This document shows positions 1 through 64,000 of a DNA stretch of 64,000 nt, one piece after another. Under the pieces are notes generated by a model, which did not search any database, was not told the DNA's origin, and saw nothing but the letters and a program-made list of their open reading frames with translations. Numbering within the stretch: position 1 is the stretch's first letter; each line of letters starts with the position of its first letter. A program made the position numbers and the translations under genes. The stretch covers positions 13,604,427 to 13,668,426 of the forward strand of contig OX442315.1 in the NCBI GenBank assembly GCA_949358305.1, given 5' to 3'. The DNA comes from Strigamia acuminata. Taxonomy: Eukaryota > Arthropoda > Chilopoda > Geophilomorpha > Linotaeniidae.

Positions 1-231
1 CAGGAGCTTCAATTGAACGACCTCGTTATTGTGGAAGAGCCGTTTAAACCACGCCTAAAGTGGAAGATGGGTCGAGTGGTCGAGGTCAGACGAGGTCGGG
101 ACGATAAAGTCCGATCATGTGAGTTGGTGCTCGCTAATGGAGAAAAATTGCGTAGGCCAATACAACGTCTTGTGCGCTTGGAGGTGGAGTCAAACAACTC
201 CCTCCCCGCCGGCAGTGTGAAAATCGGATGA
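1..231 (+). CDS. BEL/Pao retrotransposon polyprotein, C-terminal end (partial)
   Basis: The reading frame is open from the first base to TGA at 229-231, so this is the 3' end of a longer gene cut by the window edge. The residues (QELQLNDLVIVEE..., then PRLKWKMGRVVEVRRGRD and RRPIQRLVRLEVE) match the pattern I know from the DUF5641-type domain at the C-terminus of BEL/Pao polyproteins: a 'DLVLV..' strand, 'PR.KW..GRV.EV..G.D' and '.RP...L..L'. This small beta-rich tail follows the integrase. The family call rests on that motif only, because no protease, RT or integrase is visible. A probable 3' LTR follows at 463-700, which fits the end of an element. Confidence 0.75.
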   Translation, partial: QELQLNDLVIVEEPFKPRLKWKMGRVVEVRRGRDDKVRSCELVLANGEKLRRPIQRLVRLEVESNNSLPAGSVKIG

Positions 232-462
232 TTTTACGTGTAAAGTGAATTATTGTTCGATTATTGTGTCATATTTGTATTTCCAATTTTCATTACATTG
301 CTATTTGTATTTCCATTTTTTACTTGATTTGTTGTTTCATTTTATATTGGTGATTGGATATTTCTAATTAATTGACTGAATTTGATATTGATATATTTCA
401 CATTTATACCTTTTAAATATTACATTTCTTGTTGTAGATTTATGTTGATGTTTTATTTCGAG

Positions 463-700
463 TGTGGTGACCTGTTTCAAATTCAACTGATGTTTTACCC
501 CCACGTTAATCCCTTAATTGGTGGGGTTTTTCCTAACGTGCAAGCACCGTTTTCATTGGTGCTCTGAACACGTCATCCACATTCCTCTACCTTTCCTTTT
601 GTGTTTAAAATAAGAATAAAAACCAGTGTACTTTTTTTACCTCTCAAAGTGTAGTCGTGTCAGTTCTTCTCTCCAACGCCATCTTGAATTTTATCCAACA
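463..700 (+). mobile_element. Probable 3' LTR of the BEL/Pao element
   Basis: The stretch starts TGTGGTGACC and could end ...CCAACA. It contains an AATAAAAA poly(A)-type signal near 610-620 and a 'CGCCATCTTG' block also seen in the E1 LTR of this window. It lies 230 bp after the polyprotein stop. Boundaries are guesses from TG...CA; no second LTR copy or target duplication is available to confirm them. Confidence 0.3.
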
Positions 701-795
701 TTTTCAAGTTACCAGACCATTTGTAACCAAGGACTTTGGAATTTGTTTGCTAGGTTTGAAATCAACTTTAAACTATTTCAAATTTAACAACAAAA

Positions 796-1022
796 ATGGC
801 CGAATACTTGGTTTCAATATTTGGCACTGAGAAAGATAAGTACTGTACGTTGACTCGATGTTGATGGGTTTCTTCTATGTTCGGGACATCTAAAACATTA
901 ACAATCAGTCGAACAATTTCAATTAATTAGGTTTGTTTACTTCTTTTAGGATAAATTGTTCGTTTCATTTCAAAATTGGTGCTTGCCGGCATGGTGATCG
1001 TTATTCCAGAAGCGTGTTTTAG
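796..1022 (+). pseudogene. U2AF1: Broken fragment of U2AF1 (U2AF 35-kDa subunit), exons 1-2
   Basis: Exon 1 (796-839, 44 nt) encodes MAEYLVSIFGTEKD plus two bases, ending at a GT donor at 840. An AG acceptor at 948-949 follows a pyrimidine-rich tract, and exon 2 continues [24 protein letters not shown] before TAG at 1020-1022. From family knowledge this is the start of U2AF1, the small U2AF subunit that reads the 3' splice-site AG, and the first CCCH zinc finger follows it. The third zinc-binding Cys is Tyr here, the His is lost, and the frame stops at once. The retained 110-bp intron shows a genomic duplication rather than a processed copy. The rest of the gene is not in the window. Confidence 0.8.
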
Positions 1023-1225
1023 ACAGTATGAAGTTGGGTACAAAATTGAATTTTTTATATTTTTTTTTATTTGAATTAATTAATTAATATCGTGTTTTAT
1101 TTCATCAATTAATAAACAAAAGGAGAAGACCATTTTATTCAAAACAACTACTTTTATTTGCCATTTACACTTGTTTTCAAACACTACAGTGTGATGCTAC
1201 TCCACAATGGGGTAAGTTTACACTT
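1023..1225. other. AT-rich stretch, nothing recognised
   Basis: Runs of T and ATTAATTAATTAATAT; no ORF, repeat end or RNA gene seen. Confidence 0.4.
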
Positions 1226-1563
1226 TGTGGTGATCTCAAACTGTTTCACCACTTAGAAGGTGAATTTATTTTATCTTCTAATTAATTTGGCTTGGCACAC
1301 ACCAAGTCAGATCATGTGACCGAGGGGAGAAAACTTCCCTAGGCACATCTCACCCCAGGTTGTCCAGGGTGAAAACGGCAATTAGCCGTTGTGGTGCAAT
1401 AATCCTTTGTTGCATCAGTTTTAGCTAATTGCTCAGGTTATCTGTGCAATTTTGAAGCGTGCCGGGCTCGCGCCCTAGCTTCGAACGGGACTCTTGACAA
1501 AATAACACAACCCACAACATCATTGCTTTCTGCTCTGACAAAAGTACTGATAGTGGACTGTGT
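1226..1563 (+). mobile_element. 5' part of a Gypsy LTR related to the E2 LTR
   Basis: It starts TGTGGTGATCTCAAA and follows the E2 LTR (47658 on) block by block: the CTTAGAAG...ATCTTCTAATTAATTTG region, GGCACACRCCAAGTCAGATC, GTGACCGAGGGGAGAAA, CACCCCAGGTTGTCC and GAAGCGTGC. Similarity fades near 1563, where the peptide-family promoter block begins, so the LTR is truncated. Its identity to E2 is visibly below 100 percent, so it is an older relative. Confidence 0.75.
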
Positions 1564-1735
1564 TGATTCTGTAGTAGGTGTTTATTGCTATAAGTTTGGC
1601 AATAGAAGAGTCGAAGCGGATTTACTTGTTTGGTTACTTTTGTTACCGAATTAATTACTTGTTTAGGAATGAAAACTATTGTTTGAGCTTTGCATAAATG
1701 AGCAAGATCAAATTATCAACGTCCTCCAATTGAAA
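1564..1735 (-). promoter_or_regulatory. Orphan promoter/5' UTR block of the His-rich peptide family
   Basis: This block (GTTTATTGCTATAAG, TTTGGCAATAGAAG, TCGAAGCGGATTTACTTG, TTTGTTACC, TTGAGCTTTGCATAA) matches the region just upstream of every peptide gene in the window. No peptide coding exon follows on the minus strand; the LTR fragment at 1226-1563 occupies that place. I read it as the remains of a gene copy whose coding part was lost. Confidence 0.6.
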
Positions 1736-1925
1736 TTAAAGGTGCAAGTGCAAGACCGGATCAAGAGAGCGGGGGGGGGGGGAGGGGGGAGTGAAAGGAA
1801 AGCATATGCATTTTGTACATACATTTTTGTTTAAAAATGCATTTTTTTTCTCATGAAAATTTTATTCCTCATGACAATGCATTTTTTTTAAAAATGAAAT
1901 GCATTGTTTGCAAAGTAATAAAGCG
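1736..1925. repeat. Family-associated low-complexity module (G-run plus ATGCATTTTTT motifs)
   Basis: A poly-G run (about 1771-1790) is followed by repeats of the type AAAATGCATTTTTTT. Equivalent modules lie upstream of most peptide genes (about 4030, 5610, 9740, 36230, 39670 and 41010), so it travels with the duplicated segment. Confidence 0.5.
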
Positions 1926-2096
1926 TAGTATTAATTGTTTGAATAAAAAATAAATGATATCTGCGTGACTTTTGACTTGTCCAATTAGCAATTATTAGTA
2001 GGTACCAAAATTTAGTGCACTAATGCAAAAATTGCTAAGTGTCCAAAAGACCAGTCGAGGCTGTAAACAAGAACTTTAATATCTCCTGTAGAAGAC
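1926..2096. other. Flanking sequence of the first peptide gene, non-coding
   Basis: Alignable by eye with 41960-42110 (ACTTTTGACTTGTCCAATTA, then GGCTGTAAACAAGAACTTTA-type text), the downstream flank of the gene at 42297. No ORF of note. Confidence 0.4.
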
Positions 2097-2238
2097 GTAG
2101 CTGCATTCAAAAATAAAAATAAAAATTTTAGTTTAAGTATATTTTAAGTTTTAACATGGGTTTAAACGGGAAATGATGTCATTTTTGGTTTAAAATTGAA
2201 GTAAAACACAAAATTTTTTAGTTTTTGAATGCAGCTAC
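2097..2238. mobile_element. Small MITE with 17-bp perfect terminal inverted repeats
   Basis: The left end GTAGCTGCATTCAAAAA is the exact reverse complement of the right end TTTTTGAATGCAGCTAC. The 142-bp element has no coding capacity. The paralogous flank near 42080-42100 lacks it. I could not define a target duplication. Confidence 0.65.
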
Positions 2239-2460
2239 TAAAAACATCAGTGAGTGTAATAAATGCCAAAAAAACGTGTAAAAAATCTTTTAAGTTACCT
2301 GTATATCGGTATGTAAAAAAAATAGATTTTTTTTTTTATTTTTCAATTTTTTAATTTTCAAGTTTCAAAAACAATTACAGACAGATTTTTCATTTACGTA
2401 TTTAATTTTCCGTTTAATATTTATTTAAAATCTATTTAATGAACCTCTGGGGCTAGGCTG

Positions 2461-2726
2461 AAAACCTGGAGCTACTCGCTCCAGTGGAGCGCTCCAAATT
2501 TACATTTCACCACCAGGTGGTGCAACATTATTTTGAAAAAAAAAACTGGTACTGTCTAATTGATAATTTGGAGCATAATGATGGCAGATTTGGTCATTGT
2601 GAAGTTCTGGTAAAAAAAATTATCACTTAGACAGTCTTGGTAATGTTTACAAAATAATGTAGTGTCACCTGGTGGTGAAATGTAAAATTGGAGTGGTCTC
2701 TGGAAGCAAGGAGCTTCCAGGTTTTT
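2461..2726 (-). repeat. Long inverted repeat in the 3' UTR of the first peptide gene
   Basis: Left arm AAAACCTGGAGC...TGGAGCGCTCC...TTTCACCACCAGGTGG...ACTGTCTAA pairs with right arm ...TTAGACAGT...CACCTGGTGGTGAAAT...TTGGAGTGGTC...TCCAGGTTTT. The right arm reaches the stop codon (2725-2727). On the minus strand the AATAAA signal follows just beyond the left arm, so a transcript would carry a hairpin of about 260 nt between stop and poly(A) site. Confidence 0.7.
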
Positions 2727-2949
2727 AAACTGCATTCATTATTCTGTAGTTGTAATCTGGGAAGTTGTGATTTTGATATGACTGATAATGACGATGATTA
2801 TCATGATGATGCTTTCGATGAACATGGCTTCGTGTTCTTCCATCATCATCAAAAGTAAAGTCTGAATATTTTCTACCAAGAATGTTTTCAGGTAGAACCA
2901 CCAACATGACGAGACAAAAAATGACTAAAGTGTCCTTCCAGCTCTTCAT
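2725..2949 (-). CDS. Secreted His-rich peptide, family member 1 (74 aa)
   Basis: Residues 1-25 (MKSWKDTLVIFCLVMLVVLP...) form a signal peptide: charged start, hydrophobic core, and a PENILG-type end like the other members. The mature part is Asp/Arg-rich, then His-rich (KHHHDNHRHYQSYQNHN), and ends YNYRIMNAV. It lacks the GHHGHH blocks of most paralogues. A 5' UTR intron is visible at 2954-3019 (minus-strand GTAAGA...TTGTAG), directly before the AATATG start context, so I chose MKS. Function is unknown; a secreted metal-binding or antimicrobial role is only a guess from composition. It is the most diverged minus-strand copy. Confidence 0.7.
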   Translation of the reverse strand: MKSWKDTLVIFCLVMLVVLPENILGRKYSDFTFDDDGRTRSHVHRKHHHDNHRHYQSYQNHNFPDYNYRIMNAV

Positions 2950-3019
2950 ATTTCTACAATTTCTTTCAAGAGAAACAAAAATTTCAATTCAATTCAATTT
3001 CAAAGAAAAAATTTCTTAC

Positions 3020-3240
3020 CGTTGTTACGCAGTGATCTTTTTTGAATCCTTTAGTAGCTATCTATTGCTATAAATTTGGCAATAAAAGTTTGATTAGTTT
3101 TGTTATCAAATTAATTACTTCTTAAACAATAAAAAGTAAAACCTTTGTTTAAAAATTGCATTATTTAGTATCAAATTATTAAAGTTTGTCAATTGAAATT
3201 AAAATTTTTAAACGATATAAAATTGTGAGATAATTGAAAT
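3020..3240 (-). promoter_or_regulatory. 5' UTR exon and promoter block of peptide gene 1
   Basis: The block shared by the family is present: GTTGTTACGCAGTGAT next to the splice donor, then TATTGCTATAAATTTGGCAATAAAAG, TTTTGTTATCAAATTAATTAC and TTGTTTAAA. Conservation across copies suggests it holds the start site and promoter; no single TATA box was decisive. Confidence 0.45.
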
Positions 3241-3585
3241 TTTCTGCATTGTTTTTATGTTAAAAATTGAAGTATTACAGTGTTACAGTATTATATAAAA
3301 AAATAAGAAAAACAAATCAGGAAATTGAAATTTGTTCTTCTTATGAAAATAAAATAATTTAGAAATTAAAAAAAAAAACAGTGGTTTTTCTTTTTTGCTT
3401 GCATAATAATGCAAATTTGAATACATTTATTAAAGAAATTCAGTATTTTTGGCAGTAGAAATTTAATTTTTGTCACAATGGCTGGCTTTATTTCAGCTGA
3501 TTTGTTTTCATTTTAAAACGAAAACAGTTAACTTAAGATGACTAAGATAAATTGGATAGTACTAATTTGATGGTGCTCTACAACT
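3241..3585. other. AT-rich intergenic stretch, nothing recognised
   Basis: Long A/T runs; no supported gene or repeat boundary. Confidence 0.35.
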
Positions 3586-4020
3586 TGCTGCGATCCGGGT
3601 TTTACTTAACTAAAATCTAATAAAATAGCTAAGTTACCGCAGGTGAATACGGCCTGAAATGTCTAGAGGTAAATGTGAGGAATAAAAACACAGTTATTAT
3701 TAAAATGAACACGATATATTTATTAAATGAATTATACAATAAAATATTAATGGAATAAATGATAGATACGATAATAAGAAAGAAGATAATGAAAAAAAGC
3801 GCGCAATGGATTGTTGCACGCGGAACACGAAGATGGCATGTTGAACACGAAGGCGGCGACGTCTTCTCAGGTACTCACACGTACGATGATCCACTCGGGG
3901 ACGATGGTTCAAGTCAAGCACGTTTCCTACTCTTCGTTCGACGGCGATGGCGACGATGGAGATCGGCGCGATGGCGGTGGTTCACGTTGAGCGGGAACTT
4001 CTTCACACAGGATGAGATGG
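3586..4020 (-). mobile_element. Gypsy LTR fragment, 3' part, reverse orientation
   Basis: The reverse complement ends ...AAAACCCGGATCGCAGCA, as does the E2 LTR, and is preceded by CCTCTAGACATTTCAGGCCG and TTCACCTGCGG, which also match E2. The right part is GC-rich with 'GATGGCGACGATGG' and 'GGTGGTTCACG' text like other LTRs of this lineage. No TGTGGTGA start is found, so the 5' part is missing. Confidence 0.6.
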
Positions 4021-4029
4021 CGTAAATTA

Positions 4030-4165
4030 GCAGTGCCAGATTAAGCGGATGGTGCAAGGAAGCAAATGCATTTTATAAATGCGTTTTTTTCACAAGAAAA
4101 TGCATTTTTTTTACAAGAAAATGCATTTTTTTTCACTTGAGAATGGATTAATTTTTTTCATTTGA
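4030..4165. repeat. Family-associated ATGCATTTTTT module
   Basis: GTGCAAGGAAGCAAATGCAT, then TTTATAAATGCG and three AAAATGCATTTTTTTT-like repeats; same module as upstream of other peptide genes. Confidence 0.5.
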
Positions 4166-4184
4166 GAATGTACTATTTATCCAA

Positions 4185-4375
4185 AAAACCGCCCCCCCCC
4201 CGGCGCCTATTTGAAACCTGGCGCTTATTCGAGCCCGGCGCATACGCAAAAAATCACCGATTTTATGCAAAAAATGGTTATTTTTCCGTTAAACTCACCG
4301 ATTTTTTGCCAAGAATCGGTGAATTAACCGGACCCGGCGCTTAAACGGGACAGGCGACTAACTGAATCTCGGTTA
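4185..4375. repeat. GC-rich interspersed repeat with GGCGCTTATTCG-type motifs
   Basis: A poly-C run is followed by CGGCGCCTATTTGAAACC, TGGCGCTTATTCGAGCC and CGGCGCATACGC, and two ATCACCGATTTT-like blocks; it closes with CCCGGCGCTTAAACGGGAC. Composition differs sharply from the flanks. Probably a transposon fragment, class unknown. Confidence 0.35.
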
Positions 4376-4735
4376 TAATACAATAATAATAAGAAGAATG
4401 CATTTTTCTAATTGCTGATGATGTCTACCTTCCGTGATTATCGCACGCCACGTTTTTAACAACAACTTCTACAATCCACTTCAATCAAAATGCAAAAAAT
4501 ACAAGAAATTTTCAGAAAAATACAGAAAACCGCTGCACCCAAATGAAGAAAAAACTTTCAGATGTCAAAAGGATCGGATTATATGTAGAATATAATCAGT
4601 GAGCGGAAGAAATGCTAAAATTCGTGACAAAAATATTACATACGTATTTTTAAATTTTTTGAATTTTTATTTTCAAACAAGGCAAATAATTACAGACAGA
4701 ATTCGTTAACGTTTGTTTAAAATATGTTTAATAAG
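4376..4735. other. Non-coding flank, nothing recognised
   Basis: AT-rich; includes an 'AGTGAGCGGAAGAAATGC' block shared with other downstream flanks. No gene. Confidence 0.35.
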
Positions 4736-5104
4736 CCTCAGGACCGCTCCAAATTTAAATTTCACCACCAGATGGCGCAGCATTAATCTGAAAAAACAAT
4801 CACCGGAACTGTCTAATGAATAATTTTGGACGTGTCACATAGAGAAAACGCCGACTAGAAAACCGGAAAAATAACAAATTTGCGTTCTTAGTTCTTTTTT
4901 CTAACACAGGGAGACACTAGCTTCGCCTTGACCTCCTGTGAATTTGACCAAAACCTTTTTTTTAAATGTAATGCAAAATTTGGTTATTGTGGAGTTCTAG
5001 TAAGAAAAATTATCACTTTGACAGTCCTGGTAATGTTTCCAAAACAACGTGGCGCCACATGGTGGTGAAATGTGAACTTGCAGCGCTCCTTGGAAACGAG
5101 GGGC
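4736..5104 (-). repeat. Inverted repeat downstream of peptide gene 2
   Basis: Left arm GACCGCTCCAAATTTAAATT and TCACCACCAGATGGCGC are matched in reverse by GTGGCGCCACATGGTGGTGA and TGCAGCGCTCC on the right. A foreign block (about 4850-4940, CTAACACAGGGAGACACTAG) sits in the loop, as in the tandem units but not at gene 1. An ATTAAA signal lies beyond the left arm on the minus strand. Confidence 0.6.
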
Positions 5105-5113
5105 AATAGATTT

Positions 5114-5344
5114 TTAACCCGAGGGCCTTCTGTATTGCAGTCCATCGTCGTCATAAGACCGCCCATGATGACCGGGATGACCAGAATGATCGTGGCGTCC
5201 CTGGCCCTGATAGCGTGCAAAGACATAACTGTCAGGATGATCATGATGATGACCATGACGACCATGATGGCGACCAGCGTTCTCAGGTAAAATTACCAAC
5301 ATGACGAGACAAGTAATGATGAAAATTATCTTCAGATTCTTCAT
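5114..5344 (-). CDS. Secreted His-rich peptide, family member 2 (76 aa)
   Basis: The signal peptide MKNLKIIFIITCLVMLVILP ends PENAG. The mature region has GRHHGRHGHHHDHPDS, then YVFARYQGQGRHDHSGHPG and an acidic YDDD stretch before a basic tail. An upstream in-frame ATG (to 5368) lies inside the 5' UTR intron (5349-5413, GTAAAA...TATAG), so MKN at 5344 is taken as the start. It is the closest relative outside the tandem array; the array version has an extra Ser/Thr/Glu stretch. Function unknown. Confidence 0.75.
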   Translation of the reverse strand: MKNLKIIFIITCLVMLVILPENAGRHHGRHGHHHDHPDSYVFARYQGQGRHDHSGHPGHHGRSYDDDGLQYRRPSG

Positions 5345-5413
5345 ATTTCTATAAATTATTTTATGCAAAACTAATTTTCACGTTAATTCAATTTAAAGAA
5401 ATAGTTTTTTTAC

Positions 5414-5600
5414 CTTAGTGATGCAGTTATTCTGTTGTAGACGTTTGTTACTGTGAGGTTGCCAACGAATGTTTGAAGCGGATTTACATTGTTTGATTTC
5501 TTTTGTTACCAATTTCATTACTTGTTTACGTATGTGAAACCATTGTTTGAGCTTTGCATAATTAACAAGATCAAATTATTCAAGTTTTTTAACTGCAATT
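5414..5600 (-). promoter_or_regulatory. 5' UTR exon and promoter block of peptide gene 2
   Basis: Shares GTTGCCAACGAATGTTTGAA, GCGGATTTACATTGTTTGAT and TTGAGCTTTGCATAATTAAC with the tandem copies and the more distant paralogues. Confidence 0.45.
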
Positions 5601-5609
5601 AAAATTGTA

Positions 5610-5725
5610 ATTGCAGGGCCAAGTTAAGGGGGTGGGGCATTGCGGCAAATGCATTTTCTAAATGCAATTTTTTTAATGAAAATGCAATTTTTTCAAAGGA
5701 AAATGCAATTTTTTCAAAGGAAAAT
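5610..5725. repeat. Family-associated module
   Basis: TGCAGGGCCAAGTTAAGGGG and GTGGGGCAT, then three AAAATGCAATTTTTTC-type repeats. Confidence 0.5.
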
Positions 5726-6099
5726 GACGTCACATGTACAGACACGAAACGAGTTTTAGAGACGTTTTAGAGTTTTTGAATGTATCTTGTAGAAATTTTT
5801 GACAATTTTGCGCGCATTTTGCGCCTTTTCACTAATTTGACCCCATTTTAATTAGAGATTGTTTTAATTTCTTTAATTTATTTCATCTTTTCAAAATTCT
5901 AAATTTATTACGGAGTATTTTACTTTATTTATTTTCACCATTTATCTTTAATTTAGCCTGGTTTTGATCACCCTTTCCAGACACTCATGACAATTTTGCC
6001 ATAAATTGATACATTCACACTTTGATAATTTGAATATCTCCCTCTGACCACCTGTTTTTGACCAATTCCCCCTGGGAATAGACTTGGTCTGGAACATGT
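5726..6099. other. Unique AT-rich spacer, nothing recognised
   Basis: No supported gene or element; the last four bases ATGT (6096-6099) are the left target duplication of the solo LTR. Confidence 0.4.
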
Positions 6100-6546
6100 T
6101 GTTGCGATCCGGGTATTTATCTATGAAATACTTACTTTTTTCCTGGATAAACCGCAATCGAGATGCCGTTTATAGGCCTTTAACTCTGTTGCCTGTAAAT
6201 TGTGTCTAGGAGTATTTTTATGAAATAAGAACTCGTTTCTAGTTGAATAAAAATTTAAAGATAACTTTATTTTGACGAAAATTACAGGATAATTTTACGA
6301 AATATAAAAAGAGAATTAATTTAAGGAATTAAAGGTTAATAAATGAGAAATTAGAGAAGAAATAGGAGTTTCTTTTGTTCGCACGGAACAAAGAAATGCG
6401 ATACCAACAACAATTAGTTGTTGAGCGCGAAAATTGGCACGTTTGTTGCGCTCAAAATGGCGAGTCGGACTCGCCTGAAAAATTGCTCTCGTTCGTACGA
6501 TGGCCAGGGCCATCTTTACCATTGGGCTAACTGGGCTGCAGCCCAG

Positions 6547-6622
6547 GGGCGCCGGGCAGAGAAGGGCGCCGGGCAGAGAGGGGTGCCGGGCAGAAAGGGG
6601 TGCCGAGCAGAGAAGGATGCCA
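6547..6622. repeat. 18-bp GC-rich tandem repeat, about four units
   Basis: Units of the form GCCGGGCAGAGAAGGGC recur with few changes inside the hAT-like element. Confidence 0.7.
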
Positions 6623-6731
6623 AGCGCCTCCTACAAATAATCTTCATGAGTGTTCAAATATAAACTGAACTTGTAGACCCGTTCCTACACATTATTGATA
6701 GTGAATAAAACACATGGGCACACTCCTAAAG

Positions 6732-6872
6732 GTGCATTTGTAGGTCCAAAAATGCATTTGTAGGTCCACAAAGGCATTTGTAGGTCCACAAAGGCATTTG
6801 TAGGTCCACAAAGGCATTTGTAGGTACAAAAATGCATTTGTAAGTCCAAAAATGCATTTGTAGGTCCAAAAT
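6732..6872. repeat. 20-bp tandem repeat, about seven units
   Basis: Unit GCATTTGTAGGTCCACAAAG or GCATTTGTAGGTCCAAAAAT repeated head to tail inside the hAT-like element. Confidence 0.75.
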
Positions 6873-8843
6873 GGAATTTTTGTGGTTCAAATTTATTTTT
6901 CACAAAAAGTCTTATCAGTACTTCTTGTGTAGGAGGATGGGAGTGGGGCACCAGCATGCCCAAAAAACACAAGTGCACTACAAGTATATCCTAGGAACAG
7001 GCCTGTAAAATTGTGAATGTAAAAATGATTTTTTTTTAATTGCGACAAAGGACAAGGGGCGCCTGATTTTTTTAAGCCCAGGGCGCTGAAAAGTGTTAAG
7101 ACGGCCCTGACGATGGCTTTTATCTGTAAGCTCCGGAGGAAGCTCGCGATGGCTCACAGATATCGGGATGGTTCACGGCGAGAGATTTGCCTAAGTCGAC
7201 GACGGCGTGTCCGGACAAGTCACGGAGCACACAATAATCGGCAGCGAGCGGGTATAGATTCCTCCGCACGTTCGATGGCGATGGACTGTAAACTCCGGAG
7301 GAAGCTCGCGGTGGTTCAAAGTCGTTCACGATGGTTCACGAGCGACGGTTTGCCCTGTCGACGATGGCGAACCTCGGATAAAATCAACGAGACTCAACGA
7401 TGGCCGGCGGTGAGCAGGTTTTCTAGGGCGTTACCCGAGATTCGTAATCAAATCGCAAATGGGGCTGGTTCCACCGATAAAACAGTGGAAACAGCAGAAT
7501 CTTAACTCACCAAAGCTTAAACACGGTCAATACTTGAATCCTTTGTTGAAGTTCGAAGCAGTGGTCAGTTGTGTTGTTGTTGTGAGTATGTCAAGAGTGG
7601 GCCAAATTGCCAAAAATTGGGGTTTTATGCACTCTCGAAATCTGCTCACCAAAAGTGCGCAGAAGGTTAATTTTGGTACAACAAAGGAATATTGTTGCGT
7701 CAAAACCGTTGGTATTGTACCATAACTCTGGCCAAAAGAAGGGTGGAGTGTGCCTAGGCACACTTCAATTCTGAGCACTAATCGTGCGCCTTGAGCTCAA
7801 TTAGGTGCAGAAGTGTGGCAATCCTGCACCTGCAGGCCTGGCACACTTCAGATCTGCACAGTGAAGCTGCGCAATTAACTTGGTTTGGTGTAACAAAGCA
7901 TTTTGTCACACCAATCGGTTAATTAATAGACTCGCCCCAGCCAAATGGGGTGAATTATGCTAGGGGAGTTTTTCTCTTCTAATTATGTAACTTGGTTTGG
8001 CGTGTGCCAATCCAAAACGAAATAAAATATACAATTTCTTTACGTGGTGACTATTTATTTAATATAAACACACAAAATTACCAAATAGGGTAACGACTCA
8101 GGGTCACCACAATGTGATCAGAGGTGACTTGTTTAACCCAATCACTTATACCATGTTCACACCAACGGATCGAGTTTGGCTGGATCTGATCCGCCCGATC
8201 AGATCCAACTGAACAGAGTTCTCCATATTCACTTGGATGTAGTTGTGTTCACATCAAAAGGTGATTCAAACAAACCAACAAACCATGTGTTTTGATGCCA
8301 TTTTATGCGCAACAATGGAATGCTACAGACTGCTGACATTGTTCCAATTCCAATCCAAACGTGAATCGAGTTGTGGGAACTCGATTGACGAACGGAATTG
8401 TTGGGCGCCTGTGGACCCACAATTTTCTGGTCATTACAATCCCTGAAAACCCAAACTTACCGAAACCATTGTTTAAAGTCGAATACGACGTGACAAGTTT
8501 ATAATTTCTTTACAAAAATTGGAAAGCTTACATTTTCACATGAATTTTTGTAATATTTACAGCTCTTAAAGCAATATTTTTCCCCAGTGAGTGCAATTTC
8601 TCAGCTCAAAATGAATTTATTTTCCAAAAAAATGCATTTTTCTACTTGGAAATGGAGCTCGGCTGTGACATCGAATACATTTAGACTAAAAACAGGTGGA
8701 ATTCTTGTAATTTGAATGAAGTGATTTTTGTTTAAAATTTACTTATCTTTTAATTTACTGATTTACCGACAGAAATTTTATTTTTTTCTTGAACTTTTTA
8801 TTTAATACTTGTTTGAAATATGTTTATTAAGCCTCTGCCGCCG

Positions 8844-9189
8844 AAGCGCTCCAAATTTAAATTTAACCACCAGATAGCGCAACATTAATTTGAAAACAAA
8901 TCACAGCGACTGTCTAATTAATATTTTGGGGCGTGTCATCTAAAGGAGAAGTCAACTAGAAAAACCAGAAAAATTGCTGGTTTGCCTTCTTAGTTCTTTT
9001 TTCTAACACAGGGAGACACTAGCTTTCCCTTGACCTCCTGCGAATTTAACCTAAACCTTTTTTTAAATGTATTGCAAGATTGGTCATTGAAGAGTTCTAG
9101 TTAGTAAAATTATCACTTTGACAGTCCTGGTAATGTTTCCGAAATAATGTGGCGCCACATGGTGGTGAAATGTAAACTTGGAGCGCTCC
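8844..9189 (-). repeat. 3' UTR inverted repeat of the tandem-unit peptide gene
   Basis: Left arm 8844-8914 (AAGCGCTCC...CCACCAGATAGCGCAACATT...GACTGTC) pairs with right arm 9120-9189 (GACAGTC...ATGTGGCGCCACATGGTGG...GGAGCGCTCC). On the minus strand an AATAAA signal (8823-8828) comes directly after the left arm. Same structure at +3246, +6492, +9738 and +12984. The loop carries the CTAACACAGGGAGACACTAG block. Confidence 0.7.
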
Positions 9190-9213
9190 TTGGAAGCGAG
9201 CGGCTATTGATTT

Positions 9214-9474
9214 TTAACCGCTCAATCCATTCCCCCTTCTGGATTGTAGTCCATCGTCAGTTTCTTCTTCTGTACTATGTGAAAAAGCCCGCCCATGATG
9301 ACCGGGATGACCAGAATGATCGTGACGTCCCTGGCCCTGATAGCGTGCAAAGACATAGCTGTCAGGATGATCATGATGATGACCATGATGACCATGATGG
9401 CTACCAGCGTTCTCAGGTAAAACCGCCAACATGACGAGACAAGTAATGATGAAAATTATCTTCAGATTCTTCAT
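9214..9474 (-). CDS. Secreted His-rich peptide, tandem copy 1 (86 aa)
   Basis: The signal peptide (about residues 1-24, MKNLKIIFIITCLVMLAVLP then ENAG) precedes a mature region rich in His and Gly (SHHGHHGHHHDHPDS, YVFARYQGQG, RHDHSGHPGHHGR). An acidic stretch STEEETDD and a basic/Gly tail follow. An in-frame ATG at 9498 lies inside the 64-nt 5' UTR intron (9479-9542: GTAAGA...TTATAG), so the start is 9474. The conserved 5' exon lies at about 9543-9610. His clusters could bind Zn or Cu; this is inference from composition. No Cys occurs in the mature part, so it is not a disulfide-rich peptide. Confidence 0.8.
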   Translation of the reverse strand: MKNLKIIFIITCLVMLAVLPENAGSHHGHHGHHHDHPDSYVFARYQGQGRHDHSGHPGHHGRAFSHSTEEETDDGLQSRRGNGLSG

Positions 9475-9542
9475 ATTTCTATAAATTATTTTATGCAAAA
9501 TTAAATTTCACGTTAATGCAATGTAAATAAATATTTTCTTAC

Positions 9543-9740
9543 CTTTGTTACGCGGTGATTCTGATGTAGGCGTTTGTTACTGTAAGGTTGCCAACGAATG
9601 TTTGAAGCGGATTTACATTGTTTAATTTATTTTGTTACCAATTTTATTACTTGTTTACGTATGTGAAACCGTTCTTTGAGCTTCGCATAATTAACCATAT
9701 CAAATTATCAAAGTTTTTCAACTGCAATTAAAATTGTAAA
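9543..9740 (-). promoter_or_regulatory. 5' UTR exon and promoter block of the tandem-unit gene
   Basis: Contains the family block (minus strand: CGCGTAACAAAG before the donor, GTTGGCAACCTTACAGTAAC, GTAAATCCGCTTCAAACATT). The same block occurs at each unit, spaced 3,246 bp. Confidence 0.45.
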
Positions 9741-9855
9741 TGCAGGGCCAAGTTAAGGGGACGGGGCATGAGGGAATATGCATTAAAACATGTATTATTT
9801 GCCTAAAAATGCAATTTTTTCATAAGAAAATGCAATTTTTTTTAATGAAAATTTT

Positions 9856-10043
9856 TGGGCTTGGCTTCATTTAAGAGTTCTGAAAATTTATTTCCATTAA
9901 TTTGACAGTACTCTTAGGTTATTGGGCTTTTAATATTCAGTAAATAATTATTTACTATTTTGTGCATGCGTATATGTTCAAATGCGTATATGTTCAAAAT
10001 AACTAATAAAAAATTTTCATACCTCTTAACGAAGCCAAGCCCA
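9856..10043. mobile_element. 188-bp MITE with GGGCTTGGCTTC termini, in every tandem unit
   Basis: The left end TGGGCTTGGCTTCATTTAAG is mirrored by the right end CTTAACGAAGCCAAGCCCA. No coding capacity. Copies occur at +3246 steps and in unit 5 at about 36346-36533. Target duplication not resolved. Confidence 0.6.
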
Positions 10044-10351
10044 TGCTATAAAGCTGTTCGTTTGTCGTCGACGACGTCATAAAAAGCGCCACCAACGGCA
10101 AATTTTTGAAACTTTTGTAAACTAAAAATGGAGGACGTTTAATAATTTTTCAAAGTTTAAACAAACAAAAAATAATCTGGAAACAATTGATCACTCACGA
10201 ACAATGGGTTTGGTCTAATAATGACATAAGTAATCTTCCTGTCAATTTTTATTTTTCTCTTCCCATGACCTTTAAGACTAAAGACAGGTGGAATTCTCGT
10301 AATTTGAATGAAGTGATTTTTGTTATAAAAATGTTTAAATTTTACATATCT

Positions 10352-13300
10352 CCTGACGATGGCTTTTATCTGTAAGCTCCGGAGGAAGCTCGCGATGGCT
10401 CACAGATATCGGGATGGTTCACGGCGAGAGATTTGCCTAAGTCGACGACGGCGTGTCCGGACAAGTCACGGAGCACACAATAATCGGCAGCGAGCGGGTA
10501 TAGATTCCTCCGCACGTTCGATGGCGATGGACTGTAAACTCCGGAGGAAGCTCGCGGTGGTTCAAAGTCGTTCACGATGGTTCACGAGCGACGGTTTGCC
10601 CTGTCGACGATGGCGAACCTCGGATAAAATCAACGAGACTCAACGATGGCCGGCGGTGAGCAGGTTTTCTAGGGCGTTACCCGAGATTCGTAATCAAATC
10701 GCAAATGGAGCTGGTTCCACCGATAAAACAGTGGAAACAGCAGAATCTTAACTCACCAAAGCTTAAACACGGTCAATACTTGAATCCTTTGTTGAAGTTC
10801 GAAGCAGTGATCAGTTGTGTTGTTGTTGTGAGTATGTCAAGAGTGGGCCAAACCGCCAAAAATTGGGGTTTTATGCACTCTCAAAATCTGCTCACCAAAA
10901 GTGCGCAGAAGGTTAATTTTGGTACAACAAAGGAATATTGTTGCGTCAAAACCGTTGGTATTGTACCATAACCCTGGCCAAAAGAAGGGTGGAGTGTGCC
11001 TAGGCACACTTCAATTCTGAGCACTAATCGTGCGCCTTGAGCTCAATTAGGTGCAGAAGTGTGGCAATCCTGCACCTGCAGGTCTGGCACACTTCAGATC
11101 TGCGCAGTGAAGCTGCGCAATTAACTTGGTTTGGTGTAACAAAGCATTTTGTCACACCAATCGGTTAATTAATAGACTCGCCCCAGCCAAATGGGGTGAA
11201 TTATGCTAGGGGAGTTTTTCTCTCCTAATTATGTAACTTGGTTTGGCGTGTGCCAAACCAAAACGAAATAAAATATACAATTTCTTTACGTGGTGACTAT
11301 TTATTTAATATAAACACACAAAATTACCAAATAGGGTAACGACTCAGGGTCACCACAATGTGATCAGAGGTGACTTGTTTAACCCAATCACTTATACCAT
11401 GTTCACACCAACGGATCGAGTTTGGCTGGATCTGATCCGCCCGATCAGATCCAACTGAACAGAGTTCTCCATATTCACTTGGATGTAGTTGTGTTCACAT
11501 CAAAAGGTGATTCAAACAAACCAACAAACCATGTGTTTTGATGCCATTTTATGCGCAACAATGGAATGCTACAGACTGCTGACATTGTTCCAATTGCAAT
11601 CCAAACGTGAATCGAGTTGTGGGAACTCGATTGACGAACGGAATTGTTGGGCGCCTGTGGACCCACAATTTTCTGGTCATTACAATCCCTGAAAACCCAA
11701 ACTTACCGAAACCATTGTTTAAAGTCGAATACGACGTGACAAGTTTATAATTTCTTTACAAAAATTGGAAAGCTTACATTTTCACATGAATTTTTGTAAT
11801 ATTTACAGCTCTTAAAGCAATATTTTTCCCCAGTGAGTGCAATTTCTCAGCTCAAAATGAATTTATTTTCCAAAAAAATGCATTTTTCTACTTGGAAATG
11901 GAGCTCGGCTGTGACATCGAATACATTTAGACTAAAAACAGGTGGAATTCTTGTAATTTGAATGAAGTGATTTTTGTTTAAAATTTACTTATCTTTTAAT
12001 TTACTGATTTACCGACAGAAATTTTATTTTTTTCTTGAACTTTTTATTTAATACTTGTTTGAAATATGTTTATTAAGCCTCTGCCGCCGAAGCGCTCCAA
12101 ATTTAAATTTAACCACCAGATAGCGCAACATTAATTTGAAAACAAATCACAGCGACTGTCTAATTAATATTTTGGGGCGTGTCATCTAAAGGAGAAGTCA
12201 ACTAGAAAAACCAGAAAAATTGCTGGTTTGCCTTCTTAGTCCTTTTTTCTAACACAGGGAGACACTAGCTTTCCCTTGACCTCCTGCGAATTTAACCTAA
12301 ACCTTTTTTTAAATGTATTGCAAGATTGGTCATTGAAGAGTTCTAGTTAGTAAAATTATCACTTTGACAGTCCTGGTAATGTTTCCGAAATAATGTGGCG
12401 CCACATGGTGGTGAAATGTAAACTTGGAGCGCTCCTTGGAAGCGAGCGGCTATTGATTTTTAACCGCTCAATCCATTCCCCCTTCTGGATTGTAGTCCAT
12501 CGTCAGTTTCTTCTTCTGTACTATGTGAAAAAGCCCGCCCATGATGACCGGGATGACCAGAATGATCGTGACGTCCCTGGCCCTGATAGCGTGCAAAGAC
12601 ATAGCTGTCAGGATGATCATGATGATGACCATGATGACCATGATGGCTACCAGCGTTCTCAGGTAAAACCGCCAACATGACGAGACAAGTAATGATGAAA
12701 ATTATCTTCAGATTCTTCATATTTCTATAAATTATTTTATGCAAAATTAAATTTCACGTTAATGCAATGTAAATAAATATTTTCTTACCTTTGTTATGCG
12801 GTGATTCTGATGTAGGCGTTTGTTACTGTAAGGTTGCCAACGAATGTTTGAAGCGGATTTACATTGTTTAATTTATTTTGTTACCAATTTTATTACTTGT
12901 TTACGTATGTGAAACCATTCTTTGAGCTTCGCATAATTAACCATATCAAATTATCAAAGTTTTTCAACTGCAATTAAAATTGTAAATGCAGGGCCAAGTT
13001 AAGGGGACGGGGCATGAGGGAATATGCATTAAAACATGTATTATTTGCCTAAAAATGCAATTTTTTCATAAGAAAATGCAATTTTTTTTAATGAAAATTT
13101 TTGGGCTTGGCTTCATTTAAGAGTTCTGAAAATTTATTTCCATTAATTTGACAGTACTCTTAGGTTATTGGGCTTTTAATATTCAGTAAATAATTATTTA
13201 CTATTTTGTGCATGCGTATATGTTCAAATGCGTATATGTTCAAAATAACTAATAAAAAATTTTCATACCTCTTAACGAAGCCAAGCCCATGCTATAAAGC

Positions 13301-13597
13301 TGTTCGTTTGTCGTCGACGACGTCATAAAAAGCGCCACCAACGGCAAATTTTTGAAACTTTTGTAAACTAAAAATGGAGGACGTTTAATAATTTTTCAAA
13401 GTTTAAACAAACAAAAAATAATCTGGAAACAATTGATCACTCACGAACAATGGGTTTGGTCTAATAATGACATAAGTAATCTTCCTGTCAATTTTTATTT
13501 TTCTCTTCCCATGACCTTTAAGACTAAAGACAGGTGGAATTCTCGTAATTTGAATGAAGTGATTTTTGTTATAAAAATATTTAAATTTTACATATCT
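10352..13597. repeat. Tandem unit 2 of 5
   Basis: Same content as unit 1. Its variants (AAGAAGGGTGG at about 10980, CTGCGCAGTG, TTAGTCCTTTTTTC, GTTATGCGGTG) are shared with unit 4 and not with units 3 and 5. Confidence 0.95.
12460..12720 (-). CDS. Secreted His-rich peptide, tandem copy 2 (86 aa)
   Basis: The protein is identical to tandem copy 1. The start is again MKN just after the intron acceptor. The 5' UTR exon carries the GTTATGCGGTG variant, which copy 4 shares, so copies can be told apart only in non-coding sequence. Confidence 0.8.
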   Translation of the reverse strand: MKNLKIIFIITCLVMLAVLPENAGSHHGHHGHHHDHPDSYVFARYQGQGRHDHSGHPGHHGRAFSHSTEEETDDGLQSRRGNGLSG

Positions 13598-16500
13598 CCT
13601 GACGATGGCTTTTATCTGTAAGCTCCGGAGGAAGCTCGCGATGGCTCACAGATATCGGGATGGTTCACGGCGAGAGATTTGCCTAAGTCGACGACGGCGT
13701 GTCCGGACAAGTCACGGAGCACACAATAATCGGCAGCGAGCGGGTATAGATTCCTCCGCACGTTCGATGGCGATGGACTGTAAACTCCGGAGGAAGCTCG
13801 CGGTGGTTCAAAGTCGTTCACGATGGTTCACGAGCGACGGTTTGCCCTGTCGACGATGGCGAACCTCGGATAAAATCAACGAGACTCAACGATGGCCGGC
13901 GGTGAGCAGGTTTTCTAGGGCGTTACCCGAGATTCGTAATCAAATCGCAAATGGAGCTGGTTCCACCGATAAAACAGTGGAAACAGCAGAATCTTAACTC
14001 ACCAAAGCTTAAACACGGTCAATACTTGAATCCTTTGTTGAAGTTCGAAGCAGTGATCAGTTGTGTTGTTGTTGTGAGTATGTCAAGAGTGGGCCAAACC
14101 GCCAAAAATTGGGGTTTTATGCACTCTCAAAATCTGCTCACCAAAAGTGCGCAGAAGGTTAATTTTGGTACAACAAAGGAATATTGTTGCGTCAAAACCG
14201 TTGGTATTGTACCATAACCCTGGCCAAAAGACGGGTGGAGTGTGCCTAGGCACACTTCAATTCTGAGCACTAATATTGCGCCTTGAGCTCAATTAGGTGC
14301 AGAAGTGTGGCAATCCTGCACCTGCAGGTCTGGCACACTTCAGATCTGCACAGTGAAGCTGCGCAATTAACTTGGTTTGGTGTAACAAAGCATTTTGTCA
14401 CACCAATCGGTTAATTAATAGACTCGCCCCAGCCAAATGGGGTGAATTATGCTAGGGGAGTTTTTCTCTCCTAATTATGTAACTTGGTTTGGCGTGTGCC
14501 AAACCAAAACGAAATAAAATATACAATTTCTTTACGTGGTGACTATTTATTTAATATAAACACACAAAATTACCAAATAGGGTAACGACTCAGGGTCACC
14601 ACAATGTGATCAGAGGTGACTTGTTTAACCCAATCACTTATACCATGTTCACACCAACGGATCGAGTTTGGCTGGATCTGATCCGCCCGATCAGATCCAA
14701 CTGAACAGAGTTCTCCATATTCACTTGGATGTAGTTGTGTTCACATCAAAAGGTGATTCAAACAAACCAACAAACCATGTGTTTTGATGCCATTTTATGC
14801 GCAACAATGGAATGCTACAGACTGCTGACATTGTTCCAATTGCAATCCAAACGTGAATCGAGTTGTGGGAACTCGATTGACGAACGGAATTGTTGGGCGC
14901 CTGTGGACCCACAATTTTCTGGTCATTACAATCCCTGAAAACCCAAACTTACCGAAACCATTGTTTAAAGTCGAATACGACGTGACAAGTTTATAATTTC
15001 TTTACAAAAATTGGAAAGCTTACATTTTCACATGAATTTTTGTAATATTTACAGCTCTTAAAGCAATATTTTTCCCCAGTGAGTGCAATTTCTCAGCTCA
15101 AAATGAATTTATTTTCCAAAAAAATGCATTTTTCTACTTGGAAATGGAGCTCGGCTGTGACATCGAATACATTTAGACTAAAAACAGGTGGAATTCTTGT
15201 AATTTGAATGAAGTGATTTTTGTTTAAAATTTACTTATCTTTTAATTTACTGATTTACCGACAGAAATTTTATTTTTTTCTTGAACTTTTTATTTAATAC
15301 TTGTTTGAAATATGTTTATTAAGCCTCTGCCGCCGAAGCGCTCCAAATTTAAATTTAACCACCAGATAGCGCAACATTAATTTGAAAACAAATCACAGCG
15401 ACTGTCTAATTAATATTTTGGGGCGTGTCATCTAAAGGAGAAGTCAACTAGAAAAACCAGAAAAATTGCTGGTTTGCCTTCTTAGTTCTTTTTTCTAACA
15501 CAGGGAGACACTAGCTTTCCCTTGACCTCCTGCGAATTTAACCTAAACCTTTTTTTAAATGTATTGCAAGATTGGTCATTGAGGAGTTCTAGTTAGTAAA
15601 ATTATCACTTTGACAGTCCTGGTAATGTTTCCGAAATAATGTGGCGCCACGTGGTGGTGAAATGTAAACTTGGAGCGCTCCTTGGAAGCGAGCGGCTATT
15701 GATTTTTAACCGCTCAATCCATTCCCCCTTCTGGATTGTAGTCCATCGTCAGTTTCTTCTTCTGTACTATGTGAAAAAGCCCGCCCATGATGACCGGGAT
15801 GACCAGAATGATCGTGACGTCCCTGGCCCTGATAGCGTGCAAAGACATAGCTGTCAGGATGATCATGATGATGACCATGATGACCATGATGGCTACCAGC
15901 GTTCTCAGGTAAAACCGCCAACATGACGAGACAAGTAATGATGAAAATTATCTTCAGATTCTTCATATTTCTATAAATTATTTTATGCAAAATTAAATTT
16001 CACGTTAATGCAATGTAAATAAATATTTTCTTACCTTTGTTACGCGGTGATTCTGATGTAGGCGTTTGTTACTGTAAGGTTGCCAACGAATGTTTGAAGC
16101 GGATTTACATTGTTTAATTTATTTTGTTACCAATTTTATTACTTGTTTACGTATGTGAAACCATTCTTTGAGCTTCGCATAATTAACCATATCAAATTAT
16201 CAAAGTTTTTCAACTGCAATTAAAATTGTAAATGCAGGGCCAAGTTAAGGGGACGGGGCATGAGGGAATATGCATTAAAACATGTATTATTTGCCTAAAA
16301 ATGCAATTTTTTCATAAGAAAATGCAATTTTTTTTAATGAAAATTTTTGGGCTTGGCTTCATTTAAGAGTTCTGAAAATTTATTTCCATTAATTTGACAG
16401 TACTCTTAGGTTATTGGGCTTTTAATATTCAGTAAATAATTATTTACTATTTTGTGCATGCGTATATGTTCAAATGCGTATATGTTCAAAATAACTAATA

Positions 16501-16843
16501 AAAAATTTTCATAGCTCTTAACGAAGCCAAGCCCATGCTATAAAGCTGTTCGTTTGTCGTCGACGACGTCATAAAAAGCGCCACCAACGGCAAATTTTTG
16601 AAACTTTTGTAAACTAAAAATGGAGGACGTTTAATAATTTTTCAAAGTTTAAACAAACAAAAAATAATCTGGAAACAATTGATCACTCACGAACAATGGG
16701 TTTGGTCTAATAATGACATAAGTAATCTTCCTGTCAATTTTTATTTTTCTCTTCCCATGACCTTTAAGACTAAAGACAGGTGGAATTCTCGTAATTTGAA
16801 TGAAGTGATTTTTGTTATAAAAATGTTTAAATTTTACATATCT
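13598..16843. repeat. Tandem unit 3 of 5
   Basis: Variants AAGACGGGTGG, CTGCACAGTG, TTAGTTCTTTTTTC, CATTGAGGAGTTC, CCACGTGGTGG and CATAGCTCTT are shared with unit 5. One private change gives CTAATATTGCGCC near 14270. Confidence 0.95.
15706..15966 (-). CDS. Secreted His-rich peptide, tandem copy 3 (86 aa)
   Basis: Identical protein to copies 1, 2 and 4. The 3' UTR hairpin carries CCACGTGGTGG instead of CCACATGGTGG, shared with the interrupted fifth copy. Confidence 0.8.
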   Translation of the reverse strand: MKNLKIIFIITCLVMLAVLPENAGSHHGHHGHHHDHPDSYVFARYQGQGRHDHSGHPGHHGRAFSHSTEEETDDGLQSRRGNGLSG

Positions 16844-19800
16844 CCTGACGATGGCTTTTATCTGTAAGCTCCGGAGGAAGCTCGCGATGGCTCACAGATA
16901 TCGGGATGGTTCACGGCGAGAGATTTGCCTAAGTCGACGACGGCGTGTCCGGACAAGTCACGGAGCACACAATAATCGGCAGCGAGCGGGTATAGATTCC
17001 TCCGCACGTTCGATGGCGATGGACTGTAAACTCCGGAGGAAGCTCGCGGTGGTTCAAAGTCGTTCACGATGGTTCACGAGCGACGGTTTGCCCTGTCGAC
17101 GATGGCGAACCTCGGATAAAATCAACGAGACTCAACGATGGCCGGCGGTGAGCAGGTTTTCTAGGGCGTTACCCGAGATTCGTAATCAAATCGCAAATGG
17201 AGCTGGTTCCACCGATAAAACAGTGGAAACAGCAGAATCTTAACTCACCAAAGCTTAAACACGGTCAATACTTGAATCCTTTGTTGAAGTTCGAAGCAGT
17301 GATCAGTTGTGTTGTTGTTGTGAGTATGTCAAGAGTGGGCCAAACCGCCAAAAATTGGGGTTTTATGCACTCTCAAAATCTGCTCACCAAAAGTGCGCAG
17401 AAGGTTAATTTTGGTACAACAAAGGAATATTGTTGCGTCAAAACCGTTGGTATTGTACCATAACCCTGGCCAAAAGAAGGGTGGAGTGTGCCTAGGCACA
17501 CTTCAATTCTGAGCACTAATCGTGCGCCTTGAGCTCAATTAGGTGCAGAAGTGTGGCAATCCTGCACCTGCAGGTCTGGCACACTTCAGATCTGCGCAGT
17601 GAAGCTGCGCAATTAACTTGGTTTGGTGTAACAAAGCATTTTGTCACACCAATCGGTTAATTAATAGACTCGCCCCAGCCAAATGGGGTGAATTATGCTA
17701 GGGGAGTTTTTCTCTCCTAATTATGTAACTTGGTTTGGCGTGTGCCAAACCAAAACGAAATAAAATATACAATTTCTTTACGTGGTGACTATTTATTTAA
17801 TATAAACACACAAAATTACCAAATAGGGTAACGACTCAGGGTCACCACAATGTGATCAGAGGTGACTTGTTTAACCCAATCACTTATACCATGTTCACAC
17901 CAACGGATCGAGTTTGGCTGGATCTGATCCGCCCGATCAGATCCAACTGAACAGAGTTCTCCATATTCACTTGGATGTAGTTGTGTTCACATCAAAAGGT
18001 GATTCAAACAAACCAACAAACCATGTGTTTTGATGCCATTTTATGCGCAACAATGGAATGCTACAGACTGCTGACATTGTTCCAATTGCAATCCAAACGT
18101 GAATCGAGTTGTGGGAACTCGATTGACGAACGGAATTGTTGGGCGCCTGTGGACCCACAATTTTCTGGTCATTACAATCCCTGAAAACCCAAACTTACCG
18201 AAACCATTGTTTAAAGTCGAATACGACGTGACAAGTTTATAATTTCTTTACAAAAATTGGAAAGCTTACATTTTCACATGAATTTTTGTAATATTTACAG
18301 CTCTTAAAGCAATATTTTTCCCCAGTGAGTGCAATTTCTCAGCTCAAAATGAATTTATTTTCCAAAAAAATGCATTTTTCTACTTGGAAATGGAGCTCGG
18401 CTGTGACATCGAATACATTTAGACTAAAAACAGGTGGAATTCTTGTAATTTGAATGAAGTGATTTTTGTTTAAAATTTACTTATCTTTTAATTTACTGAT
18501 TTACCGACAGAAATTTTATTTTTTTCTTGAACTTTTTATTTAATACTTGTTTGAAATATGTTTATTAAGCCTCTGCCGCCGAAGCGCTCCAAATTTAAAT
18601 TTAACCACCAGATAGCGCAACATTAATTTGAAAACAAATCACAGCGACTGTCTAATTAATATTTTGGGGCGTGTCATCTAAAGGAGAAGTCAACTAGAAA
18701 AACCAGAAAAATTGCTGGTTTGCCTTCTTAGTCCTTTTTTCTAACACAGGGAGACACTAGCTTTCCCTTGACCTCCTGCGAATTTAACCTAAACCTTTTT
18801 TTAAATGTATTGCAAGATTGGTCATTGAAGAGTTCTAGTTAGTAAAATTATCACTTTGACAGTCCTGGTAATGTTTCCGAAATAATGTGGCGCCACATGG
18901 TGGTGAAATGTAAACTTGGAGCGCTCCTTGGAAGCGAGCGGCTATTGATTTTTAACCGCTCAATCCATTCCCCCTTCTGGATTGTAGTCCATCGTCAGTT
19001 TCTTCTTCTGTACTATGTGAAAAAGCCCGCCCATGATGACCGGGATGACCAGAATGATCGTGACGTCCCTGGCCCTGATAGCGTGCAAAGACATAGCTGT
19101 CAGGATGATCATGATGATGACCATGATGACCATGATGGCTACCAGCGTTCTCAGGTAAAACCGCCAACATGACGAGACAAGTAATGATGAAAATTATCTT
19201 CAGATTCTTCATATTTCTATAAATTATTTTATGCAAAATTAAATTTCACGTTAATGCAATGTAAATAAATATTTTCTTACCTTTGTTATGCGGTGATTCT
19301 GATGTAGGCGTTTGTTACTGTAAGGTTGCCAACGAATGTTTGAAGCGGATTTACATTGTTTAATTTATTTTGTTACCAATTTTATTACTTGTTTACGTAT
19401 GTGAAACCATTCTTTGAGCTTCGCATAATTAACCATATCAAATTATCAAAGTTTTTCAACTGCAATTAAAATTGTAAATGCAGGGCCAAGTTAAGGGGAC
19501 GGGGCATGAGGGAATATGCATTAAAACATGTATTATTTGCCTAAAAATGCAATTTTTTCATAAGAAAATGCAATTTTTTTTAATGAAAATTTTTGGGCTT
19601 GGCTTCATTTAAGAGTTCTGAAAATTTATTTCCATTAATTTGACAGTACTCTTAGGTTATTGGGCTTTTAATATTCAGTAAATAATTATTTACTATTTTG
19701 TGCATGCGTATATGTTCAAATGCGTATATGTTCAAAATAACTAATAAAAAATTTTCATACCTCTTAACGAAGCCAAGCCCATGCTATAAAGCTGTTCGTT

Positions 19801-20089
19801 TGTCGTCGACGACGTCATAAAAAGCGCCACCAACGGCAAATTTTTGAAACTTTTGTAAACTAAAAATGGAGGACGTTTAATAATTTTTCAAAGTTTAAAC
19901 AAACAAAAAATAATCTGGAAACAATTGATCACTCACGAACAATGGGTTTGGTCTAATAATGACATAAGTAATCTTCCTGTCAATTTTTATTTTTCTCTTC
20001 CCATGACCTTTAAGACTAAAGACAGGTGGAATTCTCGTAATTTGAATGAAGTGATTTTTGTTATAAAAATGTTTAAATTTTACATATCT
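16844..20089. repeat. Tandem unit 4 of 5
   Basis: Carries the unit-2 marker set (AAGAAGGGTGG, CTGCGCAGTG, TTAGTCCTTTTTTC, GTTATGCGGTG) but lacks unit 2's private ATAAAAATATTTAA change near its right end. Confidence 0.95.
18952..19212 (-). CDS. Secreted His-rich peptide, tandem copy 4 (86 aa)
   Basis: Identical protein to the other tandem copies. Last intact copy before the retrotransposon-disrupted fifth one. Confidence 0.8.
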   Translation of the reverse strand: MKNLKIIFIITCLVMLAVLPENAGSHHGHHGHHHDHPDSYVFARYQGQGRHDHSGHPGHHGRAFSHSTEEETDDGLQSRRGNGLSG

Positions 20090-22205
20090 CCTGACGATGG
20101 CTTTTATCTGTAAGCTCCGGAGGAAGCTCGCGATGGCTCACAGATATCGGGATGGTTCACGGCGAGAGATTTGCCTAAGTCGACGACGGCGTGTCCGGAC
20201 AAGTCACGGAGCACACAATAATCGGCAGCGAGCGGGTATAGATTCCTCCGCACGTTCGATGGCGATGGACTGTAAACTCCGGAGGAAGCTCGCGGTGGTT
20301 CAAAGTCGTTCACGATGGTTCACGAGCGACGGTTTGCCCTGTCGACGATGGCGAACCTCGGATAAAATCAACGAGACTCAACGATGGCCGGCGGTGAGCA
20401 GGTTTTCTAGGGCGTTACCCGAGATTCGTAATCAAATCGCAAATGGAGCTGGTTCCACCGATAAAACAGTGGAAACAGCAGAATCTTAACTCACCAAAGC
20501 TTAAACACGGTCAATACTTGAATCCTTTGTTGAAGTTCGAAGCAGTGATCAGTTGTGTTGTTGTTGTGAGTATGTCAAGAGTGGGCCAAACCGCCAAAAA
20601 TTGGGGTTTTATGCACTCTCAAAATCTGCTCACCAAAAGTGCGCAGAAGGTTAATTTTGGTACAACAAAGGAATATTGTTGCGTCAAAACCGTTGGTATT
20701 GTACCATAACCCTGGCCAAAAGACGGGTGGAGTGTGCCTAGGCACACTTCAATTCTGAGCACTAATCGTGCGCCTTGAGCTCAATTAGGTGCAGAAGTGT
20801 GGCAATCCTGCACCTGCAGGTCTGGCACACTTCAGATCTGCACAGTGAAGCTGCGCAATTAACTTGGTTTGGTGTAACAAAGCATTTTGTCACACCAATC
20901 GGTTAATTAATAGACTCGCCCCAGCCAAATGGGGTGAATTATGCTAGGGGAGTTTTTCTCTCCTAATTATGTAACTTGGTTTGGCGTGTGCCAAACCAAA
21001 ACGAAATAAAATATACAATTTCTTTACGTGGTGACTATTTATTTAATATAAACACACAAAATTACCAAATAGGGTAACGACTCAGGGTCACCACAATGTG
21101 ATCAGAGGTGACTTGTTTAACCCAATCACTTATACCATGTTCACACCAACGGATCGAGTTTGGCTGGATCTGATCCGCCCGATCAGATCCAACTGAACAG
21201 AGTTCTCCATATTCACTTAGATGTAGTTGTGTTCACATCAAAAGGTGATTCAAACAAACCAACAAACCATGTGTTTTGATGCCATTTTATGCGCAACAAT
21301 GGAATGCTACAGACTGCTGACATTGTTCCAATTGCAATCCAAACGTGAATCGAGTTGTGGGAACTCGATTGACGAACGGAATTGTTGGGCGCCTGTGGAC
21401 CCACAATTTTCTGGTCATTACAATCCCTGAAAACCCAAACTTACCGAAACCATTGTTTAAAGTCGAATACGACGTGACAAGTTTATAATTTCTTTACAAA
21501 AATTGGAAAGCTTACATTTTCACATGAATTTTTGTAATATTTACAGCTCTTAAAGCAATATTTTTCCCCAGTGAGTGCAATTTCTCAGCTCAAAATGAAT
21601 TTATTTTCCAAAAAAATGCATTTTTCTACTTGGAAATGGAGCTCGGCTGTGACATCGAATACATTTAGACTAAAAACAGGTGGAATTCTTGTAATTTGAA
21701 TGAAGTGATTTTTGTTTAAAATTTACTTATCTTTTAATTTACTGATTTACCGACAGAAATTTTATTTTTTTCTTGAACTTTTTATTTAATACTTGTTTGA
21801 AATATGTTTATTAAGCCTCTGCCGCCGAAGCGCTCCAAATTTAAATTTAACCACCAGATAGCGCAACATTAATTTGAAAACAAATCACAGCGACTGTCTA
21901 ATTAATATTTTGGGGCGTGTCATCTAAAGGAGAAGTCAACTAGAAAAACCAGAAAAATTGCTGGTTTGCCTTCTTAGTTCTTTTTTCTAACACAGGGAGA
22001 CACTAGCTTTCCCTTGACCTCCTGCGAATTTAACCTAAACCTTTTTTTAAATGTATTGCAAGATTGGTCATTGAGGAGTTCTAGTTAGTAAAATTATCAC
22101 TTTGACAGTCCTGGTAATGTTTCCGAAATAATGTGGCGCCACGTGGTGGTGAAATGTAAACTTGGAGCGCTCCTTGGAAGCGAGCGGCTATTGATTTTTA
22201 ACCGC

Positions 22206-22342
22206 TCAATCCATTCCCCCTTCTGGATTGTAGTCCATCGTCAGTTTCTTCTTCTGTACTATGTGAAAAAGCCCGCCCATGATGACCGGGATGACCAGAA
22301 TGATCGTGACGTCCCTGGCCCTGATAGCGTGCAAAGACATAG
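22206..22342 (-). pseudogene. 3' part of His-rich peptide copy 5, cut off by E1
   Basis: Encodes the C-terminal part beginning within YVFARYQGQG and the normal stop at 22206, but is separated from its start and signal peptide by the 13.5-kb element. The LTR now abuts the coding sequence. Confidence 0.85.
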
Positions 22343-23359
22343 TGTTGTGACCCGACTGGACCGGGGTCAACGAAGAGTTTCTCTCGTGACCTCGTTTCGG
22401 GTGTAAGGGGAGCCGCAAGCGCGTCTCCCTTCCCTCAGTGCATTGACATCTAGTCAATGGACAGGCGTCTGCCCTGAGGGAGTGGGGATGGCTCGTCCAC
22501 CCCACCATTGGGTGATTCCGGTCACCTGTCAACCCCGCTTTGTGCAAAGGAATGTGCCTTGCACTGAGCGGGCAGAACCAACACAACCATCAAACGAGAA
22601 ACACACGTAAAACCCGTCGTCCTACAAGATCAGGCCCAAGTAAATATACTGGGATTGACCAAGGACAAAGGACAATTTACCGTGAGTACGTTTGGTCAGT
22701 GTCAAACTCCGCAGAGTAACCTGCGAGATAAGATTACCACACTATTTTAGCACACCAGCTAGAAATAGTAAAAACCACTCCAGTTTAGCGAGTTGTGCAG
22801 ACAAACGGTCGCACAAGCCTAAACTGCAGTAAAACCACGACGAGCGTTCCCGCCGCTGTGTGACCGCCGGGAGCCAGAAGAGTCCGCCGCTGTGTGATCG
22901 CCGGACACCACACAAAAACCTAGACAACAGCCCGAAGTAAGCCTTTTAACTAAGCATTCACTCGCGCCCGACCAGCGTGAGCCCGAAGGACCAGCCAGAG
23001 ACGAGCCGAGGACGCCATATTGCCACGCCGGCCCAAGACGACACCACGTTGCCACAACGAGGACGCCATCTTGGACACGACCGAGACAACAGACGACCTC
23101 GCCGATTCCAGCCAGCTTTCATCATACCTTTACCTTTCCATTTCCCTTCACCCATTCCGATTTACCTTTTACCTACCTCTCATATATATATATAAGATAT
23201 ATCTGTACATTGTCCCACAGAATAAATCTATATTATATTTTACCTTTTATATCTGTGTAATCATTTCTTTGGGTAAACCGCTTGAGACAAAGCGGTAGTG
23301 AGTTAGTCGAATTAAGTAATCAACCCACGAGTTAGCGACGGTTAGAGTTGAGCGCGACA
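22343..23359 (+). repeat. E1 5' LTR
   Basis: A TATATATATATATAAG TATA-like block (about 23182-23196) lies 25-35 bp upstream of the probable start, and an AATAAA signal is at 23221-23226. U5 ends GAGCGCGACA. TG...CA termini. Confidence 0.95.
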
Positions 23360-23361
23360 CG

Positions 23362-23379
23362 TGGGGGCCTGTCCGGGAT
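23362..23379 (+). other. E1 primer binding site, tRNA-Pro type
   Basis: TGGGGGCCTGTCCGGGAT starts 2 nt after the LTR. It resembles the tRNA-Pro primer site known from gammaretroviruses with two differences in the middle, so tRNA-Pro is the likely primer. Confidence 0.7.
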
Positions 23380-23431
23380 CAAGTTGAATAACTGATTCTA
23401 ACCTGTGATTACATCATACCCAAAGCAAGAA

Positions 23432-26400
23432 ATGGCAGATAATACCCGAGTAACAGATTCCGACTCCGACGCAAACAAGAGAGCCGGCAGTCGTAAAGGC
23501 GCCGACTATCACTTGCGATCTGGAGGTCCCTTACCCAAAGCCTCAGCGCACGAAGCGAGGCAAAAACGGCGTAAGCCTAAACCCGATCGTAGAAGCGCAT
23601 CAGAGGCATCGCACCCGTCTCGCGCCGAGACGAGGCAGCGATTGGACGAGACAGAGCGGGGTGAAGAGCAATCTCACTCCAAACTGCCGCGTTCTAACCG
23701 TGACGGCGAGACGAGCGGAAACGAGGTTTTATCCCGTAACCAATCGCCTCGTCTAACGCACGACACCGAGGTGGGCAGTCCGAAAGCAGCGTCTCCGATA
23801 CAAAAGACGGCCTCAAATACGACCGCTAATTCGGCACTAAACACGCCAGTTACGCACAGTCGACCAGCCTCGGTAGTGTCTGAAGGACACAAGTCCAACT
23901 CATCCTCTGTCAAGCGTGTTTCGAGCCAGCCTTACAGCGTCTCGGGCACCTTGATTGATGCGATGCAATTGGCACAGGCGGAAGGAGTGAGATACACCCT
24001 TCCGACGGGGAAGATTACCGTGTACGAAACGTTACAAATCGTACGTGCAGCTTTAAAAGCGCACAGTGTATCCCCACAAATCACCATTGTTGAAGGTGCA
24101 CACGCTCAACAATTGGTTGATTCCGCTCAATTTGAAGCGGATGCAGAGAATGAGGCTCGACAAGCCATTCGCGAGAGACGGAGGAAGCTGGCGGAAAGAG
24201 AAGCGCAAGCTCTCGAGTACGGCAGAACCCAGCCCAATCCGACTACTCCCGAGGAGGTAGAAATAGTTGACCGAGCCCTGAGAGCACATCGATATGCTTT
24301 CCACTCGCAACAAGAAGCAGAGCGAGCATTTATGGCCAGATTGCGACGAGATGACCCGAAATCCGTTCGCAAACCAGAGGTCAGTTCATCCGAGCTGTCC
24401 GACGAGAGCCTAGAGGGAGACCCAAAGCGCACGCCGAAGGCCAAACCCAAACCCCAGCCGGAGAGGGCAACACCAGCTACTCCGCGCAAGAGAGATGCGT
24501 CGGCCAGAGAACAACAAACTCGGCCCCGCATGCAAGCTCTCGATTCAGCCACAAATAATGCGATAACGCGGTTAATCAACGCTAATAATGCTAGGCGAAA
24601 TGAAGAGCAAGCTCTCACAAGCCAACAGCAAGATAATCCGCAAGGGACTGAGTGGCAACAACCAGTGCCCATCCTTAAAGACGACGAGTCGTCAAGGAGA
24701 CAATCGCATGATCGCACCTCTTCGCGAGAAGAAGGCAAACGCGATGAAAGACCGAAATATTATCACTACGGAAATAGTGATTCGTCGTCAGATGGACTGG
24801 AGTCAAATGCACCCAGTCATCACGATTCGGAGAGAGGTTCCGGAGAAAGACGAAGGGAAAGAGAACGCGATGAACGCAGGGAAAGGGAACGTGACGACCG
24901 TCGTAGGGGCCGGAAAGAGTCAAACTCTTCACGGCGCAACCCGCCACGCCGCTCACCGTCTCCCGACCCCAGCTCCGACCCCTCATCCAACGACGACAGA
25001 CGAAAGGAGAAATCAAGTAATCGCCGGAAGAGATCCAACTCTCCGCGCGATAGAGAGAAACGACGTCGATCGGAAAATAGCGACCACCGACGGGAGGAGT
25101 TTCAGGACCTTCCCCGACAAAGCGCGTTTACCGATTCGACGGGTCGGCAGTATACGATGGGAGAGCTTGGAAGAGCCCTACTCGGCTCGTTGAAGGCCGA
25201 GGGAATCGATCTGAGCAAACGAAACGATCGTAATCGTAGCACTGGCGACCGCGTAAAGAAAAAATACGCTGTCTCCCGACGTGACACCATGAGTGTTACC
25301 GGGAATATTAGGTGGCAATTTTATATTCAGAACCGTTTCGACGGGTCATGGAAAGCGGGAGATCGCTTCCTTGACGAAGTAATTCGAATTAAGACTGCCA
25401 CCAAAGCCACCGTAGGAGACATGCTCACCCACGGTATTGTCGAGCTAATGACAGGCTCGGCACGTGAGTGGTACCAAGGATTGAAAGGCGTCAATTGGGA
25501 CGACTTTTTAATGAGATTCGACCTACGCTACGGCGAGACACCCGAAGAGGTGAGCCGAAAGATGCGAGGTCTTCGCCAGATGCCTGGTGAAACCATAATG
25601 GATTACGACATTCGCGCCAGATTGTTGTTCGAAAAGGCCCCGATGGAATTTCATGCCACGGGATTCAACCTTTTCTTTCTCGGCGGTTTGTCGGAATACT
25701 CGCAACGGGTGCTACTTGAAGAAAGGGCACCGACAGGAGGCAGCTACGAGGAGATGAGCGCCTTCCTGTTTGAGAACACGATAGATATCGAGAAAAGATA
25801 TTATTCCGCTTTACCAGAAGCGGAGAAAGCAGCAACCGCTAAACGTCTCAAGTTGAGTGCGGAAAGATATGGGGCGACAGATAAAATTATGCGCCCTACT
25901 GAATATCTTAGCGGTATAATGGAGCTGGCAGAAGCTAGCGTTGGTTTACAAATAAAAAATAAACTGACATCCACGCTGCCTTCCAACCCTTTGGCCGCCC
26001 CTAAAAAGGCACCGACAGCGTCAGCCATGCAAGCGACACTGGAGGAGGTCAAGGAGGGGGAGGAAGCCGGACAAGATGCCGGAAAATCAGACAAAAAAGA
26101 AGAAAAAGACGATTATTCGACGGACGAAGAAATACGAAGCTATCGCGATACCTTATCAACGGGTTGCGATGAGGAAGGACCGCTAGTACATCTCATCCAT
26201 CGAGATAGAGCGGTAGAAGAATTTCGCGCCAGGTTAAAACCAAATGCCGGCCGAATTCCGAAGTATTTTCGAAAAAATTACACGCCACCGTCGAAAGCAG
26301 ACCCTGAAAAGAAAAAATCGACTGAAGCCCCAAGAGACAAATCAAATATTCGTTGTTTCAAGTGTAACCAACCGGGTCACTATTCCAATGAGTGCCCAAG

Positions 26401-26515
26401 AACAGCGAAAGAAGACGCTAAATTTGACGCAATAATGAAGCAGATGGCAGAGATTAAACTCGCCATGGCAAAAAACGAGTCAAAAAACGAGTCAGCGCAG
26501 GCGGCGAAGAAATAA
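23432..26515 (+). CDS. gag: E1 Gag (1,027 aa)
   Basis: Structural protein that packages element RNA. ATG 23432 is the first in frame after the PBS; the frame is open a little further back but only through a GTG. Residues 1 to about 560 are hydrophilic, rich in Arg, Ser, Asp, Glu and Pro, with RD/RE-type repeats. About 630-770 is the retrotransposon capsid-like region (WKAGDRFLDEVIR, AREWYQGLKGVNWDDFLMRF, MPGETIMDYDIRARLLFE). A CCHC zinc knuckle lies near the C-terminus (C975, C978, H983, C988; CFKCNQPGHYSNEC). It is longer than most Gypsy Gags because of the N-terminal charged half. The last 45 nt hold two slippery heptamers for entry into pol. Confidence 0.95.
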   Translation: MADNTRVTDSDSDANKRAGSRKGADYHLRSGGPLPKASAHEARQKRRKPKPDRRSASEASHPSRAETRQRLDETERGEEQSHSKLPRSNRDGETSGNEVLSRNQSPRLTHDTEVGSPKAASPIQKTASNTTANSALNTPVTHSRPASVVSEGHKSNSSSVKRVSSQPYSVSGTLIDAMQLAQAEGVRYTLPTGKITVYETLQIVRAALKAHSVSPQITIVEGAHAQQLVDSAQFEADAENEARQAIRERRRKLAEREAQALEYGRTQPNPTTPEEVEIVDRALRAHRYAFHSQQEAERAFMARLRRDDPKSVRKPEVSSSELSDESLEGDPKRTPKAKPKPQPERATPATPRKRDASAREQQTRPRMQALDSATNNAITRLINANNARRNEEQALTSQQQDNPQGTEWQQPVPILKDDESSRRQSHDRTSSREEGKRDERPKYYHYGNSDSSSDGLESNAPSHHDSERGSGERRRERERDERRERERDDRRRGRKESNSSRRNPPRRSPSPDPSSDPSSNDDRRKEKSSNRRKRSNSPRDREKRRRSENSDHRREEFQDLPRQSAFTDSTGRQYTMGELGRALLGSLKAEGIDLSKRNDRNRSTGDRVKKKYAVSRRDTMSVTGNIRWQFYIQNRFDGSWKAGDRFLDEVIRIKTATKATVGDMLTHGIVELMTGSAREWYQGLKGVNWDDFLMRFDLRYGETPEEVSRKMRGLRQMPGETIMDYDIRARLLFEKAPMEFHATGFNLFFLGGLSEYSQRVLLEERAPTGGSYEEMSAFLFENTIDIEKRYYSALPEAEKAATAKRLKLSAERYGATDKIMRPTEYLSGIMELAEASVGLQIKNKLTSTLPSNPLAAPKKAPTASAMQATLEEVKEGEEAGQDAGKSDKKEEKDDYSTDEEIRSYRDTLSTGCDEEGPLVHLIHRDRAVEEFRARLKPNAGRIPKYFRKNYTPPSKADPEKKKSTEAPRDKSNIRCFKCNQPGHYSNECPRTAKEDAKFDAIMKQMAEIKLAMAKNESKNESAQAAKK

Positions 26516-26533
26516 CTTCTCGACCGTCTGCGC
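26470..26533 (+). promoter_or_regulatory. E1 gag-pol -1 ribosomal frameshift signal
   Basis: Two copies of AAAAAAC (26470-26476 and 26482-26488) are both phased A_AAA_AAC in the gag frame. Six nt after the second starts a stem: 26495-26504 (GCGCAGGCGG) pairs with 26524-26533 (CCGTCTGCGC), 10 pairs with one G.U. An inner GAAG/CTTC stem (26506-26509, 26516-26519) encloses the gag stop. The -1 frame is open from the slip site into pol. Spacing and heptamer match classic retroviral -1 frameshifting; efficiency is not known. Confidence 0.85.
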
Positions 26534-29500
26534 CATTCATGAAGAAGAAGGGGTTTAACAAAGGGTTCGATAAGCCGCCACCAGTCAAAGAAATGGGTAG
26601 TGACATAGCTAACGCCCAAATTCAAGACAGGGCCAACAACGCTTTGCAGGTAATTACCGCAAACGCTGAGGCTGAGGCGGAAGAACCGAACCTACTGCTT
26701 GAAGAATTACCTCAAGTAGTCGAAGACACAGAAGAATTTCGTGTTTTCATGTGCAACGTGGCGGTCGAATACACCAACCGCCTATGCATGTTGCCCATGA
26801 CAATAGAACGTGAAAAAATTATGGGACTACTAGACTCGGGAGCAGATCGCTCGTTCGTTTCCGAAGACATAGTAGCATCATTGGGTCTCACCGATAAGAT
26901 AAAAGGCGTTAATAAAAATATACGTCTAAAAACCGCCAACGGAATGGCGCGTCCAAAAGGAGTTATATTATTGACCATGGAGTGGCTCGGAGGGGTAGAA
27001 CAGCACCCTTTCCTGGTCCTGCCCACATGCGACAGAATTTTTCTGTTGGGCTTAGACCTCATGGCGTCAATGGAAATACAACCAAATCCAATAACGAAAT
27101 CTTGGAATTATATCAGAAATGATAAGGAAAGACCCGCAATTGTCGTGCCACCAGCTCTTGTAAAAGAAGCGGCCGACAAGACACAGTGGGAGAAAGGCCT
27201 AAAGAAATTCGTTCAAGACTACGATTTTAAAGCATTCGTAACAGAATTGCAACGGGACAATGTAGTGGAAACGCTTGTCGCCGACGCCGCTTTAGAATTA
27301 AACGAAGCGGCAGCCCTACGAAGGGTCCTACTTAAATATGAGGGGATCCTGTCGAAAAAACCGGGCCGAACGAATAGGGCTATTCACGAAATTAAATTGA
27401 CGGATAATAAACCTATACGAGTTGCGTATAAGGGAATGAACCCGCAAAAACGTGAAATAGTGCAAAAAATGTGCCAAGAAATGCTAGACAGTGGCATTGT
27501 CTCCGAGGCCCAGGGAGAATACGCGACGCGAGTTGTGCTCGTGATGCGCCCGGGCTCGGACCCACGCCTATGCATTGATTACCGCCCATTAAACGCGGTG
27601 ACAGAGATAGATCCCATACAGATGCCGTCTATCGAATCCATTTTGAGAGAGCTTAGCCCCTTTTCTTGGGTTACGACGATGGATCTGTCGAAGGGATACT
27701 GGCAAGTTGAGATGAGGCCAGAGGATAAGTTAAAAACAGCATTTTACTCGCCAATTGGACGGTTGATGTTCAACGTCATGCCATTTGGTTTAGTGAATGC
27801 TCCCAGTACCTTTCAGAGACTAATCGAAAGCGTATTGGGTGATATCCTGCATCAGTTTGTGTGGGCATACCTAGATGACATAGTTATTGCCTCTAAAACA
27901 TTCGAAGAGCACATTGAGCACATCGACCAAGTGCTCACCCGGCTGGCAAAAGCTGGGTTACACGTGCATCCGGGCAAAAGCAAGTTCTGTCGAAAGGAGC
28001 TTGCCTTCCTGGGTTATCGCATTGGAGTCAATGGTTTAGCTATTGGCCCCGAAAAAATCGATGCGATTAATCGTTTCCCACCACCCGAGGACGTTAAAGG
28101 TGTCCAACGGTTTATGGGAATGATAAACTTCTTCGGCAGGTTGCTACCGGGTCTAGCTGAAGTGGCAGCCCCAGTTACCGACCTCCTGAAGAATGAAAAC
28201 GAATTTGTATGGTCAAATGAGTGCAACATCGCATTTAATGCAATAAAGAGGATGCTGACGGAAGTCGGCGTAATGCCTCTACCCGACTTAAACCGGCCGT
28301 TCATATTACACACGGACGCCAGCAGAGTTGGGTTAGGAGCGGCGTTGCTCCAAACACACGTGCGCGACGGAGTCGAACAAGACCTGCCGTGCATGTTTAT
28401 AAGTCGCAAACTCCAAGGCGCTGAAAAGAATTACAATGCCACCGAGTTGGAGTGTTTGGCCGTTGTGTGGGCCATAAGGAAATTCAGAGATTATCTCGAA
28501 TATACCAAATTTGTGGTCCACACAGATCATCAAGCGTTACAATGGCTGATGAAATTAAAAGAGCCAGCCGGTCGACTAGCCAGATGGCAGTTAGAACTGA
28601 TGGCATGCGACTTGACCATTCAATACAAGCCCGGCAAATATAACGTCGTGGCTGACGCTCTGTCACGGGCACCAGTGTCAGATCCAATCGACGCTGACGA
28701 TGATGGCGAGGATGACTCCCGCATCATTTATTGCCCTACGAGTTGTCACCGTTGGGATTTAAGGAAGATGAATGAAATTCCCACCGCGTCTCCGGCAGAT
28801 GTAAAATTCTGTGGATTTTGGACGCGGTTATACCAACCAGCTGCTGACAATTACCCAAATGCAAGGAAGGAATTTAAGCTAGAGCGGAGAATAAATGACC
28901 CGCTTCTAAGCGCCTTCCACGCTCATGTCGGCGAGCAGATGCAAAGCAGTCCCCCGACAAGGGAGGAAATAATTGTGCAACAAAAATTAGACAAGAAATG
29001 TCAGGACAGAGCTAGATTCGTACTGACAGGAAAATATCCGCCCAATCTAACCAGAAGGCAGAAGCGTCGTTATGCACACGAATCCATAGATTACCTATTG
29101 GATGACGGCCTTTTAGTGAAACATCACCCAAATCACCAAGATGACTTGAGTGAATCGGACACCGCAGTAAAGGTAGTAATACCTGCTTCCTTAATCGGTC
29201 GCGTGCTGTGGTTGTTACACGGGCACCCGCTTGCGAGCCATGCGGGAGTAAGCAGAACACTCTATCGTGCTACACAGCTTTTTCACTGGACAGGGATGAA
29301 AAAAGATATTGCTCTTTTTGTCCACCAATGTCAGCGATGTCAAGCGTGCAAGCCGAGGAGTAAATCACCATTCGAAACTATTTTCTTAGGGCCTTACGCG
29401 CCTTTTGATTGTTTAAGTGTCGATGTGATGGGCCCAAAACCCGTTACGGGAAATAAAAATGCGTACATTATCGTTATAATGGACGTGGCAACTCGTTGGC

Positions 29501-30609
29501 CCGAGTTGTACGCCGTCGCTAGACCTTCAGCAGAGAAAATCGTTGAATGTATCTACGACGTGGCGTTACGTTACGGATTTCCACGTAAAATTATATCCGA
29601 TAACGGACCCCAATTTATCTCGAAAATTTGGGGTAAGTTTTGTGAGAAATTCGGGATTGTGGCGTCACATACTTCGACCTACAATCCCAGAACAAATCCC
29701 GTTGAGCGACTCAACAGGGACATTAAATATGCACTAAGCATATTCACTGACATCCACAATAGGTGGGATGAATACTTGAGGGAGATCGCGTTCAGCATAC
29801 GAACAACAGTCTCGAGGACGAGAGATTTTTCTCCGGCCTACCTCAACTTCGCCCGAGAGCTACGAGTGCCTTGGGACCCACGAGTGGCAGAGTCGGTAAA
29901 TGTGGTGGACCCAGAGAAACCACATGAGTATGTATATAAATTGGAGCAAACAATTTCGAGCACATACAAACATATGATGGCGCACATTTTTAACATGCGC
30001 GACCGCATTTTACAAGATAAAAGCGGTGGAAAATTTGTGAATTTCGAGAACAATGATTTAGTGTGGAAGGACACACACATCCTCTCAAATGCAGCGAGAG
30101 GAATCACCGCCAGCTTGGCCGACAAGAGAGATGGTCCGTATGTGATCATCGGCAAGCATGGCGGTAACGCGTATAAATTACGCAAGCTCGAGGACAACAC
30201 CGAGCATAAGTCGATACAAGTACGAGAGTTAACTCCGTACATTCCGGAATTCCCGCAAGAAATGTGGGCCAAAGGCCAAGTCAAGTCTAAAACTGACGGC
30301 CAAATCGTCGATATGTTCGCTGGCGAGTCGGAAAAAGCACCGCCAAGTGACAACGAGGAGTATTTCGACGCCCCTTCACCTCCGGTAAACGAGATAGTTG
30401 AATCCGTTCCGGATCCAATTTTGGTCGGGGGGGAAACAGGAGAAACTCCTGAAACAAACACAAAAAACACGGATAAAAAAGAAAACAATAATGAGGAGGT
30501 ACAGACACAAAAAACAACAAAAAATATCGTACCTGCCTCGATCCGTAACCTGCGACCAAAAAGAGATAATCCGTTCATAAAAGGCGGAAAGGTCGTAGGA
30601 AAGAAGTAA
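26488..30609 (+). CDS. pol: E1 Pol polyprotein (PR-RT-RNase H-IN), -1 frame
   Basis: Copies and integrates the element. The coordinate given is the first -1-frame codon after the slip site. An ATG exists at 26539, and numbering here is from it. Protease: LLDSGADRSF (D99). RT: GYWQVEMR, PFGLVNAPSTFQ, YLDD (Y444-D447). RNase H: HTDASRVGLGAAL (D593), ATELECLAVVWAIRKF, TDHQALQWL, VVADALSRAP. Integrase: His/Cys zinc site (HGHPLASHAG ... HQCQRCQAC), catalytic D962 (SVDVMG), D1021 (SDNGPQF) and E1056 (NPVER), then a GPY motif (DGPYVIIGK). There is no chromodomain. The tail (about 1240-1356) is acidic and Lys-rich. No inactivating change is seen. Confidence 0.95.
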   Translation, partial: RVSAGGEEITSRPSAPFMKKKGFNKGFDKPPPVKEMGSDIANAQIQDRANNALQVITANAEAEAEEPNLLLEELPQVVEDTEEFRVFMCNVAVEYTNRLCMLPMTIEREKIMGLLDSGADRSFVSEDIVASLGLTDKIKGVNKNIRLKTANGMARPKGVILLTMEWLGGVEQHPFLVLPTCDRIFLLGLDLMASMEIQPNPITKSWNYIRNDKERPAIVVPPALVKEAADKTQWEKGLKKFVQDYDFKAFVTELQRDNVVETLVADAALELNEAAALRRVLLKYEGILSKKPGRTNRAIHEIKLTDNKPIRVAYKGMNPQKREIVQKMCQEMLDSGIVSEAQGEYATRVVLVMRPGSDPRLCIDYRPLNAVTEIDPIQMPSIESILRELSPFSWVTTMDLSKGYWQVEMRPEDKLKTAFYSPIGRLMFNVMPFGLVNAPSTFQRLIESVLGDILHQFVWAYLDDIVIASKTFEEHIEHIDQVLTRLAKAGLHVHPGKSKFCRKELAFLGYRIGVNGLAIGPEKIDAINRFPPPEDVKGVQRFMGMINFFGRLLPGLAEVAAPVTDLLKNENEFVWSNECNIAFNAIKRMLTEVGVMPLPDLNRPFILHTDASRVGLGAALLQTHVRDGVEQDLPCMFISRKLQGAEKNYNATELECLAVVWAIRKFRDYLEYTKFVVHTDHQALQWLMKLKEPAGRLARWQLELMACDLTIQYKPGKYNVVADALSRAPVSDPIDADDDGEDDSRIIYCPTSCHRWDLRKMNEIPTASPADVKFCGFWTRLYQPAADNYPNARKEFKLERRINDPLLSAFHAHVGEQMQSSPPTREEIIVQQKLDKKCQDRARFVLTGKYPPNLTRRQKRRYAHESIDYLLDDGLLVKHHPNHQDDLSESDTAVKVVIPASLIGRVLWLLHGHPLASHAGVSRTLYRATQLFHWTGMKKDIALFVHQCQRCQACKPRSKSPFETIFLGPYAPFDCLSVDVMGPKPVTGNKNAYIIVIMDVATRWPELYAVARPSAEKIVECIYDVALRYGFPRKIISDNGPQFISKIWGKFCEKFGIVASHTSTYNPRTNPVERLNRDIKYALSIFTDIHNRWDEYLREIAFSIRTTVSRTRDFSPAYLNFARELRVPWDPRVAESVNVVDPEKPHEYVYKLEQTISSTYKHMMAHIFNMRDRILQDKSGGKFVNFENNDLVWKDTHILSNAARGITASLADKRDGPYVIIGKHGGNAYKLRKLEDNTEHKSIQVRELTPYIPEFPQEMWAKGQVKSKTDGQIVDMFAGESEKAPPSDNEEYFDAPSPPVNEIVESVPDPILVGGETGETPETNTKNTDKKENNNEEVQTQKTTKNIVPASIRNLRPKRDNPFIKGGKVVGKK

Positions 30610-31085
30610 AATAAATTACGAGTCGATGGCGGCACTAAAAATAAATGTAATCGACCGATAGTGCAAGCCATCACGTCGCAGAAAATTTCGCTAAGTCCAA
30701 CAAAGCGGATATCGGTCGAATTCGCGTCACGAGATGGCGTGGAAACGCGGGACCCGTAGCAAAATTATCGGCACGGGTCGGATACCGCGTGCAAAAGACC
30801 CCGTAGCAGCAATCGCGCACGGGAGTGAGAACAAAGGAGACCCGTAGCGTAACATGCGCACGGGTAGGTGCGCACTAGTCTCAAACACCCGGGTTCTGGA
30901 GTATATTACCCAGAATCCATCGCGATTACCTCGTGTTCACACAGACTTCCGCTTTTCACAGCTGATCACTGCATTCGTGCGTGATCCTCGTTTTTAACGT
31001 TTTACCGAGTTTTTCACCGAGTTTTTGAGATAGTTTTATCATCCTTTTTAAATCGTGATTGAGATTTTTGTGCGCGCTCCTCGCC
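30610..31085 (+). other. E1 spacer between pol and the third gene
   Basis: No ORF. Contains the three-hairpin cluster (30751-30866) and a GGGTTCTGG/CCCAGAATCC imperfect hairpin near 30893-30920. This is where a promoter or splice signals for the third gene would be expected. Confidence 0.5.
30751..30866 (+). ncRNA. Three tandem stem-loops of the form CCCGTAGC...GCACGGG
   Basis: Stems GACCCGT/ACGGGTC (30751-30757, 30773-30779), CCCGT/ACGGG (30800-30804, 30819-30823) and ACCCGT/ACGGGT (30840-30845, 30860-30865) recur about every 45 nt, each with AGC after the 5' arm and a GC-ending loop. The role is unknown: a structured part of the element RNA, or DNA binding sites. Only the pairing and repetition are directly seen. 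Confidence 0.4.
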
Positions 31086-34000
31086 ATGGACGAGGAAGAG
31101 AACGACGTGCTGGCCATCGAGCACGAGGACGAGGAAAACTGGGACCGCGATGTAAACCAAGTCCAGCCCGATCAGGTAGAAGTCGGCATCGGCACATGAG
31201 AACTAGTTCCGTGCTGCTGAAGAAGAAATTTTGTTGACTAATACCTGACATGAGTGCTTTGCACTCGAAATAGCGTATAATTAATTATTAACCGCGATCG
31301 CTCACACGATCGTATTTTTTTTTCCTTGTTAATTTGTTTTCGAGGTGCGAGCGCAGACTTCACGTCGCCTCGCGTCTCGAAAATTCCTCATGACTTGAGT
31401 CACGAGCGAGACAATGGGCTCGAGCCATAGATAATTTTATGACAAGGGGAGAATATTCTGTAAAAGAATATTTTTCTCCACAAGTAATTTGACGCATCGA
31501 ATTGATGCAACTTAACATTCGTACGATGAATTTTTCGGTGTGTTGGATAAATTTAATTTGACTTTAACTTTTTTAAAAAATTAGACAAAGTCCGACTTCG
31601 GAATAATTCTTTATTAGATTTATTTATTTAATAAAATTTCGACAAGCACATTTATTGTGCAATTTTAGTAATAATTTACACCCGACGAATTCTCTTTACG
31701 AATGACGGATAATTATTAATTTAATTATTAGTAATGTTCTAATTAATGTTAGAATTAATTTGAAGTAAAATCTGATGATAAGAATCCAGATTAAAGGCTC
31801 GATTCCGTCTCGCTGTGCGTTTTGGACATGAGACAGATTTTTCACGTGATGACTTCTCTTTTTCTATCCGACGAGGGACAATTCGTCCTACGTTTGCACC
31901 GATAGACAGGAATCGGTCTCGACGGACGGCTGCACGTACTGGCAACGTCCCTCGAAACCAACCATTTATCTACGTATTTAAATATTAACTTTTTATTAAT
32001 TGTTTATTTCTCCATCCTTCCAGATGGCACTACGTAAAACATGGGGACCATTAGACCCCGCTTGCATCACTCGTGGCGGGATATTTCGAGGCGCGCTGCC
32101 CGATTTTTACCGACGATGTTTCGGCGAAGACGCCGACCCTTGGCGCCTGCGAATACTACATTCCCGATGCATCGCCCGACGTTGGGTACGAGACTGTACG
32201 CTCCTGGACACGTTCCCGGAGGGGATGCGCGAAGGCATCGCCACAGAGTTAGCTCGTGACGAGGACCCGAAATCGCCAATTTTCCACCCCGGATTGTCAA
32301 GTCAGTACACTGGCAACCCGGCGGAGGAACACGTGCTGCATGCGTGGCGAGCAGCCGAGACAGAAGAGGCCCGTGAGGCCATCTACCAGCATTATAGACA
32401 ACAGCTGGTGGATACCGCTACGGCAGTGGCCGAGCGCATCCTCCAAAACGAGGGGATGACCGCGGATGATATTCATCTGTGGTTTGAGAGGCTGCGATTG
32501 GGAGAGAGTACGCCCCAGTGGAGACCTCGGATGGGAATTTTGACGTCCCAAGCCGAGATGTGGCAGCTCCACTACCTGGGGATTTTGGGGCCCAAGAGCA
32601 GCTACCCGCGGAAGCGCAAGCGCTCCAAAGGCGCCGGGGACAGCCAGTCGCGTTCCCCAGCGACAACCAAGAAGCAGCGTGTCGCTCAAAACACGACTGA
32701 AGGCAACGAAGCTGGGCCATCCACTAGTACGGTGCGTGACCCTTCGCAGTATTCCCGACCGCGAATTTTCATAAACCGTCAGATTAAAGACGGTAAGGAG
32801 TGCAAGGAGGTTTGGATGTCTGGTGACGAAGAGCGAGTCTCTCGTCCCAGCACTTCTAGACGTCCGCTGACTCATCGCGAGCAGCGGAAAAAAGATCGCA
32901 AAGAGCGATACTTCGCGAGGTGCGAAGCTCGGGGCCGTCCCATCCCCGAACCCGCCTACGCCTCCAAGAGAGCGGGTCGACGAGGTGGTAGCCAGTCAGG
33001 TGAGCGAAACGTCCCAGCGGCAGATACGCGGGACCTTCGCGAGATTCTGACTCAGATGAAGCGGACGAAACTGACACGTTTCGATCCCGCGATGAAACAC
33101 GCCAGGAAGATGGGTGTTGTCACCGACGGGAAGGTGACCCCACACGAGGTGGCAAGGTGGCTCGCAGACTACATTAATTCGCGACCACGACCCGATGGCA
33201 TGCCAACCGCCATCGTGCAGCCTTCAGGCTCCGGACAACATCTCCCGGCGCTCCAAGTCGCAATGACTGGAGTGCAGACGACGGAGACGCCACCACCGCC
33301 GACGCAGCCAACACCACCGCTGCCGACGCCGACGCTGCCGACCAAGACGCAGCCGCCTCCGAACCTGCCGCCGCCGTCGTTGTTGAATTCGAGCGATCCG
33401 CCGGATTTACCCACCGACCGCTCAGTCCCTCTCCCCGTTGGACAGAGCATTGCGCAGGAATGTCGAGCCAATTTGACCGGCATTTACAGGCCGAGCCAAC
33501 CCCGATCCGGTTCCTCGGCCCTGTTTTTCGAGAGGCGAGACGAAGAAGCGCGACTCGCGAGAGAAGCCGCCAATCCGACTATCTCCGAGCTCTCAGCGTT
33601 TCGCTTCGTGATGGAAGACCCAAGAGTCTCCGCGCCCGCCTTGCGAGGTGTGGATCAGGCCCAGCGATATTTCATCGAATGGGCAACGGCGATGATGAGT
33701 AAGCTCTCGTGTGCCTTCACTGCGGATTCGGAGCGATCGAATCCAGTGAATCGTCGCAGCCTACAGCTATCATTGACCAAGGTCATGATGCAGCTGCTAA
33801 CCCCAGCACTCTTCGGAGAAGGGCGTCAGGCGATGGCCGCATGGTCTGTCGTGGACAGAGAGGGTGTACAGGTTCCCCGTGCACTCCTCGCAGAGTGGAG
33901 CTCCATTCTGCCCGACCCTGTGTTGACTCGGTACGAGCTAACCAGGGATGTGGTAAACCCCGAATTTGAGGGGTACAAGTTGCGAAGCACGGCGTTTCGT

Positions 34001-34789
34001 TATACCTCCGCCACCTGGACAGCGGCGCCTACCCAACAACTGCGCGCCTTGACCATCCAGACGGAAGAATCGGCAGAGGATGTAGAAATGGTGATCTCGC
34101 CGACGAGCGGAGTTCCGATTCCGCCACCGATGCCTGCGGAGATATCCCCGCAAGGACCCGCCCTGTTCGAAGTGGCGGGTAAACCAAAGCGCTTGCTGTG
34201 CCGAACGCCACCCGTCAGGTCCGTCGAGCAAACGAAGCCGACACCGCCCGGGACCTCACCGGCCCGAGCGGCGACAACGACGCAAGCCGCTATTCCCGCG
34301 GCCACCCAGAAGCCGAAGCCGGCACCGCCTCCGCCAGACTATTACGGGCGAATCATCGAAGAGTTTCCCCATCTCTCGATGACGACGGCGACCAGGAGGT
34401 TTATCCTCGCGCAGCGGGACAAAGGCAAATCAGTCTTCATCTGGCTTCACAACCAGATCCGGAAGACTAGAGACCTCATCTTCCACCAGAGGTTGCTGAG
34501 AGCCCACCGTGTGCCAGTGACGCCAGCGGAAGCCAATGCCATCCGGCATACGAACACCGGCTTCTCCGCCTACATCCCGAGCGTTTGGTTACACGAGAGG
34601 ACGCGTGCCCCGCATGAGCCAGTTGACGGCCATGCATTATGCTTCATTACGGAGCATGAGGACCCCCGAGATCGGTCCTCGGCGTTAGTAGGCGATCTAC
34701 CCGCGCCACCCGGCACTCAACCGCCTGTCCCTGGAGTGAGTTACGCCCAGGTGACGGACTCAGTGTCGGGTCCCCCAGGAAAGAAGTGA
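31086..34789 (+). CDS. E1 third gene, spliced (951 aa), non-env accessory protein
   Basis: Exon 1 (31086-31175) is 30 codons from ATG (MDEEENDVLAIEH...), ending CAG|GTAGAAGT. The acceptor TCTCCATCCTTCCAG ends at 32023, and exon 2 (32024-34789) starts ATGGCACTACGT. Both junctions are phase 0. N-terminal exon 2 has IFRGALPDFYRRCF and DPWRLRI. The middle is basic, then strongly Pro/Thr-rich (33280-33400). The C-terminal domain has VFIWLHNQIR (about residues 834-843), RLLRA and VWLHE. No signal peptide or membrane span is visible, so it is not a conventional Env. E2 carries a diverged homologue with the same exon plan. Function unknown. Translation could also begin at the exon 2 ATG. Confidence 0.75.
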
Positions 34790-34814
34790 TCGCTCAGCCC
34801 CACGGTCTGAGCTC

Positions 34815-34825
34815 GGAGGGGGAAG
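34815..34825 (+). other. E1 polypurine tract
   Basis: GGAGGGGGAAG directly abuts the 3' LTR; primes plus-strand synthesis in this class. Confidence 0.85.
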
Positions 34826-35842
34826 TGTTGTGACCCGACTGGACCGGGGTCAACGAAGAGTTTCTCTCGTGACCTCGTTTCGGGTGTAAGGGGAGCCGCA
34901 AGCGCGTCTCCCTTCCCTCAGTGCATTGACATCTAGTCAATGGACAGGCGTCTGCCCTGAGGGAGTGGGGATGGCTCGTCCACCCCACCATTGGGTGATT
35001 CCGGTCACCTGTCAACCCCGCTTTGTGCAAAGGAATGTGCCTTGCACTGAGCGGGCAGAACCAACACAACCATCAAACGAGAAACACACGTAAAACCCGT
35101 CGTCCTACAAGATCAGGCCCAAGTAAATATACTGGGATTGACCAAGGACAAAGGACAATTTACCGTGAGTACGTTTGGTCAGTGTCAAACTCCGCAGAGT
35201 AACCTGCGAGATAAGATTACCACACTATTTTAGCACACCAGCTAGAAATAGTAAAAACCACTCCAGTTTAGCGAGTTGTGCAGACAAACGGTCGCACAAG
35301 CCTAAACTGCAGTAAAACCACGACGAGCGTTCCCGCCGCTGTGTGACCGCCGGGAGCCAGAAGAGTCCGCCGCTGTGTGATCGCCGGACACCACACAAAA
35401 ACCTAGACAACAGCCCGAAGTAAGCCTTTTAACTAAGCATTCACTCGCGCCCGACCAGCGTGAGCCCGAAGGACCAGCCAGAGACGAGCCGAGGACGCCA
35501 TATTGCCACGCCGGCCCAAGACGACACCACGTTGCCACAACGAGGACGCCATCTTGGACACGACCGAGACAACAGACGACCTCGCCGATTCCAGCCAGCT
35601 TTCATCATACCTTTACCTTTCCATTTCCCTTCACCCATTCCGATTTACCTTTTACCTACCTCTCATATATATATATAAGATATATCTGTACATTGTCCCA
35701 CAGAATAAATCTATATTATATTTTACCTTTTATATCTGTGTAATCATTTCTTTGGGTAAACCGCTTGAGACAAAGCGGTAGTGAGTTAGTCGAATTAAGT
35801 AATCAACCCACGAGTTAGCGACGGTTAGAGTTGAGCGCGACA
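34826..35842 (+). repeat. E1 3' LTR
   Basis: 1,017 bp, no difference from the 5' LTR seen by eye. AATAAA at 35704-35709. Confidence 0.95.
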
Positions 35843-35962
35843 ATAGCTGTCAGGATGATCATGATGATGACCATGATGACCATGATGGCTACCAGCGTTC
35901 TCAGGTAAAACCGCCAACATGACGAGACAAGTAATGATGAAAATTATCTTCAGATTCTTCAT
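35825..35962 (-). pseudogene. 5' part of His-rich peptide copy 5, truncated into the E1 LTR
   Basis: The signal peptide and the first His cluster are intact. After ...HPDSY (residue 40) the frame enters the 3' LTR, adds five residues (CRAQL) and stops at 35825-35827. The promoter, 5' exon and intron upstream are intact, so a 45-residue secreted peptide with an LTR-derived tail could still be made. Confidence 0.8.
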
Positions 35963-36924
35963 ATTTCTATAAATTATTTTATGCAAAATTAAATTTCACG
36001 TTAATGCAATGTAAATAAATATTTTCTTACCTTTGTTACGCGGTGATTCTGATGTAGGCGTTTGTTACTGTAAGGTTGCCAACGAATGTTTGAAGCGGAT
36101 TTACATTGTTTAATTTATTTTGTTACCAATTTTATTACTTGTTTACGTATGTGAAACCATTCTTTGAGCTTCGCATAATTAACCATATCAAATTATCAAA
36201 GTTTTTCAACTGCAATTAAAATTGTAAATGCAGGGCCAAGTTAAGGGGACGGGGCATGAGGGAATATGCATTAAAACATGTATTATTTGCCTAAAAATGC
36301 AATTTTTTCATAAGAAAATGCAATTTTTTTTAATGAAAATTTTTGGGCTTGGCTTCATTTAAGAGTTCTGAAAATTTATTTCCATTAATTTGACAGTACT
36401 CTTAGGTTATTGGGCTTTTAATATTCAGTAAATAATTATTTACTATTTTGTGCATGCGTATATGTTCAAATGCGTATATGTTCAAAATAACTAATAAAAA
36501 ATTTTCATAGCTCTTAACGAAGCCAAGCCCATGCTATAAAGCTGTTCGTTTGTCGTCGACGACGTCATAAAAAGCGCCACCAACGGCAAATTTTTGAAAC
36601 TTTTGTAAACTAAAAATGGAGGACGTTTAATAATTTTTCAAAGTTTAAACAAACAAAAAATAATCTGGAAACAATTGATCACTCACGAACAATGGGTTTG
36701 GTCTAATAATGACATAAGTAATCTTCCTGTCAATTTTTATTTTTCTCTTCCCATGACCTTTAAGACTAAAGACAGGTGGAATTCTCGTAATTTGAATGAA
36801 GTGATTTTTGTTATAAAAATGTTTAAATTTTACATATCTCCTATTTTTCTGATTTACAAACAGAAATTTTAATTATTTTTTACACTTTTTGTTTAATATT
36901 TATTTGAAATGTGTTTAATAAACC

Positions 36925-37695
36925 TCCGCTGCCGGAGCGCTCGAAATTTAAATTTCACCACCAGATGCGCAACATTAATTTGATAAAAAATCACGGCGAC
37001 TGTCTAATTAATATTTTGGGACGTGTCATCTAGAGGAAAAGTCAACTAGAAAAACCAGAAAAATTGCTGGTTTGTCATCTTAGTTCTTTTTTCTAACACA
37101 GGGAGACACTAGTTTCCCATTGACCTCCTGAGACTTTAACTTACACCGTGACCTACACTCTGTCCATGTGTAACTTGGGCCTATTTCCAATTAGCTGAGC
37201 CTCATAACTCACTGTGTGCTGCCACCAGGAAAAATAGTTCAGAGTGGTTTTAAATTTGTTTGATGATTTTAATCATTGAAATGATGTAATGTTGTTTGTA
37301 TTTTCTAAGAAAATGTATCTTGAAGTCATAAAATAAAGATTTATGTTGGTTTATTTCAACATTCCTTAATAAGTTTATTGCTTTCTTCTTCCAGGGAACA
37401 AAAAATTTTCAATTTTTTTTATTGGTTGTTTTGTCTGGAAAGCAGTCAAAATGGCAACCATTGTTTTGATCTATTGGTATCACTACACAAGTGAAAAGGC
37501 TCAGCTAATCGGAAATAGGCCCAAGTTACACACGGACAGAGTTTCACCTTTTTTTAAATGTAATGCAAGATTTGGTCATTGTGGAGTTCTAGTTATAGTT
37601 ATAGTAAAATTATCACTTTGACAGTCTTGGTAATGTTTCCAAAAAATTGTGGCGCCACCTGGTGGTGAAATGTAAAATTGGAGCGCTCTCTGAAA
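36925..37695 (-). repeat. 3' UTR inverted repeat of the 37714 gene, with a MITE in its loop
   Basis: Left arm CGGAGCGCTCGAAATTTAAA ... GACTGTC (36933-37006) pairs with right arm GACAGTC ... GGTGGTGAAATGTAAAATTG ... GAGCGCTC (37619-37690). The CTAACACAGGGAGACACTAG block and the MITE at 37155-37545 separate the arms. Confidence 0.6.
37155..37545. mobile_element. 391-bp MITE with about 45-bp terminal inverted repeats
   Basis: The left end ACTCTGTCCATGTGTAACTT then GGGCCTATTTCCAATTAGCT is mirrored by AGCTAATCGGAAATAGGCCC and AAGTTACACACGGACAGAGT. A probable target duplication ACCT lies at 37151-37154 and 37546-37549. The paralogous position in the tandem units (for example near 9050) is uninterrupted. 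No transposase. Confidence 0.75.
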
Positions 37696-37713
37696 GCAAG
37701 GGTCTATGGATTT

Positions 37714-37980
37714 TTAACCCTTACCACCAAAAAACCATGTCGTCTCTGATCTACTCTGCGGTTCTTTGTCTGCTTCTTCATCTCTCCCACCGTGGGAACG
37801 AGAACGCTCATGATGACCATGGTGATGACCATGATGACCAGATTGACCACCATGATAATCACGAGGGTCGCGGCCCTGCAAGCGGTCATAGTCGGCTCTC
37901 ACATAGCCACCAACGTTCTCAGGTAAATCCACCAACATGATGAGACAAGTCATGATTAAAATTGCCTTCCAATTCTTCAT
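37714..37980 (-). CDS. Secreted His-rich peptide, family member at 37.7 kb (88 aa)
   Basis: Signal peptide MKNWKAILIMTCLIMLVDLP then ENVGG. The mature part starts YVRADYDRLQGRDPRDYHGG, then the His cluster SGHHGHHHGHHERSRSHGGR, an acidic DEEADKEP stretch and a tail ETTWFFGGKG. The 5' UTR intron is 37985-38049. The order differs from the array copies: the His cluster is central and followed by RSRSHGGRDEEAD, which it shares with the 39133 gene. Function unknown. Confidence 0.75.
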   Translation of the reverse strand: MKNWKAILIMTCLIMLVDLPENVGGYVRADYDRLQGRDPRDYHGGQSGHHGHHHGHHERSRSHGGRDEEADKEPQSRSETTWFFGGKG

Positions 37981-38049
37981 ATTTCTATAAATTATTTTAT
38001 ACGAAACTAAATTTCACGTTAAATTAAATTTAAAGAATTATTTTCTTAC

Positions 38050-38240
38050 TTTTGTTACGCAGTGATTCTATGGTAGCTTTTTATTGCTGTAGGTTTGGCA
38101 GTAAATGTTTCAAGCGCATTTACGTGTTTCATTACTTTTGTTACCAAATTGATTATTTGTTTAGGAATGTGAAACCATTGTCTGAGCTTTGCATACTTAG
38201 CGAAATCAAATTATTCAAGTTTTTCAAGTGCAATTAAAAT
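38050..38240 (-). promoter_or_regulatory. 5' UTR exon and promoter block of the 37.7-kb gene
   Basis: TGTTACGCAGTGATTC at the donor, then TTTATTGCTGTAGGTTTGGC, CAAGCGCATTTACGTG and TCTGAGCTTTGCATACTTAG match the family block. Confidence 0.45.
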
Positions 38241-38261
38241 TGTAATTGCAGGCCAAATTCA

Positions 38262-39050
38262 AAAGAAAAAACCATTTTTTTCAAAAGAAAATACATTTTT
38301 GCAAAGGAAAAAATATTTTTTCAAAGGAAAAAATATTTTTTCAAAGACAAAAATATTTTTTCAAAGACAAAAATATTTTTTCAAAGACAAAAATATTTTT
38401 TCAAAGGAAAAAACATTTCTCAATAAAAAAACATTTTTTCAAAGAAAAAAACATTTCTCAATAAAAAAACATTTTTTCAAGAGAAAAAACATTTTTTCAA
38501 GAGAAAAAACATTTTTTCAAGAGAAAAAACATTTTTTCAAGAGAAAAAACATTTTTTCAAGAGAAAAAACATTTTTTCAAGAGAAAAAACATTTTTTCAA
38601 AGAAAAAAACATTTTTTCAAGAGAAAAAAACATTTTTTCAAAGAAAAAAACATTTTTTGAAGAGAAAAAAACATTTTTTTCAAAGAAAAAAACATTTTTT
38701 CAAGAGAAAAAAACATTTTTTCAAGAGAAAAAAACATTTTTTCAAGAGAAAAAAACATTTTTTTCAAAGAAAAAAACATTTTTTCAAGAGAAAAAAACAT
38801 TTTTTTCAAAGAAAAAAACATTTTTTTCAAGAGAAAAAAACATTTTTTTTAAAGAAAAAAACATTTTTTTAAAGAAAAAAACAATTTTTCAACGGAAAAA
38901 ACATTTTTTTAAAAGAAAATACATTTTTTTCACATAAAAATACAATGTTTTTTAATGAAATTGCAATTTTTTTTAATGAAAATGCAATTTTTTCAAATAA
39001 AAATGCAATTTTTTTCACTTGAAAATGCATTTTTTCATACAAAAGTGCAT
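38262..39050. repeat. Large near-palindromic A/T minisatellite, about 20-22 bp unit
   Basis: About 35 head-to-tail units of the form CAAGAGAAAAAACATTTTTT, each almost its own reverse complement. It appears to be an expansion of the AAAATGCATTTTTTC motifs found upstream of every family member. The spurious Lys/Phe-rich ORFs across it are artefacts of the repeat. Confidence 0.85.
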
Positions 39051-39132
39051 TATTTTAATTTAATTTTAAAATATCTTTACAAAAACTGGAAAAGGCTACA
39101 TTTTCAAATGAAAAGCTATAGATTTTTAACCA

Positions 39133-39414
39133 TTAACCACTCATGGCGAATCCTCCTCCCATCCCCATCCCCCTTCTCATCTGCGGTCCTTCGTCTGCTT
39201 CTTCATCTCTCCCACCATGCGAACGAGAACGCCCATGATGACCATGGTGATGACCATGATGACCATGATGTGCGTGGTCGTGACCGCGACGTCCCTGGCT
39301 TGCAGAGCGTGCAAAGACCTCGTCAGTGTCAAGACGTTGACCACCAACGTTCTCAAGTAAAACCACCAACATGACGAGACAAGTAATGATGAAAATTCCC
39401 TTCCAATTCTTCAT
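39133..39414 (-). CDS. Secreted His-rich peptide, family member at 39.1 kb (93 aa)
   Basis: Signal peptide MKNWKGIFIITCLVMLVVLL then ENVGG. The mature part has QRLDTDEVFARSASQGRRGH, the cluster DHAHHGHHGHHHGHHGRSRS, acidic RDEEADEGP and a Met/Gly tail (MGMGGGFAMSG). The 5' UTR intron is 39419-39481. Unlike other copies, no inverted repeat follows the stop; the A/T minisatellite takes that place. Function unknown. Confidence 0.75.
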   Translation of the reverse strand: MKNWKGIFIITCLVMLVVLLENVGGQRLDTDEVFARSASQGRRGHDHAHHGHHGHHHGHHGRSRSHGGRDEEADEGPQMRRGMGMGGGFAMSG

Positions 39415-39481
39415 ATTTCTACAAATTATTTTATAAAAATGAAATTTTAGGTTAATTCAATTTGAAAGACATATTTGGTAC

Positions 39482-39670
39482 CTTTGTAACAAGTGATTCT
39501 GTTGTAGCCGTTTATTGCTGTAGGTTGGCAATAGAAGGTCGAAGCGGATTTACATGTTTGATTACTTTTGTTACCAAATTATTTATTTGTTTAGGAATGT
39601 GAAACCAGTGTTTGAGCTTTGCCTAAGATCAAATTATTAAAGTTCTTTTAACTGAAATTAAAATTGTAAT
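39482..39670 (-). promoter_or_regulatory. 5' UTR exon and promoter block of the 39.1-kb gene
   Basis: TTTATTGCTGTAGGTTGGCA, GTCGAAGCGGATTTACATG and TTTGAGCTTTGCCTAAGATC match the family block. Confidence 0.45.
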
Positions 39671-39760
39671 TGCAGGGCCAAATTATGGGGGTGGGGCAAG
39701 GGGGCAAATGCATTTTATAAATGCATTTTTTCACATTAATTTAGATGCATTTGAAGTTTT

Positions 39761-40128
39761 GGCCAAAAATTTTATGTTTTGGCCAAAACATAAAATTTTT
39801 GGCCAAAACATAAAATTTTTGGCCAAAACATAAAATTTTTGGCCAAAACATAAAATTTTTGGCCAAAACATAAAATTTTTGGCCAAAACATAAAATTTTT
39901 GGCCAAAACATAAAATTTTTGAACAAAACGCCAAATTTTTTAACAAAACGCCAAATTTTTGACCAAAAAATCAAATTTTTGGTCAAAACATCAAATTTTT
40001 GGTCAAAACATCAAATTTTTGGTCAAAACATCAAATTTTTGGTCAAAACATCAAATTTTTGGTCAAAACATCAAATTTTTGGTCAAAACATCAAATTTTT
40101 GAACAAAACGCCAAATTTTTGGCCAAAA
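39761..40128. repeat. 20-bp minisatellite, about 18 units in strict register
   Basis: Unit GGCCAAAACATAAAATTTTT (7 times) grades through GAACAAAACGCCAAATTTTT to GGTCAAAACATCAAATTTTT (6 times). Variants occur in blocks, as expected from local unit duplication. No spacers, so it is not a CRISPR-like array. Confidence 0.9.
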
Positions 40129-40480
40129 CTTTTCAACCGTGAGTGTGTGGCGCAACGCCGAGAAGACGTTTCCCGCCACGTTAATATTTAACATTTTGAC
40201 GGAAGCTTCCCCACCTTTGGTGACCTAATTTCACAAAGCTACTTGTATAGCTAATTCTTGGAATCTTCCAGGTCAATGATTACAGCTGGGTCTGGTGACA
40301 ATATTATAAGCTTGCGGATACAAAAGTCTCTTTTATATACACTGGTATGAAGAAGACTAAATTTTTAGCATATTTTTAAACTTTAATTTTCAAACTCCAA
40401 AAAAAAAATTACAGAAGGGATTTTTAAGTTTTCATCCAATTTGAAGTTCTTACTCTGGCCTCCGGAAAGTAATCTGATAC
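40129..40480. other. Spacer upstream of the minisatellite, non-coding
   Basis: Contains GTGTGGCGCAACGCC and GAGAAGACGTTTCCCGCCAC (also at 41118-41150), the rest AT-rich; no gene seen. Confidence 0.35.
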
Positions 40481-40732
40481 TTAATGTGTATCATCGTGCG
40501 AACGAGATCGCTCATGATGATCATGGTGGTGATCATGATGACCATGATGTGCGTGGTCGTGATCGCGACGCTTCTGGTCTGCAGAGGTCACTGACGAGGT
40601 CTTATTAACCTCGTCAGTGTCTGGAGGCTCCAGCGATCTCCACCAGGCTGTTCCAGCGTTCACAGCGTTCTCAGGTAAAACCACCAACATGACGAAACAA
40701 ATAATGAAGAAGATTCCCTTCCAATTATTCAT
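40481..40732 (-). CDS. Secreted His-rich peptide, family member at 40.5 kb (83 aa)
   Basis: Start MNNWKG just after the AATTTGTAG acceptor; the longer in-frame ATG (40756) is intronic. Signal peptide MNNWKGIFFIICFVMLVVLP. Mature part: NAGTAWWRSLEPPDTDEVNK, TSSVTSADQKRRDHDHAHHG, HHDHHHDHHERSRSHDDTH. It ends at the His cluster and lacks the acidic/Gly tail of its neighbours, as if shortened at the 3' end. No 3' UTR inverted repeat. Function unknown. Confidence 0.7.
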   Translation of the reverse strand: MNNWKGIFFIICFVMLVVLPENAVNAGTAWWRSLEPPDTDEVNKTSSVTSADQKRRDHDHAHHGHHDHHHDHHERSRSHDDTH

Positions 40733-40789
40733 ATTTCTACAAATTATTTCACACAAAATTAAAATTTAAGGTGAATTCAATTTGAAAGA

Positions 40790-41095
40790 CATATTTATAT
40801 TTGGTACCCTTGTTACACGTGATTTTGTTGTAGTGTAGCCGTTTATTGCTGTAGGTTTAGCAATAAAAGGTCGAAGCGGATTTACTTGTTTGATTACTTT
40901 TGTTACCAAATTATTTATGAGTTTAGGAATGTGAAACGAGTGTTTGAGCTTTGCCTAAGATCAAATTATTAAAGTTTTTTTTAACTGAAATTAAAATTGT
41001 AATTGCAGGACCAAATTAAGGGGGTGGGGCAAGGGGGCAAATGCATTTTATAAATGCATTTTTTCACATTAAGGTGCATTAATTTAGATGTGGCC
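40790..41095 (-). promoter_or_regulatory. 5' UTR exon, promoter block and GC/ATGCAT module of the 40.5-kb gene
   Basis: TTTATTGCTGTAGGTTTAGC, GTCGAAGCGGATTTACTTG and TTTGAGCTTTGCCTAAGATC, then GGGGGTGGGGCAAGGGGGCA and AATGCATTTTATAAATGCAT, nearly the same as upstream of the 39.1-kb gene. Confidence 0.45.
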
Positions 41096-41219
41096 AAAAC
41101 TTTAAAACCCTGAGTTTGTGGCGCAACGCTGAGAAGACGTTTCCCGCCACGTTAATATTTAACATTTTGGCCTTGTATTTATTATCTTCTAGAACAATTA
41201 AAACGATATTAAATTATTC

Positions 41220-41923
41220 AGTTGTTAAATTATTTCCCCTAGACATTTCACAGCCACCGAGTAGAAATCCCACGAGGCATCTCAATGACGCGTTACTTAA
41301 TAATTTTAGAAGTGCCATGCCGTTCCAACGGCGAATCGCCCAATGGCGAATTTGGCTATTTGGACGAATGGCGAATTTCTACTTTATTCTGTCCAAAAGC
41401 AGTCCCAATGGCAAATTTCTCTCAATTTGCCATTGGGAACATATTTGGACCTTTCTAATGGCGAATTGGTAAACATTAAACCAATTCGCCATTAGGAAGG
41501 TCTATTTACATTTCCAATGGCGAAATGGAAAAAATTAGCCATAGGGGCGTACACCTAGCGCGACATTATTTACCGGGACAGCGACAAGCTGTCCCAAAAA
41601 AATGGTTTTGCATAAAAAAAACCAGTAAGGTTACGTTTACATTCTTAGGAATTGGAAGAAGAAGAAATACCCAAAATACAAGTTCCAAAGTCGCGGTAGA
41701 TTCATGTCGCAGTCGCTCTAGATGACACGCCCACAGATTCGCCATTGGAAACGCGAATGTCGAATTTCAATATCACGTTTCCAATGGCGTATTTTCCTAG
41801 ATTCGCCATTGGAAACGTCAAAATAGCTTTCCAATGGCGAATTTTGTAAATTGCCCTTAGACGATTCGCCATTAAAACAGGTACCCTAATTTTAGTTATT
41901 AAGTAAATATCCGGATCGCCGCA
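41220..41923 (+). mobile_element. 3' part of a Gypsy LTR, split by a MITE
   Basis: ATTTCCCCTAGACATTTCAC, then CCGAGTAGAAATCC and CATCTCAATG align with the LTR end at 60520-60632. After the insertion, TTATTAAGTAAATATCCGGA then TCGCCGCA closes it, like the other LTR ends here. The 5' limit is unclear. Confidence 0.6.
41310..41887. mobile_element. 578-bp MITE with many internal TTCGCCATTGG inverted copies
   Basis: Flanked by the 8-bp duplication AATTTTAG (41302-41309, 41888-41895; a T before both makes it 9). The ends AGTGCCATGCCGTTCC and, in reverse, AGGGTACCTGTTTT run into CGGCGAATCG / TGGCGAATCG, imperfect terminal inverted repeats. Inside, the motif CCAATGGCGAAT recurs about a dozen times in both orientations, forming nested hairpins. 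No transposase. The 8-bp duplication suggests hAT or P-type mobilisation. Confidence 0.75.
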
Positions 41924-41929
41924 CTACCA

Positions 41930-42296
41930 ATGGCGTCTTGGAATACAAGAAATATGGTCATTGTTTGATTGTCGAATAAATCATGTTACTTTTGACTTGT
42001 CCAATTATTAGAACTAAAAACCATTCGGTGTCCGAAAGAACGGTTGAGACTGTAAACGAGAACTTTATCTGTTGTTGAAGATATTCCTGAAAAAGGCATC
42101 AGTGAGCGCAAGAAATGCCAAATTTGTGTAAAAAATCATGTATGTGTATAGAAAACTATTTATTTTTTTTTACACATTTTATATTTTTAATTTTCAAACA
42201 TAAATAAGAACTACAGGCGAAATTTTTGTTTCTTTGATTTAATTTTGGGTTTACAAGTTTTCGGTCTAGCCTTCTTCAGACGTGCGGTTGCCTATA
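41930..42296 (-). other. Downstream flank of the 42.3-kb peptide gene
   Basis: CTTTTGACTTGTCCAATTAT and GCATCAGTGAGCGCAAGAAA are shared with 1970-2300. AT-rich, no gene. Confidence 0.4.
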
Positions 42297-42458
42297 TTAA
42301 TAGCTTAACCCATTATGAAGATTCACATTATGACCATGGTGATGCTTATGATGACCGTGGCTGTGACCATGCGAATGTTTTCTACCAAGAATCATCGGGT
42401 GGTAAACCATCAACATGACGAGAGTTACAAATATTAAAATTCCCTTCCAATTCTCCAT
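42297..42458 (-). CDS. Secreted His-rich peptide, family member at 42.3 kb (53 aa)
   Basis: Start MENWKG after the AATTGCAG acceptor; a longer in-frame start at 42506 lies in the intron. Signal peptide MENWKGILIFVTLVMLMVYH then PMILG. The mature part is short: RKHSHGHSHGHHKHHHGHNV, NLHNGLSY. The smallest member, almost pure His/Gly/Ser with no acidic stretch. It keeps the conserved signal although PEN is replaced. Function unknown. Confidence 0.65.
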   Translation of the reverse strand: MENWKGILIFVTLVMLMVYHPMILGRKHSHGHSHGHHKHHHGHNVNLHNGLSY

Positions 42459-42524
42459 ATTTCTGCAATTTCTTTTAGAAGAAACTGAAATTTCAGTTGA
42501 ATTCAATGAGATGAGATGTTTCTT

Positions 42525-42690
42525 ACTTTTGTTATGCCAGTGATTGTTTTTGATATCCTGTAGTAACTGTTTATTATACTGTAGGTTTGGCAGTAAAATT
42601 TTGAAGCGGATTTACTTGGGTGATTAACTTTTGTTAACAAATTAATTACTTGTTAAGGAATTTTAAATATTTGTTTGAGCTTTTCATTAA
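42525..42690 (-). promoter_or_regulatory. 5' UTR exon and promoter block of the 42.3-kb gene
   Basis: TTTTGTTATGCCAGTGATTG at the donor, GTAGGTTTGGCAGTAAAATT, TTGAAGCGGATTTACTTGG and TTTGAGCTTTTCATTAATTA match the family block. Confidence 0.45.
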
Positions 42691-43960
42691 TTACCATTTT
42701 CATTTTCATTTTCATGGAATAATGAAAATATTTGCATGTTAATATTTGGAAATAAATTATAATAAATTTACAAGTTTAAAATTGCATACCGCATTTAAGG
42801 TTTAAAATTATAAAATTAAAAAAGAATTAAAATTAAATTAAAGTTAAAACTGACAAATTTAAAATTACATTTACATTAAATTTTTTATTAAATCTGCCAA
42901 ATTTGAAATTTACAAACTGTAAAGTTATTGTGCGTGTTCATTGTAAAATGTCTTTTTAATTTTGTAAAGTTATTGTTTAAAACAAAAATTTACACTCTTT
43001 GTAAATGTGACTTTACAAAGCCGAAAGTTCAAATTTACATTAACTTTTCAGCAATTAAAAGACGTTTAAAACCATATTTTTTTTCCAGTGGAATATACAC
43101 AAATTTAGAAAGTGGTAAGTCATCTGATGAATAAAAAAATAAATTGATTTTGATTAGTGTAAGGATTGTGACGATTAAAATACCGAATAGTTCCAATATC
43201 GGCACCAGAAGGCGCCGATAGACCGGAAAGTGCACGAAGTTTGATTTGAACACTAATGTGTAAATAATATTTCAGTGCAAAGAATAAAATATACTTTATT
43301 CGTTATAAATAAATGACTACTATTTGAATATTCAAATGAATCAATAACATGAGAATAAAATTCCACTACATGATGATTAAACAATTGGACAATTAGACAA
43401 TTGGACTCTTTTTGACCTAGTCTTCTGCAAGGTGCGGACTCGCTATTCCCTAAAGTGACCTGCGAATCCATTGATTGTGGTGTCCAATTGGCTGCCACTA
43501 CTCCCTATTGTTCTCCAAAGATATACAGAGTATAAGGTCTGGATTTTCATCATATCTTTACTTTTTGTTTGTTACTTTGATCTTTCACTAAGCCCGATAA
43601 CTGTCAGTATACCACTTGTACAGTATACAAGCTGATGCGGGAAGTAAACCTGTGCAATAAATACTGGTTCTTGGTCAGCGGGACCATTTAACCATTACAG
43701 CTCTGAGGCGGATGGAGGTTTCAAAACTTCCCGCAATGATTGTGGATCATCGTCGACTGTGCCCGCATTCTTACTCATTCTTGCCGCGTGGTCGTTTGAC
43801 CACATAACATTGCTGTGACGATGCCGCTGAGCCAGCCCTATTCCTTGGCCCGCCCGGACACTCAACCAGTAGATGCGACCAATTGTACACAAGATTAGAG
43901 TTGGAAACCTAGTTGTTTAACTAATAAATGTAAACCTGTGATATTTGTCATAAATCTTAT
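42691..43960. other. Long non-coding stretch, no gene recognised
   Basis: 42700-43100 is AT-rich with short direct repeats (TTTCATTTTCATTTTCAT). 43380-43900 is less AT-rich and may be an old retroelement piece, but I found no motif, LTR end or ORF to support it. Confidence 0.3.
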
Positions 43961-43984
43961 TCCATAACAATTCACTATATTGGT

Positions 43985-44045
43985 GGTCATGGTCATGGTC
44001 ATGGACATGGATGGCAGAATTATAAACCTACACAAGAGATTAAAT
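43985..44045 (+). pseudogene. Possible relic of a His/Gly peptide exon
   Basis: GGTGGTCATGGTCATGGTCA reads GGHGHGHGHGWQNYKPTQE in one plus frame. No signal peptide is in frame and the frame soon runs into non-coding sequence. It may be a decayed family member or a chance CATGGT repeat. Confidence 0.25.
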
Positions 44046-44060
44046 TGTATTTAATTATAT

Positions 44061-45034
44061 TATTTACAAAACAGTAATTATTCTATTTAATCTTACCAAC
44101 AAGTAATGAAGAAGCAATGCTTATGGAGGCATCCATTACAGGAAGTGGAAATGATGTCATTAAAATTCCTGGATGACCATGTGACCAGAAAACAATTCCA
44201 AAAAAAATAGTTCTGGATCAGTGATCCAGAACTACCTTCCGAGAGTTGTTGCTCAGCAACCAGTTGTTTACCATATCCCTACATACAGCCTTTTTACTCA
44301 AAATGTCTTTTAGGGCCTAAAAAGAGTACAGATTCGGGGCAATTACCATGATTAATCAGCTGACCATGGAGGCTTATAATTTTAAACAATTAATAAGCTC
44401 ACTTTAGACATCATTTGGCCAAAATATGGCCAAAATCTAAAATGACTTATTCATGTGGTTCTCTTGTAAGCTCAATATCAAATTATTTGAATAATATATA
44501 ATAATCAATTAAGTATGCACTATTTAAAAATCCTCTAATTCTTCTAAAGTTTATGCTGTGTCAAATTTTCTCGGTTACTCAATGTTACGCCTCGTATTCT
44601 GGCTATTCCCTCGGTTGCTCGATGTTACGTATTTCAGCGATTACATACGATCTACGAATTTGTCTTGGGCGCCGCCATCTTTACAAACACCAAGGATCTT
44701 GTATACGACCTCGTAAAGAATGTGGATAGAAATTGATGTATCTCTGCGATGTTTTTGGCCCTTAACCATTGTTAGCCTTATGTAGTTAATTGCAGCAGCA
44801 TGACATCAATAAATTATGTTGAGAAATTGTAAATAATAGAGTTTACATCAGATCAGGATGCACACGTCCCACTCGGACGTTTTTAATCAGGGAACAGAAT
44901 GATACAGAAGAACACCACCAGAGCGTGTGTCCAAAAAAAAAGGTAAACACATGTTTACAAAAGTTTTCACCAGATTTGAAAACAGATAAATACAGGTATA
45001 CAAGATATGACACATGATAACATAAAAAATAATA
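44061..45034. other. Non-coding stretch, no gene recognised
   Basis: Two related blocks near 44570-44640 (TCTCGGTTACTCAATGTTAC and CTCGGTTGCTCGATGTTACG) form a short direct repeat. Otherwise nothing supported. Confidence 0.3.
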
Positions 45035-45206
45035 AATGAGGCTTAAATTAAATAAACATAATCCAAATCTAATACAATGGTTTTACATTCCTAAACAAGT
45101 AATTAATTTGGTAACAATAGTAATCAAACACGTAAATCCGCTTCGGCCCTTCTATTGCCAACCTTACAGCAATAAACACCTACTACAGAATCGCTGCGTA
45201 ACAAGG
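45035..45206 (+). promoter_or_regulatory. Promoter and 5' UTR exon of the plus-strand peptide gene
   Basis: The family block in plus orientation: CCTAAACAAGTAATTAATTT, CAAACACGTAAATCCGCTTC, TTGCCAACCTTACAGCAATA, then GCGTAACAAGG before the GTAAGA donor at 45207. Confidence 0.5.
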
Positions 45207-45275
45207 GTAAGAAATATTTCTTTCAAATTGATTTAAACAGACATTTTAAGTTTGTACAACAACATTTGTAGAAAT

Positions 45276-45506
45276 ATGAAGAATTGGAACAGTATTTTAG
45301 TCGTTTTTTGTCTCGTCATGTTGGTGGTTTTGCCTGAGAACATTCTTGGAAGACATCATCATCATCATTCTGACGATAAGGACGATAAGGACGATCGTTT
45401 TAAATATCACCGTGATCATCATGACCATCCTCGTTTCAGCAATGATCCAAATGGCGAATTGCCAGAAGCGAGAGGAAGAGGCCCAAACCCCACGTTGGGT
45501 CGTTAG
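45276..45506 (+). CDS. Secreted His-rich peptide, plus-strand member (76 aa)
   Basis: The only family member on the plus strand. The start MKNWNSILVVFCLVMLVVLP follows the intron 45207-45271 (GTAAGA...TTTGTAG); an upstream in-frame ATG-like start is intronic. The mature part begins RHHHHHSDDKDDKDDRF, so the His run and an Asp/Lys block replace the GHH repeats. It ends RGRGPNPTLGR. The signal peptide, including LPENILG, is closest to member 1 at 2725. The 3' UTR inverted repeat follows at once. Function unknown. Confidence 0.75.
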   Translation: MKNWNSILVVFCLVMLVVLPENILGRHHHHHSDDKDDKDDRFKYHRDHHDHPRFSNDPNGELPEARGRGPNPTLGR

Positions 45507-45509
45507 AGG

Positions 45510-45741
45510 GTGGTTAGAGCCCCTCGCTTCTAGGGACCACAGCTAGTTTAGAGTTCACTACATGGTGGCGCGACATTAATTTGAGAACATTACCAGAACT
45601 GTCTAAGTGATAATTATGATTTGCTCCAGATTATCAATTATACAGTGCCAGTGATTTTTTTTCAAATAATGTTGCGCCGCTTGGTGGTGAAATGTAAATT
45701 TGGAGTTACCCGCTGGAGTGGGGAGTTCAGGGTTTCAACAG
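45510..45741 (+). repeat. 3' UTR inverted repeat of the plus-strand gene
   Basis: The arm after the stop (TTCACTACATGGTGGCGCGA, CATTAATTTGAGAACATTAC, ACTGTCTAAG) is mirrored by AATAATGTTGCGCCGCTTGG and TGGTGAAATGTAAATTTGG. ATTAAA and AATAAA signals follow at 45767-45806. Orientation is inverted along with the gene, so the hairpin belongs to the gene unit. Confidence 0.7.
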
Positions 45742-45855
45742 GGCCGGAGAGGCTCATTAAACAGATTTTAAACAAATATTAAACGGAAATTAAATAAATA
45801 AATAAAAATTGTGTCTGTAATTTTTTTTTAAGTTGAAAATTTTAGGTTTGATGTA

Positions 45856-47207
45856 CTACTCAAACCCAGGTGTAAGTGGTCACCTCTTTTCAGTGTGTAA
45901 TCAAAATGTTTATTTCAAGTTTTTCTGGTTTAGTGTAATAAATAAATAAATTTGCACATGAGGGTTGAAAAATACACTGAATTTACTTTAATTCAAAAAA
46001 AAAAACCAAAATAAACAAATAAACAAAAAAGTTATGACTGATTTCAGTTGTGTCACTTGCCTCAAATGAAAGTGGTCACTGCACTACTTGACTCATGTGA
46101 AAGTGGTCACGTCATTTTAATATTTTGTAACACCTTCTTTAGCATTAATTACTGACTGAATACGGTCTGGCATGGGTTCTATTAGTTCTTGACAATATTT
46201 TATTTGACAAATTTTGTATGTGATTGTGCAGGCCAAGTCAAAACCTACATGTGATGGGTTTGAAAAACTGAGCAAATGACTTGACTTTATGTTTAGAATC
46301 ATTTTCCTGCTGAAATATCCATGTCAAAGGCAGTTTATCATCTGCAAATGGAAGCATAACAATCCTCCAATACTTTTTCATAAGTATATTGGTCCATGAA
46401 ACCCTTAATTTAATGTTGTGGACTGATACACATACAGGTAATGGCTTGGGGATGGTTTCCTGTATGTGTATCGGTCCACAACATTAAATTAAGGGTTTCA
46501 TGGACCAATATACTTATGAAAAAGTATTGGAGGATTGTTATGCTTCTATTTGCAGATAATAAACTGCCTTTGACATGGATATTTCAGCAGAAAAATGATT
46601 CTAAACATAAAGTCAAGTCATTTGCTCAGTTTTCCAAACCCATCACATGTAGGTTTTGACTTGGACTGCACAATCACATACAAAATTTTGGTTATCCAAC
46701 AAAATATTGTAAAGTATTGTTCAAATAAACAATGATTTTCTGAAGAAACCGGTTTTTTGTGTGATTTTTTGGATGTGGTGCTAAGCTTTTTCTGCCAGCC
46801 CAACTCACTTGAGGCAATTAGCGTGGTGGCCTAATATGAAGTGTGGGACTCGATCACTCCAGAATATTGTCAAGAACTAATAGAACCCATGCCAGACCGT
46901 ATTCAGCCAGTAATTAATGCTAAAGAAGGTGTTACAAAATATTAAAATGACGTGACCACTTTCACATGAGTCAAGTAGTGCAGTGACCACTTTCATTTGA
47001 GGCAAGTGACACAACTGAAATCAGTCATAACTTTTTTGTTTATTTGTTTATTTTGGTTTTTTTTTTTTTAATTAAAGTAAATTCAGTGTATTTTTCAACC
47101 CTCATGTGCAAATTTATTTATTTATTACAATAAACCTGAAAAAGTTGAAATAAACATTTTGATTATACACTGAAAAGAGGTGACCACTTACACCTGGGTT
47201 TGAGTAG
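45856..47207. mobile_element. Tc1/mariner fold-back element (1,352 bp)
   Basis: Flanked by TA (45854-45855, 47208-47209). Ends CTACTCAAACCCAGGTGTAA and its mirror TTACACCTGGGTTTGAGTAG. The inverted arms extend about 600 bp to a centre near 46435, so the element is nearly a complete palindrome. The right arm encodes a Tc1 transposase piece (MAWGWF..., LPLTWIFQQKNDSKHK) and, separately, the terminal residues of one; the left arm holds an inverted duplicate of the same parts. It cannot encode a full transposase. Confidence 0.85.
46441..46659 (+). pseudogene. Tc1 transposase fragment
   Basis: WGWF and FQQKNDSKHKVKS correspond to the WGCF...QQDNDPKHTSK region of Tc1 transposases around the second catalytic Asp, which is read as K-N-D here. 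No N-terminal HTH or first Asp region is present. Duplicated in reverse in the left arm. Confidence 0.7.
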
Positions 47208-47299
47208 TATGAGAAATTTAGTTATTCTGCATACCCATGATTTTTTTTCTCATGATTTTTGGCATTTTTTATGCCAAAGCTCACTGAAATTAAGTCATG

Positions 47300-47657
47300 G
47301 GAAATAGCCGCATCAGCACTCACCGACGGCCATTAGCAAGTCACGAAAAAACTGCCTCTTGAGCTTATTTGCCGGCGTATGAAGAAGACGAAACAAGAAA
47401 CCCTAGACAATACCAGGACCGAATCTCACGGACAGCACTCCCATTGCGCGAACAACGGGAACCCGGACCAACGACGAGAACAGACCATAGAAAGAAGACA
47501 AAGACAAATACCACAACTGCATAAAAAACCATGCGGCCGAGGCGGACGACTACTGGTAACCAGGTCACCATCTTGGATCGATTTTTGTATTAGGAAGAGA
47601 TTGAATACAAAGTATTATTTGTTGTACAGTCCTCGGCTTAATACAGAATAAACACTT
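47300..47657 (+). mobile_element. Left part of an older LTR interrupted by E2
   Basis: Ends CACCATCTTGGATCG...CTCGGCTTAATACAGAATAA then ACACTT, directly at the E2 insertion. CCATCTTGG and AATAAA are LTR-like. It is inferred to be continuous with 59998-60632. The start is not defined. Confidence 0.4.
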
Positions 47658-48616
47658 TGTGGTGATCTCAAAATATTCACCAACTTAGAAGATTAAATTA
47701 ATTATCTTCTAATTAATTTGACTGTGGCACACGCCAAGTCAGATCATGTGACCGAGGGGAGAAATCCTCTCTAGGCACATATCACCCCAGGTTGTCCGGG
47801 GTGAAAACGGTTATTAGCCGTTATGGTGCAATATGGTGTAATAACCACTAGTTGCACCCATTTGAGCTAAGTGCGCAGGTTTTCTGCGCAATATTGAAGC
47901 GTGCTGGGCTCGCGTCTTGGCTCAAATCGGGACTCTGAAAAATACAACAACAACCTCAACATCACTGCTTTTGCTCCTGAAAGAAAAGTATTGATAGAGG
48001 ACCGTTGTAACTCAGTTTCACCTGCTATCTTTGTGTATCAAACGCACAAAGCCAGCAATCCTGCTTGAATTAGCCGTCGCTAATTCCAGCAATCGAGAAG
48101 AGAAGATTCCCGACGATCGTGAACCATCGCCGTCGCTGTTGCGCGAACGACAGCCACCGCCATCGTACGAAAGCCGGACGCCTACAGCCGTCAACCACCG
48201 CCGCCGAGCCGTCGCACGAGCCGTAGAAGGAGCCCACGAGAACCATCGTCTTCGACCATCGTTCGTGAGTTCGTAGAACGAAGACAATTTGCCTTCGCCT
48301 AACAACTTCAAGTTGTTTAAGCGCCATTTCTGACGCTTTGTAGCTTGCAACAGTCGTTGCAAGCCCTTCCTTTGTTTCATTGTTTCCCGCTCATTTTATT
48401 CTGTGATATTCATAATCATAATTAGTATATATTGTAATTTATCGAATAAAACATTTGTGTGATTTTTATTACCATAATAAACTGTCTTTTTATTCCTATT
48501 TCCGTAAACTTAACCCTAGACAAGTTTCGGCCGCGATATAAGTCTTGTAAAGCATTCACCTGCGGTTTCTGCTTAATTTATTAGAAATTAAGTGGATAAA
48601 AACCCGGATCGCAGCA
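47658..48616 (+). repeat. E2 5' LTR
   Basis: 959 bp. The GC-rich centre (48050-48260) has GAACCATCGCCGTCG-type repeats, with an AATAAA signal at 48445-48450. The end AAAACCCGGATCGCAGCA is the hallmark shared with four relic LTRs here. Confidence 0.95.
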
Positions 48617-48618
48617 CG

Positions 48619-48636
48619 TGGGGGCCCGTCCGGGAT
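48619..48636 (+). other. E2 primer binding site, tRNA-Pro type
   Basis: TGGGGGCCCGTCCGGGAT, 2 nt after the LTR; differs at one base from the tRNA-Pro site known from gammaretroviruses. Confidence 0.75.
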
Positions 48637-48730
48637 TGTCATTGTATAAATTTTGATAGTTTAAAATTTACCCGCCATTTTTATCTTGCTTATCTTTCTT
48701 CTCTATCCTTTCTTTGTCTTCATTTGAATA

Positions 48731-51700
48731 ATGGCGACTCCAAGTGAAAAGAGACCGAGAGGCAGACCGGCGAAGAGACGAGTGGCCATCGATCTACCAG
48801 TCGTGGATCAAGAAGTGACTGAGTCACAAGAACTGTTTGAAACTATGGATCAAACAGCTAACTGTAACTCGGCACAGTTAATCGTGAATGAATTCACGCA
48901 AGCGTTGGAGCGACAACAGCCATCCCCGCCAAGCGGCCAGTTGGACTTAAACAATCCAACTGGAAGTGGCCGTTCCAAGTCGCAAAACGATGATTTGAAT
49001 TTACGAATTCAATCATCAAGTGCGGAGCACTCGCTGAATTCATCACCGGTTCAAGGTGCAGCACAACAAGATTCTGAGAACTCCAATATGGAAGTTTCTC
49101 ATTCTCCCGTGCGTGTTACCATGATGGACGCACTCCGTGAGCAAGCTAGGCTCGAGGGAGTAAAAGTCACTAGCGAAATGACTGTGGAACAAATCCACAA
49201 AGCTATGGTTCGCAAACAAAGCCAAAAAGACGTTGAAATCGTCAGAACAAGCTTACAAGCAGAGTTTGAGCGAATGCATGCAGAAATGCAGCAGCAAAAT
49301 GCCGAACTAAAACAACAACGTGCGAATGATCACGTTAAGTTGTTACAATTAGAGCAGGAAAAAGCTTCCTGGCTAATTACTGACGAAGAGCAACAACAAA
49401 GGCTCGAGCAACTAAATCAAGCCCAAAAAGATTTAGAAATTGCTAATGAAAATTTGAGATTGGCCAACGCAAATTTGCGAGAAGCCAACACAAATTTAAT
49501 GACTGCCGAACTAACCGCCCCAGTTCGAGCGAGGGAAGTAATTCCCTCCACTTCTCGAAATTACGAGAATTATGCTGCAGAGCAAGCAGCAAGAGCTAAG
49601 AGATTAGCACAACGAGAAAACGAAGTATTTCTCGCTCGACAGCAGTCTGTAATTGATGCTGGTCAAGCTGCCAAAAGTCAAAGTACTGCAGAGCAGTTAT
49701 TACGTGCCGACTTAGCTGCGCAAGCTCGTGAAAACGAAATTCTTCGCGCAGATCTATTGACGGTACAAGAGAACTTTGCAGTAGTCGTACAAAAGGTACA
49801 AGACGTTTGTGGCGAAGATAATTTTGCAAAGCCAGCCCCAGTTTTGCAAAAAGGTGCTTCCAAATCACCTGAGTTGATTGATTTAACATCAGCTAAACCA
49901 AAAGTCAGTCGACAATCAAGTTGGACTGACAGTGATGACTCACGCAGTAGTCGTGGAAGCCGCAATAGTCATCACAGTCGCAAAAAGCGAAAGCGACAAC
50001 CAGACCCGACCGAATATCATTCCCCAAACGTTCCGCAAAATTCGGATCGATTCTTTAGCAATAGTGACCGATTAATCGGATTGCTAGAGAGAAAAAATAA
50101 AGAACGTGAGAAACCACACGATCGTGGACGGTCACACGATAATCCGCGAGAAGGCTCACCAAAACGCGATTGTCATAACGACATCCGTGATGGGCCGAGA
50201 TACCGTGGAAATCCGCCAGGTGGTGACCCACCAGGTGGAGATAGTTCAGATGGACATGGAGGTGGCCACTCACGTGACCACAATTCGAATGGCAATCGAA
50301 ATGGAAGGGGACCACCAAATGGAGACCGTCGTCCGCCAGATGGCGACGATCCTCCGGACCCCGATCCGCCGCCAAATCCGAATTATGAATCTGCGTCTGA
50401 TACAGATTCCTCACGCCCCAGTGTGAGAGGGCGATCTCGTCACAGAACACGTAGTAGAACTCAAAGACCCGATTTCTACACGAAAGATGAGATTGACCAG
50501 TTGTTGAGGCAAAATGCTCAACAACAGCGAAAAAGCAGAAGGGATAAAATTATTTTGCAAAAAATAAGTGAATTTACTTCTGATAAATGGATTCATCAAA
50601 CAACAGATGAAAAGTTCATTAGATGGGATCGAGTTATCCCACATGCCTATAATGGAAATTGGCAAGCAGGGTCAAACCTCTTGCTGGAAATATTCGAACT
50701 AGGCAAAGTTCACAGTTTTAGCTGTGAAGGTGCATTGGCCCATCTAGTACCAAGAATACTAGTTGGCGGTGTCAAGGAGTGGTTTCGCAGGAAAAACTTC
50801 ACGAAGTGGGATGACTTCGTTAAACAATTTATGTTTAAATTTGGTGAATCGAGCGAAGACATCAAGACGCTCTGGAGATGTCTTAAGCAACGAAAAGGCG
50901 AAAGCTTACATTCGTACATGCTAAGAGCAGAGAATCTGCTTGGCAGAATGCCACATGCTGTTACTGATGCAACAGCAGATGATCAGTTTAGAGCTGGCCT
51001 CACAGAATATAGTAAAAATATTCTGATGATGTCGGACGCTCCCGACCCGGGGAAATTCTCCGAGTTAAACGAGTTCATGGAAGTCAATCAATTGCGCATT
51101 GACGAAAAGTACAAAGCTTATCTTACAGAAGCCGAAAGGTCAGCGTACTTAAAGCGAGAGAAAAGACTCGCTGAGCAAAACAATGAAACCTTTAATGGTT
51201 TGAAATTGTTGCAGCCACCTAGTTACGAAGACTTTCTAGACGAAGTGGATGAGAAGAGTTCGAAAAAAGAATCTTCCAAAAAGGACGTCAAAAATCCTCA
51301 TTCAGTCCCTAAGTTACACGCCAATATAACTGGAGCTGAAACTCCGCCATCTGAAGCTGAAGAAGCTGAAGAGGAGGAGGAAACGGGAGACGAGACGTTG
51401 GCTTTATTAGCCAAAGCAGCGGCGCTGTTAGCAAAAAATAACCCCGTTGCAGGCAAATGGAAGCCAAAAATGAAACCAAAAAATGTTTCATTTGACGCAT
51501 CAAAGGTGAATACCGAAAGGAATTCAAAATCACCCGCGGTGTCGCCAGAGCGCCGGTCTGACGCTCGTTCTCGTTCTGCCTCGCCAGCAGCAACGAAAAA
51601 GAAATCGCCTGCCACTGATCCATGCAATTTATGCAAAAAATTAGGGCATTGGCAAAAAGACTGCCCTTCCTCTAAAAAGGACAAACCAGTGTCAACAGCT

Positions 51701-51754
51701 GAGTTTGAAAAAGCAGTCAAGATCATAACTGACATGTTTCGAAAAAACTTGTAG
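48731..51754 (+). CDS. gag: E2 Gag (1,007 aa)
   Basis: The first ATG after the PBS opens the frame. The N-terminus has a basic AT-hook-like PRGRPAKRR stretch. Residues about 177-256 are a Gln/Glu/Leu-rich coiled coil, and about 430-590 a Ser/Arg/Gly/Pro-rich linker. The capsid-like region is about 640-770 (WQAGSNLLLEIFELG, VKEWFRRKNFTKWDDFVKQF, GESLHSYMLRAENLL). The CCHC zinc knuckle is C965, C968, H973, C978 (CNLCKKLGHWQKDC). The capsid and knuckle align with E1 Gag, but the N-terminal halves differ. The slippery heptamer lies two codons before the stop. Confidence 0.95.
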   Translation: MATPSEKRPRGRPAKRRVAIDLPVVDQEVTESQELFETMDQTANCNSAQLIVNEFTQALERQQPSPPSGQLDLNNPTGSGRSKSQNDDLNLRIQSSSAEHSLNSSPVQGAAQQDSENSNMEVSHSPVRVTMMDALREQARLEGVKVTSEMTVEQIHKAMVRKQSQKDVEIVRTSLQAEFERMHAEMQQQNAELKQQRANDHVKLLQLEQEKASWLITDEEQQQRLEQLNQAQKDLEIANENLRLANANLREANTNLMTAELTAPVRAREVIPSTSRNYENYAAEQAARAKRLAQRENEVFLARQQSVIDAGQAAKSQSTAEQLLRADLAAQARENEILRADLLTVQENFAVVVQKVQDVCGEDNFAKPAPVLQKGASKSPELIDLTSAKPKVSRQSSWTDSDDSRSSRGSRNSHHSRKKRKRQPDPTEYHSPNVPQNSDRFFSNSDRLIGLLERKNKEREKPHDRGRSHDNPREGSPKRDCHNDIRDGPRYRGNPPGGDPPGGDSSDGHGGGHSRDHNSNGNRNGRGPPNGDRRPPDGDDPPDPDPPPNPNYESASDTDSSRPSVRGRSRHRTRSRTQRPDFYTKDEIDQLLRQNAQQQRKSRRDKIILQKISEFTSDKWIHQTTDEKFIRWDRVIPHAYNGNWQAGSNLLLEIFELGKVHSFSCEGALAHLVPRILVGGVKEWFRRKNFTKWDDFVKQFMFKFGESSEDIKTLWRCLKQRKGESLHSYMLRAENLLGRMPHAVTDATADDQFRAGLTEYSKNILMMSDAPDPGKFSELNEFMEVNQLRIDEKYKAYLTEAERSAYLKREKRLAEQNNETFNGLKLLQPPSYEDFLDEVDEKSSKKESSKKDVKNPHSVPKLHANITGAETPPSEAEEAEEEEETGDETLALLAKAAALLAKNNPVAGKWKPKMKPKNVSFDASKVNTERNSKSPAVSPERRSDARSRSASPAATKKKSPATDPCNLCKKLGHWQKDCPSSKKDKPVSTAEFEKAVKIITDMFRKNL

Positions 51755-51788
51755 ACGCAGATCCATCAGGTCTAGTGGACGCTGCGTC
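51742..51788 (+). promoter_or_regulatory. E2 gag-pol -1 ribosomal frameshift signal
   Basis: AAAAAAC (51742-51748), phased A_AAA_AAC, is followed after 5 nt by a stem of 51754-51760 (GACGCAG) with 51782-51788 (CTGCGTC), a perfect 7 bp. An inner TCCA/TGGA stem is at 51762-51765 and 51776-51779. The -1 frame has no stop from the slip into pol and no early ATG, which argues for frameshifting over re-initiation. Confidence 0.88.
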
Positions 51789-54700
51789 ACCTCCGAAATC
51801 GGAATCAGAGAATGAAAATCTGAAGATAATGGAAGATGTTGGAGAAGCTATTGATGAATTAATTCGTCAAACTGAACTAAAAGAAAATGGATCTCTTGAT
51901 GTAAAAAAGGAGATTGTCGGCGAAACCCCGACTGAAGAAGACACTTCCAATATTCAAGATAAAGTCGAAGTTAAAGACGATAGACCAAGCTCAGTTCCAG
52001 AGACACCTGGAATTGAGGAATGCATTAAGTTATTTGCAACTACAACTCTTGATACCAATGAGTTATTAGATGAATTGCCTTTGGAGCCTCCAATTACAAT
52101 TCCTCATAAATTGCGCAAGTTTGAGTGCAAAGTGGCTGGAATACCAAACAGCCAAGACCTTCCGACGTTAAAGTTAGAAACGTTAAAAGGTGTAATAACC
52201 GGAATGTTGGACTCAGGAGCAAATAAAAGCTTCCTAGCCACTTCAGTTATTAATCAATTAGGTCTAGAAAAATATCTACGACCTATCGGACCTGGTGTCA
52301 GAGTTACGACGGCAAGTGAAGAAGTCACTCCAGATGGAACCATCCATCTTTCATTTCGATGGACACATGGCACGTTACGTCATCCGTTCATCGTAATACC
52401 AAATAAGTATCCAATGGTACTATTGGGTTGCGATTTTATGAATAAATTAAAAATCCAACCTAATCCACAGACGATGTCTTGGAATTTCACGCAACCTATG
52501 GATGCAGATTTACCCTACATTCCACAAGCGTTGCTGGATCGTTATTTGGAGAAAATAGAGGAACCCGATTCCTCATTTATGACCTTTGCAAAAGCTTACG
52601 CTGCAAGTGTAACTCAAGGCAAAATTGATGAAGAGAATTTCATCCAAAAGTTAGTCGAAGAAGCTAACTTAAATTTGGAGCAATCCAAATTATTAGAAAA
52701 GATGTTATCCAAACATAAAAGGATTATTTCTAAAGATCCAGGTAAAACACACCTGGTTAAGCACAAAATTGAGCTTGACACGGAGAAACCCATCCGTGTC
52801 CCCTTTAAGAGCATAAACCCTCAAAAAAGGAAAATAATCAGACAACTTTGTCAAGACATGATTGACAAAGGCGTAGTCGTCAAAGCTGAAGGCGATTACG
52901 GAATGCGGCCAGTCCTAGTCATGCGACCAGGAAACGACCCACGCTTGTGCATTGATTTTCGCCCCATCAATACACATACTAAGTACAACCCACCTCAAAT
53001 GCCAACAATTGAGGAAATTCTGCGAGAAATCGGAGAATTCGAATGGGTCAGTACTATAGATCTGACCAAGGGATATTGGCAGATAGAATTGCGCCCTGAA
53101 GACAGAGAAAAGACTGCCTTCTGGAGCCCAATGGGAAGACTAATGTTTTTAGTCATGCCTTTCGGATTAGTAAACGCACCAACTACTTTCCAAGAATTGA
53201 TGGAAAAGGTTTTGGGTGACGTTTACAGAAAATTTGCATGGGCATATTTGGATGACATAATTGTTGTATCCAAATCGTTCGAAGAACACATTAAACATTT
53301 AGATATAGTGTTTAAAAAATTGGCAGAAGCTAATTTACATGCGCACCCTGGCAAGACGCATCTCTGTAGAAAGGAATTAATTTTTCTAGGCTACAAAGTA
53401 GGAGTAGAAGGACTTGCAGTAGACCCTAAAAAAGTCGCTGCAATTACGCAATTTCCGGCTCCTACCAATCTTAAGGAATTACAAAGATTTCTAGGCATGG
53501 TGAATTTCTTTCACCGCCTAATCAAGAATTTGGCCACAGTGGCAGAACCACTAAGGCCTCTCTTGAAGAAAGATGCGGAGTTCGATTGGGAACTGCATCA
53601 TCAGGCAGCATTCGACGCAATAAAAGACTTGCTTACGAATGCTGAAACAATGAAGATGCCTGACTTGTACATGCCATTTATTGTTCATACTGACGCCAGT
53701 AAACAAGGGTTGGGTGCAGCCCTTACACAAAAGAAAATTGTGGATGGCCAAGAAGTCGAAATGCCATGCGTGTATGCAAGCAGAAGCTTGCAACCCGCTG
53801 AAAAGAATTATACTGTGACAGAATTAGAATGTCTCGCAGTAGTATGGGGATTACGCAAATTTCGCCCATACTTAGAGTACACTACATTCACTGTACAAAC
53901 GGATCACCAAGCACTTAAGTGGTTGATGTCGTTATCTGACCCGTCGGGCAGATTAGCTCGTTGGCAAATGGAGCTGATGGCGTATTCGTTCGAAATACAA
54001 TACGTCAAAGGTCCGCTAAATGTAATAGCAGACGCATTGTCACGTGCACCTGTCAGCGCACCTGACGAACCAGAAGACGATGGCGATAATGATGATTTAT
54101 TATCATATTGTCCATCTCCTTGCCGAAGTTGGCAAATGGGAAAATTGAACGAATTACCCAAGTCAATAATAGTTAATGACGACGATCAAGCATTAATTAA
54201 TTTTTGTATTAACATGCATGATCCGTCAGGAACCCCTGACGTCGAATTAAGAGCTATGATGGCTAAAAAATTCGAGCTGCCAACAACAAATGTTTTAATT
54301 AAAGCATTTGCAGCTAAAATTGCGAAGCAATTAGAATGTGATCCTCCAACGAGAGATGACATTATTGCAGCGCAAAAAGCAGACGAATTTTGCCAACATA
54401 TTCGCAATTACTTGCTAAACAAGCAATATCCAAGTTACATAGTAACTCGTCTTCAAAGAAGAAACTTTGAAAGACACGCGAGTACTTATCTCATTGAAGA
54501 AGATATGCTACTCCATTATCATCCTACCTCCACCGATGAATTGGGAGAGGATGGTAGGGCACTTAAAGTTGTTGTGCCAAGAAAATTGATTTATAAAATC
54601 ATTTGGTTGATGCACGGACATCCACTGTCCGGCCACCCAGGCATTGCGAGGACAATGTACCGAACTCGAAGAGTTTATACCTGGAAAGGTATGAAACGTG

Positions 54701-56001
54701 ATATTACACGTTTTATTCAACATTGTCAAGGATGTCAGGCATGTAAGCCGAGATCAAAGACCGAAATTGAAGGCGCTCAAATTGGACCATTTGGACCATT
54801 TGACTGCCTCAGTGTGGATTTGTCTGGTCCCAAACCAAGAACCAGAAAAAACAATACCCACATTTGCGTCATCGTAGATGTCGCTACACATTGGCCCGAA
54901 TTATTTCCAATGTGTAATCCAACGGCAATAAAAGTTGCCAACACAATTTATCACTTATCAATGACTTTCGGATTTCCGAGACAAATCATAAGTGATAATG
55001 GACCACAATTTCGATCACAGGTCTATAAAGAATTTTGCAAAAAATTCGACATGTCGCGAACACCGACATCGATTTATCATCCACAAAGCAATCCTGTGGA
55101 GAGAACCAATCGAGATATTAAATATTTAGTTTCGATTTATTTAGATATTCATGACCAATGGGATGAGTATCTACGCGAATTTGCATTCAGTTTGAGAACA
55201 ACTGTAACAAGAGGCAGAGATTATTCTCCTGCTTTCTTAAATTTTTTCCGAGAATTAAGAATTCCTTGGGATCCAAGAATTCCGGAAGGAATTTTAGTCA
55301 TTGATCCAAAAAATCCGCATTTATATGTTCAGAAATTAGAAACAATAATTGCAGAGACGTATCAGCATATGATGTCTCACGTCTTAGATTTGAGACGCCG
55401 TGTCGAAGCTGAAAAATCAGATAAGAAATTCGACAACTTCAGACAAAATGATTTAGTCTGGCGAGAGTCTCATATTCTCTCAAATGCCGCTAAAGGAATA
55501 GCAGCAGGCATTTCACCGAAAAGGAATGGGCCTTATGTAATTATCAAAAGGTTACAAGGAGGCGCCTTTCAACTTCGACGGCTGAGTGATAATAAAATTT
55601 ATCCAGCTGTTCACGGCACTGAATTAATGCCGTACTTTCCCGTTTTCAACCAAGAAATTTGGCTGGAAGGGGAGGAAGTGGGTCAAAAAACAAAAAATAT
55701 TGTTAATACCTTGGATGATGCTAAATTATCCAAAATTCCTGTCGAAAACACGGAATCGAGTAAAAAATCGAAACTCAAAAATAACGAAGTCGATGAAATA
55801 AACAAGCGACTTGAAAATGTTTCTCTTGATGAAAATCTAGAAAAGGAAATGTTTTTAGAAAAAGAGAAAATTTCAAACAATGAAGTATATAACTCATCTG
55901 ACATTGGAGACGATGCTGATGACAATCTAAACAAGTTGGATTGTACTTCGCGAAAGTCAAAGTACAACTTGAGATCTCGCGTTCCGCGAGCCAAGACATA
56001 G
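51748..56001 (+). CDS. pol: E2 Pol polyprotein (PR-RT-RNase H-IN), -1 frame
   Basis: The coordinate is the first -1 codon. Residue numbers below count from the GTG codon at 51775. Protease: MLDSGANKSF (D146). RT: GYWQIELRPEDREKTAFWSP, PFGLVNAPTTFQ, YLDD (Y491-D494). RNase H: HTDASKQGLGAAL (D640), TELECLAVVWGLRKF, TDHQALKWL, VIADALSRAP. Integrase: GHPLSGHPGIARTMYR and QHCQGCQACKPRSK zinc site, D1015 (SVDLSG), D1074 (SDNGPQF), E1109 (NPVER), GPY motif NGPYVIIKR. The acidic, Lys-rich tail ends KYNLRSRVPRAKT. Clearly homologous to E1 Pol along its length, but diverged. No inactivating change is seen. Confidence 0.95.
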   Translation, partial: LVDADPSGLVDAASPPKSESENENLKIMEDVGEAIDELIRQTELKENGSLDVKKEIVGETPTEEDTSNIQDKVEVKDDRPSSVPETPGIEECIKLFATTTLDTNELLDELPLEPPITIPHKLRKFECKVAGIPNSQDLPTLKLETLKGVITGMLDSGANKSFLATSVINQLGLEKYLRPIGPGVRVTTASEEVTPDGTIHLSFRWTHGTLRHPFIVIPNKYPMVLLGCDFMNKLKIQPNPQTMSWNFTQPMDADLPYIPQALLDRYLEKIEEPDSSFMTFAKAYAASVTQGKIDEENFIQKLVEEANLNLEQSKLLEKMLSKHKRIISKDPGKTHLVKHKIELDTEKPIRVPFKSINPQKRKIIRQLCQDMIDKGVVVKAEGDYGMRPVLVMRPGNDPRLCIDFRPINTHTKYNPPQMPTIEEILREIGEFEWVSTIDLTKGYWQIELRPEDREKTAFWSPMGRLMFLVMPFGLVNAPTTFQELMEKVLGDVYRKFAWAYLDDIIVVSKSFEEHIKHLDIVFKKLAEANLHAHPGKTHLCRKELIFLGYKVGVEGLAVDPKKVAAITQFPAPTNLKELQRFLGMVNFFHRLIKNLATVAEPLRPLLKKDAEFDWELHHQAAFDAIKDLLTNAETMKMPDLYMPFIVHTDASKQGLGAALTQKKIVDGQEVEMPCVYASRSLQPAEKNYTVTELECLAVVWGLRKFRPYLEYTTFTVQTDHQALKWLMSLSDPSGRLARWQMELMAYSFEIQYVKGPLNVIADALSRAPVSAPDEPEDDGDNDDLLSYCPSPCRSWQMGKLNELPKSIIVNDDDQALINFCINMHDPSGTPDVELRAMMAKKFELPTTNVLIKAFAAKIAKQLECDPPTRDDIIAAQKADEFCQHIRNYLLNKQYPSYIVTRLQRRNFERHASTYLIEEDMLLHYHPTSTDELGEDGRALKVVVPRKLIYKIIWLMHGHPLSGHPGIARTMYRTRRVYTWKGMKRDITRFIQHCQGCQACKPRSKTEIEGAQIGPFGPFDCLSVDLSGPKPRTRKNNTHICVIVDVATHWPELFPMCNPTAIKVANTIYHLSMTFGFPRQIISDNGPQFRSQVYKEFCKKFDMSRTPTSIYHPQSNPVERTNRDIKYLVSIYLDIHDQWDEYLREFAFSLRTTVTRGRDYSPAFLNFFRELRIPWDPRIPEGILVIDPKNPHLYVQKLETIIAETYQHMMSHVLDLRRRVEAEKSDKKFDNFRQNDLVWRESHILSNAAKGIAAGISPKRNGPYVIIKRLQGGAFQLRRLSDNKIYPAVHGTELMPYFPVFNQEIWLEGEEVGQKTKNIVNTLDDAKLSKIPVENTESSKKSKLKNNEVDEINKRLENVSLDENLEKEMFLEKEKISNNEVYNSSDIGDDADDNLNKLDCTSRKSKYNLRSRVPRAKT

Positions 56002-56039
56002 TGTTGTCTTTCACCTTTTGGGTTTACCCAAAAGATCCG

Positions 56040-56239
56040 AGAAAGCAATCTCGTGACGTCATTCGTAGTACCCACTCGAATGACAACGTTAATCATACGT
56101 TATAATTAGTGACGTCACAAAGCGTCTCTAATCCAAGTTCGTGTTTGCAATCAACGAACTTAGTCACTTTTTCAAAAGTTTCGAGAGTGTATGCATCGCA
56201 TCGCCTACGTTACGACCCGAATAGTTCGACAACCTGATC
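56040..56239 (+). promoter_or_regulatory. Candidate internal promoter of the E2 third gene with two CRE sites
   Basis: Two perfect TGACGTCA palindromes (56054-56061 and 56110-56117) lie 56 bp apart just after pol. A donor GTAAGT is at 56240 and an acceptor TTTCTCTTTCAAG ends at 56305, giving a 66-nt intron before the exon with ATG 56344. Two CREB/ATF-type sites in 64 bp are unlikely by chance; promoter activity is inference. Confidence 0.45.
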
Positions 56240-56343
56240 GTAAGTAATTTTTCTGTATGAAAAATTTGATAAAACATAAGATTTATGTATTATTTCTCTT
56301 TCAAGACGAAAGAATTTCCGAAATTACCGGAAAACGAAAGAGA

Positions 56344-58986
56344 ATGGACGAGGAAGCGATCCAACTCCAGGCGGACGGAGAAATGCCCATGGAAGGGGCA
56401 AATGAAGACGTTCAATTGACGCTTCAACAACGGGTAAATTATTAGAATAAATTTTTACCAAGTGTTTAAGTCAGAAAAATTGAGTAATTTCACTTTTCCT
56501 GACTTCAAACACAAGCCGCTAAAAAATAAAAATGGCGGCTATAAAAGTCACGTGCTTCAAGCATGTGCGAAGGGAGTTGCCATGACAACCAACATCCCTT
56601 AGTGACTCACAGCCACAAGCGCTAAGCTTAAAAAATATTTCAAATAAGAAATTATTTGTTTATTTTTAAATAAACTAATTTATTTATTTTTCTTCGAATA
56701 TAGATCGAGAGGGATCGAGAAACGCCATTCGCGCTTCCCGATCACGTGCCGACTCAGCACCCGCTGATTTTTCGAGCGGCATTGCCCGAAAAAATCAGAA
56801 GACTGAAGACGGCAAACAATACCTGGTGGAAGTTGCGCCACGACTTCAGCAGATCAGCGCTGCAAGGATTTGGTGCAAAAGGAAGATTCATCGAGCGCCT
56901 TCACGTGGACGGTGTCGATGAAATCGAGTGGACGCTCGACGAGAGCCCCCCAGGACCGCTTGCAGCAGAGTTGCTGCACAACCAGTGGCCAGTGACGCCA
57001 CGAGAGCGTCACGAGCGCAGAAGAGCGCTAAAGAGTACCGGAATTAATTACGGTGCTCTAACCCAATTGAGGAAGAACCTCAAGACGACACAACGCGAAG
57101 TCGTTAAACGGTATCGCAAATCCGTTCGTGACGGGAACCCACAACTTCCCGTCACACAAACCGAGCTCCACCAGTTGGCGCTCGCCGGGTGTTTTAACGA
57201 TTTTCCGGGATTTTTCCCGTCCAAAGCACTCCGAGCTGCCGCGGTGCAGCTTCGCGTCGACGAAAATCGACAACTGGCTCGAGAACACGAGGCAGAGGAG
57301 CAAGCGCGTTGCGCTCTCCCTTTTTATCAAGAAGATGAAATTCCGGCCCCAGCGGCCATCAATCCTCCGCCGCAAGACGAGGATTTGAGGGTGGGGCAAC
57401 TCCCTCCGCCGGTTCCAGTCCGACCGATGTTCCGCGAATCAAGCCGCGATCAAGAGGAACGTCAGAGGCGATCACGCCCATATTCGACTGACGCGCAGCC
57501 ATCACGCCCGCAGTCGCGACGAGGACGGACACCAGAGTCGTTTGGCTCGTCGTCTTCGCTGAGTTTTGAATCGGACTCCACAATTAAGTCCGCCCGAAGT
57601 AGCCGAACCGCCTCCACGTTCAAAGTGGACAACTCGGCTACTCCATACGCCATGAGACGTGTTGTCGGTGATATTTCTCCCGACTGTAGCGTGCCAGTAC
57701 CTGGACATGCTAGCCGCTTGCCCGAACAAGGATATGTTTCCCGCTTGCCGGCTGGAGTTAGCAACCTGCAACTCCGGCCATTTTTTAGTGAGTCATTCGG
57801 CCCACAATGGACCTGCTACGAGCAGCAACCCATTAGAGCACAGCAGGAAGTGCTCCAGAAGCTGGACGCATACCAAAGCGCCCAGATCGCCGAGTCGCAG
57901 AAGGACTGGCAGAGACTAGCTGAAAGGCTAGAAGTCTCCGACATCAATACCATTGATGATCCCCGTCTGATGGATTTTCAGCGTCAGCTAATTCCGGGGA
58001 TGACTAGGGTGTTGTACCCTGGTGTTCTTCCTTCGCCAGGACAGGCGTTAGCGGCCATAACGTACCTTTGGACCGCGCCGATGGGCCTGTCGGAGAAGAA
58101 AGTCGAGCTGTGGTACCACCTCAGGCTCGACCCGCCTACGATCTTAGCCGAGCTAATAAAGCAAGTCGTAGCAAACGGTGAGACCGAAGAAGAGGCCGCC
58201 GTTCGGTTGCGAACCGAGTGGTCCTTTGCGAAGGCCACGGCGCGAATGGCCGGAAGACCACCGCTTCCAGTTACAAGCGCCACAGCAGCTGCGTCACTGG
58301 CTGTTTTCCAGTCGGCCCAAGAGGGCGCTGGATGTTCATTTTGGCCAGAGAACGCCGGAAGTTCTCAAACTCCAGCCGGAGTTCAACGGGTAGTCGAAAC
58401 CCGTCAGCTCCCCGGTGTGGGTCGAGCACCGGGACGAGGCGTCACACCCTCGTCAACCTCCGCACCCGCGTTGGTTTTCTTGGGCCCGCAGTGCCAGTTT
58501 GACGATGCCACGACGGAAGACTCACGTCCGCCGCCGCCGCCGCCAGCCAAGCCGGAGACGAAGGTCAAGCCGCTGAAAAAAGAGTCGGCTTTCAAGACCC
58601 TAATGCGCCTGTATCCGCACTTCTATTTGACGCCGGATACGCGAACACTGCTTAGCAACAACCACAAGTTGTCGAGGCAGGTGTTTATGTGGCTCGAGGA
58701 CCACATCCGGGTGTTAAGCCCACCATCGGTGCTCCATGATCGACTCCTGAGAGCACGATTAGCGCCAGAGGATCCAATCGAGTTCGCGGCGCTAGGATTC
58801 TTCAACCGAGCGAACTCGGCAAGAATCATCCAGGTTTGGCTTCATGTCAACCCTGGAATGGTCTCCGGACCAAACGCAGGTCGCGACCTGTGTACGGTTA
58901 ACGAGCGGTCCAACCCGAGGGACGACACCACGGATATGATGCGCCCGTTGACGCCTGAGCGAACTCAGACTATGGACGAATCATAA
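56344..58986 (+). CDS. E2 third gene, spliced (790 aa), non-env accessory protein
   Basis: Exon 1 (56344-56433) is 30 codons, starting MDEEAIQLQADGEMPM and ending at CGG|GTAAAT. The acceptor TTATTTTTCTTCGAATATAG ends at 56703; exon 2 (56704-58986) is phase 0. Exon 2 has no ATG near its start, so splicing is needed for the full protein. N-terminal exon 2: PLIFRAALPEKIRRL and NTWWKLRHDF. The middle is Arg/Ser/Pro-rich; 58520-58570 is a poly-Pro stretch. The C-terminal domain has VFMWLEDHIR (about residues 690-699), DRLLRARLAPE and VWLHV, matching E1. No signal peptide, membrane span or enzyme motif. Function unknown. Confidence 0.8.
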
Positions 58987-59025
58987 ATTGGTTCGTTCAT
59001 TTTCTCTCCATGTAAGATTCGTCTT

Positions 59026-59038
59026 AAATGGGGGGATG
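59026..59038 (+). other. E2 polypurine tract
   Basis: AAATGGGGGGATG abuts the 3' LTR; mostly purine. Confidence 0.7.
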
Positions 59039-59997
59039 TGTGGTGATCTCAAAATATTCACCAACTTAGAAGATTAAATTAATTATCTTCTAATTAATTT
59101 GACTGTGGCACACGCCAAGTCAGATCATGTGACCGAGGGGAGAAATCCTCTCTAGGCACATATCACCCCAGGTTGTCCGGGGTGAAAACGGTTATTAGCC
59201 GTTATGGTGCAATATGGTGTAATAACCACTAGTTGCACCCATTTGAGCTAAGTGCGCAGGTTTTCTGCGCAATATTGAAGCGTGCTGGGCTCGCGTCTTG
59301 GCTCAAATCGGGACTCTGAAAAATACAACAACAACCTCAACATCACTGCTTTTGCTCCTGAAAGAAAAGTATTGATAGAGGACCGTTGTAACTCAGTTTC
59401 ACCTGCTATCTTTGTGTATCAAACGCACAAAGCCAGCAATCCTGCTTGAATTAGCCGTCGCTAATTCCAGCAATCGAGAAGAGAAGATTCCCGACGATCG
59501 TGAACCATCGCCGTCGCTGTTGCGCGAACGACAGCCACCGCCATCGTACGAAAGCCGGACGCCTACAGCCGTCAACCACCGCCGCCGAGCCGTCGCACGA
59601 GCCGTAGAAGGAGCCCACGAGAACCATCGTCTTCGACCATCGTTCGTGAGTTCGTAGAACGAAGACAATTTGCCTTCGCCTAACAACTTCAAGTTGTTTA
59701 AGCGCCATTTCTGACGCTTTGTAGCTTGCAACAGTCGTTGCAAGCCCTTCCTTTGTTTCATTGTTTCCCGCTCATTTTATTCTGTGATATTCATAATCAT
59801 AATTAGTATATATTGTAATTTATCGAATAAAACATTTGTGTGATTTTTATTACCATAATAAACTGTCTTTTTATTCCTATTTCCGTAAACTTAACCCTAG
59901 ACAAGTTTCGGCCGCGATATAAGTCTTGTAAAGCATTCACCTGCGGTTTCTGCTTAATTTATTAGAAATTAAGTGGATAAAAACCCGGATCGCAGCA
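59039..59997 (+). repeat. E2 3' LTR
   Basis: 959 bp, no difference from the 5' LTR seen by eye. Confidence 0.95.
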
Positions 59998-60632
59998 ACT
60001 TTGCTGTTAATTAACTATCTTGTCATAGAGGCCGTCCATAAATTACGTAACGCCAATTTTGGGCATTTTAGACCCCCTCCCCCCCTCTGTAACAAGGCTG
60101 TAACAAATTCTCAAACCCCCACCCCCCTAATTACGTAATAAAACTGAAATCACCCCCCCCCCCCCAAAAAAATTTCAAAAATCAGTCTCAAAACTGCACA
60201 TATTTTCAATTTTAAAACATTAAAAAAAAAATTTTCAAGGACCGTAACATTATTGAGAACCCCCCCCTCTCCCTTACTGATGACTTGTAACAAAATCTGA
60301 AACCCCCTCCCCCCCCTTGGAGCGTTCGTAATTTATGGACGGCCCCATATTGTATTTCGAGTGATGACTTTAATGAGTGATTAAAGGTAAGTGATTTTTA
60401 TCACAAGTTCGATGTACCACGGTAAAGCCGAAAGGCGAAATAAGGATAAAGAAGCAAAGAGAGAAACGAGCGCGCCACCCTTACCCCATGGATCTCTCAC
60501 ATTCCCAGAATGTGTTAAAAATCATTTCCCCTAGACAACCTTGGCCGCTGAGTAGAAGTCCTATACGACATCTCAACGGTGATTATTTGGTATTCTCCCC
60601 GAATATTAAGTAGTAAAACCCGGATCGCCGCA
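59998..60632 (+). mobile_element. Right part of the older LTR hosting E2
   Basis: After the ACTT duplication it runs through a MITE (60028-60346) to ATTTCCCCTAGACAACCTTG, CTGAGTAGAAGTCC and AAAACCCGGATCGCCGCA, the LTR-end hallmark (60632). The last part aligns with 41220-41300 plus 41896-41923. Confidence 0.55.
60028..60346. mobile_element. 319-bp MITE with GGCCGTCCATAAATTACG termini
   Basis: The left end GGCCGTCCATAAATTACG is exactly mirrored by CGTAATTTATGGACGGCC. A possible 3-bp duplication ATA flanks it. The interior is poly-C with CTGTAACAA motifs; no ORF. Confidence 0.75.
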
Positions 60633-61020
60633 CCATAAAAGGGTAGAATCGTCACAGGGTTAAATGGAGGCTCCGTGGTTGAGTGTTAAAACAAGTTTGT
60701 TTTCAGTCTGGAAACATGTCAAACCACAGACCTAAATACTACTAGACAGCACCCTGCAAACGGCGCCCAGCTTGTGAGCCCAGCTTGGTAGCAGAGGGTG
60801 GTTGCAAAGGGCAAGACAGTGTTTTTGGAACGGAACTCGGTTATGTGTAAGCTTAGTAAAAAACTTACGGTAGATAGGAAACATTTTAGAAACATTTTTT
60901 ATTCACAAATAAAACACATTATATTCATACAATAAAAAATAATTTTTATTATTTATTACTATTATTACAATTACATTAAAACTTTTGAAACAGTAGGCGT
61001 TTTAAACTGCGAAATAACTA
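60633..61020 (-). other. 3' flank of the Gly-rich secreted gene
   Basis: On the minus strand AATAAAAATTATTTTTTATT near 60930-60950 offers poly(A) signals for the gene at 61021. The rest is non-coding. Confidence 0.4.
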
Positions 61021-61458
61021 TTAAAACTTGAATGGATCATCTTCTTCATCCTTTTTGCCACGGAATCCACCATTACCAATATCACCACCACCACCAATAC
61101 CACCAAAATCAACATCAAAATCACCAAATCCATCATTATTTCTTCTGCTATGCGTTTCTTTGCTTTTAATTACTTTGGGTTTCTTTGCTCGGCGATTACG
61201 TTTTCCTTCTTCGTCACCATACGTAATTTCTCTATCCACAGTTTCTTCGTGGTCTCCATCTTTCGATCCAAACCCTTTCTTGTTTCCCGTTCTACTCAAA
61301 TGTTCTTTTCGAAATCCACCATTTCTGCCGCCACTGCCACTGTAACTCCTCGAGTGGACCGAATAAGTCATTGAGTTGTTGTAACTTTTAACTTCCTGCT
61401 TGGTGGCATTTACCGACGAAACGATACAAAGCTCAATGACAATCAAGGCAACTGCGAT
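61021..61458 (-). CDS. Secreted Gly/Lys-rich protein, last exon (5' exon not found)
   Basis: The exon begins after a TGTGTTTAG acceptor (61459-61460) in phase 0 as IAVALIVIELCIVSSVNA, the hydrophobic part of a signal peptide lacking its Met, so a short upstream exon must carry the start. The mature chain has SVHSRSYSGSGGRNGGFRKE, a basic KRNRRAKKPKVIKSKETHSR block and a Gly-rich tail FGDFDVDFGGIGGGGDIGNG, ending DDPFKF. Composition suggests a structural or cuticle-like secreted protein. I recognise no family. A donor-like GTAAGC at about 62090 (minus) is in the wrong phase with its nearby ATG. Confidence 0.55.
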   Translation of the reverse strand: MAVALIVIELCIVSSVNATKQEVKSYNNSMTYSVHSRSYSGSGGRNGGFRKEHLSRTGNKKGFGSKDGDHEETVDREITYGDEEGKRNRRAKKPKVIKSKETHSRRNNDGFGDFDVDFGGIGGGGDIGNGGFRGKKDEEDDPFKF

Positions 61459-62790
61459 CTAAACACATTAAGCATATGTCACATTTCTTGTACAACTTTA
61501 ATTTTATTAATTAATAGAGTTTGGGATTGAATGAAAAACTGAAGTCGAAAATCCGAAATCTCAAAACCGGAGTTTTCGGTTTTTTCTTAATTTTTCTTAG
61601 TTTTTCTTAATTGAGTGTTTAAAATTTAATCTGTTTAAGTTTTCTTTTTTCTTGTGTTTTTTTACTAAATTTTTATAATTTTTGCAGAAAATAATAACCT
61701 CTAAAAAAAACAAGGGCATTTATCTGATTTGTCTGAAAAACTTGAACCAAAGACTAAGATTTGCAAAAATTGGGATTTTCCCAAACTCTACTAACTAAAA
61801 TAAATCATTCTTACAATTACTATATGAGATGTCTTCATTTCTTTCTCCAAGTGTAAAATTTCAAGTTAGAACATCTAAAAAATTAAATACATTGGCAAAC
61901 ACAACCAGGATGCAAAGTACATCTGAATTCAGCAAAGAGCAATTAAATTGTAATGCTGGTATCATTAATAACTCATTTCTAAACCAAACAAAACAATATT
62001 TTCAATTATATCAAATTGGAAATAATTTATATATATATATATTTTTTAATGTATATGAACTTATTTCAGAATAAAAATTAAAGAAAGCTTACTTTTGCAC
62101 ATGTAAACAAGCAAAAACTGGTGAGTGATGAGTCGTTTTGATGTCTAGTAATTTGAGAAACTTGTATCATTCATTTTGAAATGGAAGCTCACAATGAATT
62201 CTCAAATTGCACATGTAAACAGGGGGGAGAAAATTAATTCTTTATTTTTATTTTATTTAAAACAATTTTCAATTTTGTAATTCAATTAAAACAGAGGGAA
62301 AAAAATAAACTGTCCCCAGCTGTATTTATTTTCGTTTCAAAAACAAAATTATCACCACCAAATAATTTCCAATACTATTTGTAATTTGTCGCACGGTGGC
62401 GCAATAAATCGATCTAACCGTTCGTGGTCGTCAAGTCAAGAAAATAACAAAACAGAAAAACAGGAGTGTTGTGGTTCATTTAATTTCTTTTATAGAGAAA
62501 ATTTGTTTCTCTTTTACTGTCTACAAAAGGGTTTTTTTGAAAAGCAACGTGAGTGCATCAGGAGCATGCGCAATGCAAATCGGGATTTTGGATACGTAAA
62601 TATTTCACCACATAATGTTCACTAATTCAATCAATTCTGGTGAGATTAATCAAAATCAATAATAATTTTATTTTTATTAATTCTTTAAATTCCATTTTCA
62701 TCATTAATTTGACAATCCACTGATAAATTGTATTGAGATAAGCAGCTATTCATACTAGATTACCACAAACGGCTTGCCATAGTTCTCCTC
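61459..62790. other. Intron/intergenic stretch, no gene recognised
   Basis: AT-rich; includes a TATATATATATATA run (62028) and the direct repeat TTGCACATGTAAACA (62095, 62207). The upstream exon of the 61021 gene should lie here. Confidence 0.35.
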
Positions 62791-62794
62791 TGGG

Positions 62795-63128
62795 CGTCTC
62801 GCGATGTGATTGGTTGACGGCCTTGAGACATTTGAGCACAACCTTTCTTCGTCTTACTTGTTAGTGTGAACTGAATCCTGAGTTAATATCGGCGCGGGAA
62901 AGATATAATTCGTGTAAGTAATTCTTATTTCTTCTCTTCCAAACCAAATGTGATTGAACAGTAACCCGCATTTTATTTATATATTTTTCCACAGTGTGAA
63001 GCGTCATTAGTTTCGATTTACGACTCGACCTTGACATCGTGTTTGGGTTCAATTTCTCAGTAAAACAAAGTAATCAAAACCAAAAATAATTTTAATTGAT
63101 AATAATTTGATATTTTAAAGAAAGAAAT
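62795..63128 (+). promoter_or_regulatory. Promoter/5' UTR of the right-end gene with a probable intron
   Basis: A reverse CCAAT box (GTGATTGGTTG, about 62805) precedes the probable 5' exon. The donor GTAAGT at 62914 and the acceptor ATATTTTAAAG ending at 63120 would give a 207-bp 5' UTR intron, 8 nt before ATG 63129. Confidence 0.4.
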
Positions 63129-64000
63129 ATGGCTAGCGAGGAGAAGGCCGTGATCGATGCTTCTGAGAAGTTGCTCGCAGTTACGTCACCAGATGTCCGC
63201 AGAGTACCGGAGCTTTTTTATTCATTGGCATACGATCAACTTATGGATTGCGGCGGCATCGAAAACCCGATACTGGATTTGGAACAGCGAGCAAAGACGC
63301 TGGATATAGCGGCCGAGTGCTACAAATTAGGCCTGAAAGCTGAAAAAGATCAAAATCCTTGTTTATCACCGGTCACGTGCCACCAAAAGCGATTTTTAGA
63401 AGAAATGATGGCGGTGAAAGAATTCAAGGCTGCGATGGATCGACAGTGCACGACGGAAACACTAAAACCCGGCGCTAAAGAGTTGATGGAAGAAACTACT
63501 GAAACTTTAATGCGGAGATATCGACTATACAAGTTGGAAAATCCGCAGCGAGAGTGCGTCATTCGGGAGCATCGCCATCTTATTCTCCATTCGAAATGTC
63601 AATTCGGGTCGAATTTTTCTTTTCAAAGAAAATTTAAACAGGAAGGACCCCCGCAGTTGGCGGAAGTGAAGTCAATAACGCTTCAAGAGATGGACCCATT
63701 GATGGAACGTGTGTACGAGGGTTTCGAGTTGAAGTGTGACGTCATCGATGAGCCCACACTGGGCTTTTCGGGCGTCGGGATCATCGTGGAGGACAAAAAT
63801 GGCGACATACAGCGCGCTTGCGTATATAACATCCGTCAGGACGAGGAGATTCATTTGAAAATTGGGTATGGATGTAAAATAACGATTTTGAATCCTTATT
63901 TTCTAACTGCGATGGATGGGAAGGCGGTTATACGTGTCGATGACGCGGCGAGTGTGATTTTTGAGTCGGGGCCGGATGCGAGTCGGTGTCGATATTGCGG
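63129..64000 (+). CDS. Unrecognised intracellular protein, N-terminal 290 residues (runs off the window)
   Basis: Open from ATG 63129 (MASEEKAVIDASEKLLAV) to the last base without a stop, in clean host-like codon use. No signal peptide. The first 150 residues look helical (LEQRAKTLDIAAECYKLGLK, FLEEMMAVKEFKAAMDRQCT) and could be TPR-like. Later there is a beta-type region (GVGIIVEDKNGDIQRACVYN, CKITILNPYFLTAMDGKAVI, RVDDAASVIFE) and, at the edge, CRYCG, possibly the start of a Cys-rich zinc finger. From memory this order resembles proteins with TPR plus MYND/SET domains, but the decisive part is outside the window. Low certainty on family, high on being a real gene. Confidence 0.7.
   Translation, partial: MASEEKAVIDASEKLLAVTSPDVRRVPELFYSLAYDQLMDCGGIENPILDLEQRAKTLDIAAECYKLGLKAEKDQNPCLSPVTCHQKRFLEEMMAVKEFKAAMDRQCTTETLKPGAKELMEETTETLMRRYRLYKLENPQRECVIREHRHLILHSKCQFGSNFSFQRKFKQEGPPQLAEVKSITLQEMDPLMERVYEGFELKCDVIDEPTLGFSGVGIIVEDKNGDIQRACVYNIRQDEEIHLKIGYGCKITILNPYFLTAMDGKAVIRVDDAASVIFESGPDASRCRYC

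Follow-up and report, generated by a model that had tools for sequence, protein, structure and literature searches.

A split third gene after pol in two Gypsy-type elements of Strigamia acuminata, with its splicing recorded in intron-free genomic copies

What does a Gypsy-type LTR element encode after pol when the product does not look like an envelope protein, and why would such a gene keep an intron? This question is raised by a 64-kb stretch of the Strigamia acuminata genome (contig OX442315.1, positions 13,604,427 to 13,668,426; hereafter the window), which contains two complete Gypsy-type LTR elements, E1 and E2, both on the + strand. In each, the long second exon of a third gene lies between the pol stop codon and the 3′ LTR. 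The two elements are organized as follows, in window coordinates:

22343-35842, + strand: E1, whole element, with 1017-nt LTRs and TSD ATAG
22343-23359, + strand: E1 5′ LTR, 1017 nt, with TSD ATAG at 22339-22342 and 35843-35846
23432-26515, + strand: E1 gag
26458-30609, + strand: E1 pol open frame
34826-35842, + strand: E1 3′ LTR, 100% identical to the E1 5′ LTR
47658-59997, + strand: E2, whole element, with 959-nt LTRs and TSD ACTT
47658-48616, + strand: E2 5′ LTR, 959 nt, with TSD ACTT at 47654-47657 and 59998-60001
48731-51754, + strand: E2 gag, with a CCHC knuckle slightly below the Pfam cut-off
51733-56001, + strand: E2 pol open frame (protease, RT, RNase H, integrase)
59039-59997, + strand: E2 3′ LTR, 100% identical to the E2 5′ LTR

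The gag and pol frames are open in both elements, and both pol products contain protease, RT, RNase H and integrase domains, with RT, RNase H and integrase in the Gypsy order. Since the two LTRs of each element are 100% identical, both insertions are recent. The pol proteins of E1 and E2 share 49% identity, the Gag proteins match only in part (BLASTP E 0.16; tblastn E 5e-32 across 203 residues), and no alignment of the E1 and E2 LTRs at E 1e-10 exceeded 150 nt, in agreement with the initial annotation, which had described these as different. The primer-binding sites (23362-23379 in E1 and 48619-48636 in E2) start two bases past the LTR and read TGGGGGCC[TC]GTCCGGGAT, a word that we take to be close to the tRNA-Pro site of murine retroviruses. 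Elsewhere in the window, a fragment at 1220-1558 matches the beginning of the E2 LTR at 82% identity and is probably a solo-LTR remnant of a relative, as E2 coding sequence gave no other tblastn match within the window. A tandem array of 3246-bp units extends from about 7100 to 22340 and resumes at 35843. Its unit carries a minus-strand ORF for a small, secreted-looking, histidine-rich peptide, and diverged copies of the unit lie elsewhere; E1 is inserted within one unit, and the empty site is visible in four others.

The third gene was modeled in both elements with the following parts:

30864-30961, + strand: predicted upstream intron of E1, 98 nt, with an alternative acceptor ending at 30944; best donor and second-best acceptor of the region; unconfirmed
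31086-31175, + strand: E1 exon 1, 30 codons, MDEE...PDQ
31176-32023, + strand: E1 intron, 848 nt, phase 0
32024-34789, + strand: E1 exon 2, 921 codons, first codon ATG
56240-56305, + strand: upstream intron of E2, 66 nt; second-best donor and best acceptor of the region; precisely missing from copy L051, present in copy L050
56306-56433, + strand: E2 exon 1, a 38-nt leader without ATG followed by 30 codons (MDEE...LQQR) from 56344
56434-56703, + strand: E2 intron, 270 nt, phase 0
56704-58986, + strand: E2 exon 2, 760 codons, with a conserved N-terminal block at about residues 22-103 and a C-terminal block at 630-746

The initial annotation had proposed the same exon design for the two elements, and this was found in each: a 30-codon first exon starting with MDEE, a phase-0 intron and a long second exon. 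For E2, the coding part of exon 1 (56344-56433) is exactly 30 codons as claimed, MDEEAIQLQADGEMPMEGANEDVQLTLQQR; its last codon CGG is followed by the donor GTAAAT, and the acceptor ATATAG, ending at 56703, is followed by ATC at the start of exon 2. The further claim that exon 2 lacks a nearby ATG applies to E2, in which the first in-frame Met is codon 242, but not to E1, where ATG is the first codon. Exon 2 is free of stops across 2.3 kb (E2) and 2.8 kb (E1), lengths for which dinucleotide-matched random sequence is expected to hold 21 and 26 stops, and 0 of 300 random sequences was stop-free for either element. The introns are A+T-rich (GC of 0.30 and 0.36, versus 0.53-0.60 in the flanking exons). 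Exon 1 shows coding periodicity, with GC1-GC2 values of 0.67 (E1) and 0.50 (E2); among 4703 overlapping host windows with an open frame, 7 and 98 reach these values. It is also acidic, containing 13 (E1) and 8 (E2) D+E and a single K+R in each. By consensus splice-site score, the E1 exon-1 donor is only the sixth in its region.

Base composition also sets exon 2 (32024-34789 and 56704-58986) apart, its GC of 0.57-0.60 and GC3 of 0.59-0.65 being above the GC of 0.40-0.47 in pol of the same elements, which is perhaps the trace of a separate origin. Just before the E2 third gene, TGACGTCA is present twice without a mismatch, with 48 bp between the two (56054-56061 and 56110-56117). This word, which we take to be CRE-like, occurs 4 times in the whole window against 0.82 expected and is absent from the corresponding region of E1; the E2 pair is a possible internal promoter.

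What settles the gene model is not the equal exon length but a set of natural intron-free copies in the assembly to which the window belongs (237.5 Mb, 157 contigs). When exact matches were counted, a procedure that misses copies with mismatches, the joined exon 1-exon 2 word of E2 was found at 2 genomic places versus 68 with the unspliced donor, and that of E1 at 1 place versus 67. The three intron-free copies read ATGGACGAGGAA, with junctions exactly as predicted, and are open from the ATG through the junction over 789 and 789 (E2) and 951 (E1) codons. Each has pol upstream, with no new stop within the compared pol stretch, and the 3′ LTR downstream. Because the predicted intron is precisely missing while pol and the 3′ LTR are still attached, these copies arose by reverse transcription of long element RNA that had already lost the intron. 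The E2 intron-free copy on C8 also lacks the 66 nt at 56240-56305, an intron that a splice-site scan had predicted beforehand; the exact word for this upstream junction has 0 genomic matches because the C8 copy carries a mismatch nearby. The other E2 intron-free copy retains the 66-nt intron, and the E1 intron-free copy (L055) keeps 30864-30961. The exact E1 upstream junction with the acceptor at 30961 was found 0 times in the genome, a weak result given that the sequence after the acceptor is itself exact in only 5 places.

Aligning the two third proteins and comparing the scores with shuffled sequences indicated that they are homologous at both ends. BLASTP matched the C-terminal parts at 32% identity over 117 residues (E 1e-15) and the N-terminal regions at 29% identity over 85 residues (E 4e-4). 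Whole exon 2 scored 206 against a shuffle maximum of 78 (reached by 0 of 200 shuffles) and the C-terminal part 182 against 62 (0 of 500), while the scores of the N-terminal 110 and 60 residues were reached by 0 and 1 of 500 shuffles. The C-terminal match is confined to frame pair 0/0 (182), the eight other frame pairs scoring 20-32. All four motifs reported as common to both elements (IFRxALP, VFxWLxxxIR, RLLRA and VWLH) were found in both proteins, and only two cysteines align. Similarity in the middle of the protein is at chance (89 of 200 shuffles reach the score), and that of the exon 1 protein is insignificant (148 of 500): beyond MDEE the two first exons are unlike, and what they have in common is length, phase, start word and acidity. 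Equal length is weak by itself, since lengths agree in 3 of 54 candidate exon pairs. The longest DNA word common to both pol-to-exon-2 regions, ATGGACGAGGAAG, lies precisely at both start codons, and 4 of 200 random pairs hold an equally long shared word anywhere. Because synonymous divergence of E1 from E2 has reached saturation, dN/dS is precluded, and we give codon-position identities instead. In the C-terminal block these are 0.46/0.58/0.30, a difference of 0.13-0.31 (95% bootstrap interval), so the protein rather than the DNA has been conserved there; the corresponding interval of the N-terminal block extends to zero.

We also examined the fate of the third gene in other genomic copies. 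Searching the assembly with the E2 third protein gave 1484 first-look candidates, and the best-scoring 59, including the window copy, were scored; no stop lies within the match in 57 of these. With the C-terminal part of E1, the best-scoring 150 of 1179 first-look candidates were scored, none of which has a stop inside the 161-aa match. The open frames of these E1 copies, counted by eye, are 911-960 aa long in 132, 1838 aa in 5 and shorter in 13. Among the scored copies, then, the third gene is not decayed, and the decay in most copies that the initial annotation had named as refuting its reading was not seen. For E2, we fetched 48 loci representing 45 of the 59 places (L003/L010, L004/L011 and L005/L012 are duplicates, and L002 is the window copy). 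The intron is missing in 2 of the 48, and the coding DNA of exon 1 is identical in 46; the start codon is lost in L016. One locus, L028 (G000:C8:12656966-12660022), has an exon 1 stretch of 76% identity with no MDE start found and an exon 2 only 12 substitutions from E2, and is possibly a recombinant with another subfamily. In the E1 family, copy L056 (G000:C1:31455100-31461000) carries an internal deletion through which pol, up to 30557, continues in frame into the second half of exon 2, from 33358 onward. The resulting open frame of 1838 aa retains the C-terminal domain; L056 is the one copy examined of the 5 among 150 scored copies with a frame that long.

Across the 45 places, E2 exon 2 differs from the window copy by 72 synonymous and 31 nonsynonymous alleles plus 2 stops (559.7 and 1720.3 sites), corresponding to a pN/pS of about 0.14, or 0.15 from alleles seen in one place only, both in a sample chosen by protein score, a choice that lowers the ratio. 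Of the 72 synonymous alleles, 20 are crowded into the first 190 nt of exon 2, a pattern resembling a patch acquired from a different subfamily. For this reason, we discarded the low variability of the intron (4 alleles over 270 sites versus 66 synonymous alleles over 560 sites, with alleles found only in L028 excluded) as evidence. As judged from the sequence comparisons, the C-terminal block is under purifying selection. The initial annotation had gone further in proposing long-term selection on an undescribed accessory protein; this is well supported by an intron shared in position and phase between elements whose pol proteins are 49% identical, by the codon-position identities and by the open copies. 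Its description of the third gene as a lineage trait is backed by two data points, E1 and E2 being two families of one genome. No further families with the third gene emerged in this genome from the single-protein searches, which were filled by near-identical copies.

The third protein gave few hints from known families. Exon 2 contains no hydrophobic, membrane-like segment (top 19-residue hydropathy 1.07 and 1.01), and Pfam returned no family for E2 and a single unrelated sub-cut-off match for E1 (E 0.27). With no 19-mer above 1.07 and no family match above the cut-off, the protein is not a normal Env. Nuclear-signal-like K-[KR]-x-[KR] motifs number 5 in E1 against 0.67 expected (reached in 1 of 300 shuffles) and 1 in E2 against 0.46, and leucine-rich, export-signal-like motifs are no more frequent in the two third proteins than in their shuffles. 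A Gag-like origin was rejected, the likeness of each third protein to its own Gag being reached by 110 of 200 and 161 of 200 shuffles. Structure prediction gave no reliable fold, with mean pLDDT values of 38 and 36 for the C-terminal domain and whole exon 2, and residues 375-515 of E2 are mostly helical in a low-confidence model. A search of 5.8 billion proteins, in which 7997 candidates were scored against the E2 third protein and 1433 against the C-terminal part of E1, found no homologue of either. The same collection gave 357 matches to pol, with 120 listed at 32-45% identity; because it reaches only distant pol relatives, the missing third-protein homologues mean little. IMG/VR had no match to the third gene or to pol, the best PDB match by sequence had an E of only 0.19, and no published account of this third gene was found in the open-licence literature, an absence of little weight. 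The third-protein family looks new by sequence; a non-Env accessory gene after pol seems to be of an already known kind, here with an old and maintained intron.

To our knowledge, and in line with PMC10309623, the nuclear exit of intron-bearing LTR-element RNA is hardly understood beyond some retroviruses, with the exception of Cer1. Rex follows the same logic as Rev, a protein from spliced RNA acting for unspliced RNA, and Rev is far smaller than the E1 and E2 third proteins. Two papers set out this logic for Rev (PMC10309623; PMC3315495), and we propose it for the E1/E2 third protein. The differences are that export-signal motifs of E1 and E2 are at chance, that their protein is far larger and that their introns show no RNA structure peculiar to them, folding well as the whole elements do. 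By gene design, the closest analogue appears to be CERV of the Caenorhabditis Gypsy/Ty3 element Cer1. According to PMC10309623, CERV is made from a spliced mRNA whose last exon is in the env position, has 517 aa, 5 exons and a cysteine-rich loop, with exons 1-3 in the gag reading frame, lacks evident homologues beyond the nematodes and is required to export Cer1 genomic RNA, which itself has to escape CERV splicing (also in PMC3315495). The third gene likewise comes from spliced RNA, seen here via the intron-free copies with exact junctions; unlike CERV exons 1-3, its 30-codon exon lies after pol and not in gag. Other precedents were compared in the same way. In some errantivirus subclades, a short peptide-coding exon situated upstream of gag is spliced to the main env exon, and the product is a fusion glycoprotein (PMC12992720). 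The env-F gene of insect errantiviruses (ZAM, idefix) resembles the third gene in lying after pol, in coming from spliced RNA and in joining a main to a short exon, but it has a signal peptide, a furin site, a fusion peptide and a transmembrane domain, whereas E1 and E2 exon 2 has no transmembrane-like segment and their short exon is downstream of pol. The ORF3s of bdelloid rotifer LTR retrotransposons are presented in PMC5408684 as diverse, non-Env and made from spliced messages; they include several types (GDSL esterase, DEDDy exonuclease, coiled-coil and transmembrane proteins), in contrast to the E1 and E2 proteins with no Pfam match above the cut-off. Plant LTR retrotransposons can carry a conserved additional ORF between pol and the 3′ LTR, with splicing reported for some (Bagy2; PMC7264820). 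The likeness of these ORFs to the third gene is in position and splicing; their hosts are plants, and some are transmembrane and some antisense, unlike those of E1 and E2.

The intron itself was considered as a special RNA-structure element. Its folding z was -6.8 in E2 and -11.4 in E1 (-7.4 on rerun), ranking 8th of 159 windows in E2 and third among itself and 10 coding windows in E1. This candidate was dropped, as E1 and E2 are structured along their entire length: against synonymous-codon shuffles, gag, pol and exon 2 gave z of -7.6, -12.2 and -5.6 in E1 and -8.8, -15.1 and -7.2 in E2. E. coli rpoB and rpoC gave -5.4 and -4.7, with an energy gain of 8-9% versus 23% for E1 pol and 36% for E2 pol. 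The antisense strands of pol also fold well (z of -6.6 and -13.7), and host windows have median z of 0.0 to -1.4, with some much lower. Some RNA viruses have genome-scale ordered RNA structure, which the element-wide structure of E1 and E2 would resemble by analogy; our literature search found no report of it in retrotransposons. As its position and phase are identical in both elements, the intron is probably older than the E1-E2 split and has been kept since. It is present at 135 of 138 exact sites, although copying of spliced RNA deletes it for good, which suggests either rare packaging of spliced RNA or a failure of elements that have lost the intron.

Our preferred reading, held tentatively and with a chance a little short of even, is that the third protein acts as a Rev- or CERV-like nuclear regulator of the element's own unspliced RNA. 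The element would keep two RNA classes, an unspliced one serving as genome and gag-pol message and a spliced one for the third protein. Obtainable solely from the spliced class, this protein would report that splicing occurred and would help the unspliced class to be exported, stabilized or packaged, letting the intron-bearing genomic RNA leave the nucleus. Such a role would also account for the survival of the intron despite its permanent loss in a single round of copying spliced RNA. The exact spliced copies, the shared 30-codon, phase-0 layout, the nuclear-signal-like motifs of E1, the conserved ends with a variable middle and the lack of membrane features or a Pfam match are consistent with such a regulator, and CERV offers a working precedent. 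Counting against it are basic and export-signal motifs at chance level (the former in E2), intron folding that is not specific to the intron, structure predictions of low confidence, and the gag exons and cysteine-rich loop of CERV, set beside a third protein no closer to its own Gag than shuffles are.

Conserved ends around an unalignable middle and the E1 nuclear-signal-like motifs would also suit a host-facing factor, namely a fast-evolving, mostly disordered antagonist of piRNA, siRNA or chromatin silencing made early from spliced RNA, and the families are numerous (59 E2 and 150 E1 scored copies), with both window copies young by their identical LTRs. Such an antagonist is nevertheless unlikely: it has no Pfam match above the cut-off, the pN/pS of about 0.14 speaks for constraint rather than adaptation, at least in recent time and for copies selected on protein score, and the retained intron is left unexplained. 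We rate as similarly improbable a particle or trafficking component, either a second structural protein or a non-fusogenic Env replacement spliced like env mRNAs. The env position and splicing recall the env of Drosophila errantiviruses, whose main exon can be spliced to a short peptide-coding one (PMC12992720), and the mostly helical E2 residues 375-515 would fit, albeit in a low-confidence model. However, a Gag capsid profile set against the helical and C-terminal regions gave hhalign probabilities of 0.3 and 0.8 percent, which is at chance level (2 sequences per profile), no membrane-like segment is present, and the errantiviral short exon is upstream of gag rather than after pol. A passenger gene, captured from the host and of little use to the element, would account for introns as in a host gene and for the raised GC of exon 2 relative to pol, but we think it very unlikely for a gene common to two families with pol 49% identical, open in 57 of 59 E2 and 132 of 150 E1 scored copies and constrained at the protein level; nor was a homologue found among predicted proteins, in a collection with only distant pol relatives. 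Only the post-pol position and splicing would speak for a degenerate envelope glycoprotein, which the absence of a hydrophobic segment in exon 2 and of any Env family match, together with the mere two aligned cysteines, makes hardly credible.

A broader proposal, which we regard as possible though on the doubtful side, is that Gypsy elements own a Rev/RRE-like circuit, in which an intron predating the E1-E2 split would gate a novel nuclear protein, obtainable from spliced RNA alone and licensing the unspliced genome. The "complex retrovirus" strategy would then have evolved in Metaviridae apart from retroviruses and Cer1, and the intron-free strays would be its failures. E1 and E2 in one genome form a clean natural system in which a split accessory gene, a constrained protein and a record of splicing obtained without RNA data come together. 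The third gene warns against labeling every ORF after pol as env, and, where transcript data are lacking, intron-free retrocopies offer a general way to test whether third genes are spliced.
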